This document shows positions 1 through 55,130 of a DNA stretch of 55,130 bases, one piece after another (within the stretch, counting starts at the first letter, position 1; the number at the start of each line of letters is the position of its first letter). The translations under genes and the position numbers were made by a program. A model generated the notes under the pieces. The model was not told where the DNA came from and searched no databases. It worked only from the letters and a program-made list of their open reading frames with translations. This stretch comes from Saccoglossus kowalevskii. Taxonomy: Eukaryota; Hemichordata; Enteropneusta; Harrimaniidae. Where the stretch lies: the NCBI RefSeq assembly GCF_000003605.2, contig NW_003142810.1:10742-65871 (forward strand), read 5' to 3'.

Positions 1-61
1 TTGCATTTAGTCATGTCTTTGAAAAATGTCTTGGCATCAAACGGAACTGTTTCTAAATGTT
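1..61 (-). CDS. NHEJ1: NHEJ1 coding exon 4, partial at window edge
   Basis: The acceptor is TTTTCAG at 62-64. Two bases complete the split codon, then 19 codons read HLETVPFDAKTFFKDMTKC to the window end. This matches human LKTEPFEENSFLEQFM in the stalk return region. The exon continues beyond position 1. Confidence 0.75.
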
Positions 62-2759
62 CTGAAAACGCATATCAAGATTCATATATTAAAATGCAAA
101 CTCTTTCATAATTATTCAAAGAATTCAATCGCATAATTAATTTCCAGTAATTCAATCAGACTTTTCAATTGAAATTAAAATTGCATATTTTTAAAAACCT
201 AAAATTTTTTTGATTATTGATTGATTAAACTTGAGAAAAAAAAAATGCTGACTAGAAAGTTTGTTTTGTAATGAAAAACAAGTTGTTACATGGACTTACT
301 TCTAGATACTCTAGCGCCACCAAGTTTATAATCTTCAATCTCGCTATCCTTTGTTTTTATTATTCTTTGTAGTTGTTCTGTTCTCCTTTGTAACTCTGTT
401 ACCATGATGAGTAAAGGAATGGTGACGTGAGACGCTAACTAGGAAGAAGTAATTTATTGTATAAGCATTTACAGTAAAACTGTTTTTTTTTTATATTTTT
501 AACATGTAAATTTAAAACAGTTGAGTTGTCACCTGCGCATGAGTCAGATGGCTATAGTGTGTTATTGTTTACAAACAAGCATCTACCCATGAGCCTTTGT
601 GTTTTTAGCATGTGATGTTATCATCGCTTGGAACTCAATTCCCGTGCGTGCGCAAGTGACGACCCTCCCGCATTAATACGTTTCTCCATTAAGTTGTGCT
701 TAATTCTGTCAGAGAATGTGCATTTCGCTTTGCACATACATACATGGATATGAGTGGAAGCACCTGCAAAACATACATCCAATCAGAGTTGGTGTAGATT
801 ATGACAATGAACATAAAAAATGAAAAAGAATATTCGATTAAAATAAACTGATGATGTCATCATGAATGGAACAAATCTGATAAAGGTCCACCCAAGGCAT
901 TTATCAGAGTCAGAGAGTTTTTAAAAATATAATTTTTTTACCAAAAATGACAAAAATATTTGTTTGAAACAGAGAATTATTGATATTGCTATGAAATGAA
1001 CAAATCTGACAGAGGTCTACCTGAGGTATCTACGTAAACATATCAAAACAATCAGGTTTGTAGTTTTCAAGAAGAACAGCTTGCACGCATGATGACAGCA
1101 GAGCTAAGAAAAACGGTAAATTGCATTCTTCTACATTTATGGAGATCTTTCTTCTGGGAGAGTTATGCTAATAGTCTAGACTTAACTTCAAGCTTACCAT
1201 TGCATTAGCTGTTTGACACTGAAATTGCCATGTAAATGGAACACCCTTTGTTAAATCAGAATCCATGGATACCACTAGTTTATTATCATCAGTTTTCTGG
1301 ACAGTATACTTTACTGTATCCTGTTGTGATTCTATTGTACTCTCCAAGTGAGTCAGTAACCTTGGTAATGGCATTTCAACTGATGGGTTTAATTTCTAGA
1401 AAGGAATATCAATATAATTTATAAAGATCAACTTTTTTTCATGTTGCTGTCATTTTCATAAAATGTTTTTTTAGCATAAATCTGTTTCCTTCACACACAC
1501 ACTTATAAATGTATTCAAAATTTACCTTAAACATGCAAACCAGTTTTAACTAGTACCAATCAGTATCAAATAGATCTAATCAGTTTAACTAGTACCAGTT
1601 AGCATATGATAGCATTATTAGTATCAAATGGTACCAATCAGGTTCAACTACTGGGTAGTACCAATTAGTATTAAATAGTAACAAGTACTAATCAGTTTCA
1701 ACTAGTACCAAATAGTACCATTCAGTTTTTTAACTAGTACCAATTAGTGTCAACTAACTAGTACCAAATTGTAACAAACAGTACCAATCAGTTTCAACTA
1801 GTAACAATTAGTGTAAAATACTGAGTGTCAAATTAGTTTAGTACCAATTACATAAGAACTAGAACCAACTATTATCAGCTAGTAATAACTAGTATGAAAT
1901 AGTATAATTTAGATTAAACTATTGGGTTGTACCAATTAATATCAACTAGCTAGTACATAATAGTAGCAATTAGTATCAAAAAGCACCAATCAGTTTCAGC
2001 TAGAACAAATTATTATTGCCAAACATGATATCACCATTCTTCTATTGTTTTGAATTCTGTGATACTCTATGATATTCAATTTATACTATGTTGTATCTTC
2101 TGACACTTGTGTCATTAAAAGACATCAATATTAAAAAATATTAAAGAAGCAACTGCAACATTAATCTTTCCTGTGAAACAGAGAATAGGTTATATCCATT
2201 CAATCCATGCTGACATCCCCCTACATCAATTAGCATAGATGCCATACCATGTGACCACCCCATTATTTATGACATACTGTAGAATACTTTATTTTCACTG
2301 GAATTAATTTTCGCTGAAAAGGCTTGTTGGGCGTTTTGTATGGAATTTATTTTCACTGATTTTTGATGAGTTTAATGTGAAATATAGGAAAAAAAGTATA
2401 TTCGCTGGATCTTATTTTCACTGAAATAATCATCCCTTCAGCGAAAATAGCGAAAATAAATTCCAAGTGAAAATAAAGTATTCTACAGTAGTTAATAAGC
2501 ATAGTCTTTGCGTCAAGAGCAGACGCTTTCCAGAATTACCCTAGACTGACAAACTGAGTGTATTTAAAGACTTTACTGGTTGACATACCTTGGTAATTTT
2601 TTTTAGATTCTTCATATCACACTTTTCATACCACAATGTGGTCATATCATAACATAATATCTCATAACTATCTTCAGTGAAAGCGCTTTTCAGCAGATAG
2701 TTGTGGTTGTCAATTTCAAATGGTTGCCATGGTTTCCTTCTCAAATCATCACCAGCCAT
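1..2759 (-). CDS. NHEJ1: NHEJ1/XLF (Cernunnos) homologue, 5' part, truncated by the window edge
   Basis: XLF is a nuclear core factor of non-homologous end joining. It pairs with XRCC4 into filaments that bridge broken DNA ends and stimulates ligase IV. Four exons join in phase on the minus strand: 2589-2759, 1198-1395, 300-438 and 1-61 (cut by the window edge), giving about 189 residues of a family usually near 300. Residues 9-57 follow the XLF head-domain opening (KPWQPF, then TLWYEKCD against human QVWHEQVD). Residues 108-117 (GVPFTWQFQC) match human GLPFYWNFHC, so Cys117 equals human Cys123 and Val109 sits at human Leu115, the XRCC4 contact. The third exon carries the start of the coiled coil (DSEIEDY against human DLEIQDY). 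The start at 2759 was chosen for its strong Kozak context (AAG ATG G) and fit to family length; an in-frame ATG lies further upstream. The C-terminal Ku-binding tail lies outside the window. Confidence 0.85.
300..438 (-). CDS. NHEJ1: NHEJ1 coding exon 3 (residues 124-169, coiled-coil start)
   Basis: The acceptor is TTCCTAG and the donor GTAAGT; 46 codons plus one base. The product begins LASHVTIPLL and ends EDYKLGGARVSR. This aligns with human LVSQHLIRPLM and QDYQESGATLIR, the long helix that forms the XLF dimer stalk. Confidence 0.85.
512..676. mobile_element. 165-bp TTAA-flanked MITE, copy 1
   Basis: TTAA at both ends. Inverted termini run TTAAAACAGTTG...CACCTGCGCATG at the left and the complement of GTGACGACCCTCCCGCATTAA at the right. 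Same length and architecture as the copy at 40435-40599. It lies in the NHEJ1 intron, 73 bp before the exon 3 acceptor. TTAA targets are typical of piggyBac and Kolobok families. Confidence 0.6.
850..1100. repeat. Dispersed repeat with about 125-bp internal units, copy 1
   Basis: Shares the phrases ATGAACAAATCTGA, GGTCCACC and CAATCAGGTTTGTAGTTTTC with 23495-23935, and ends in an AGCTCCGC/GCGGAGCT-type tail. Spans most of NHEJ1 intron 2 on the 3' side of exon 2. Confidence 0.6.
1198..1395 (-). CDS. NHEJ1: NHEJ1 coding exon 2 (residues 58-123)
   Basis: The acceptor is TTTCTAG and the donor GTAAGC; the exon is 66 codons, phase 0 at both ends. It encodes the rest of the head domain, including the PFTWQFQC motif. 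Alignment with human XLF is continuous across both splice junctions. Confidence 0.85.
1545..2010. repeat. Degenerate short tandem repeat in NHEJ1 intron 1
   Basis: About 465 bp built from diverged 10-20 bp modules of the form AACTAGTACCAATCAGTTTCA, repeated more than 20 times. No coding potential. Probably an old minisatellite. Confidence 0.75.
2277..2488. mobile_element. TA-flanked palindromic MITE family B, copy 1
   Basis: Flanked by TA on both sides. Termini CTGTAGAATACTTTATTTTC and the complement. The internal TTTTCGCTG/CAGCGAAAA arms make the whole element fold back on itself. Related copies at 21146-21330 and 25515-25681. TA targets suggest a Tc1/mariner-type mobiliser. Confidence 0.7.
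2589..2759 (-). CDS. NHEJ1: NHEJ1 coding exon 1 (residues 1-57)
   Basis: The exon opens at ATG 2759 and ends in AAG with donor GTATGT, phase 0. It encodes the first beta strands of the XLF head domain. The sequence just upstream (TTTCAAG) could be a splice acceptor, so the 5'UTR may be spliced. Confidence 0.82.
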
Positions 2760-3963
2760 CTTGTTTCTTGAAATAAACACAAATCAGGTGGTCAGATTAG
2801 AATAAAAACTGCTTGCCAGAATTAAAGAGCAGTGGTCGTCGCACAGCGAGTGATCAATTTCATGTAAGCAAACAATGTATTTTTAGATAAGCGTTGTATA
2901 CATCGCTATGAGTTTCATGTCCCGACGATCACTGCCCTCTAATTTAAAGTGTTTTTTTCTGAACATGGCAGAATCAGGAGGTGATATTAAAAAACTATCA
3001 CCTGGTCTTATTTGACCAACAACATTTGTCGGTTCCCCTTGAGTTAGGTTACCTCCCCCAAAATATTTTTTAAACATTCTTGGTAAAATATATTTTAGTG
3101 ACCTTCAGTCCTTCAATGAAAGATGCATGTCATTAGAATATATTGTGAATAGATGCAATGATGAATTTAATCTAATGTCACCAGGACAAGGCAATCGATA
3201 TTCCTGATATATTTATGCTTGTTGTGGGCTTTATTTTTAGAGTGACAAGCGAGACTTTTTTGTGAAATCACGGTTACCCAGTACTTGTTTAGTAACCGTG
3301 GTGAAATTGACAAACATCAACAGCCACCGTGACTCCTTCGCCTGTGTACTCAGTCACTTGGGATAAAAGGCGAGTGTGATTCAATTCATTTCGATTCTGA
3401 CATGGTGGATTATATTAGTAGAGCATGATGTGTAATGGGAATACTGTCTCATAAGCAAGGTAAATCAATCATTATCGTGATTGATGTAAATACTACACTT
3501 ACCAAACGGTGCCAACTTTAAAACGCGATCCCTTTCTGTTGTTTATACTTCCGGGTTAACATTTGACACTATGGCCAGTGGCGGCGCTTTTTGCTATCCT
3601 TGAGAATTCATGCCCGGATTCGCACATATAAAAACTACTCGAGCTTGAACAACATAAAACAGATGGTTTGAACTGAATATTTTTAAAATGAAGGTGGTAG
3701 ACAAATTTGCGCATTATTTTCTTTTTCGTAGTTTTGAGCTAGACTTTTTTTCCCTATGTAATTGTATTTCTTATTAAGCTAACTAATAACTTTATTAAAC
3801 AACCAAAATTATCAGAGGGTTTGGTAAATAACAAAAGACTGAAATATATAAAACTAACTAAATACCGGTAAAAGTAAAACATTGGTAGGACAAAATAGAA
3901 AAAAGTATAAAATACTAGAACTGACATTGCATAGAAAAACATTGGTTCTCTCATGGATTAGAT

Positions 3964-4216
3964 CAATCTGATTAAAGAAATAAGATCCTAGTTTGTTTGT
4001 TTTTTTCCTTTTTTGTTTGTTAATAAATATCATTCATATTTTTTTCATATATTTTATTATTATTTATTTCAATTTATTTGCTGGTATTTTTTTCAACTTA
4101 AAACAATACCAGCAAATAAATTGAAAATAAATAAATAAATAAAATATATGAAAATATATATTAACAAAAAAACGGGAAAAAAAAGCCCAAACTAGGATCT
4201 TATTTTAATCAGATTG
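3964..4216. mobile_element. 253-bp fold-back element with 9-bp target duplication
   Basis: Both sides carry GGATTAGAT (3955-3963 and 4217-4225). Termini CAATCTGATTAAAG and CTTTAATCAGATTG-type are inverted, and almost the whole element is a long palindrome: GATCCTAGTTTG pairs with CAAACTAGGATC, and CAATTTATTTGCTGGTATT with its complement at the centre. A 9-bp duplication is typical of Mutator-like elements. Confidence 0.75.
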
Positions 4217-4327
4217 GGATTAGATGCATATTTATATAATTAAGTATTTCCATTGAATAATGTATTTTTCAAAAAAATTAGAGAGGGCAAGGTCATGCTT
4301 CATTATTTTAGGAAAATTTATTATTTA

Positions 4328-4458
4328 TTAAAGGGTGGTGATAGTCACGCCGTGTCCTGTTCGATATGGGGCTCATATGACGCACACATCGTGTGTGAAA
4401 TAATTGTTTGTTTACTTTAAATTCGAACTCTCTCTGCGCGTCGACCACCACGCTCTAA
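4328..4458. mobile_element. GGGCGG-family element, diverged copy
   Basis: TTAAAGGGTGGTGATAGTC at the left and GTCGACCACCACGCTCTAA at the right. The core GTTCGATATGGGGCTCAT and TGTGTGAAATAATTG matches 8667-8798, with similar length. Confidence 0.6.
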
Positions 4459-4770
4459 GGGCGAACTTGAACCCTACTCACAAATGCAAATACCCAGAAT
4501 ATTTTCATTTTGCAATAAATTGTACTCTAAGGCAATTTGAGGATAGTGACAACATAAAAAGTTGGGGTAACCAGCCTAATTTTCGAGAAAAATGATTTGT
4601 GTTTCTCAAAATTATGCTATTTCATGGCAACTTGTTGCAAATTGTCTTTATTGTTTATTCATATTTGTTTTTGATTTGTTTTATATTTTTAAAATAGTTT
4701 TTTTTTAAGATTATAGTTTTTAAATTTCCTTTTGTAAGACCCTTTTTATCCTTTCTTGTGTCTAATAAAT

Positions 4771-5110
4771 ATTATTATACATCTGTCACCGTAACGCTAT
4801 AAGTTACAGTGTGCCGTATTTTTGCGGTATTTTACGGGGTATTTTCATCTTAGCATATTAGGAAATGCGAATTCCAAATATGGAAAGATTACGCGCGTAA
4901 GCGTCCTTTAATAATAAAAATAAACATGGCTGCCATCAAGGTTTTGCCGGACTCCATACAAAGAAGTTTGCTGATTCTGTTCTAAACTTTTTAGATTTCG
5001 GCATTCCCATGATGTATCCTTGGTAGGAAAAGATGTATAATAATAAGGTTATTGCGAAGATACCTCAAAGTATGCACGAAGACAGTACAGCGGCAGTATC
5101 GACCGATGCG
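4771..5110. repeat. Dispersed repeat family D, copy 1
   Basis: Opens ATTATTATACATCTGTCACCG, includes GCCATAAGTTACAG-like, CCAAATATGGAAAG, ATTTCGGCATTCCCATG and GTATAATAATAAGGTTATT blocks, and ends near GTATCGACCGATGCG. The same order occurs at 13413-13750; it is inverted at 15916-16295 and partial at 29684-29756. Confidence 0.7.
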
Positions 5111-5140
5111 ACAGCGTGCTGTCTGATATTATTATTATTA

Positions 5141-5242
5141 TTGTGCCATGGGACAATAGCTCCGTGATTTTATATAATAAACTAATGAACATTGTCATGG
5201 AATTTATGACCAACATCCTTCAAAACTATGAGTAGACTTCTA
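5141..5242. repeat. Element G, terminal half copy
   Basis: GTGCCATGGGACAATAGCTCC through to CTATGAGTAGACTTCTA, matching the right end of 50886-51278. Confidence 0.6.
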
Positions 5243-5306
5243 CCTCAAATAGTGCCAAAAATTATATAGCAACAGCTCATAGTAGAAATATAATTATAGA
5301 TACAGT

Positions 5307-5709
5307 CAGAGGTACATTACTTGGGGTTTGTAACTACGGTGACATGATACCAAGATCCCGTCACAATCTCGCTCTCGCATAAGCGTTCCAACTCAGAAAA
5401 AATGCGAATGCGCATGCCCGAGGTAACTAGGATACTGGGATGTCCAGGTGGATCAAAATAGCTGCCCACGATATGACGGATTACGAGAACTATATTTTCT
5501 GTACATTTTCGATGTATTACATTTTTCACTATGATAGTGACAAGAAAAGTTAATTTTTTTCATTACAAACCTTGAACATTGATATGCGTCATGTCAGAAG
5601 GTCGTAGCCTCAGTCTCGCTATCTACGAGAAGAGACTTGAATGGGATCTTGACATGATGTCACCATACAGTACTATTGCGAGTTGCAAACCCCAAGTAAT
5701 GTACCTCTG
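5307..5709. mobile_element. 403-bp non-autonomous DNA transposon, 24-bp perfect TIRs
   Basis: CAGAGGTACATTACTTGGGG begins a 24-bp terminal repeat exactly inverted at 5686-5709. Flanks carry ATACAGT on both sides (5300-5306 and 5710-5716). The inverted similarity continues inward with gaps (GATCCC, GGTGACAT). The CAGAG terminus resembles hAT ends, though 8 bp would be the usual hAT duplication. Confidence 0.75.
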
Positions 5710-6469
5710 ATACAGTATAATGTATTTTCATATGTTGCCAGTGAATCCTTGTAAATGCAATCCTGTTATTTGTGTACTTTTTATCTTTCACTGTTAATCA
5801 TTGTTTTTATTGTCTTGTAGTTTTAAGTGACCCTACTTCTGTACTTTTCAAAGTCATTGTTGTGTCAATAAATAAAATAAATCTGATTTTTGTTTATTCA
5901 AACTGAAATGATTGGTTTCTATTGGATGATTGAAATAACGCCAACATTTTTTAAATGATCTTGTTGCGCACAATATTTTTATTGGCTTGTTTGTTTTAAC
6001 TGTTATTAAAATTTATAAATATTTATAAAGATGAAGGGGGAGATCTAGCGTGAAATTGAACATGAAAACAGGACAAACAATTGTCTTCAAAACATCAAGG
6101 GGATTCAAATAATGTGCCATACAAATTAGATGACAATTTTAATATGGTGAAGATATGTCAACGCCATACTCCTCTCTGATAAATTAGCATGGAATACTGA
6201 AGAGAAATTAAAGTTCAAAATATATTTTTTGATTTTTGCAGCAGATGTTCGATGCACATCTTTCCTGTATTACACAAAATCTCGCAGCAAGGGGAAATTC
6301 ATCTACTGCATAAGCTTAAAGGTAATTTTGCATAAACAATGCATTTTATACATGTTATGTACATCATTATGGACATGAGATAGGATGTGACATATAAACC
6401 ATCACACTTTAAACTCCTACGAGTATAACCTCAAAATAGCAGTCAGTTTTGTAATTACTAATCTGTGGT

Positions 6470-6672
6470 ATTTTAAAACCATTTATTTTCACTGACACTT
6501 AATTTCACTATTTTGATCATATTCACTGTGTTTTAATTTCACGAATTTGTCTAGGAAGCAGCAAGTTTTATCGTTATTCTACATGTACACGTAGATTTAT
6601 TTTAGCGGATTTTACTTATCAGCAATAATAGCGAAGTTAAAACCCAGTGAATAATTAATACATCTACAGTAT
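6470..6672. mobile_element. Palindromic MITE family C, copy 1
   Basis: Contains TTTTAATTTCAC, GATTTATTTTAGCG, TTTTACTTATCAGC and GCGAAGTTAAAAC blocks in the same order as 20890-21090. The ends are weakly complementary (TTATTTTCACTG against CAGTGAATAATTAA). Boundaries are approximate. Confidence 0.5.
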
Positions 6673-8666
6673 ATGTTTAATAGGGGTAATGTGCATATTC
6701 AAATTGTTTGATTTACTGTAACTCAAGAAAAAAATGTTACATCAGAGCCAACGATGAGATGAAAAAAACAGACAATTTTCAAAATTACTACCGGTAATCT
6801 ACATAAATGAGATAAAAAACCAAATGTGGAGTTGGAGAAATAATCACATGATCAGGATAATGGGTCACCTGATTAAGACCGATGTAAGAACAACAAATAA
6901 CACTCAAATGATAAAATCCACAAAATGATATTTATTATTAAATTCACAATTTCAACTTTTAAAAATAAGAGATCAGTACAATACTTTGTTCATGTATATA
7001 CAAAATTTTCATTAAAATAAAAATTGCAAATATGAAATTCAAAGACATTTTTGAAAACAAAATAGTTGATAAAACTGGTATCACATACTACACTAACGTA
7101 TTGTTGTTGAGTTTCACGTTCACAGGTTGCTCCGTTACTAAGTGCGACAACAAGAGGGGATCTTTTTATAATGAGTCGTTGGGGGGGGGGATTTTTTAAA
7201 TTTTGGCCAGTGAATATGTATGGATGTTGTTTTCACTCTCTTAGTGGCAAATATGTTTATATTGATGAAAGATTTGCATGTGGTCATAATAAGTAGATTT
7301 TAATAAACCGGAATACACCCACCCCCACCCCCGGGGACAGCCATTATTCATTTACATGAAGATTCATTTCTAAAAGAGAAAATACAGTAGTTTTATTTAG
7401 AATTGTTCCTCAGAGATGTATACACAGCTACTAATATGGTATAAATTATACTCTTATGCCTCATTGTGTGTGCGTATAAATAAAAAAAACACATGTTTCC
7501 CATATAAACAGTTAGTAAACTTAGTCAGTACGAGTTTTGATAATAAAATAGCTGCCTAAAAATTCACACACCTGCCGACAGGTAGTGAATCAATGTTGAT
7601 AACTCCCTTTTCCCTTTTCGCACATATGCAAGTAACCAGAAACCGAAAGTCTTATTAACGGTTTTGAAAATTAAAGAGTCCTGCAATATACCACATGCGA
7701 GTTCTTGGGAAAATCTGAATGACCATTATTGCAAGTTAATCATTTCAATCTTCCCAGCGAGTTTAATAATATTTCTTCTTTTTGACTACAACAATAGTTT
7801 GTTTTCCCCCATAAAAAATATAACAATAAAAATATGGTAATCCACCAGTAATCAAGCCATTATTGATTTGCAGTAAAACATAAAAATTATATATATAATT
7901 ATGTAAAAAACATTTGTTCTCTGTCTGTGTACATAATATGAACATTGTCGAAACATGACAAACCAAATTGTATTTATTGCTTAAAGGGGAACCGCTCAAT
8001 CCCATGGATTGCACCAAAGAATCATGGGACACTTTTGTTTACAAATGTATGTCCTTTACAAAGTTAATCTATCTTTTGTTATCCATTGTAATTTTAATCC
8101 AGAAAGTAAATTTGTTGTGAGATTAGGCTTAACTGGAAGTGCCCCTTTAAAAGAGTTCTACTGTGGTTTAAATAGTGTTTTGATTGATAGTTTAAATACA
8201 TTGCAAGCAGTGTAGTAACATTATAACATTTTCATGTATCAAGCTGTTGTAACATTGTAACATTATTGATTTGCATAATTTTATCTAGAATGGGCTTACA
8301 ATATACTTGCTTCACGTATGGGAATCAAAACACAACATTTAAAACCACTGTATTTTTCCTAAAAAACAAAACGAAAAAAAAAAGACATCTGTTTGCACAT
8401 TTCATTCCCACAAGAGTCTAGTTCCTTGAAAGTTCCATTTGTATCAGTTATATCATGGAGGTAATAATTGCCTTCATGGTTATATACTACTCTTCATTTC
8501 TAATGAAAAAGCAAATGTAGGTAGAGGGCGCCAGTCGCTTTTGAATTCAATTTACTATGCCTGAACTGCCGATGCAATTCATGTCAACCAATTAAAGCTT
8601 GCCTTTCTAAAGAATGACATGTGACTCAAGTTCTGATTAGTTTCTGTTGCTGCAAAGTGATTTATA

Positions 8667-8798
8667 TTAAAGGGCGGCAGTCGTTGTGCCGCGACCTGTT
8701 TGATATGGGACTCGTAGCGACATATACAACGCGTGTAAAATACATTGTTTATTTACATGAAATTTGAAGATGCGCTGCGTGGCAACCACCACGCTTAA
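8667..8798. mobile_element. 132-bp TTAA-flanked element, GGGCGG family, complete copy
   Basis: Starts TTAAAGGGCGGCAGTCG and ends CAACCACCACGCTTAA. The core has GATATGGGACTCGTAGCGAC and ATACAACGCGTGTAAAATAC. The same core recurs at 4328-4458, 35165-35352, 46315-46386 and 53637-53700, so this is an abundant family. Confidence 0.65.
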
Positions 8799-9654
8799 TC
8801 TAGGTACCTGGTTAGAGACATACAGCGATGATTGGTCAGAATTAAAATGACTGGAGACTCTACCCAATCAGATTGTTGCTTACACAAGTGAAAAAGCGAG
8901 GTAGAGCACAACCTTTAACAAATCTGACAACAAACTCCTTTTCAAATTGCATGTCACATTTCCCAAACAGCGTTTTGTAAAATAAAAAATATTTCTGCTC
9001 AGAAAGAAATGATGAAAGTGACAATAGCTGTGATTTTGAACTTTTTTTTTGTTTAAATATAGATGATCAAATCTTACCGAAATATTGTTTTCGACACAAT
9101 CTCATCGGCAAAGTGACCCTACCAAAGACTAATATCATATGAAATGCGATGTGGAAACTAAGAGTTGAGTAGTCGCCATTTCATTGAGGTACACTTGTCA
9201 AAACTTGATTACATCAGATGGTGCCCTCTGGAGGCCTGGATGCAACACAGCAGCCATCTTTTTCCAAGTGCAAGTGATTTAATACACAAATTCAATGTAC
9301 AGCGTACATGCTATGCTTTCAGTGTCCACATTTTGGCGATGGCGATTACAAATCGACACTACAAATGGAAAAAAAGTTACAGCTGTTGCCACTTTAATTT
9401 GTAGTGCTTTTAATTTTTTTTAGCCAAGACAATTCTCGGGTAATAACACTACAAACCAAACTAACAATCCAGACATTTTTTTCTTTTACTCTGAATTTCA
9501 TTTAAAAAAAAAAAATATCTTTATATTATCATTATAGTGTTATCTTTCAGACACGCAGTCAAGCATCTTCGGCAACTACCGTATATCCATTAGGCCACAA
9601 TTAAATACTGAAATTAAAATACTCAGAATAAATAAATAAATATTGTTCATATCA

Positions 9655-10751
9655 TCACAGAAGAAAATTCTTGACTACCATTTGAATCGGGCGTCGACAA
9701 ACTGGACATGGTTTGCCATGGCGACGTAGTTTCTTAGCACACGAATAGCAACAAACTTGGTGGCCAGTGCGACCATGGATAATACTCGCAGTCTTTGGCT
9801 TGGATGAGCATATCATACACAAATCGTTGAATGCTCTCGCTTCCGCAGACGATGAACTAGCAGCAGTCATCGAGGGTAATCCTGATGTTACTGATGATGT
9901 GGTGGCTGTTGATGTCGATGCTATGCTTACACCAGAATCATCTCGACCTTTCATGCCCATTTTTTTCGTCACATCATCTTTTCCAAATGCATGCTGGGAT
10001 AACTTCTCGTCTGGTGAATCTGCTAAGAGGGTATCATGGGAGGACTGTCTTTGTAGGGACGAGGATGGAACGCACTCATCATGCTTGGCATTTTCCTCCT
10101 CCTTTTTCTCCTCAACGGAATCTCCGTTTCCATGATCGGTTTCATCCCTCCCAGGTTTCTGACTTTGACTTAACGGTGAAAGATTCACAGGATATGGAGG
10201 ACATTCGACAGTCAACAGTGACAAATCTCTCGCATCTTTTTCAGTAAACGCATCACAAGGAAGAAAAGATGCCGTATTTTTCTCAGGAGAAATGCTATCA
10301 CGGCTGCTTTTTCTCTTTTTCAATGGCAGTCGTTCTGGAGAGTCCTGATCTGAAATTGGACGCTTGACCACATGGTGACTACCAGCATTCTGAACGATGG
10401 CTGCCGACCCCGAGGCTACTCCAGATGGACCAGCAACATCAGATGGATCCGTATCAGGTACATCGTGGCCATAAGCGGCGTATATCTGAGGTTTCCCGGC
10501 AACATCTTTGGGATCAGTATCTGGGACATCTTTCCCATCAGGAATCAAAGGTGCCACTCTTCTACGACGGGGAGGTACATGGAAAGCCGGCCATGCACCA
10601 GCGTCGTCCTCTGCAAGACGAATTTCACGGTCACGTACAGCATTTTGGTTCTGTATCTCGTACGGATCATCATCTCGTTTCGGTGAGCTATCTAATAAAT
10701 CTTCACCACTTTTTGTAACTTCACGCTCTGCACCAGATGCAACAGGAAATC
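9655..10751 (-). CDS. MDM2: MDM2 last coding exon: long linker plus C-terminal RING (residues 453-817)
   Basis: The acceptor is TTCTCATAG. 364 codons and a stop at 9655. The first 300 residues are charged and Ser-rich, with an internal duplication: VPDTDPKDVAG and, 18 residues later, VPDTDPSDVAG. A basic cluster (LPLKKRKSSRDS) could be a nuclear localisation signal. The RING starts at LCMIC and ends CPVCRRPIQMVVKNFLL. The C2H2C4 ligand spacing equals human, and the tail has the human length with Tyr489 replaced by Phe. The non-ligand human Cys449 position is Ser. No AATAAA is evident just downstream; ATTAAA hexamers lie at 9393-9398 and 9409-9414 on this strand. Confidence 0.93.
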
Positions 10752-13700
10752 CTATGAGAAAAGATACACAAACAATCAAACACATTTTAAGTCATAGTAC
10801 ACTGCTCTCTAAGAAACCCACCAGATATTTTTTTTTTTATTTCTAAGTTTGTTTCAACAAACCTATACACATACACACAATATGGGACTATAATTTTTTT
10901 ATTTTACACATACACACTGTATTAAAATCATGAAATCACTCACATAATTCGCTTCAGTGTTTTCAGGGGAGCTTTTCAGCCACTTTCAAATATATATTAT
11001 ATATTGTATTTTTTTTGTTCAACTGGGAAGATATGAGTGACTTAAGAGCCTTATCTATGCGTTTAAAGGCAAAAACGACTCACGATTATTTTTGTTCATT
11101 TTCAGAACTGGGACTTGGTGAAAACAGTTTTTTTGTCTTCACAGAATCAATGACACAGAGACAAGGTTTAAAAGCTGTATTTTTGGTTTAACATTGAATA
11201 ACTTTATATGTGCATGTGATAGTGTAAGACATACTACTCACCTATGTCGGTTGCATCAGTGCCCGTAACAGCCACGTCTCGTAGCGATGATGTTAAACTG
11301 GCAACCACACCAACTGAAACAACCATGTGAATAACTTGTAAGTACATAAATAAATGGTTTGCTAAAGTTATTTCATGGAGATGTGCTACAAAAAACAGAG
11401 ACACTTCATGAATGTGAAACATCCAGGGGTTTTGTTAAGAGCTGGCCGCCGGCCATATGGCCTGCTACAAGCCCAAATCGGTCGTCTACTTTCTGGTCTA
11501 CACCCCCCTCCCCCACCTAACCACCAACACCAGTTTCGCTGCAGGGCTTTGCACTGCCAAGAGCCTTTTTTATTTTGTTTTGGCCTGTTATAGGATGATG
11601 GCCTGCTATTAATATGAAATGTGTAAAAATTGCTTTTGCTAAAAAATGAGAAATATTAAAATGTTCATATCGTGCTCTGAATTTTTCACACATTGCAATT
11701 TGAACAGTGCTGGAGGATCTCATCAATTAAACCACAGTCAGCTGGCGCATAAGTGCAATATTTATTATATGAGGGCTGCCATCTTGAATATGGCATGAAA
11801 CTAAATAAATAGACAAGTTGTGAAACATGTTTTTCAGATTCCTACAAATCTGGAAAAAAATACCAATCTTTCAAAGCCAAACGAGCCGTTGGGGTAATAT
11901 TAAGTCAACTTCTAAGAACACTTTCGTGGGGTATTTGAAAAATATATATACATAGAATGTAATACAATGTGTATAGGTATAACGGAGATGTGACGGCCGA
12001 ACAAATGGCCCCCGGCTGTTGTAACTACAAGTTTTCCCATAATGCACTACATTGCATGTACTGACATGCTTACCTGGTTCTGATATGGATCTTTTCAACT
12101 GTCTTGGACCTCTCGCTAGCTTCAATTGAGATTTATGCACCAAGTCTGGCAACCAGCCTTCCCTAAGTGAGCAGCACTTTACGCAGTAACGAACGAGTGG
12201 AGAATTAGCAACATCACACTTTGTACACATCCACTTGTCCTGAAACAGCAATTACATAATTGAAATATTGATACCTTGACCCTGAAGAGGTCCATTAAAA
12301 TAAATGGAAACTGTCGATTACCGTAAAATCTGTATTAGAAGCCACTTCCATAATATAAGTCGCACCAATTGTTTTTGAATAATTGAGAACCAAAAATTCA
12401 CCATTTCCCATACATGGAGATTTTCTAATAGAAGCCACATCTCCTCTGTTGCATTGTAACATTTTAATAAAAGCCATGCCTCTTAATACAGATTTTACAG
12501 TAAAAATGTAATACATTTTCTTCAGTTTTATTATTAATGATTAATGCTATCAAGACACCAAAAATTGTCAATATTTTTATTTTCACACTGGTTTCTAGGG
12601 AGAAATTATTTTTTCATATCTCACAATTTTGATCCAAAAACTAGTACATTGATTTTCTATTGCTATGACAACAGCTGAGAATGTCAGCGGTCAACTCACC
12701 TTATCTGTGAAATCAGAATCAGAATCACTGCTGTCATCATCGGCAAAACATGACTCGCTGTCATCACAAAGCTCAAATTCATAAACTTCCTAGAAAAAAC
12801 AGAACATGTAAAAGTGTATTAGCAATCAGCCACTAACAGACTAAAAATGCAGCGATTAATTTTGGTCACTGTCACTCGTTTTGAACATAAACACATTAGA
12901 CTTAGTTAAGGAGGCCATATCACTTTCAATACGGCCCTATGTGTTATATACAATGTCTGTAGTTCATTATGGGGTCTGTGTTTCGTATATAACCCATGCA
13001 GTTTGATATAGGTGTTACATAAAATATACAAGGTGTGTAAGTTCGATACGAGTATGCTGCTTGACGGCCAATCATATTGCTTGTTACATACATCAGCAGA
13101 TGAGTCAATAGATTCTGATTCCGTAGACGTCGCTCCAAATCCATATCCTTCACTCTCGTTAGATTCTACTTCATATTCAACCGAGAAACGTGCATCCTCT
13201 TCTAGGAACCAAAGATCATCAGACGTGTCAGCCACGGTCGCTGTTTCGTAACCCTAATAACATAACAATATAAGGTAGATATGAAAGTAATTAATATGCA
13301 TAAACTAACAAGTAAACAAGGATTTATAAAATAAAAGGATGCAACTCCAGGACTTGAACTTGACAGAGGCATCAAATACAATTGCCTTGGTGTTCTTTGA
13401 TATTGTATATACTATTATTATACATCTGTCACCGTAACGCCATAAGTTACAGCGTGCCATAATTTTGCGGTATTTTACGGGGTATTTTCATCCTACCATA
13501 TTAAAAAATGTGAATTCCAAATATGGAATGATTACACGGGTATTATCCTCTAATAATAAAAACAAACATGGTTGCCACCAGGGTTTGACCGGACTCCACA
13601 CAAAGAAGTTCGCTGATTAAATTTTTTGGATTTCGGCATTCCCATGTATCCTTGGAAGGAAAAGATGTATAATAATAAGGTTATTACGAAGATACCTAAA

Positions 13701-16700
13701 AGTATACACTCAGACAGTACGCCGTCGCATCGACCTCCACTGCGCGTCAGTCAATACTGCCACTGTACTGCCTTCATGCATACTTTGAGGTTTCCTCGTA
13801 ATAACATCATATTATTTCAATAAATGCCGAAGAAATTTATAGATTTTGGCCGTGAAATGAGTGCCATCTTAATTCCGAAGCGTACTGAGGCAACTGCTAA
13901 ACTGACATTGCTTATAATTTCTGTAATCTGTTGTTAAGCCTAACGAGTAATAAATGGAATTTATTATTTCCACGGACTTTCTGTTAGGTGATGTAGTAAA
14001 CTAACCCTTTAAATCTAATAATTTTTCATGCCAAATATTATTGCAGTATTTTTCATAATTTTGGATATTTTATTTTTATAATTTTGGACCTTTTTTATTG
14101 GCTATAGATGATTAGAACAGATTTTATTTTGTCAAAGGTCGCTTGGAAGTATTGATTTATTGATTATTTATTAATTAATTAGAATGACAAATACCTGGAT
14201 ATTGTGTGTATCTGTATCTTTATGGGTAGTGATTGAAGACTCCGTGGAGGAGTGCGGTTCTCTATCTTCTGTAAGATATGGAAACAGAATGGTCGGTATT
14301 AATTAAAATAAAAAAAAGAGCCAGTTTTCTCTTTACAAGAATCTGGTTGGAACTGGATGCAACTGGATATGGGCTATGGTTGCAAGAAAAACAGGAATTC
14401 ATGAGGCATTTATCATTGCTGAAATCACCAAGCATCTGAAAAAAATAATTTCACTCAAACTACCAATCAAAGTATTAAATGCACCACACACGTCCAAACA
14501 CGTACACCGAATCTTAAATCATTCTACAGGCTTCCACAAATACTTCGTTGGTTGCCCAATGGTGAATAAATTTTAGATTGGGACATAGCACTAGCATGAA
14601 CTTCAATATTTTGATGCTTTGAGAAATTACAATGTGTTTTAAGTTCACAAATTTTCTAGAGAAAACAACGAGTTATGGGCCATGGTTGCAAGAAAACAGG
14701 AATTCATGAGGCATTTATCATTGCTGAAATCACCAAGAAACTGACAAAAATAATGAGAATATTGTTATGTCACATGTTCAAATGGACTTAATTCAGCAAC
14801 TTTTATTTATTGGTGGAAATAGCGAAATTAAAAAACTAGTAAATAATTAATGCATTTACAGTAATTAATTAAATAATAATTAATGCATTTCACCACCGAT
14901 GGTTACCCTCCAGCAGAAGCCCAGTACTTGTAATAAAGGTACTCACCATTTGGTCTTTCACTGAGAAGATCAAATCCTGGCAATGCTGTGAATTCTGTGG
15001 TTTGCTTACCAACTGTTGATGTGACATTAGAGACTGACGACGGCGCAAATGATACCGGCATACTCAGCGGGAAAGTATCAGGGATACTATTGCTGGTTGT
15101 TGTAGCACTTTTAGGAGATGATGCTGATGTGGATGCTCCATCACTACCGCCAGGCAACTAGAAAATAAATGTATTCAGAGTCTGTCAAGAAGCAGTAGCA
15201 CCAATAAATAAGAAAAATATGTAAAAATGAAAACGTATTTTACTGCGTGCATCTATATACAGATGGGGGATCTCCAATGTTTTTTAAGAGCTCTTTTCCC
15301 CGAGACTACCGTAGTGAAATTTTGTATGTAAATCAAATAGGAAAATATCTAAATCTACACACACATGAATACAGTAAATTTCATAAAGGCGTGAATGTTT
15401 GTTTTATAAATGTTTATATATTGAAATGACGATTGAATTAAATCTCTTCAATCACATGTTAACGGATGTATGGCAGTAAATTGGCTAACGATTGACAGGA
15501 ACCTGCAAAGACTGATGGGTAATGGGCATTACCAAATGGCTTCTATCACCATCACTGTTCCCTTTAATTTGTTTGAATCTTGAAAATACTGAGAAAATTT
15601 GGCCATTTTCCCCTTGAAATGTTTTTACAAAATTTCACTGCAAAACTACAATTGAATCTGAGAAAATTGAGCAAAAATAAGGCTTAGAGGGAACACTGAT
15701 CACCATTGAAAGTGTATTCGTTGAATTTGACTGAATATGTTCATTTTATAAATTTCCATAAAAAACATTTATACGTTTATAAAATTTGCTGTAAATCTGT
15801 AAACCAAAAATTGCATTTATAATATGGATAATTAAAATATGACTTATTTTGACCATAGACACACATCTGTCATTTACAAAAGCACATGTACTACTAATAA
15901 ATATATGGTATATGATAATATAAGGTTATTATGAAGATACCTCAATATATGCACGAAAACAGTACAGTGGAAGTATCGACCGATGCGCAGCAGAGGTTGA
16001 TGCGATGGCGTACTGTCTGAGGGCATACTTCGAGGTATCATCGTAATAACCTTATTATTATACATCTTTTCCTTCCAAGGATACATCATGGGAATGCCAA
16101 AATCCAAAAAGTATCAGCGAACTCCTTTGTGTGGAGTCCGGTCAAACCCTGGTGGCAGCCATGTTTATTTTTATTATTAGAGAACGCTTACACGTGTAAT
16201 CATTCCATATTTGGAATACACATTTCTTAATATGGTAAGATGAAAATTACGGCACGCTGAAACTTATGGCGTTATGGTGACAGATGTATAATAATATGCA
16301 TTATGCTCCTTAATGTAACTTGGGAAATCATTCCAAAGTCAAGTATATAATACTGAAAATTGTAGTTAGATTTATAATTTTTTTTAAACTTACCGGCTGT
16401 GAGTAATGTCGTTGTTTGAACAAAGACTCCCTTTTATGATGTTGGAAACTTGCATCATGCTGTTCGGCTGAAAGTACAATACAACGTGAAATTATTACAA
16501 CCACAATATGAACAGTAGGATTATATTATCACTACTGTCACCGCCATATTGTTTCGAACACCAAAATAGCAACATTGCCAGCTAAGTTGCTGGTTCGCAG
16601 CATGAATGACTGCTTCTTGCCAACAAGTCACTGCACACATGTACATGTGCAGAACGTGCAAAGGCCTGTACAATATAAACTTATAAAGTACTGTAAAATC

Positions 16701-19700
16701 TGTATTAGAAGCCGCATCTCTAATAGAAGTCGCATCCATTTTTTTTGAAGAATTGAGAACCAAAAATTCATCATTTCTCATATTTGTAGATGCTCTAATA
16801 GAAGCCGCATCCCCGCTGTTGCATTGTACCATTTTAATAGAAGCCGTGGTTTCTAATACAGATTTTACAGTAATTTTTTTTCATTTTTGTACACTTTTTA
16901 TTTGAGCTGCGTTAAAATCAACTAATAATTTGGTTATCTTTCACAAAATCAACACAATTTTTCTAAATTAAAAAAAAAATTGATCAAGATTGGTAGCCAG
17001 TGTAAAATTATTTTAATTTGGTTCAAAATTATTAAAAATTATGGAAAATGCGAAATTTTGCGGAAAAAAAAAATGCTGGAATTCATGAGCTTAAGCTCAG
17101 ATCACAAGGACACTACTTACCTAAATTTTCACTGGCTACAGTCACATTGGCAAACAGGAGATTCCTTTAAAACAATAAAAAAAAATATTTCAGATCAAAT
17201 TTATTAATAATGGTCACACAAATGGCAAGCTGATATATTTGTACTGCTGTTTGACTCCAATTCCATACAAAAGATTCAACACTACTGATGATTACATTAA
17301 ATGGGCGATATCAAGGGTTTATGAAGTATAAGGGTATACAACTAAGGTGATTCGCAAGGTAGATCACATCTGAAATCATGCAAATAGGGGATTTTCAGTT
17401 CAACTACGAGATCTCGCGAGATGCATGAAAGACGTGCGTCGAACATCTGCCGCAAAAATCAAACAATTTGATTTTGAACTCGAATTTCTTTATTTTCGTA
17501 ACTCACATCGACCGGCCATTCTTCAACAGATGAATATTGCTTTCAAATACCCTCACTTAATCGAAATTGTCTATCATCAAATGTATACAGCACATTATTA
17601 AGCATGGAAATTCCCCCCAAAATATGTTTCGAATCCCACGCGATGTTTGACGCCACTACGACTCTATGACCTTTATTTGTCCTGTTTTTACGTTTGATTT
17701 CATACATAACGCGTGATTCTCGCAGTGAACGGGAAAATGGTCTTTTGTACAGTGATCACTGATACACATCTCTAGAAATTCCCATGCAAACGAGTATGTG
17801 ATAGAAAAATTGTTCGTGACAGGTTGTTGCATCCTAGACATGCATACAGCATCTCGTTTATTTTTGGTGGTTTTTCACATAAAATAAAAAACAAGAGTGT
17901 ATAAATGACGAAAGATGGGTTACCACGAAATAAACAAGAGACTTGTGACCCTGAACCCAGACTGGCAACAATCATACAAGAGGACGTCTACAAGAGTCAC
18001 AAGTTCCTTGTTTATTTCGTGGTAACCTGGGCTTTCTCGCCATTTACACACTCCCCTAATAATTTAAGTGATTTAAAAAAACACCACAAAAGTTAACAAG
18101 CGACGGTATGCAAATCTAGTTGCATCCTGGCGTACTCCCAGATTAATGTTCAACTTCCAAATGCTCAGATTGTCAGTAAATGTGATAATTGGGAAACAGA
18201 AACAACAAATAGCAACCATTTCTACTAATTCATTTTGAGATTTATCTTTGGGAGCGGAGATATATATCAAGATGTTCTGCATTGCTAAGCTCACACCACT
18301 GTACCATGTATTTCTATGGGCTCAGCTGTGAGTTGCTGTGGAACACCGATTGAAGAGCCGGTGAAAATTCGAGAAAACAACACAAACTCAACTGTGAAGC
18401 AATTCTGAATAACCAAATTTATATATGTTACACACGTAGGGCTAATCTTGTTACACTGTTCAGAGGAGTCTCAACAACCATCGCAAAGTACCGTTTTCTG
18501 CGAGTTTTCGGCCTTTGTCATTTTCAGCGCCTGCAACCATCACGTGNNNNNNNNNNNNNNNNNNNNNNNNNNNNNNNNNNNNNNNNNNNNNNNNNNTTTC
18601 GGCCTTTGTCATTTTCAGCGCCTGGCAACCATCACGGTGAAAATGCCCGGATGTTCGCCCCAAAGAATAGTAAATTTTGAACGAAATTTCTAATTTACTA
18701 CTTTTATTACGATACTGACATAGAGAACATAGGACTAGGGGTCAAAAAAAAAAAAATACACAATTGACCAGTGGAACAACCACTCTGACAAAATGGTATT
18801 GTAGGCAAGCAGCAAACTTAAAAACTTAAAAACAATTTCCAACATTGGACTTACCTCACATCTTTGATTGTAAATTCTTTCACACCAAATACCTTTCCCA
18901 AAGGATCATCCGAACAATAAACTCTTCTGGGATCTAATTCATCGTATAAATATCTACTACTGATATATTTTATCAGATACGAGAGTAACTATAAAAAAAA
19001 GAGAGAGAGAGAGAGAGAAAAAAAGATACAAATTAATTATATATTTACAATTTTTTTTTAATTTGAAATTTAAATTTGTAAAGACATTTTTAATGAAATC
19101 CAAAAACACAAGAAAACTGACCTGTCTTGGTGTGAAAACTTGCCCATTAGCTCCCACGGTTGCCAGTAAGTTGAGGAATTCTTCCCTTGGGCGAACCTAA
19201 AATTAATAAAATGAAATATTTAGATACATAATGAAATTAATATTAATAACATCCACCATTGAATCACCCTAGCCTGGTAACTGGACTAATTTTGCGGTTC
19301 AACCCACTCAAGAATCTAGAAATGCTTAGATTTCGCTCTTCTGGTCAGTAAGTAATTGTGTTGTTGATAAAAATAACACGCCATTGATAGGTATCGGTAA
19401 CAGTTGTACACAACGCCCTCTATATTCACTTTCAACAGATCTTGGTACTGTAAAATCTGTATCAGAAGCCATGGTTTCTATTAAAATATTACAATGGTAC
19501 AACAGATGGAATATGGTTTCCATAAGAACATCTACACATATGAGAACTGACAAATTTTTGGTTGGTTTATTAAAACTGAGTATGTCTACTATTAGAGATG
19601 CGACTTCTCTAAATGTTGTGGCTTCTAATAAAGATTTTACATAACTATTTTTTTTTACACAAAAGCATGTAAACTCAAATAAACCATATATATACATGTA

Positions 19701-22700
19701 ATATAATTTTTATAGGAATCACACGTTCATAGTCCTACCTGTTCGCAAACATCAAAACAATAAACTTTGTATTCAAATGCGAGCTATTGTAATTTGAGCA
19801 ACCGTAGTAAATGTGTTTTATTGCTACAGTAACAATAAGAGACTTCGGACAATCAGATATGCAAATGATAATCATGAAACAGACATGAAAAGACATGACG
19901 AAACATGCTGTATTCAATTTAAGATATCTAAATAAACACTACTGGGTATAATGAGTAAACTAAACAACTTATCAGGGAATTTGAATGATGATATCGCTAT
20001 CTTGGGAATTTGAACAAATAATATCTCGTATGTTGACTTCTATAATTTTTTCTCTGCAGTGTTTAGAGATGTTGGCATCTGGCCAAACTTCAATTGTTAA
20101 CATAAAAAAATATAAATATGGATTTTTAAAGATAACAGTTTTCATAATGTTAGGTGACTTTGCATGATTGTTGTGTAAAGTGACTCTTTTTGTTTAAACA
20201 CCACCTTAGGTAGATAATAAATTTTAGGTAAGGTCCGGTTATCGGATTTTGTTATTTGCCCTAATGAAGACAAACAATGCCTGAATTAAATACACAGCTA
20301 TAATTTAACATTATCTGCAATTTAGAAAATTTAACAGACAACTTTATTAATTTAAGATTTTTAGCCATTAATTTTTCTTAAAGTTATAAATAATATTATT
20401 AATTCTATAGAGAAAAAAAAAGTAAAATCTTCATAAATATACATGTGTGTGGATGAACAAAAACTTTCAACACTTTGCTTCAAGTTTTATCGCCATGCCA
20501 ACTACTATTGCAACATTCGTATAATGAGGAGGGGTCAAGAGTTCGTGTGAAGAACGGTGAGAATACATGACTAGTTCTTCCAGTTGATTCAACAAAGTCG
20601 GCAGTCTGGCTACCACGCAATGCAAAACATTAGTTGCTACCAAGAAATCATCCTATTAGCATTGCAGTTAAAAAAAAAAAACGACAAAATTGGCTTTCTG
20701 TAAATCACCTCCACAATTCTCTCAGCACGATTTCATGGCCCATTTATCACAAATATTATACAATTTGTTTCAGATAAAATTAAGATGTTTAGTTGATTAA
20801 AAAGAATCATGGTATGTTTGGTCGATCCCTTATATCAACGACAGACGAATGTTCACATCAAAAATCACACATATAAATCATTAATGCGACAGTGTAAAAT
20901 GACATTTCACTTTTTTGATTTTTTGAGCATTTTCACTACGTTTTAATTTCACAAGTTTGTCAAAAAAACAATGAGTTTTATTGTAATTTTACATGTTCAC
21001 ATAGATTTAATTAATTTAGCGAATTTTACTTATCAGCGAAAATAGCAAAATTAAAACAAAGTGAACAATTGCATGTAATGTACTTACAGTATTTAGTTTA
21101 CTGGTATATGTACCGGTACTTCTAATATAGCAAATATACTACATACTGTAAAACACTTTGTTTTAGCTGGAATTAATTTTCACTGAAAAGACTTTTTTTG
21201 GGTGTTTTGTATAGAATTTATTTTCCCTGATTTTTAACAAGTTGAATGTAAAATATAGGAAAAAAGGTATATTCGCTGAATCATCCCTTCAGCGAAAATT
21301 AATTCCAAGAGAAAATAAAGTATTCTACAGTAGATTTCTGTTAGTCTAAATGTTGGATGAGCCTATGTCTATATCCTAGCTGTTGTCATGACAACACAGC
21401 TTCGTCTGTCAGAAAGAATGCCATTTACAATGTTATGTCATCCGATTACAAAACGTTAATAGCTTAATTTTGTATTGGTAGGAGTTTCCATGGTTACACC
21501 AAAAGTAATTGTTGACTTGCATCATTTAGTCAATGTAGCAGTAATCAAAACGCACCTATCAACTTTACATTGCCATGGCAACTACAGTTCTATGTGAGCT
21601 GAGAAACTTTTAAATGTTGTTAAAAAAATGTAATCTCTAAAGTGCTTGATGTCTAATTAAGCGACTATAAAACCTTTTTTTCTTACTAGCATCTAATTTC
21701 ACTTTTTTGATGTTTTGAACAATTTCAAAGGAAAATGGTTGGTATCGGTAATTTGTAATGTGATCTAGCTGATTATATTTCTATTTTTGTTTTACTACAT
21801 AATCAGGAATTTTTTTAAACAAGGGAACAGGGGCGCAGTGCCCTCATGGCATGGCCAAATGCCCCATTCCCCTGGGGAACAGATCCTCTGGCAACTGTGA
21901 CCTGTCTGATAGTAATTTTAGCCCCAAGGAAGCCATAGAATGCTCCATTTTAACTTAATTATCTAAAACTCCTAACCCTGGTAGGGAGAACCCTATCTCC
22001 CCCCACTTGGTGGCACCGCTGAATTGCAGTGCTCCCTCTAGCATTTTTTTTATAGAAAACCCCCTGATAATTATAATTACAGTAACAACAAAGATATTAC
22101 AAGATAAGTTGTCAGAGAGGTAGTCCCCTCTCCTCTGACATCAACACCTCTATGTTGTCATACATGTAGTGGGTAGTAACAGGTGGTTGTTGAAACCCAC
22201 TCAATAACAACAACATTATCCACACTGGCTTAGACACAATAGACATTACTGACGTGTGACTGGACACATAGTGACTTGTTAATACATGACCACACACCAC
22301 TTTATACTGAGCTACATTCCAATACACACATTCCAAGCAAAGTACTTGTATCCTGCCGATTGGATTAAGAACATTCCACATACTGGTACGAATTTACCAA
22401 GTTTATGAAAATCTAAATAACATTCTTGCATTTTGAGCATCCACAACGAGTTGGGCTCTTTCTCACGGCTCATTTAACTGTTGCAGGTCAAAGGTAGGGT
22501 AGAAATGGCTTTCATAGGGGGCAAAAGGTTGTGACCTCGCTTGTAATATTGTGAAAGTGTTGGACAATATAGTGGTAATAAAAGCCATACACATCTATAG
22601 CCAATCAATAAACAGCTGGTAATGGCATGCTCTGAGCTGTTACCATCAGTTTAGTACTTTAATAAAGGCTTCAAAAAAGACTATTGTTCTCGGGCAATTC

Positions 22701-25172
22701 ATGCTATTGAATAAGAAAGATAAAAACTATCACGTTCTTATTTTATTTTTTGGCTTTAAAAATGATACATAATTGTTGATTTACAGTTGTCAACTTTTGA
22801 AGAAAAACTTTCCGAATAAACACAAATATGCCCTTTTTGAAACTACTACCATAAAAATTCAGGATAAAGCATTATTTTATGAAAATTAAAAAGTATAAGT
22901 ATTTGCCAGAATTTTCTAATAATTCAGGACAACCATCTTATAAATAAAAATTATTTTTTCATCATATGTTACAAACAAAATTTTGAGTTATGACAAACAT
23001 TTTTTACAATAGAACCCAGTGTTTTCAACAAGACAAGAGACATGTAACATTTAGGACATGGTTTAATTTTTCATCCCAGGTTCTTAACTCTCATTAAACA
23101 AATTGTCTCACAAAAATATTAGAAAATATAAGTGACGCTGGCAATTCATAAGTGTAGAATAAAATTAAGACATAATAAACATTTGACTACACTGTCTCCA
23201 CTATAAAGGGAACAAAATCTGTTTCTAGATTCACATGTATGGGGAAATTGACACATATTTTCTAAACTGACGGCACAATTCAACCCTACTACGTATTCCT
23301 GGTGAGAACTCTGACGACTCGGTAATAAATGGCATTTTTGTAGGTATTTGACACATTTTTGGGGCTAAAAGAATCTGGATTTTCACAGCATAGAATAAAA
23401 TAAAGCTGCATAGTTAATCTTGCAAATAGTTTTGACAAGCAGCCTCTCAGCTGAGATAGCTCCACTGTTAGCAATGCACATTTCAATTAAAGAATTGAAG
23501 ATATAGTCAAAGAATGAATAAATCTGAGAGAGATCCACCTGTAGTACTTTTATGTATTGCAGTTTTTAACAAAAAGTCAAAAATATTAATTTTTACCAAG
23601 AATGAAAAAAATATTCATCAAAATTAGAGAATTGAATATATCATCACACAATGAACAAATCTGAGAGATGTCCACCTAAGCAATTGGATCAAAAAGTCAA
23701 AAATATCACTTAAGATTTTTTACAAAAAATTACAAAAATATTTACCAAAATTAGAGAATTAAAGATATCATCATGAAATGAACCAATTTAAGTGAGATCT
23801 ACCCAAGGTACATATATATCAAGTAACAAAGCAATCAGGTTTGTAGTTTTCAAGAAGGAGTAAAAAGTTGATGCGGGCGACAGACAATCACTGATATGAT
23901 AAGCTCCGCTTGACAAAGTCGACAGCGGAGCTAAAAATTATTAAATGCACGTTTAGTAAATAAAATTTAAAGAAATTCCAACCAAAGTAGTCCTGCTTGA
24001 ACATCAGTGGAGAAAAAAAAATGTGCACTATTTGTCAACATCTACCTGCCGAGGTTTAAATATTATTTTATTTCCACAAAATTTTTAAAAACATAAAAAT
24101 ACCTTTGTTTATAATTATATGTAATGTAAATCTTGCAACAGTTAACAATTTGAAATGGAGGGAGTCTGGAGATATTTAATAGCAATAAAATTCATTTATA
24201 TTATATGGCCACGTGAAAAAGAAATGTGGGAGAAGAATCATATAGAATAATAAAACAAAAACCATTTAATTAAGTTATAGGAAACATAAAACTTGTTTTT
24301 TATTTGCCTATAAAGAAAATTTTTATTTATTTTTGTTCTCCCCCATAACAATTTTGTTTTAAATATCCACTAGTATTCAAATCTGGAATGTCTAATCTTG
24401 GTATGCAGTTCTTGGTAAGCTGAAGAAGGTATCAAATGAGGTGTAAAAAATCACAAGACCATAGCTCAATGCATGTTGCATGATACCCAAAAATAGGAAA
24501 TGAGTTGAGACTGGAAAAACTTGCCAAATGTGGATATAAAAGCACCTGGAGTTTAATTGCTGACACACCTGATACCGACAAAGACAAATCTGAGTGTATT
24601 AATAGCAATGATGAAACCAGAGAAAACTTGTTGAGACTTGTCTCACAATGTTTACAATCTTGATTCAATAGCGCCCTCAGCAGGCAGAAAATGGTTGAAC
24701 TTCCCTCTTTTAAGATTTCTGATTTAAAAGTAGATTCTTATTAATATATAAAGTATTGAATATTATAGAAATTTATAGAAAATCATTACTGAGATTTGAC
24801 ACCTAGTCAGTCGGATTGGCATACTGAATTTGAATAGGGAGAAGAAGGACACCCCCCCTCCCCATAAAAATATTAAAGTGAAATAACATTTAATATTATC
24901 AACATGGTACACTCACCGCAATGTCCTTACTAGGCAACTTGTGTTCGGGTTTCAGTTCTTTGGCAAGAATTGCTGCCATTGCAAATGCGGCACTCTCTCT
25001 TTCAGATCTCGTGTTGACCGGTGCGGTTGCCGTAGCGATAATAGTTGGCCCTCCATGTGATGATGTTGCCGTGGCTGTTATTTCAACTGAGCTCTGGGAA
25101 CTGGAGGAAAGACGAAGGGTGGCGTCATCCTTACATCGACGCTGTCTTCTTCTCCTCTGCCCTTTCGGCATG
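9655..25172 (-). CDS. MDM2: MDM2/MDM4-family p53 regulator (RING E3 ligase), 12 exons, 817 residues
   Basis: MDM2 binds the p53-family transactivation domain through a SWIB fold and ubiquitinates p53 through its RING; MDM4 is the related partner. Exons join in phase: 24917-25172, 19122-19196, 18855-18988, 17121-17164, 16394-16467, 14947-15157, 14195-14268, 13092-13253, 12700-12789, 12074-12239, 11242-11313 and 9655-10751. Counting from ATG 25171, residues 86-160 are the SWIB domain and about 290-373 the acidic region. Cys378, 381, 392 and 395 form the RanBP2-type finger (C-x2-C-x10-C-x2-C). The RING ligands are Cys764, 767, His778, 783, Cys787, 790, 801 and 804, with spacing identical to human. 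The tail after the RING has the same length as in human MDM2, which matters because that tail supports dimerisation and ligase activity. The protein is much longer than human (about 491) because of its Ser/Thr/Glu-rich linkers. Two oddities are a missing SWIB segment and a 364-codon last exon. MDM2 rather than MDM4 is a convention here: a single invertebrate gene would be the ancestor of both. Confidence 0.9.
11242..11313 (-). CDS. MDM2: MDM2 linker exon (residues 429-453)
   Basis: 72 bp between acceptor GTTTCAG and donor GTGAGT, in phase with both neighbours. The product GVVASLTSSLRDVAVTGTD has no recognised motif. Confidence 0.65.
12074..12239 (-). CDS. MDM2: MDM2 exon, RanBP2-type zinc finger (residues 374-429)
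   Basis: The acceptor is TGTTTCAG and the donor GTAAGC. KWMCTKC, RYCVKC and LREGWLPD match human YWKCTSC, SHCNRC and LRENWLPE. All four zinc-binding cysteines are present. The exon continues into a basic stretch with KRSIS, a possible basophilic-kinase site. Confidence 0.92.
12321..12500. mobile_element. TA-flanked MITE family A, copy 1
   Basis: Termini (C/T)(C/T)GTAAAATCTGTATTAGAAGCC and the complement, TA on both sides. The interior contains TTGAGAACCAAAAATTCA, shared with 16691-16870. The open frame across it is only a shadow of the repeat. Confidence 0.75.
12700..12789 (-). CDS. MDM2: MDM2 exon, acidic region part 2 (residues 344-373)
   Basis: 30 codons, phase 0 at both ends. Begins EVYEFELCDDSES (human EVYQVTVYQAGESDTD) and continues as an Asp/Ser run (DDDSSDSDSDF), giving potential casein-kinase sites. 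Donor GTGAGT. Confidence 0.88.
13092..13253 (-). CDS. MDM2: MDM2 exon, acidic region part 1 (residues 290-343)
   Basis: 54 codons between acceptor TTATTAG and donor GTATGT. Contains LEEDARFSVEYEVES, aligning with human SDQFSVEFEVES at the start of the acidic domain, which in human MDM2 contacts the p53 core and ribosomal proteins. Confidence 0.88.
13413..13750. repeat. Dispersed repeat family D, copy 2
   Basis: Same block order as 4771-5110, with high identity over about 300 bp. Lies in the MDM2 intron between the exons at 13253 and 14195. The short open frame at its end has no coding meaning. Confidence 0.7.
14195..14268 (-). CDS. MDM2: MDM2 linker exon (residues 265-289)
   Basis: The acceptor is TCTTACAG and the donor GTATTT, which is weaker than its neighbours. 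74 bp in phase. The product DREPHSSTESSITTHKDTDT is acidic and Ser/Thr-rich, leading into the acidic domain. Confidence 0.65.
14947..15157 (-). CDS. MDM2: MDM2 linker exon, Ser/Thr-rich (residues 195-265)
   Basis: The acceptor is TTTTCTAG and the donor GTGAGT; 70 codons plus one base. Rich in Ser, Thr, Ala and Pro and probably disordered. It ends ALPGFDLLSERPN. No known motif is seen; inclusion rests on open frame, consensus splice sites and phase fit on both sides. Confidence 0.75.
15916..16295. repeat. Dispersed repeat family D, copy 3 (inverted, with fold-back end)
   Basis: Reverse-complement copy ending CGTTATGGTGACAGATGTATAATAAT. Its left part is itself an inverted repeat: AAGGTTATTATGAAGATACC against GGTATCATCGTAATAACCTT. 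The full element may therefore be a fold-back transposon of which other copies hold one arm. Confidence 0.65.
16394..16467 (-). CDS. MDM2: MDM2 linker exon (residues 170-194)
   Basis: The acceptor is TACTTTCAG and the donor GTAAGT. 74 bp, phase 1 in and phase 0 out. The product is His/Gln/basic-rich (EQHDASFQHHKRES, FKQRHYSQP) with no recognised motif. Assigned by splice sites and phase continuity. Confidence 0.7.
16691..16870. mobile_element. TA-flanked MITE family A, copy 2
   Basis: Termini CTGTAAAATCTGTATTAGAAGCC and the perfect complement AATACAGATTTTACAG, flanked by TA. 180 bp, the same length as copy 1. Confidence 0.78.
17121..17164 (-). CDS. MDM2: MDM2 exon, end of SWIB domain (residues 155-170)
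   Basis: 44 bp between acceptor TTTTAAAG and donor GTAAGT. Joined in phase to the previous exon it gives R-NLLFANVTVASENL, matching human R-NLVVVNQQ. The eight human residues before this Arg-Asn (98-105, containing Tyr100) have no counterpart, and read-through into the upstream intron meets a stop at once. The human exon is 50 bp with the same phases. Confidence 0.75.
17382..17743 (+). repeat. About 365-bp dispersed repeat E, copy 1
   Basis: About 85-90% identical by eye to 48830-49196 in the same orientation. Shared blocks include CGAGATCTCGCGAGATGC, CACTTAATCGAAATTGTC and CGAATCCCACGCGATGTTTG. Contains the palindrome TCTCGCGAGA at 17412-17421. No open frame is shared between copies. Confidence 0.75.
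17918..18027. repeat. Inverted repeat with 32-bp arms
   Basis: GGTTACCACGAAATAAACAA at the left pairs with TTGTTTATTTCGTGGTAACC at the right. Arms are 17918-17949 and 17996-18027 with two or three mismatches around a 46-base loop. It lies in the MDM2 intron between SWIB exons. Confidence 0.75.
18285..18670. repeat. Repeat F around the first assembly gap
   Basis: CACTGTACCATGTATTTCTATGGG and GGTGAAAATGCCCGGAT recur at 41407-41500. A 40-base block (CGGCCTTTGTCATTTTCAGC) appears on both sides of the N run. Confidence 0.6.
18547..18596. other. Assembly gap, 50 N
   Basis: Exactly 50 N, probably a nominal size. Near-identical 40-base flanks on each side suggest a collapsed or duplicated join. It lies in the MDM2 intron where a SWIB segment would be expected. 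Confidence 0.95.
18855..18988 (-). CDS. MDM2: MDM2 exon, SWIB domain part 2 (residues 111-155)
   Basis: A 134-bp exon, the same length as the human counterpart. It contains RYLYDELD, VYCSDDPLG and FGVKEFTIKD, matching human RLYDEKQ, VYCSNDLLG and FGVPSFSVKE. Of the human p53-cleft residues, Leu54, Ile61 and Tyr67 are kept; Gly58 is Ile, Met62 is Ser, Val93 is Ile and His96 is Val. Donor GTAAGT, leaving a two-base split codon. Confidence 0.92.
18998..19024. repeat. (GA)n / poly-A low-complexity tract at an MDM2 acceptor
   Basis: AAAAAAAAGAGAGAGAGAGA on the plus strand. On the minus strand it forms the polypyrimidine tract of the 18988 acceptor. Confidence 0.85.
19122..19196 (-). CDS. MDM2: MDM2 exon, SWIB domain part 1 (residues 86-110)
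   Basis: Exactly 25 codons, phase 0: VRPREEFLNLLATVG then ANGQVFTPRQ. It aligns without gaps with human VRPKPLLLKLLKSVG and AQKDTYTMKE, which is also encoded by a 75-bp exon (recalled from the human gene). Acceptor ATTTTAG, donor GTCAGT. Confidence 0.9.
19448..19642. mobile_element. TA-flanked MITE family A, copy 3
   Basis: Left end CTGTAAAATCTGTATCAGAAGCC; right end CTTCTAATAAAGATTTTACA with the last bases decayed. The interior is inverted relative to copies 1 and 2. All three copies lie in MDM2 introns. Confidence 0.68.
20890..21090. mobile_element. Palindromic MITE family C, copy 2
   Basis: Same order of blocks as copy 1 (TTTTAATTTCAC, TTTTACTTATCAGCGAAAATAG). A third, more decayed copy appears at about 14604-14870. 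Boundaries are approximate. Confidence 0.5.
21146..21330. mobile_element. TA-flanked palindromic MITE family B, copy 2
   Basis: Termini CTGTAAAACACTTTG and the complement of AAAGTATTCTACAG, with TA on each side. The interior shares GGAATTAATTTTC and the GAATGTAAAATATAGGAAAAA block with copy 1. Lies in the MDM2 intron between 19196 and 24917. Confidence 0.7.
23495..23935. repeat. Dispersed repeat with about 125-bp internal units, copy 2
   Basis: Three tandem diverged units, each with an AACAAATCTGAGAG-like and a CAAAAATAT-like block, then a terminal stem AGCTCCGC...GCGGAGCT at about 23902-23933. Same family as 850-1100. Confidence 0.65.
24917..25172 (-). CDS. MDM2: MDM2 exon with candidate start codon (residues 1-85)
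   Basis: The acceptor TTTTTTACAG is followed by C and then ATG at 25171. The donor is GTGAGT, phase 0. The product begins MPKGQRRRRQRR, a basic cluster that could act in nuclear import, then a Ser/Thr/Ala-rich stretch ending SKDIA just before the SWIB domain. Because a splice acceptor sits one base before the ATG, at least one exon lies upstream. That exon may be non-coding or may add N-terminal residues in frame. Confidence 0.75.
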
Positions 25173-25514
25173 CTGTAAAAAATAATGTGATAATTTATGG
25201 TTTAATAAAATACTTTTTCAATAGAAATGCTCAGATTTTAAGCTCCTTCATTTGATTGGAATTAAGCACATGGATCTTCGAAGATAAATGTTTTATAAAT
25301 ATTTCATAAATTTCTACAAAAGTGCTTGGTTTTTCATAAAATAAAAATGATGTTTCGGTATTCTTCATTGAAAATAATGAATAATATCTTAAGCTTTGTT
25401 TTCATTTTTGCCATCCAGCATGCCTGCTGTTAACAAATGCCTCAAAGATTGAAACAAACTCACGATCTCCTGTAACAACATATCCTGTACGTTGTCATAT
25501 TACATACATGTATA

Positions 25515-25681
25515 CTGTAAAATACTTTATTTTTGCTTGGAATTAATTTTCGCTATTTTCGCTGAAGAAATGATTCAGTAAAAATAAAATATACAGCAAA
25601 TATACCTTTTTTTCTATATTTTACATTCAACATGTTAAAAATCAGTGAAAATAAATTCCAGTTAAATAAAGTATTTTACAG
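25515..25681. mobile_element. TA-flanked palindromic MITE family B, copy 3 (inverted)
   Basis: Termini CTGTAAAATACTTTATTTT and the complement of AAATAAAGTATTTTACAG, TA on both sides. The interior is in the opposite orientation to copies 1 and 2. Confidence 0.7.
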
Positions 25682-26788
25682 TATTTAATAACCATATAGC
25701 AGCAAATAACGGCATTATTTTATCTTTAGGTACGAATGACCGTCAGTTACTGTGCACACACAGACGTGCAAAATGTAAATAAGTGCGATGGTTTAAATCA
25801 GGAAAAACGTATTACTATACTAAGACATGCTGATGATGAAAACACACATACCCAAGTTTGTGAAAAGTCAACTACGTGATTTCAAAACTAGTGAAACTCC
25901 TAAGAATCCTTAAAATTGTTAAATACAGTTTTAAAAAAGTATTTGGAATTTGTTTTATATTAGGCGTATAGATTTCTTATTGGTTTACATGTGAAAAAAA
26001 TGTACAAAAAGGGAAAATTAATTGTATTCATCAACCTTAAATAAAAAGTAATATAATATCTACAAGTATTTTCAGCGCAAACCTTCTTACAACCTCCTTA
26101 TTTTTCACTGGAAATTTAACCCTAAAGTTCTGTATTTAAATATTTCATTAATATTGCAGAAAGTTATGCATTCTTGGTCATATATTATACAGTAAATTAT
26201 TATTATTATTATCAAATTTAAAGCATTTCAAAATTTAAAAAGCTTTTATATAAAACTATTTCTCAATATCAATATTTGCAGTTCTCACAAGTTTTCAAGG
26301 AGAAACAAATACTACAAACCGTCTGAAACTAAATGAATTTGTAATGGTGATGTATATCTCTGAACTGTCATGTCGCGGGTCTGTATGTATTTAGACAGTG
26401 AGTTGTTTTGCAGTACATTGCAAATACAAATACCACCATACAAAATCTTTGTGAAATACACAATAATTGGATAAATATGCCAACAATTCCACGATTTGAC
26501 ATTTTCTTCAAGGAGTAGCAAGCGGACTACTTTCGAAATACCAATCATATAATAGTCCCATTATTGGTCTAACTGTACCTGGATTGAATAAAGGCCGGGC
26601 ATGCTGATGGACATACGTTGGTGTGAAACGGAAAAACTGGCCTGGATTTATCACCGCTGATTAAACGCATTTTGGTGTCCGTATAACGACGTAGAGACTG
26701 TACACCTCCGACTCTGGGAAAATCTGATTGTCATATGGGCATTTAAATAGGTTGAGTCTGTGCCAAGTTATGCGAATTGGGCGATCCC

Positions 26789-26808
26789 CGACAAGTCCAA
26801 ACATGTCC
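26789..26808. promoter_or_regulatory. p53 response element-like site (19/20 match)
   Basis: Two abutting decamers, CGACAAGTCC and AAACATGTCC, match RRRCWWGYYY at 9/10 and 10/10 with no spacer. The site lies about 1.6 kb upstream of the exon carrying ATG 25171, in the presumed first intron of MDM2. Human MDM2 has its p53 elements in the equivalent place (P2 promoter). On the minus strand a TATTTAAA motif follows about 45 bp downstream. Confidence 0.6.
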
Positions 26809-27383
26809 GCCATTGTTGCGTTGGACAGCTCATATTGATATGGGGGTTCCCTGTCATTTAAAGATACCTAGATACGACCTGGCATTTAAACACATCAACA
26901 TCTGAGTTACTTAAACGGACAGCATAGATACAAATTAAACTGAAGCAAGAAATTAGATAATTTAACACAAATTAATTTCATATATAAGTTCAAAGTTCAC
27001 GCAAGTAAATGGTACAGTGACCTTTATTCGGTGTCACGCCAAACGAAAACAACATGAAAACGTGCACGGATAAGTCACATACTATACGTCAAATTTGCAC
27101 CAAACCTGAGCAATATGGGATGACACTGCGGTCTTCTATCACGCCATAGACTGTGCCATACAACAGACACACTCAATAAATTCGTCTGTAACGTGCGACG
27201 GGCGGATTCAGAAGCATCGCGGAGAGCACGCCGCTTCGGATCGTCAAATTTACATACAGCTGAGATTACGTCAAAAAGGCGGGAAATTCGCACGCTTTCG
27301 CGTTTGTTTTAAACAAATTTGCCGAAAAGTATAGTTACAATTCCTTCAACAATAAAAGTAACGATGAAATTATAAACACTCAC

Positions 27384-27424
27384 CGCATGTTGTTAGTGAA
27401 CGGTACTCTGAATATTTGCTCCAT
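27384..27424 (-). CDS. MDM2: Candidate alternative first coding exon of MDM2 (b)
   Basis: ATG at 27424 opens 13 codons (MEQIFRVPFTNNM) plus two bases before a consensus donor GTGAGT. The phase matches the acceptor at 25172, so it would add 14 residues in frame before MPKGQ. A p53-element-like site lies 60-80 bp upstream. The same frame stays open further upstream, so the true 5' end is unknown. It might instead be 5'UTR. Confidence 0.4.
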
Positions 27425-27483
27425 GTTTTCGGTTGCGAGTGACGGCGAACAGTTTTTGGTTCCCAAGATATGGCTATCAACAT

Positions 27484-27503
27484 AGACATGTCTAGACACG
27501 AAT
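27484..27503. promoter_or_regulatory. Second p53 response element-like site (17/20 match)
   Basis: AGACATGTCT is a perfect palindromic half-site. It is followed without spacer by AGACACGAAT (7/10). It lies 60-80 bp upstream of the candidate first exon at 27424. Confidence 0.45.
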
Positions 27504-28274
27504 TGGATTGTTACAGCACTTAGGACAATGCACACAACACTCGCCAAGACATTTAAACATTTGGACCAGGTCCAATGGACAGAGTAATATCTAAAATTGG
27601 AAATCTAGTCGGAGCTTGTGTGGGACTTTTTTTTAAAATATAAAAAAAAGGAAAATTTAAAAATTGTATTCAAATTTGTCAAATTTCAGTACTAGGGTAT
27701 AAAAGCTTTTGTATGGATTCGTTTACAAGAATTTTACAGTGAAGAATATCGTTTTGCTTGTCATTAAATGTTAATCGTTTAATTTGTTACTGTTTCAGAA
27801 AAAGTTGTTTTATATCTGACGGAAAAAATGCAACAGCCTGCTAAGTGCACTGGCAACTGTTTTTGGACCCCGCCCTGGGCCCCACCCCATCCACTAAACA
27901 AATTAAGATACCAATGTTATAACTTCCCCCGCTCCCGTTTCCTGTCTCGGAAACTTAAGGTTTTCACTATACTAGTACTGCGTTGACATTACCTGAAGTG
28001 TGTCAATGAGAAAGGATGTGCACCATAAACGAAAGAGTTTACATGAACTTTGACCTCAAACTTCAAGCAGGATTCAGTTCGGTTATTTCATCTTTTCTAG
28101 AGGGGCGCCCAGGTTCTTTCAACTAGAAAGAATATTGGTTCTTACACGACTATAGAGCAACTATAATATAATACCCCACCCACCCCCAAGAACTGCAACA
28201 TAACACTCCCATCATGAACTAAATTTCTACCAGTGTCAAAGTTGCTAACCAATCGTAACGTGAATCGAAGTAGT

Positions 28275-28276
28275 AT

Positions 28277-28363
<87 letters not shown>

Positions 28364-28364
28364 T
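28275..28364. repeat. (TTTA)n microsatellite
   Basis: About 22 uninterrupted units of ATTT. The apparent open frame of LFIY repeats across it is an artefact. Confidence 0.95.
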
Positions 28365-28774
28365 TCGTATGATATTTATTTGCTTTATTTACAAAATGTA
28401 AGTGTAAACTTTGTAAAATTTGTGTTTAACCATGTAACTCTATTTGAGTTGTATTTTTTTGCATCTTCCACTGATTATTGTGATCACCATGATAAAATCA
28501 GTTGCTATGGCAACAATTAAATCATGAAATATTGCAATGATTTATTAACTGTTTTTCATAGAAAAGACGATCGATACACGATAAAAAAAAACAATCCGCC
28601 CGACTGCCGCCAGTCACCGTGACAAGTGGAGCAGCACGTGACTCTCTCTGGAAACTTCTTCCCAGTACGGTGACGCTGTGTTGGGTTTGGAGCACCGCGG
28701 AGGGCGCAACGCACGCGACCTCGTCAGGCTAGGTGACGCCTTGAGGTTCAAATAAGTTAATCTCCGTTTGTTGG

Positions 28775-28810
28775 TTTTGGTTTGTTTGTTTGTTTGTTTG
28801 TTTGTTTGTT
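28775..28810. repeat. (GTTT)n microsatellite
   Basis: About eight units of GTTT, 410 bases after the ATTT array. Confidence 0.9.
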
Positions 28811-28897
28811 ACGGTGCTCTCGGACCCTTGAATATTGATATCTCTAGTTCGTTGGATGTGCGGACGCATTTCATACTGTTTTGGTCGTCCAGCCGTT

Positions 28898-29032
28898 TCA
28901 ACAATAGATACATTTTAACCGCGGGTACTCACTTTCTCCTCCGGGGGTGTACTTCCACTTTAAGTGGGTAGGGGTGTGCAGCCATAGACCCTCCAGTAGA
29001 GGGTCTATGGTGCAGCCCACCTCTCGTAAACC
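28898..29032 (+). repeat. Local duplication, copy 1 (carries the 27-bp insertion)
   Basis: TCAACAATAGATACATTTTA through CACCTCTCGTAAACC is repeated at 29197-29291. This copy is 40 bp longer because of a 6-bp difference and a 27-bp palindrome plus its 7-bp target duplication. Confidence 0.85.
28983..29009. mobile_element. 27-bp palindromic micro-insertion with target duplication
   Basis: Arm CATAGACCCTC, five-base loop, then the exact complement GAGGGTCTATG. GTGCAGC lies immediately on both sides (28976-28982 and 29010-29016); counting the next C makes it 8 bp. The paralogous copy at 29269 lacks both the palindrome and the second GTGCAGC. Confidence 0.75.
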
Positions 29033-29196
29033 TTACTCCTTTCTAAACCATTTGTTTTCAGCGACCACATGTATAGTGTAGCGGGGGGTGTCACTGACGT
29101 GAAATACATGTAAAACAAATGTCTGTCAAATGTATCTTTATTGCCAAAATGACAGTGGATTTAAGTTACATGTGTATGTTTTACCATGGTGCTGTG

Positions 29197-29291
29197 TCAA
29201 CAATAGATACATTTTAACCGCGGGTACTCACTTTCTCCCCCGGGGGTGTACTTCCACTTTAAGTGGGTGTGCAGCCCACCTCTCGTAAACC
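29197..29291 (+). repeat. Local duplication, copy 2 (empty site)
   Basis: Nearly identical to 28898-29032 but with an uninterrupted GTGCAGCCCACC (29269-29280) where copy 1 holds the palindrome. Confidence 0.85.
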
Positions 29292-29683
29292 ATGTGCCAT
29301 GTGCACTATGATACGAGACATCGGACGCGAAAAACAAAACAAAAAACACACACACACCCAGCTCACAACTTTCGCAACCAGTGAGCGTATTTTATTCAGC
29401 CGTTTCCGGTATCTGGCTTTGAATATAAGAAGAACTTGTGAAAAAGTAAACAAATGTCACACACTTCTAAATCACTACCCACTTCTAAACAAAAAACGTG
29501 AAATGACCCAAGTATTGCACTTGCTCCGTCTGGGGACGGGATGGGGTACACTCCCTGCAAATTAAGTTATGTAATTGTGCGGGAATCCGACCTGATTAAA
29601 ATGATCCGATGTGGGTGTATGCTCTATTTTTTAAAATAATTTTTATATTTTTTATTGTTCTTTTCTTGCATTTCACTTGTTTT

Positions 29684-29756
29684 GATAAGGTTTTTACGAA
29701 GATACCTCAAAGTATGCACGAAGACAGTACAGCGGAAGTATCGACCGACGCGCAGC
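29684..29756. repeat. Dispersed repeat family D, terminal fragment
   Basis: ATAAGGTTTTTACGAAGATACC then CGAAGACAGTACAGCGGAAG and TATCGACCGACGCGCAGC, matching the last 70 bases of family D. Confidence 0.65.
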
Positions 29757-30514
29757 GTAAATGGAACTTTCATTGTATTTCCCGTAAAAACGAAAAATGC
29801 CTTTTTTATTTCCTGTATCCTGTACCAGCTACCCCCTTGCCCTCTTCTTCCAAGGGACGGGGGTTGTAGTAGGACGCCAAGAATGAGGAGGTAGACATTA
29901 TCACACTCATTTTTTTTTTTGCCCGGGGTAGGGTATACAATTGGAGTCCGGGTATCTTTAACAAAAAGTATACCCATTTTTTTTCCGTCAGTCATTTCCC
30001 TTACCAAAAAATGCTTTCCGTGGAATTTTCCCACCGGAAATAGCAATTTTTTATACATGACTATTGCAGAAATGTTTATGTTGATTTCCAATGTTATTTT
30101 TCAGATACACGTACTGTATTTAGACCTCTTCCCAGACTGGAGCAAACAAACACCCCCTCCACGAGACACGGTACCGCTATTTTCAAGATCGTCTCCTCTC
30201 ACGGCCACTAGGGGCGCTATGAATGACAGAGCCACTAAAACGAGCAGGCCAACCAAGTATGTACAGGTATCAACATTGATCGTTTGTACAAACACATTAA
30301 GTACACGTAACGTGTCAATGTTTTTATAATGGATCTAGCGACTGAACTCGTAGTGTAGGTCATGGTGCAAGGACCACTACTGGAGTGGTATGGGAGAACT
30401 TCGGTTTACTTAAGTACGCCGGTAACTCGGCATGTAGTAATTCTGATGGTGTTCAACGGCGACGTTGAAGGCCAGCTCAGTCCGCCAAAAATATGGTTAC
30501 TATGAGAAGTATTA

Positions 30515-30641
30515 ATTCCGTTCGCCGGTGCACGTCGTTAGAAACGAACTGAAATAAAACGAAGAGACTGGAGTCTCGCCCCATTCGTCAGTGTACGTCG
30601 TTAGCGGCGAACGGGGGAAAACGACTCGAGACTGGGGTCTC
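30515..30641 (+). repeat. Two-unit tandem repeat, about 64 bp each
   Basis: TTCGCCGGTGCACGTCGTTAG...GAGACTGGAGTCTC is followed by TTCGTCAGTGTACGTCGTTAG...GAGACTGGGGTCTC. The units are diverged, and no gene is seen here. Confidence 0.6.
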
Positions 30642-31815
30642 TAACTACACTGAATTGAAACTGATTGCCCCTCCCCCACCTATTCCATCGAGGCCCTTTG
30701 CCCGTCATATGGCAAACTATATAATATGTTATGCAGTCTATGACAATACACACAAAATCAATTTAAACAATCTTTTTCTAATTTTGAAACCCTGCACGTA
30801 CTTACGACACCTTGTAAATAAATATTACCACCAATAAAACAATAATCCACTCATAAGAAACAAGTTTCAAGGCCGGCCTCTCATACAATTTATATCATGG
30901 ACAGTGCTTGGACTGTGATCAAACTCACGAGTCGCCGGTACCTCCATTATTCGTCGTTGCATGTTTAAAAAAATGATGTGTTCGTATTTGTTAATCACCT
31001 AGCACAAAAATCGACCGAAACAGAAGTGAACAAGTGAAGAAGAAGTGAATTCTTTAAATCCGCCTGTCTGGCAATATTTTAGAAAAGTCATATTTTTCAG
31101 AAATATTCATATAACATGTCAATATGTATGGCGGGAAACTTATTAACCGATTATATATTTAATAATTTCATCGGCTGACTGGAAAAGTTCCCGTGATGTC
31201 ATCGGTACCTGTAGTCCCATCTCCGATATTGTCAAAATCAGTATCGATTCGAGTATTCCAGAGCATTTACGAACACACGTCAAAATGATTATAAATACAA
31301 TTGATATTGCACATAGCAATGAATTTATATAAAAAAAAGTCATGAAAAATCTTGTTCGGGATAGTCAAATAAATACAAACTGTTCTAACACGTTAGGTCG
31401 CCGGTTGGCATCTGGCCAAATCGGGCGGTTGCAACATCATAATCTGCAACGAAATCAACAACGAGTGATATCAGACCATACAATGACGCAGTTGAAATTA
31501 TTTTCCTATTTTGAGAGTAATAACATTATTTCACTTAAATTAAATAATCCATATCTCCGTATAAATTATGTTATTATTTCACTATGATATCAACACATAT
31601 TAACTCAAACACCGGCCCATTCCTGGGGTGTGTGCCCCCGAACGTGTTAGCATACCATATGTATGACTCACGATAAATATGGGTTTTATTACAGTTATCC
31701 GACGCTTTCAGTTTTAAGGATTTGGAGCGCGTTTATGTTGTTGTCATATTTATACTAAATACACACACATACTCAGAAACGAAACACACCAATCAATCAG
31801 TACGTCCTAGCTTAC

Positions 31816-31967
31816 CGTCGTCCTGTCCTGTGGCGGCGCCGTGACGACATCACACGGCTCGGTAAAGTTCGATGCTGAAAAATCATATCTATAATCGTCA
31901 TGTTGTTGATTTCCAGAAACTTTGATAGTTTGGATAAATTACCGGCGTGAGCGATCACAGCAGCCAT
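31816..31967 (-). CDS. MDM2: Candidate alternative first coding exon of MDM2 (a)
   Basis: ATG at 31967 in good context (GACATGG) opens 50 codons plus two bases before donor GTAAGC. The phase again fits the acceptor at 25172. The product starts MAAVIAHAGNLSKLSKFLE and ends RRRHRTGR, which would join a basic stretch (MPKGQRRRR) in the next exon. No homology is recognised. Phase agreement has a one-in-three chance, so the support is modest. It could belong to an unrelated transcript. Confidence 0.35.
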
Positions 31968-34447
31968 GTCGATGGAGGCGTCGATACTGGGAATGTGACG
32001 CACAACGGTTGCTACTACTCGCCAACTGTGTGTTGAAGGGACATGTCTGTGGTTTCGACCGCATGCCGAAACATGACCTCATTTTAGTAAAGCGTACTAA
32101 AGCTGCTAATCAACGCCTTATAACTAGTGCCGATGGAAGTCACAATTTATCTACAATTAGAAACTAACGAGTAAACAGTCTTTATCATATTTTGGGCCAG
32201 AATCGAAATTATTATATTCGTACTTCGGGAATATACTGGATATTGAATAGTGACACTTTCGCCGATAGAGGGCGCTTGTTTCGCCAACACGCTGATTCAC
32301 GTATCAATAGTCAAAGAAAAGTACATGACAAAAGACAGTCTGTTACGGCCGTTGTCTAAGTTGTTCTAAATTGTCGCTCGGCAATAAGCCTCTAAATTAA
32401 CCAACAATGTATTGCAAATTAAGAATTAGTATGGTGCGTGCTTCGCAGCGGGAATAAATGTGTCGGTTACTTTAAGAAAAAACCCTTCACCCCGATACCC
32501 CTAGGGCTATGACTGTCTCATTAAGCGCTAACAGGTGTAGTCACCTTTGACCCGACTATTTGCGTTTGCGATTACGATCCTTTCTGTCCCTGTTTCTGCC
32601 TGTCAGCGAGAGACGTGATCACGATCGCCTGAACATTATCCAGCTGAATACACGTTATGTTGTTAAAACATGTACCTTGGTGTCAACGACATGTTGCTCA
32701 CTGAGCCACCGGGACTGACCGCAGATTATGTTCGACGGCATGTTCGGAAATTTGTCAAATTTTGATACTATAAACAGCATACGAACACTTTGGTCAAAAC
32801 ATGGATTTTTCGATTCCCTGGCGCCCTGGTTAATTCAGTAGTAGTTTTTCGCGTACATGTACATGTTTTTTTTCATAACCCGTCACCGAAGCGTGCGGTT
32901 TCCTCGACAACGTCGGTGCACTGTTACTAATAAAGAACCGGGGTCGGTGGCTGACTCGCTCTCACCTGGCCACATTCAACACACCTACTCAGACCACGGA
33001 TCAGTTTATTGTATACTGGATATAGACTCACAAATACACTGGTAAATCTGATAATGTGAAATTAAGTAGTCATATGCAAACACATCATTGGGCTTGGACC
33101 TTTGTCGTAACTTGTATTAGGACATTAAAACGAAAATGAGTTCCTTCATCACTTGGGTCGATGTATGGAAGTTTAGTGTTCTACTAAAAGGGAACTAATG
33201 TTTTGGCGCAAAAAAACATGTAAATGCCTGCCTCGGGGTACGAGTAAATCACGGGCGCTAGTCAAGGAGGCCACTATTATATATATTTGTGTGTGACCAC
33301 TACCATGCAGACACGGTTATTTCAGTCTGTGCTCGCCGAGAAGGGATGGATTCAGGCACGCATATGGTCTCAATAAACAAAATCTGAAATAGAAAATAAA
33401 TCAAAAAAAAAAAAAAAAAAAAAATTGACTCTGCTCTTTGAACTGCATTTATTTTGCACGAATTAAGCGACTAGAATCTTTAAACACTCATAAGTACTTT
33501 TTCTGGCAGGTTTACAAATTTAATAATATATCCTCAAACTGAGGCATCTTTGTCGATTGTTGGCAGTGCATGATGTAATGAGTTCTTCCTTTGTTTTGCA
33601 CAGATTGCAAACATGTACGTTACTTGTGCGCATATGAAAAGGTGTCCTCCTGAACCAGGAAATCCCCACCCCCCCAATCTGGAATCACATTTGACTTTTC
33701 TTGTTTATTTTTCTCATTTTAAATATAAAATATATGCGATTTGGGGATATACGCTTGTGCTTGTTTTCGACTTTGCGTGTTCATTTATGTAGATAATCAT
33801 CAATGTCGCTTTCGTCATTCTCAGATTTTTTTAAATCGAAGTTTGAGGGGCAAAGAGGGGACAAGACACACATTCAGAACCGTTTTTAGATTTTTACAAG
33901 AACAGATATTCTGAAAAACTTGTGCGTCGATGCCACTCCTAAAAATCAAGAGACCCGCCCACTGATGAAGGCTAAGGCAATATGCATTCACTAACGGGTG
34001 CAGGGGAGCCTTGATTACCCCGATGACAAGTACTTATGTTTGGGATGGCGTGGTTGACACTGGTATACTCAATGATATTGTCACTGTGATGATGGAATAT
34101 ATTTTTGTTTTTGGGGATAGAGTGACGATTGGAAAAAACAAATATTGTCACCGTCCAGTTGCGGTCGTATATTCGGCACTGGTCGGCATTGGCACGTACT
34201 ATCATCATTAACAACCGACTAGACTGGTACAGACGGGATTTTTTTTTTTGTGAGAAAAAATGGCAAATTTTCAATGCTTTTAGCGTGATTTCGGGAACCG
34301 ACAACAATCCCAGTCGACTGCATGGGAGATAAGCTCGCGAGATCAGAGACTATGTATCTCGGACACCGTTCATATTCTTCTTGAAGAACGAAGTTGAGGG
34401 TCTCGCCTGGGCATGAATGAGCGTCTGAGGGGACAGTATGTTAGTAT

Positions 34448-34480
34448 ATGTGTGTGTGTGTGTGTGTGTGGGGGGGGGGT
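34448..34480. repeat. (TG)n followed by poly-G
   Basis: About eleven TG units run directly into ten G. Confidence 0.9.
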
Positions 34481-35164
34481 GAGACCTTTGCAGAAAGGCA
34501 AGGAGGGACATCCCATTTCGTCACGGTATTTCTTCAGTCAGAAGTAGGAAGTGAGAACTAACGAGTAAAAAGTGGGAAATAGAAAATAGGAAGGACCAAA
34601 TGGCCAGCACGCCCCTTCCTTCCCCATATCCCTATACTACTAACAGTATAATAAATTGTTTTTCTGTAACTAAAAAATAAATTCCTTTTTGTTTAGGAGC
34701 TTTTACATACACCCCATTTTGTATGGCCCTTTAAATTTAAGTGAGAAAAGGCGATATGTGATTAACTTTTAGTATCACGCTAAAAACATACAATTTTTTT
34801 TTTCACAAAACAAAAAAGAAGTATCGACTCTGCCAATCTATTCGGTAGTCAATAGTGATAGTGCGCACACCAATGGTGACATCACCATGGCAACAAATCA
34901 CAAGAACACATATACCTATCTTTGCATGGTTTTACTCTACTACATAATTCAATAAACATATAAAAAGAATATACAGATATAATAAAGTTTGTGTCACGTG
35001 TCCCCGTGATGTCCATAGCAGACATCTAATGCTATGATTTGTCGAAATATTCATGGCCATACGAAACAGCAATGTGATGCCTTTCAACTCTATCGTAATA
35101 CCGTTTATCTCTTTCGAAAACTCAATCTTTCTACCATGACCCTTCGCTTCTAATGACACTTTTA

Positions 35165-35352
35165 CATGAGTTGTATACGTCGCGTGGGTCCCATGATATC
35201 GAACACTACTCGTGGTAGGTGACGATTAAAAAGCCACACGTGTTGAACGGCGGCGTCGCGGCCGTCTTCGATATGGGTTCCATGGCAACGCGTCTAGAAC
35301 ACATTGTTTACACGAAATCCGGACGCGCAAAGCACGTCGACCACCACCATAT
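35165..35352. mobile_element. GGGCGG-family copies, possibly two overlapping
   Basis: GTTGTATACGTCGCGTGGGTCCCATGATATCGAAC is one inverted core. GGCGGCGTCGCGGCCGTCTTCGATATGGGTTC and CGACCACCACC form another. Possibly nested insertions. Confidence 0.5.
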
Positions 35353-36229
35353 AATTTGCTCAACAAAAACCAAACAAATAATGTTTTACGAATTTTGTAT
35401 AAACAAAGTGTCGGTTTCCCAGATATGACACAGACCCGAATATCTATATTACGTGACAAGGACACCCGTGTCATTTATATTCTTGTGTTACATCACGGTA
35501 AGAATCACATGACGTCATGTTTCGTCATACTTATATATGGTTCTATCATAGAAGTAAAAGACAGAAAATTAATAGGCTTAAATTAGTTGTAACTCCTTCA
35601 GTCTGTCTTTTACCTCCATGGTTCTTTCAAATACATGTTGTGTTATCAACGATATATACTGTCAACAAATTAACTTCGAGCACTTTAAAGGTATGTACAC
35701 AAACTATACAGTTATCGATATATATATATATATACACTCGCATGCAGAACTTACAGACTGTAATATAAGCGTAAGTAACACTCAATTATTGCTTCGTCAT
35801 GTTATTTCATGCCAAGGGCAGACGCGGCTAATTGGCGGAGTGACTGAGCATTATAAAGCACAATTGATTTTGATATTTTCTGAGCGAAAGGACCAAAAAA
35901 TAAATGAAAAAGAACCGTAATATAAATAGATGGTTCCCGAACTTGTTTTTAATGGAAACATCGACTTTGTGATTTCTTCATTGCATTATCACAACGACCA
36001 TTTTTCAATTGAAAATTAGACAACAAACAAACAACTCAAAAAATAGTTCGGTTAAGTTCAGTTTTTCAAATAGCCAATCGTAAAATAAATAAATATTGTG
36101 TCAGAAGAATTTTAGCCTCATCCAGTTCCTCTTGATTTTCAGTTAAACTATTGCTTATAATTGCATTGAGAATAAATATTTAAATCGAAAGTTAGGTGTT
36201 CTGATTATTATAATACTATTATTATTATT

Positions 36230-36235
36230 TTTATT
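36230..36235 (-). terminator. TPH polyadenylation signal AATAAA
   Basis: AATAAA on the minus strand, 35 bases after the TPH stop codon. Such a short 3'UTR is plausible, but longer alternatives cannot be excluded. Confidence 0.6.
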
Positions 36236-36269
36236 TGACAAATCCGGTTAACCGGAAGTGGAACTGGTA

Positions 36270-36432
36270 TTAAGACTGTAACTTCTCCAACGCGCTACTT
36301 AAAACGCTGAGGTCGCCCTTCAACTCGTTAACGACGTCTGCTATTCGTCTCACGTTGCTCAGCACCTCCACTGAATGGGTGTATGGATTGTACCGTACTG
36401 CAAACGGACGCTTTATCGTACAGGCAAACTCT
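36270..36432 (-). CDS. TPH: TPH exon 14: tetramerisation helix and stop (residues 405-458)
   Basis: [19 protein letters not shown] matches TPH1 IKRPFGVKYNPYTRSIQIL. It ends with a heptad-like helix ([19 protein letters not shown]), QS and a TAA stop at 36270-36272. Confidence 0.94.
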
Positions 36433-39400
36433 CTGTGGACGAAAAATAGTATACAATAGTTATGCTAATATCCATGTTTATTATTAATAATAATAATATT
36501 AATTATTAATAAGTATATTAATACTAAGTCTGTGTTCATCGAACTGTATGTTAATGAACACAGACTTAGTATTAGTTCGACGAAACGATAGAACACTCTA
36601 ATACGCATGCGCACTGGTGTTTTGGTACGTACAATATTATTCAGCGCGCATGTGTATTAGGACGTTTCATTAATCATCGCACCAATACTGAGTTGTGTTT
36701 TGGAACAACAGTGTGTCCATTTCATAATCAATCATCATTAAAACAACAATATTCAAAATTACATGTCCGTATTTCATCGTTACCATGGCAACGGACAGTT
36801 GCGAACCAACCGCCGCATTAGGTTGATTTATGTTACATACATGTCTTGCTGACAACGGGAGAGGAGGTGCAAACGTGTCGGATAAAACTACAACTTACCT
36901 CATCTTCTCCTTAGCTTCTTCAAAACTGTCGGACAGGAAGTAGCAGTTCTGGTATGTCGTAATCATACACTCTTCTTTAATCGTTTCTATTGGGTTAAAC
37001 GACTTTATAATAGCCTTGTCGGTGAGGGCGTGCTAGAACATATACATATTTATGATAAGTACATCTATAGTTATATTTACGAACGTATTTTTTTTACGGT
37101 GTCCGGGGACTTCCGATAAACGACGCTTTACCTCCCGTTGCGGCCCGAATATAGATGATATGGTATGTTAATAAATATGCATGACGTCATGATGATGGGA
37201 ACCAATCAGCTCTTACCTTCAACTCCCCAATTGAAGACAACAGACCAGCTCCGTACACTCTTATTTTTCCATTTTGCTTGCAAAGTCCGAATTCCACCGT
37301 GAAGAAATAACACTGTTGAATTTAAAACAAAATACACGACCGTCAGTAAATCTAGCGCAGTTCTAGCACTTATTATAAAAATTGATATACATGTTCTCGA
37401 CCACTGAGACAGTATACTATTACCCTCGTTCACGGGCTCAATTCAAAGTTGTGACTCGTTGTGGTCGACGCTTTTATCATGTCGGAGTTTTTGTGTACAT
37501 CTTTGATTTATTTTTTTCTATGATTAAGAAGGAAATAAATAACACACAAAGTCCAGGTTTGAAATTGTGTGTATATTAAATTTAATATTTAATATTTCCA
37601 GTTTTATATTATTATAACTTTGTTGATTCGTTCCGACTACACACAATTATATTGGCCATTTTGTACACATGAATCCAAACGAACGCAACTGAATCATTAA
37701 CTTTTCGGAAAACCGAATTAAACTTTCTCAAAATAGACCCATCATAACTTGTTTTTTATATACATGTAGTTCCAATAATTTTCATCGAAGCATGTAGAAA
37801 ATGAAAAGTTAAAACTATCTGGTCCGAAATTAACAAAGAATTTATAGAAAAGTTCATAAAAAGGTGCAATAAAAAATTGTGCGGGAATAATGATGTCTTA
37901 CAAAAAGTAAATCGTTACATAAATTATGTAGTGTATTCATAATTTCTTGTTCTAAGTGATATTGTTACTTACGGTTGCCAGTTTCTGAACTTCCTCGTCC
38001 GATGCCCCCAGCGAAGCTAAGCCAATCTCCTAGAAACATAATACATAGGGTTCAATTCGATATACCGTACACTCACAATTCTATCGATTAAAACAAGCAC
38101 CATTAATATTCGGCTTTCGGCTTAAAACTGTTTGTCTAATGTAGCTAATTGAGCGGTAAAAAAACAAAATGTCAGCAGTACCGTCATACTATTATAAACA
38201 GCCACAAGTAAGCGGCGATAATTGGTAATCCAAGTCTTAAGTAACTACTAGTATTTAATATAGCTAAAGGGTTTGGGCAAAGATCTTTCAGTTAAAAGTG
38301 AAAAGGCGTGTATTGTTATCGTTAACAGAACGTCTTTACTGTAGTGTATAAGAATGGAGTTATTGTTCACTACTCGTTACTGCGTTCACCTGTCTAAACA
38401 TACACCTCCCGAAGCCTATACTTGGCAATGTAACGGACACACATTCAAAATTCTTGAATGAACTCCATTGTGAAGACTCGGGCGTACTGTTTAACTGTTT
38501 AACACCTCGATTTTGTTGTCGTTGTTTTTAATACCTATTACTCTCGCCACATACTTCGAGATTGAAACTAGGATCGTATTGTAATCACGTTGGTACACAT
38601 GTACCCACGAAACCACAATGGCACTAATACTGGCGTAGCACTGAATTGCATTATCCGATTCGCTCTCCCATCCTTATTTATTTCACAGTCTCTCAACAGT
38701 GTGCAGGGACTGTGGTTATTTACCACGTGTTTATAATCTGTGGATGGAAAGTTTGTGGATTTGACCTGCTTGAACTAAATGAAGTGACAACCTCTCCTAT
38801 GTACTCACCCGTTAAAATCAAAAAGTTTATTTTAAGGCCTGGCACCAAATTTTACAGAATTTTGGTGAACAACAGTATTTGTAGAAGGTCAAAGAGGGCG
38901 CACTACATTTACAAACTTACCTGTGAAAACTGTGCAAAACTCTTGTCCGCTAGAAGCGGCACGTGACCAAGTAGCTCATGGCAACAATCTCTGAAAAATA
39001 AACCGAAAAATAATGTTGAAATCTTCGCTACAGACACAAATATTTTCATGTCCCTGGGCGTCGCGTGCACTAATTCAATGAGCGCGTCACAGGTTTAGTT
39101 TCAAATTTAATGAAATATCAAAATAAAAACAGAATTTTTGAAATAAAACAATCATAATCGATTTCAGAAAACATTTTTTTTCTGAGCAGCAATAGTAGGA
39201 AAACTGATGAGAACGCGACAAGCGTATTTGACACCGGATATACAATTGTAGTGTGGGTAACTTACGGTTCTTTGGTGTACAGTGGATCCGAGCTGTGGCG
39301 TATATACTGCGTACAATGGAAAACACGGAATGCCAGGCCAGCCAAGAAGTCACGTGGTGAGAGATATCCGGCAACAGGTCGTAGTTGAAAACCAGTTCGA

Positions 39401-42018
39401 GCTGGAATTGCAAAATATAGATTTATAGAGTTGCACGTGCGTCATCATAGTTGTAATATTTTAATATTTGTCGAAACAAACATTCCCGGGAAATTGACAC
39501 CCACCCCTTTCCAGACAGTCAAAAGACGAAAAAGATTATTCATTCATATCATTTTGTGAAAATGTTTACTGCGGTTCTTTGTTGGTGCTAGTTGTGTCCA
39601 GTGATAACGCTTTTTTATATTCAAGGGTGGATTCCTCTCAAATATTATAGGTTGAGAAAGAAGACTTCTTTTTTGACTCAAAAATCAACCTCATTTAGCG
39701 GCATACCACATTTTGTATTGAGGCACCCCCTCTGCCACAATCTTCTTCAATATATATATACACGTGACCTAACACGCAAAGGCTCATGGACAGACGCTTG
39801 TTTGTAAACATCGACACGCTATGACTATCTGCCGCATGCGCAGCTTGTGATTCTGTCGCTTTAATGATATTTATTAAAATTGGAATTCAATAAACTGACA
39901 CTCAGTTCCACATGAAGGTTTTGAAACGTAAATTAATTTTGTATACACGCGTTAGACAACCAGAAATGAAATGGGAGACAGTAGAACAACTTCGAGACTT
40001 TTCTTTTTTTAGTATTGGGTCGAGATTTATTTTCAGAGTGATGTTGATTTCATCTGTCAGATGTGATTTTGTCGCCAAAGTAAATACGCCGTGAGCAATG
40101 GTAAAATAATTATGTAAAGATATACAGTGCCTTTACCTTTAAGAAACTCAGACACGTCTTGTAGTTGGGGTATGGAATCCTTCCTAGATGAGAAATTAAC
40201 AAGAACTTGAGTACGCCAACAATAAAAAAGTCGGAGAGAAATACTTCATACTTGCTAGACGTGCAAATACGTTATAAAGAAGAACAGCGATGGAATCTCG
40301 TCACACGGCTTACCTGTAGATGCCTTCCTCTACCAACACTTTGAAGTTCTCCAGATATTCCCTGCAAGCATGGGTTGGATACAGTCGACTCAACTCCGTG
40401 AAAACAGTGCCCCTAGAAACACAAATGAATCACATTAAAACGGAGGGGGTCATCACCTGCGCATGCGCGGGAATTGGATCCCAAGCGACGATGACAACGC
40501 ACACTAAAAACGTAAAGACTTATGGGTAGACGCTTGTTTGTAAACAGCGACGCGCTATGGCGTATGCCGCATGCGCAGGTGACGACACCCCCGCGTTAAA
40601 CATCTCCGGGACCCAACCCAGTACATTGGCAAATGGCGTGGCGTTCCTTACTGAAAGTAGTCCTACTATGTAATGGTATATATCCGTTTAGAAATGACTA
40701 CTAGTATATGTATTTTAATTACTGGTTATAAACCTAGATCTGCTATTAGTCTGCGTGTCCACACGTATAACGACCTGTAGACTCGTATTGCCCCCTCGTG
40801 ACTGTAAATAGCTTACCATGTTTTCGTTTCACTTTCGCTATATTCCACTCTTTTCATTGGTTGACCGCTATAAATTTGAACAATAAAAACATAGTTTAAA
40901 TATCAGGACTGTGAAATATTAGATATAGTTTGACACAAAATAGATTTAATCGTAATGAATAATCGGTTTCAAAGTCGTTCGAAACACCTATTTTCCAGAT
41001 GGTCATTGATTCAAAGTGTTGTCAGGTGGAGTAAGTCGCGCCCTCTAGTCAACATGATGGTGTAGCAATATCGATCAAATAAACAACTATGTTGTGAAGT
41101 AATTCGTCATTTAAAATACAGCAAGTCTTAAAGAATAGTGCTGGGCGTCCATAGATCAAAAGAATAATGGCGAATATGAAACACACATGTCACAGAAGCG
41201 GTTTGGCGCTAGAGGGCGCTCGGTGTATCGTATTGACTATTTTACTTTAAATACAATGTACGTACTGCCTGTATTCGTACCCCAATTCTGTGAAATACTT
41301 CCGTCTTTGTCGGTACTCGGGATCCTAAAAATCAAATAACAAACAAATATATTAGGAATCCTCGGGGGCGGAGCTACGTCACAGACGTTCCACGTTGCTA
41401 AGACGCGCACCACTGTACCATGCATTTCTATGGGCTCTGTGCGCGCTGCTGTGCAACCGCGGGTTGCCAGGCGGTGAAAATGCCCGGATATCCGCCCCCG
41501 AGGATTCGCTATTGTCAATACATCTGCAGGCGCCTGGTGAGTTGTGTTCCCTGAAAAATCATACTTTATTTTTTTTTGAACGTCCTTAAAAAAGAATGTA
41601 ATTCAAACATTATCCATATACGTAACCCTTCATGGTCCAGTCGTGACAATTTATTTATTATATGCTAATTAAGGTAAAAGCCTATTTATTTTTCAATAAA
41701 CTGTATCCCAGGACAATATAATGAAGTTGACTTCTTAATAAAAGTTTCGGCTCACCAACCTATTTTTCGAGTAAATGATGGTTGTATTTTGAAATTATTG
41801 AATATTAGAATTAGAACATTTTTACCCTCGTTTTCTATGACAAGGATATTGTCGTATATATCAGAGTGTAGGCATAGAAAGAACAAATTACTAGTATATA
41901 TCGTGACTGGGAGTCACTTTTTGATATTTTGAATTTCAAGAATCTAGGTTTTAAAAAAGTTACAATATTTAGTTTTAACATTGTGTTCCATGGAATTGTT
42001 CTAAAAGATCAGTCCGGT

Positions 42019-42049
<31 letters not shown>

Positions 42050-45000
42050 CAAAACAAACACGTTTTTTCGCATTAACATGGAACCATAGCCATATGAATG
42101 GACATGATAAATCAATGAGCATGCGATTTACGACTAACTTTCTACCTCAACAATGAATTATCTAAATTTCTGACTCGCCAACAGTCGTACCAATTTCGTG
42201 TCGTGTCGGAACAGAATTAAACAAAATAAAAATTACAATATAACATAATTAAATATACCAGCTTGAATCCCTTTTGTTATCATGTTGTTTTCCGACGTTT
42301 TTTAGGTTGCTTTATTTGTAAACAGATGTAATAACGTTGTAGTAGTTTACACCAACTTACACAAAAAATGCCCACAACAGTCATGGTACCCGCTCCGTAC
42401 TATGGTCAGATTACTCATTCGATAGTCGACAAACACAAGACGACCCTTTATTTCAGATAATATTGTTTTCAATAAATATCAAAATCAATTTCATTTTAAA
42501 AAATTCAGTACTTTTACATACATGTTTGCTATTCGTGTACTGGGCACAAACTACTAGTATATATGAACCAACGGCATTACACGTTCTTTTCGGCCAATCA
42601 GAGTGACTTATTCAATTTAAAAAGTTGAGTCGAAGCATATATACAATTTGATACGTCGAAAAAACTGTTAACTAGAAAGCTGCTCTCTGATTGGTCCGAA
42701 TGTTAGGTGTTAAGCTGGGGTAGCCAATCAGGTACAATCTTGTAATTAACTTCGCAATGAATCCGTTCTTACCGGGTAATCAGCATCCAATTCAGCTCCA
42801 AGATGCAGTACACGATTAGCACATTTATCCAAATCCGAAATTGTATGCGGAAACCACGGGATTTCACTCAGGATCACTGAAAAATAGCCAAAAGTAACGT
42901 AACATGTAAGGGACTTCCTGCACGTGTAACCCAGGAGGATAATTTGTCTCGCGGTAGATATATATAATTAGTGATCACGATAACTATCACGAGACTCGGT
43001 GTCGTATGACGTACCTTCTGGGGCGACCGATTCGGCTCCATCCATATCAGGCATATTGATAATGTCAACGTGGTTCTTCAAGAGCGCCATCAATTCATGA
43101 ATATGCCCGTCAGTACTGTCACAATCCACGTAAATCTCATATTCCGAATCTCCGCGATGCAAAGCTTTTCGAGATTCAATATGTACTACATTCACGTTAT
43201 TCTCCTGTAAATAAAATAAAATATTTGGTAATATCTTGAGCATAATTTTCGCTGATATTTTATCGTGGTGGTGGCAATGTAAAATAAAAAGCGTTGCCAT
43301 GGCAGCACACTTAGCTATACTCGTTCTAAGAAGTAACGCAAAACTTAAATGCGCACGCGCTTCGGTACATATACGTAATGAAAGCGCACGCGCACCAGCG
43401 CTGTCAAGTACGAAGGGGGGGGGGGGCAAGGGTTATTTTCGTTCAACGTAATTGCAATATTTTTTTGTTCGTACAACGTAAATTGAAAAAATAAATTCCG
43501 TAATTCTCTAATCACAGGCTAGACGTACAACGGAATCAATCAACTATTTTTATCGTACACTGTAAAAATGTGTCATTTTTCTCGGTACGTACAAGAATTT
43601 ACATCAAAATAAAAAAAGTCGTAAAGAATAATCCAGGGGAATTACATTTTCGAAACTGTAAAACGACTAGATGACACAATTCACTGCAAAATTCAATTTT
43701 CACTGTTTCCTTGTAAATTTTAAAAAACCCTTTTTATTTCCCGTAAAACTGTACCAGCTACCCCCTTGCCGTCCTCAAGTACAGCTTTGTATTGAACGAA
43801 GTCTGCTATATCTGTTTATTAACGATAAATCATACAAGAGTGTTTTTTTATCAAGATTGTCCAAGTTATTCATATTGATTTCTATAAAGGGTCGTGTATG
43901 GTATGAAAAGAATCACGGACTGTAGGAAATTTATATTTGCTGTTTATAGAATAACAGTATTATCGTTGTAGGGAAATATACGAAAGCCGATAAGATACAT
44001 TCTATTTCGTACATTTTTACTTCTCACTTTCTACTTTTTTCTTGAATTAAGAAGGACAACTTTCAAGCGGGGTGTCCCTTTTTGGCATTCGAAATTAAGA
44101 AGTAAATTACTATNNNNNNNNNNNNNNNNNNNNNNNNNNNNNNNNNNNNNNNNNNNNNNNNNNNNNNNNNNNNNNNNNNNNNNNNNNNNNNNNNNNNNNN
44201 NNNNNNNNNNNNNNNNNNNNNNNNNNNCGCCCTTTAAATATCGGCAACGCTCTGACTCGCACGACTCACCAGTCCATCCGCTCACCCATCCACCAATGGA
44301 GACTCACCTTAAACACCTTCAGTGCCCTAGCCAGTCCGCCAACTTCATTCTTCAAAGAGAATATGACTGGTGTGGTCGAATGGGAAACGCAGTCGTTGAA
44401 CGAATCTCGCCGGCTTATCACCAAGTTTCGGTTGTTATAACGCTGTTAAAATAAAAAAAATTATCAAATAAATACTGTGTTGAGGGTGGAAACAAGTTAT
44501 ACAATAAGTTTTAGCCATGAAATTATTTTTAAAATCTAGGTTCTAGAAATGAGAAGAGTTATAATGTAGTATTTTAGCATTGTGTGGAGAGTCTGTCTGA
44601 GAAAATTTCACTTTTTAGTTGAACGAATACTCTGGAATGTGCTACAAGGAGGGTGTTTTTAGTCCATGATCAATCGTAGTGCAATGTATCTGTATATATA
44701 CAACATCAAACAACAGTTTATGGTAGAAGCCTACTCATAACATTCCCATGCCAATGACAAAATTGGTCATAAATCGCATGACAATGTTCATTAGTTTGTT
44801 ATGTACAATCATGAAGCTAATACCCCATGGTAAATTGAAATATCATTATTTTGTGCGTTATAGTTAAGCTTTTTGAGAAACGTGTCCTAATATTTCTTGA
44901 AAATTGCTATTTTTAGAACAATTCCATGTTTTTAAAATCTAAATTTTTGAAATAATTCAGAACAACTAAAAGTACTCCATCATTAACAATATATGATTTT

Positions 45001-47526
45001 CTCAGCTTATATCACCAGGCTAGATTTTGAGAAATTGAGTAATATCTCTGCCATAGTAACCTATGGTAAAAGCATAATAATACTGCCAAAATGGCGACTT
45101 TCCACTAAAATACAACCATCAATTTTTCGAAAATAAGGCTGGTGACCCCCAACTTTTTTTAAGTCAATATACTTATATGAGTATGCTTCTAACTTTAACT
45201 TAAACAGACAATATATTTTACAGGCGTTGTATACGTCGCATATCGATCACAACGCGCCCCGACGACAACACCCTTCAACATAATAAAATATCCTAATGAA
45301 TCGCACTGAAATCAACACGTGTTTAACGCTTTGTGACGTAGCCGCCAATTTCAATTAATCCAGCACTTCTTGAAGTCTACCACACTTATAACGTCACCAA
45401 TTTTCTCACTTAATTGCGACTGAAGTTTGCCACTTCACTACAAACACTGACGTCACGAATGCCCGGTCACATGATACCACGCCTAACCAACCAGAACTAC
45501 TATCACGTATTGTCGATTTCTGTTCAGTAGATTGTTTCCGTATTTCATTTCAATATCGCAATTATCGTCTGCGCGTTTCTATTCACGCCAATGCTTTTAA
45601 CCCTTCGAACGCCACAAGCCTCGTACCCCATTTTTAGCGAAACATTTGCAATTTTTTTCCATAATGTCTTTGTTAATTTTGTCTACAAATCTTGTCTTGA
45701 TCAAATTACTGACAAAATACGAAATAAGTTGCACATTTGGACTCAACTCCGACAATAAACATGTCGCACATTCGTATTACCCGTCAAATAAGGCGCTGTA
45801 AATGTTACATTTCTCTCATTGCTGTAGATCATTCACTTTTTGTTATTACTTTTCCTTAATTTATGCTTTTGGACAAAAAGAAAATAACAGGAAATTTGTT
45901 TTTTTTTTTACAATAGAGGCCTCCATTGTTTAGTCTCAGACGGGACATTAACAGGGTTCCGATTGATTTAAATTGGAATTTTCTTTTATTAACTTATTAT
46001 GTTGGGAGACATTGTTTTATGGCAGTGATGACAAAATTACCTATTTAATTATAATTAATATAAATATTTTTGCGCCAGGCGCATTCCCCATATGTGATTT
46101 TAGTATCAATTATTGCAAGTGCTGACCGTGTAGAGCGTAAAGAGCATTTTGTCAAATAAACCAAATCCATCATGAGACTACATGACACGGGTTGCATATC
46201 TATCGTCATATTATATTGCCAATACAGTAAAAAAAAAATGCAATATCAGCCAGGCCCGGAAGAACACGAGCACTAGCGCGTGCCCGAATTCCGCGTAAAA
46301 TACAATGTATTTTACACGCGTTGTATACGTGGCTATTAGTCCCATATCAGTACAGGACGCGACGCGACGACCACCGCCCTTTAACCAAGATCACCCAAAG
46401 TTAAAGTCGCACCTGTTTCATTGAATGATTCTCAAACAGCAATTAGTCATTAATTCATCGCTACATGATTAATCATTAATCAGTCACCGCAATACTGAAT
46501 ATATCGCGTATTATTGTCCAATGTATCCGAGTCCGGGTCAATTAGATACTTAAAGTACATATGTAAAAACGGACCGTTTCTTCAAAAGTAAAAATAGTTT
46601 AATAAATCTAATGAATACAAAAAAGTATTCTATCGCACATGTGTAATAAAACAGTCTTGACATACACCATGGAATAAACAATGAGAAAAAAACTTCACCC
46701 CCAAATCTTTCGTTTTTTGAGAGACGTGAGTCATGATCATGTTTCCGAAGCAACACAGTTATTGTAATTTTACGGTGCGTATCGGGGAATTTTACTTCAC
46801 TCTTTCGGACAATGGTCTAAAATGCGAATATCTAGACCCATAATTCAAAGAATAGAGCGGAAAATTAAAACATCAGACATGGGGAATACCCTTGTTAAGA
46901 TTCTGAGAATTTCAGAGTCAAAAATATGCAAAAAGTCTTGAATGTTGACTGAAAAAAACAACCTCATAAAGTAGAAACTGAAACCGATAGAACTGTACCG
47001 GACTTTACATGAAACACTGATCAGACAACTACGCAGTTACGAATATGAAGAATCTCGACGAGTTACGCCATCAAAGTGAATTGTCGTTGACATTCGAATA
47101 ACGATTTTACTCGAATGTTACTTCGCCTTGCAAATTAGTTGCAAAGCGTACAATGGACGTACAATCAAACCATGTATGTCACCCTTATACAAGGATGAAC
47201 ATTCCCTCTATTTTCAAATCTGGTCAATTCATCAGGTCGGACTTCGAAGACACACGGAAGACAACTGTTTTAACAACACGAGCATGCACAATTTACGTTA
47301 ACGTTGCCCGTGCAATAACAGCAAACTTGACTTTTGATTTTCAGATGTGTAACCAATAATCCAAAACAATTCACCTTGATCATATTTCATATAGAGAAGA
47401 TAAGTGAACATCTCCTGATAGGGAGATATTCTCCCGATATTTTTATTTTATTTTAACAATTTCGCGATAAGAATTCAAAGAGTTACTTACGTTGCTAAAA
47501 GTCATGTCTTTCTTCGCGGTCAGCAT
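36270..47526 (-). CDS. TPH: Tryptophan 5-hydroxylase, 14 exons, 458 residues
   Basis: This cytosolic non-haem iron enzyme uses tetrahydrobiopterin and O2 to make 5-hydroxytryptophan, the rate-limiting step to serotonin. Exons: 47491-47526, 44308-44442, 43015-43204, 42773-42876, 41266-41324, 40817-40867, 40314-40412, 40137-40183, 39266-39401, 38921-38990, 37973-38029, 37217-37312, 36899-37032 and 36270-36432. All junctions are in phase. Residues 37-105 form the ACT domain ([31 protein letters not shown]). Iron ligands are His290, His295 (HELLGH) and Glu335 (FFTVEFGL). TPH rather than PAH or TH is indicated by the VDCD of the ACT domain, [10 protein letters not shown] and [10 protein letters not shown] (PAH has IYWFTVEFGL). 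The C-terminal helix is amphipathic, as in tetrameric family members. Oddities: three residues (GFK) are absent after DADYP, CGYRED is replaced by GIYRKD, and DTCHELLGH reads DCCHELLGH. Whether it is orthologous to both TPH1 and TPH2 cannot be decided here. Confidence 0.93.
36519..36574. repeat. Perfect 21-bp hairpin in TPH intron 13
   Basis: TAATACTAAGTCTGTGTTCAT (36519-36539) is exactly complementary to 36554-36574, with a 14-base loop. The flanks do not extend the stem. Confidence 0.8.
36899..37032 (-). CDS. TPH: TPH exon 13 (residues 361-405)
   Basis: Begins [14 protein letters not shown] and ends [12 protein letters not shown], matching HALSGHAKVKPFDP and SESFEDAKEKMR. 134 bp as in PAH exon 11. 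Donor GTAAGT. Confidence 0.94.
37217..37312 (-). CDS. TPH: TPH exon 12: third iron ligand (residues 329-360)
   Basis: [13 protein letters not shown] with Glu335 as iron ligand, then [14 protein letters not shown]. 96 bp as in PAH exon 10. Phe331 and Phe336 correspond to TPH1 Phe313 and Phe318 in the substrate pocket. Confidence 0.95.
37973..38029 (-). CDS. TPH: TPH exon 11 (residues 310-328)
   Basis: [19 protein letters not shown], 57 bp as in PAH exon 9. Acceptor TTTCTAG, donor GTAAGT. Confidence 0.95.
38921..38990 (-). CDS. TPH: TPH exon 10: iron-binding HELLGH (residues 286-309)
   Basis: [23 protein letters not shown] with iron ligands His290 and His295. 70 bp, equal to PAH exon 8. The residue before the Cys-His is Cys instead of the usual Thr or Ile. 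Confidence 0.95.
39266..39401 (-). CDS. TPH: TPH exon 9: catalytic core (residues 241-286)
   Basis: [19 protein letters not shown] and the run [19 protein letters not shown] are strongly conserved. At 136 bp it equals human PAH exon 7. The usual YTPEP reads YTKEP, one residue after the substrate-binding Thr. Confidence 0.95.
40137..40183 (-). CDS. TPH: TPH exon 8 (residues 225-241)
   Basis: [15 protein letters not shown] matches EDNIPQLEDVSNFLK. 47 bp with acceptor CATCTAG and donor GTAAAG. Confidence 0.9.
40314..40412 (-). CDS. TPH: TPH exon 7 (residues 192-225)
   Basis: [20 protein letters not shown] is near identical to TPH1 [20 protein letters not shown]. The following part (VLVEEGIYR) diverges from the usual LLSKYCGYR at equal length. 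99 bp. The acceptor lies 22 bp from a TTAA-flanked insertion. Confidence 0.9.
40435..40599. mobile_element. 165-bp TTAA-flanked MITE, copy 2
   Basis: TTAA at both ends; inverted termini contain CACCTGCGCATGCG and its complement CGCATGCGCAGGTG. The core shares the GCTTGTTTGTAAACA stretch with copy 1 and a partial copy at 39768-39868. It sits in TPH intron 6, only 22 bp from the exon 7 acceptor. Confidence 0.7.
40817..40867 (-). CDS. TPH: TPH exon 6 (residues 175-192)
   Basis: [18 protein letters not shown] matches HGQPIPRVEYMEEEKKTW. 51 bp with acceptor TTTATAG and donor GTAAGC. The donor splits the Trp codon, an intron position absent from human PAH exon 6. Confidence 0.9.
41266..41324 (-). 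CDS. TPH: TPH exon 5 (residues 156-175)
   Basis: [19 protein letters not shown] matches DPVYRARRKQFADIAYNYR of PAH. The exon is 59 bp against 68 in human PAH; the nine missing bases are the GFK codons at its start. Donor GTACGT, phase 2. Confidence 0.9.
41395..41530. repeat. Repeat F, second copy (TPH intron 4)
   Basis: CACCACTGTACCATGCATTTCTATGGGCTC and GGCGGTGAAAATGCCCGGATAT match 18290-18660. It lies just upstream (minus strand) of TPH exon 5. Confidence 0.6.
42773..42876 (-). CDS. TPH: TPH exon 4 (residues 121-155)
   Basis: Contains [19 protein letters not shown] and GAELDADYP, matching VPWFPKKISDLDHCANRVL and GSELDADHP. Acceptor TTTTTCAG, donor GTAAGA. Confidence 0.92.
43015..43204 (-). 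CDS. TPH: TPH exon 3: ACT domain (residues 58-121)
   Basis: Begins [13 protein letters not shown] and contains [10 protein letters not shown], the TPH signature version of the ACT strand (TPH1 SEFEIFVDCD). 63 codons plus one base. Donor GTACGT. Confidence 0.93.
44114..44227. other. Assembly gap, 114 N
   Basis: 114 N in TPH intron 2, 81 bases past the exon 2 donor. No coding sequence appears to be missing, since exons 2 and 3 join in phase. Confidence 0.95.
44308..44442 (-). CDS. TPH: TPH exon 2: regulatory N-terminus and ACT domain start (residues 13-57)
   Basis: 45 codons between acceptor TTTAACAG and donor [24 protein letters not shown] matches TPH1 [18 protein letters not shown]. Before it, RRDS (Ser26) fits the PKA consensus RRxS, at a place where vertebrate TPH2 and TH also carry regulatory N-terminal serines. 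Confidence 0.92.
44724..45191. mobile_element. About 470-bp TIR element G, copy 1
   Basis: Ends TAGAAGCCTACTCAT and ATGAGTATGCTTCTA. The interior shares AACAATGTTCATTAGTTTG-like, GCATAATAATACTGCCAAAATGGC and GACTTAAAAAAAGTTG-like blocks with 50886-51278, in opposite orientation. In TPH intron 1. Confidence 0.65.
46315..46386. mobile_element. GGGCGG-family element, partial copy
   Basis: GCGTTGTATACGTGGCTATTAGTCCCATATC is followed by GCGACGACCACCGCCCTTTAA, the inverted right half of the family. The left end is not clear. Confidence 0.5.
47491..47526 (-). CDS. TPH: TPH coding exon 1 (residues 1-12)
   Basis: ATG at 47526 (context AAG ATG C) starts [12 protein letters not shown] and ends with donor GTAAGT, phase 0. 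This fits the acceptor of the ACT-domain exon and the promoter about 265 bp upstream. N-termini of this family are poorly conserved, so this exon rests on splice and phase evidence. Confidence 0.7.
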
Positions 47527-47790
47527 CTTTATTTATATGTCCTAGTCCTAAGTCACGGTGATTTATTCTTTTATCAAAAATATACTTTTTCTTGATGATA
47601 TTCTGGAAACTGCGGCGGCGAGAAATCGTTCAAGCTCAAGATAGATTTTGTGCTGTGTTGGAATTCGAACATGAATGCTCCTCGGCCCTCGTTGAGCCTA
47701 ACTCTGGCGAATTCTGTCGCGGAGACGATAAGACGGTTCTGATAGTCGCGGCTGTCGGTGGCTGAGTGGGGGTCCCTTCTCATAAGACGG

Positions 47791-47798
47791 CTTTTATA
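47791..47798 (-). promoter_or_regulatory. TATA box of the TPH promoter
   Basis: TATAAAAG on the minus strand, 265 bases before the TPH ATG. The 200 bases below it are more GC-rich than the surroundings, as expected of a 5'UTR. A start site near 47765 is predicted. A second TATAAATA lies too close to the ATG to serve it. Confidence 0.55.
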
Positions 47799-48749
47799 GT
47801 TTTAGCTTTATAACTTATACGTAGTACAATACACGTAGCAGGTCTCTGTTAATACAGTTCCCTATGAAATTAGGAAATGACCCTATTACGCTGATATATG
47901 AATTAATACTGCCAACTGCACGCGTTCTTTATTTTCAACCACACTGCGGGATGCCGTCGCGTTTCCTGGTAACGGACACGCTGTTTGCGTCACTTGTAGT
48001 CATGGGAACAAAATATTTTAATTTTCAGTTGATTTCGTTGTTCTTTACTTTCATTTAAGACACTGATCCCAATAAAACACTAATTGCAATACAGTAGATT
48101 ATATAATGGTTTTAATTTATTTATCTTGCTGCCTTTTGTGAAGAAATTGACTTCGTATCCATCACTTTCCCGATGCATTCTGGGTACAGGTTAAGTCAAT
48201 GTGGTGAGAACAAATGCAACCAAAAACAATTAAATTCTTTTTCATATGTTTTATTTTCGGAGAATGTTATCTTTGCTAAAGACATCATCTAAACCCAGTT
48301 ATTTTTTTTGCAATTGTCACAAGTTCAAGATGGCGTACACGTTTTTTTTTTTTTTATTGGATTTATATACCCTGAATAAACGATAAAAGTCTAAGCGCTA
48401 AATTATCAGTTCAATCCTAATCTAATTCACACACACGTAAAAAGCATGTTCAATGCTGACGGAACATACGCTACTAGTATTGAGGGAATTGATTTCGCGT
48501 GTTTTTTTCCAGTCGAGTTTTCGATATCAAATTTTACTGAAGACTCCCCTGGCTTTTTATGCTTAAGTTGCAAGCGCAACTTCTGATGGCACTTAGATGT
48601 TCGCCTCAGTCCAAAACATTACGTAATTTTAGGTCACGTGAAAGGGCTTATGTAATCTTCTGCTTCGTTAATCTACCAAACAAAATCTTTTGATTATTAG
48701 TCTTTTGAAATTTTAATTTTTTTAATGTTTTTCTCATACAAAATGCTAC

Positions 48750-48784
48750 CATAGACCCTCCAGTAGACTACTAGAGGGTCTATG
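48750..48784. mobile_element. 35-bp palindromic micro-insertion with target duplication
   Basis: Same 11-bp arms as 28983-29009, with an inner stem AGTAG/CTACT around a single A. ATGCTAC lies on both sides (48743-48749 and 48785-48791; 8 bp if the following C is counted). The 27-bp form looks like an 8-bp internal deletion of this one. Confidence 0.7.
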
Positions 48785-48829
48785 ATGCTACCAAGTATTG
48801 TAGCCATTCGGTCAAAAAATATATTAATT

Positions 48830-49196
48830 AAATAGGTGATTTTCCGTACAAGTGCGAGATCTCGCGAGATGCATGAAAGACGCGCGTCGAACGTCTGCCG
48901 CAAATATCGAACGATTTGATTTTGAACTAGAATTTCTTTATTTCGTAGCTTACATTGACCGGCCGATCTTCGACAGAGAAATATTGCTTCCGAATACCCT
49001 TACTTAATCGAAATTGTCTATCATCAAATGTGGACAGCACATTATTAAGCATAGAAATGTCCCCAAAATACTTTCGCGTTTGTCGAATCCCACGCGATGT
49101 TTGACGCCACTACGACGCTATGACCTTTGTTTGTCCTGTTTTTACGTACGATTTCACGCATAACGCGTGATTCTCGCAGTGAACGGAAAATGGTCT
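48830..49196 (+). repeat. About 365-bp dispersed repeat E, copy 2
   Basis: Counterpart of 17382-17743, with TCTCGCGAGA at 48860-48869. It starts just after the 35-bp palindrome insertion at 48750-48784. Confidence 0.75.
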
Positions 49197-49768
49197 ATTA
49201 AACATAAGACATTATGGAGAAATGCTTATACAAAATGTGTCTTCTATGCTATCGATAAAGAGCCATTGCTTGAGAAGTCTCGCTATTTTGAAAAGTGACA
49301 ACGATTATCAAAAACTGTATATTAATACTAAGTATAGCGCTTAACGGATTAATATATACGAGCACAGCATTAACTTTTAAATAGGTTTTATTTTCACGTA
49401 TTTCTCAGATATATGACAATTGTTTCACCACACACGATATCAGACAGAGGCATTCCATCACATTCTATTATTGTAGCAACGTGACTCGTATATATAGCAC
49501 CATTTTCAATAAACCCCAAAGAACGATCGCCGTCGTGACGCGCAGTGTTCGATATTGGTCCCAGGCGACGTGTGAAATTTTTTGGTCAAAACTAGACGTG
49601 GGATTCGACAAAAGTAATTGACATGTACATAAACAGCATAACCACCATCATAAATAAAATCACCAAAATCCCAAAGTTTCAACAATCACATTAACACTAT
49701 TTCATTATTGTTATCAATACTCGGCCCATCGGAGTATTTCAGATATTCTTTCACAATAGACCTAAGAA

Positions 49769-49996
49769 GCGATGGCCGCCGAGGTCTCGTTTAGAGTGAA
49801 ATGGTTACGAGACTTGTTTTTGTCCCTCAAACAGCGTCACATTCTCCTCCGCCACCATGTCCGCTGTTCTTCTGACCTATGTAACCATGGTAATCGAACA
49901 GTGGACGCAATGATGAAAGAGAATGAAACATTTTTCGAGAAGCAAAAACAAGTCTCGTTGTTCTCTCGCTCACGACGAGATCTCGGCGGCCATCGC
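49769..49996. mobile_element. 228-bp imperfect fold-back element
   Basis: GCGATGGCCGCCGAG at the left is the complement of CTCGGCGGCCATCGC at the right. ACGAGACTTGTTTTTG also recurs inverted. The two arms of about 105 bp meet near 49880. A long open frame starts in the left arm with a good Kozak ATG, but its sequence is explained by the palindrome. Confidence 0.7.
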
Positions 49997-50885
49997 TGAC
50001 ATTTTTCGTAAATACAGGTCTCCTACTACAATTAGACACCTCATAGACGACATACTAACAACTTTAAAAGCCAGACTATTTTACACTTTGAGTCGATTAT
50101 CCAACATTTCACAAATTTAAAAGATAAGAAGTCAAGGCTGGCTGCATGATACTCCCAAGACAGAGCTCAACAAATACAGAGGAATGCAATTTACACCTTT
50201 TCTATATTACTTTTTTCTTTTAAATTCCTTGACCACCATTTTGATTTTCCGGCAAGTCAAACACATGATTTCATTCACAACTTAAAATACGGATGCGAAT
50301 TAGTTCAAATAAATGTTTATTTTTGGTTGTTGAAAATATAATTATTTATTTGTCCCCCTTTTACGCTCAACATTTTTATATAACATGTATAAGTTTTCCT
50401 CATCTATGAATCGTATAAAATATAATAAGAATTGAGAATTTAGTATAAAAATGAAAAAATATTTTTTTTTTCACTTTGTTGCCATGAAAAACAGTTTATA
50501 TGTATAGTTGATAACAGTATGCTACTATGTTCTAAACCATTTTGAAGTTCTACTTTAGAAGTTATACATGAAATCATTTCCTTGTTTTTGCACAACAGAT
50601 TTGACTTTACCGATAATCCTTTGCCGGAGAAACAAGATGGCGGAGTGCATATCTTTTGGTGAACTAGTGAACACAAAAAGTGACAAAAAATGTAATTTGC
50701 ACTTTTCTGCATTTGACGAGTATTATATTTTCAGTCTAGTCATACAATTTAGAAAGTGTGATTTATCTCTTTTTTTTAATAAAAAAACACACAAACAAAA
50801 TGAAGCTAATTTGGCAACGCTAGTATTGCAAAAATTAGAAAAGTTGACATATCTAAGGCTTCTTTGTTTTGGTATCATATTAAGG

Positions 50886-51278
50886 TAGAAGGCTACTCAT
50901 GAATTTATACATTTTTTAATATATTGTATTTCTATGCAATATGAAAATATTGACTTAAAAAAAGTTGCGGGTCACCAGCTTAATTTTTTCGAAAATGATG
51001 GTTGAATTTTAATGGATTGTGGCCATTTTGGCAGTATTATGATGCTTTTATAGATTTCTATGGCAGAGATATTACGCCATATCTCAAACTGTAGGCTGGT
51101 GGCATTAGTAATATTAGTAAAAGTTTCTCAAAATGCGTCACAGACTGTTAAACACAAAAAGAATGCTATTTTATGGTGCCATGGGACAATAGCTTCATGA
51201 TTTTACACAATAAACCAATGAACATTGTTGTGCCAACGATTCATGACCAACTTTCTTAACAATTATGAGTAGGTTTCT
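50886..51278. mobile_element. About 390-bp TIR element G, copy 2 (inverted)
   Basis: Ends TAGAAGGCTACTCATGAATT and AATTATGAGTAGGTTTCT. The interior GCCATTTTGGCAGTATTATGATGC and GTGCCATGGGACAATAGCTTC are shared with copy 1 or with the half copy at 5141-5242. Confidence 0.65.
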
Positions 51279-53636
51279 TTGAAATGCATGACGTCAAATC
51301 AAAAAGTTATTTTCTTAGTATAGGAGATTTAAAAATTCGGACGACCGTGACGACAGCCTTGATTTTGAAATTTTTTTTGTTTAAATATAACCACTGAAAT
51401 GACAAATGACATTAGAAAAGTGGCCATACACAGGGCCAATGTCATATGTAAAGCAATGTGAAAACTAAGGGTCTACTAGTCGCCATTTCGTTGAAATCGC
51501 TCGCGTGAAAAATAATGACGCACTACGCCCACTATTATAGGAAATGACATAGAATGATGATTGAGAAACCTTTTGAGAGACACTCAGCCTCTAAAGATGG
51601 CTACGTGTTTGACATTTCGCCCACGGCCCTAATAATAAAGGAATGTTTATTAAGATTAACAATCGGTGAATACAAATAGATAGTTAATGCATGCTATTGA
51701 GCAAACCGGTACATCTCATATGAAATCATTTCTGTCATTCGGATGTTCCAATTTATTGAGAACTTTATATTAAGTTTTATCGCATTCCAAGTGTCTACAC
51801 GCACGCTGATGCCTCACAGAGATCGAGTTTCAAAGTTACCGTAATTTCCGCTACTTTAAATGACTGAACACAAGATAATGACTCGAATTGTATTCAATGC
51901 GCAGGTACTTACAAGATTGAGCCTGATTGGCTAAACAGCACTAGCACCTAACAGTCGGACCAATCAGAGAGCAGCTTATTTGTTGACAGTGAACGCTACA
52001 TCATTGGTCAGCTCTTCATCGCCAGAAAAGGATTATGTACTGTTTTATTCTTGGTACCTGAATACAATAAGCTAATATCACATGTAACAATGCGGGTGAT
52101 AATCGTCTTTGTAAAATTAATACTAACATAATTCAACGGCGGTTATTAAGTCCTTCACGAGATACAATAAACTATCAAGTAACAATTCATACTCTAATTG
52201 AAATAATAATTAGAAATTCTTTTATTTTTTTTAAATTTTCAAATACCAAGTTGAATTGAGAACACTCAAAATTACCAAATCTACCCGCTCGCCTCGCTAT
52301 TTTGGGCTAGTAACTGTGAACTATGAAACAACGATGTCTGGACGTAGTTAGCTTATTATATACCTTATGTGCCCAGGAATTTGTACTATGCATCTCATCT
52401 AAATAATATGTTCATATTTTCAAAGTATGATATTTGCGTGAGAGCGAATGATGAATAAGTGTGTTTATTCGTGTAACCGCATCTTCAGCCCGCTATCGCA
52501 AGACTGCGGGATAATTACTTCATGTTCGACTTTCTTTAAATCGTAATAATTTTATCTTTTATAAATTTTACAAGTTCATTTCATTTTTAAACATTATATT
52601 TGCAGAAAAGGTGTGCGTTCTTCGAATGGCACGCGTCCATAGATATGTCTTTGCTGTATCGCGCCGCATTTCGAATGAAACGCACGGCATAGTGCTAAAT
52701 TTCGACTCGATCTCGTTCCGACAGCATTCGTTCATCTCAAACAGTTCACAACGTCACTTAGATATTACGAGTCTATAAACAGGAACATTAAGCCATGTGA
52801 TTATGAGCCTAACAAAGAAAGACATTTATATTGATAGCGTTTACCAACCGACATTATTTTAAAACCAACTCAACGAAACGGCTATTATTGAAGCAACGTA
52901 AATCATGTATAGAACAAAAGAAAACCACGCGAGAGTTCTCTATAAAGTCCAAGACTTACATGCAAGAAAATGACGTCACCGCGCACTAACACAGTTGGTG
53001 GGAAAACAACCTTGTTAGAAAATCCATGAATACCATTTAGCCTCCATATTTGGCATTGTCAGCGTTGATTGAGTTGCACGTATTTATATACTTTATAGAG
53101 GGCTACACAATGCTACCGAATATTGTGCTTTAGTGTAGCGACCTTAGAAATACATTAAAGTGTCCCATTCGATTCAAGTGTTTCCGTCTCACTGACTCGT
53201 TCAATGATTGCTTAAGTGCATTATGAGCGTGCGTGAAATTAAGCCACTTCCGCATGGTTGCCACAGAAACACTTCCGTCGCGAGGAAAACAATACCACGT
53301 AATATATACGCAGAGCGCATTGGATTCTGTTTAATAAATAAATTGTATCTATATTTAGAATGTTTTGTGGGAAGCGTTTTCGTTTATCACGCATTGGCGC
53401 CGTTATCCATACAACGCCGAGTTAGGTATCATGATTACGTCATAGCAGAGTACACTTGAATATAGTTTAGACTGAGCTTGAACAATTTATTGAAGCGTGC
53501 ATGAGTGATCAGTCATGCATGTAAATCTTATCAACACAACATAGATCGTATTGACTCAGTCTTATAATGCTTGAATAAAGTAAACGCTGATTTAAGCAAT
53601 TAAAACATTAGTAAACAGTAATTGCAATTCCGATAT

Positions 53637-53700
53637 TTTAAAGGGCGGTGGTCGTCGCGCCAAGCATGCGCGAGATATGGGTCTCATAGATGGTGATTTT
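53637..53700. mobile_element. GGGCGG-family element, partial copy
   Basis: TTTTAAAGGGCGGTGGTCGTCGCGCC followed by GATATGGGTCTCATAG. The right half is missing. Confidence 0.5.
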
Positions 53701-55130
53701 GACTATTGCACACACAAACGAGTACAAACTGACAAGTTACCAAGCTTTAATTTGATATTTTTTTGGGTGATTGAAAGGAATCGAAGGAGTCATCGGCGGT
53801 AATTAGTGCAAGTGGCGCCCAAGATAAAACTCGTACTTGTGATTTCATTAGAAAAGCGCACTGCACTGTGGGAAAATCAATGTTTAACAACACAAATGTC
53901 GCACATGATAATATAAGAAATAATAAATGAACCATGTTGACTTTCACGTACGTGTTTTAATGGAATTTGCAATAACGCATGCATAATGGGCTGTTGATGA
54001 ATGAATAATTGAACATGCAAGCTCCTAAGACATAACTGTTTATTTTTTTTAGGATGGTAGACATAACTCTAGCGCCCTCAACACTCCCTCTGAGCAAACA
54101 ACTGCAGGATATTGCTGGTTCCCGGCGTCCCTTGCGAATGTAGTAAAGTGACGTGACTAAGTAACGTAATTTGAAAACATTTCAAGTTCCGTTCTAGGTA
54201 AACAAGTCTTCATTACGCCATGTCCATACATTCTGCCTGCTTAGACTTGCATATTTGAAATGTTTCTAGCATTTCTCGCTGTTTCTGTGCAAATTTATAA
54301 CAAAGGAAACAGTTTTATATTCGCCCAACTTTCGAGAGTATGGCCACGAGCGTAAGCGCGCTGACGTCAGGTAACCAAGGGAAATAGAACAAGCAACGAA
54401 ATAGTGACTACCAATCAGAATGTCGGATCCGTTACAAGTTACCGGCCTCTAGTGGCTTGGTACGCCATGGCACTTGAGGCGGGAACCAGACAATGCGGGA
54501 TATAAGCTACTTCGTCCCATGCTTCTTTGTGAGTTGCAGCAAGAAAACGTGAGGGCGTAGGACTTACTATGGAAGGTTTATATGGCTCTACTACGCACAA
54601 GAGTGCTACTAATGCAGCGTCTGTTTGTGCCATACACACTACTGAAATCTCACGTCCCCGCATTCTCTGTGAGATGAAAACGTTATTATAGTACAGCTAA
54701 CAGTTTTCATTCACGACGAGTTAGACTTTCTCCACGGAGCATTAGAAGGGAGTGGTCGTCGAGTAGCACGTGTTCAACACAGTTACAGGATTCGAGCAAA
54801 TGCGCGCATTGGAGAACTCGTAGATGAAAATCCCCGATGAAAATGCAGAACTCAAATCAAAACGACAAAAAAAAAAAAATGAACTGCAACAAGATCGGCA
54901 AGAAGGTCAGTCAAAGCAGAATAATCTTAGTATAATTTATGACATAGAGCAGTTGAATAAGAAGACGTGGGAGAAGACGGAAACCAAAGAAACCATTGTA
55001 GACGCGTACACCGCCTACCAACCAAACCCAGATAACAACAAATTATAATTACACATTGCACCAAAAATGAAGACAGAGGCCGGTTTAACCGCACTGGAAA
55101 AAGACTGAAGGACACCGACTATGACATGAC

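Follow-up and report, generated by a model that had tools for sequence, protein, structure and literature searches.

Our analysis suggests that an MDM2 gene carries a p53-family response element, namely the 20-bp sequence at positions 26789-26808, perhaps aided by a second one at 24624-24643, and that this element closes the p53-MDM2 loop; we consider this reading fairly likely. Positions refer to the window, that is, the whole stretch of 55,130 nucleotides that was analysed.

The minus strand of the window carries a gene in which the SWIB domain, the zinc finger and the C-terminal MDM-type RING were all found, and these three matches bore out the earlier identification of the gene as MDM2; judged by homology, it is a genuine MDM2. 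The SWIB domain is divided between two exons placed by homology, 19122-19196 (minus, 75 nt, phase 0, VRPREEFLNLLATVGANGQVFTPRQ) and 18855-18988 (minus, LLSYLIKYISSRYLYDELDPRRVYCSDD...), which when joined encode the p53-binding domain and align without gaps to the Mdm2 chains in the PDB (E 2.1e-15), with a Pfam SWIB match of 28 bits, above the cut-off of 25. The MDM2-type zinc finger lies in an open frame at 11871-12251 (minus; E 2.5e-8 to a human sequence, phmmer), whose score against Pfam Zn_ribbon_RanBP, 19.4 bits, is under the cut-off of 27. The frame with the MDM2 RING at its C-terminal end (9655-10791, minus) is matched more closely in the PDB by Mdm2 chains (best E 1.4e-19) than by Mdm4 (best E 2.2e-15). 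When this frame was compared with the 572-Mb genome, with all five candidates scored, the one strong match was the frame itself and the other match was weak (34%); by these matches, MDM2 is found once in the genome. An aromatic amino acid hydroxylase-like gene lies upstream on the same strand (36270-44445, about 36.3-44.4 kb, minus), recognized by an exon-by-exon match to a human sequence, with a Pfam ACT match under the cut-off. A tRNA scan and a comparison of the window with a phage collection gave nothing useful.

The start codon ATG 25171 is bases 2-4 of a coding exon at 24917-25172 (minus; MPKGQRRRRQRR..., donor GCG/GTGAGT), which continues in phase into the SWIB exon. The position of this exon resembles that of human MDM2 exon 3, where the start codon likewise stands at the very start of the exon (bases 5-7; PMC2567066). 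On the gene strand between 25172 and 32966, the sole donor above 6 bits is at 27384 (6.2 bits; CAACATGCG/GTGAGTG), and the sequence ending there, with ATG 27424 (MEQIFRVPFTNNMR), would be the 3' part of the first exon (27384-27424, minus). The donor scores were built from assumed frequencies; since 19 donors above 6 bits were found on the minus (gene) strand and 1 on the plus strand, false donors of this strength are rare here. Three known acceptors, used as a yardstick, score 3.2-4.6, and within 27390-27800 none above 1 was found; therefore the exon ending at 27384 is probably a first exon, and the internal exon that we also considered is less likely. This may be the end of a longer coding exon, a reading kept in play because the frame above ATG 27424 stays open for 60 codons, as it does at 3.7% of random positions. 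ATG 27424 joins the next exon in frame, with a predicted addition of 14 residues, and the observed/expected CpG ratio in 27000-27449 is 1.5-1.8 vs a window mean of 0.96.

By this splice model, intron 1 spans 25173-27383 (minus). Since the donor at 27384 puts the probable first exon above the 26789 site, the site falls in intron 1, as in human MDM2. The same intron holds a MITE-like element at 25511-25688 with perfect inverted ends of 21 bp (25512-25532 and 25664-25684). Among the 40 scored of 3308 genomic candidates, this element was found in at least 39 other places, mostly 85-93% identical, and all 75 match rows besides the locus itself fall on it, the widest reaching 25479-25691; no second haplotype copy of the locus, sought for polymorphism, was among these 40. 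Above exon 1, a 78-bp direct repeat, 96% identical, occupies 28892-28969 and 29191-29268. Two donors on the minus strand between the hydroxylase gene and MDM2, at 31816 (5.9 bits, in CpG-rich sequence) and 32966 (7.4 bits), possibly mark additional first exons of MDM2 farther upstream. Positions 32039-32048 form a perfect p53 half-site.

The earlier note had described a 19/20 site without a spacer at 26789-26808, and it is there as described, the best of the window. It reads CGACAAGTCC+AAACATGTCC, with one mismatch and both CWWG cores intact, and its CATG and CAAG/CTTG cores belong to the more active classes (PMC4323202). A second 19/20 spacerless site, absent from that note, lies about 2.1-2.2 kb away in intron 2 (24624-24643, AAACTTGTTG+AGACTTGTCT); both of its cores are intact, and both are CTTG, a weaker class than CATG (PMC4323202). 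These two sites agree with the p53 consensus of two RRRCWWGYYY half-sites separated by 0-13 bp. Their flanks, 26600-27550 and 24440-24760, each have one match in the genome, namely themselves. Next to the 26789 site, ACAATGGCGGAC at 26813 on the minus strand contains an ATG that is well placed and opens a short frame; alternatively, it may be a YY1-like word.

The other site named earlier, 27484-27503 (AGACATGTCT+AGACACGAAT, 17/20), is present in sequence, and its quality is within chance (33 per Mb). Its first half is a perfect half-site and its second half is poor, with a CACG core and two further misses, three mismatches in all, so that closeness to the p53 consensus in both halves was not found. 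Both this site and the 26789 site had been placed between the candidate first exons and the exon of ATG 25171; the 26789 site does lie in that intron, whereas the 27484 site falls outside it, 100 bp above the exon-1 donor at 27384 by the splice model, in or just above exon 1. Given its chance-level matrix score, we rejected it as one half of a pair of elements. It could instead be a Smad element, or nothing, rather than a p53 site. The palindrome GTCTAGAC, presumably a Smad motif, bridges the join of the half-sites at 27490-27497, and the p53 score of the site is ordinary; however, the palindrome occurs once more in the window (1174) and so is not rare, and the first half-site, AGACATGTCT, is a perfect one for p53. 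We regard this explanation of the site as somewhat unlikely.

The 26789 element had also been assigned to an internal promoter of MDM2. The part of this claim that stands is the position of the element, in the intron above the coding exon; the promoter itself is weakly supported overall, the best donor below the site scoring 2.3 bits. A separate promoter like human P2 would start near 26710, use a first exon with a weak donor, for example 26579-26580 (minus, TCAATCCAG/GTACAG), and reach ATG 25171. It would fit the exon at 24917-25172, which begins with its start codon as human exon 3 does, and the precedent of human P2, an intron 1 promoter with a pair of p53 elements (PMC4323202, PMC2567066, PMC12096895). 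A TATA-like sequence, TATTTAAAT, is present 39 bp downstream of the 26789 site (26741-26749, minus), and the word TATTTAAA is expected at about 0.014 per 60 bp, but looser TATA words reach 0.11-0.15 per 60 bp; we judged TATTTAAA near 26745 to be weak proof of such a promoter. In 25175-26800, the highest donor score was 2.3 bits. As a yardstick we used 13 homology-supported exon ends of the two genes, excluding the zinc-finger and ACT blocks, whose ends are not at splice junctions: nine scored 5.2-8.7 and one 3.4, but three scored 0.0-1.9, lower than the donor at 26579. A donor this weak therefore lowers the standing of an internal promoter yet could still serve one, and we consider such a promoter unlikely.

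The two 19/20 sites could also be random matches without function, and their rarity bears on this explanation. Counting spacerless sites with up to three mismatches gives 16 in the window vs 11.8 expected, and 12 of 100 shuffles reach 16; the class of the 27484 site is thus not above chance. When the limit is one mismatch, again without a spacer, two sites are left in the window, those at 26789-26808 and 24624-24643, vs 0.10 expected, and 3 of 300 shuffles reach two. In the 4 kb from 24000 to 28000, bounds picked so as to hold both sites, the shuffle expectation is 0.008, and none of 3000 shuffles holds two. When spacers of 0-13 bp are allowed, the sites with at most one mismatch number 4 vs 1.3 expected, suggesting that the signal comes mainly from spacerless sites. 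The two spacered sites start at 49926 (spacer 10) and at 11811 (spacer 2); the latter, 11811-11832 (AGACAAGTTG-tg-AAACATGTTT, one mismatch), lies inside MDM2 near the zinc-finger frame. Under a Poisson model, the probability of one spacerless site with at most one mismatch in intron 1 is 2.2e-3, and that of two in the whole window is 1.5e-3. For two in 19197-29400, the 10.2 kb of the MDM2 5' end, it is 5.2e-5, with bounds set after the sites had been seen.

An earlier proposal was to score the window with a p53 matrix to see how rare such sites are, and we did so with a matrix built from the 15 half-sites printed in PMC10426914 and PMC4323202. The 26789 site scores 23.7, rank 1 in the window, vs 22.9 for p21 and 17.8 and 15.5 for the human MDM2 elements, the human elements being in the training set and the 26789 site not. 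The 24624 site scores 17.3 (rank 2) and the 27484 site 11.1 (rank 7). In 10 Mb of Markov sequence, scores as high as these occur at rates of 0, 0.8 and 32.8 per Mb for the 26789, 24624 and 27484 sites, respectively; the outcome of the check is thus divided, with the first site unmatched and the last one common.

Genome-wide counts speak for chance. Spacerless sites with at most one mismatch number 571 in 572,110,611 bases, about 1 per Mb, and the reversed-motif control gives 510, so that most matches of this class are probably due to chance; moreover, about 1.2 pairs as close as this one are expected somewhere in the genome. However, this pair sits at the gene most strongly predicted beforehand as a p53 target, where the Poisson value for the 10-kb 5' region given above applies, the region having been singled out owing to the known biology of MDM2, and the 26789 site outscores every site in the Markov sequence. 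We find it quite unlikely that both sites are random. It is very improbable that the 24624 site matters alone, for example at a second start that p53 represses, as is reported for P3 in intron 3 of human MDM2 (PMC12096895): the site lies 274 bp below the exon resembling human exon 3, with a donor of 6.0 bits just below it at 24569, but its doubled CTTG cores are of the weaker class and its score of 17.3 recurs at 0.8 per Mb.

The partner of MDM2 was found in the same genome. An intron-bearing p53-family gene (C1341) encodes a DNA-binding domain that, among solved structures, is closest to the p53 of the annelid Alvinella (7pc6, E 4e-76; entry identified via PMC8901663), followed by p63/p73 (best E 8e-64) and then by vertebrate p53 (best E 2e-48). 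Its stretches SSCVGGLNRRPI and VRICACPGRDR are identical to those of Alvinella p53 and hold the equivalents of Arg248, Arg273 and Arg280, which are key DNA contacts (PMC8901663). An open frame that precedes the DNA-binding exons by about 8 kb reads ...PLSQETFNQLWTTLGDITDNG and contains the transactivation domain (TAD) motif FNQLWTTL, which makes it a candidate TAD exon by motif. The form of this motif, FxxLWxxL, is that of the MDM2-binding motif. A motif scan of three loci listed five matches, the other four of which are without p53-like context. Since a p53 with its DNA contacts and the MDM2-binding motif was found in the genome that carries MDM2, this animal appears to encode the two proteins that the loop requires. 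A search of 29.5 kb around the p53 gene itself, a region with N in parts, gave no spacerless site of one mismatch or fewer.

The genome also carries an intronless p53-family copy (L008 1501-2706; G000 C654, from 61257), whose open frame of 402 residues takes in positions 72-192 of the 193-position DNA-binding domain profile as well as the tetramerisation motif and a SAM domain, and whose 5' part falls in a run of N. It shares 77-90% DNA identity with three exon stretches of the intron-bearing gene, and looks like a p53 retrogene with its frame still open.

Under the preferred reading of the 26789 site as a p53-family response element of MDM2, we infer that a p53 tetramer would bind the element in intron 1 after stress, and that the bound element would work as a promoter-proximal enhancer rather than as an internal promoter. 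Transcription would then rise from a putative start close upstream of the first exon, whose donor is at 27384. The extra MDM2 would bind the p53 transactivation domain and lower p53, as in the vertebrate feedback loop. That the whole p53-MDM2 negative feedback loop operates in this animal, with its element at the address it has in the human gene, namely the intron that leads into the first common coding exon, is a tentative proposal that we hold, on the whole, to be unlikely.

The arrangement resembles human P2, in which spacerless p53 elements likewise occupy the intron that precedes the first common coding exon. The two human elements are 17 bp apart, whereas here about 2.1 kb separate a strong element in intron 1 from the other in intron 2; and human P2 has its own first exon, whereas the donor for such an exon here is weak (2.3 bits). 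Outside vertebrates, p53 of Trichoplax binds in vitro three sites, TXRe320/350/540, located 320-540 bp ahead of the coding part of Mdm2, but did not activate a reporter in human cells (PMC5039725). There too, the gene is a non-vertebrate MDM2 with p53-like elements at its 5' end; those of Trichoplax are upstream of the coding region and were bound in vitro, whereas those described here are intronic and predicted from sequence. The predicted addition of 14 N-terminal residues recalls HDMX-L, in which an alternative first exon (MDM4 P2, exon 1-beta) adds 18 (PMC12096895); the extension here would be on a single MDM gene, and that of HDMX-L is on MDM4.

Given Trichoplax, the idea that the loop predates vertebrates is not new (PMC5039725), and the locus here could add a protostome-like case, a placement drawn from the closeness of its p53 to that of Alvinella and from the single MDM gene; by its sequence, it is a further candidate instance of a kind already known in vertebrates and partly in Trichoplax. 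The evolution of the p53 and MDM2 proteins has been traced across animals (PMC5543598), in a text where 'promoter', 'response element' and 'feedback' have no occurrences. Among the matches listed from the open-licence literature (titles and starts of abstracts), there was no p53 element of a protostome MDM2, and, in the sources covered, Trichoplax was the sole non-vertebrate in which MDM2 sites had been put to a test.

Transcriptional negative feedback has a model case in the p53-MDM2 loop, and the age of the DNA part of this loop becomes testable with a specific 20-bp element from an invertebrate MDM2. If the whole loop does operate from the address that it has in humans, the position of the cis-element would date to the bilaterian ancestor, a dating that takes the animal as protostome-like.
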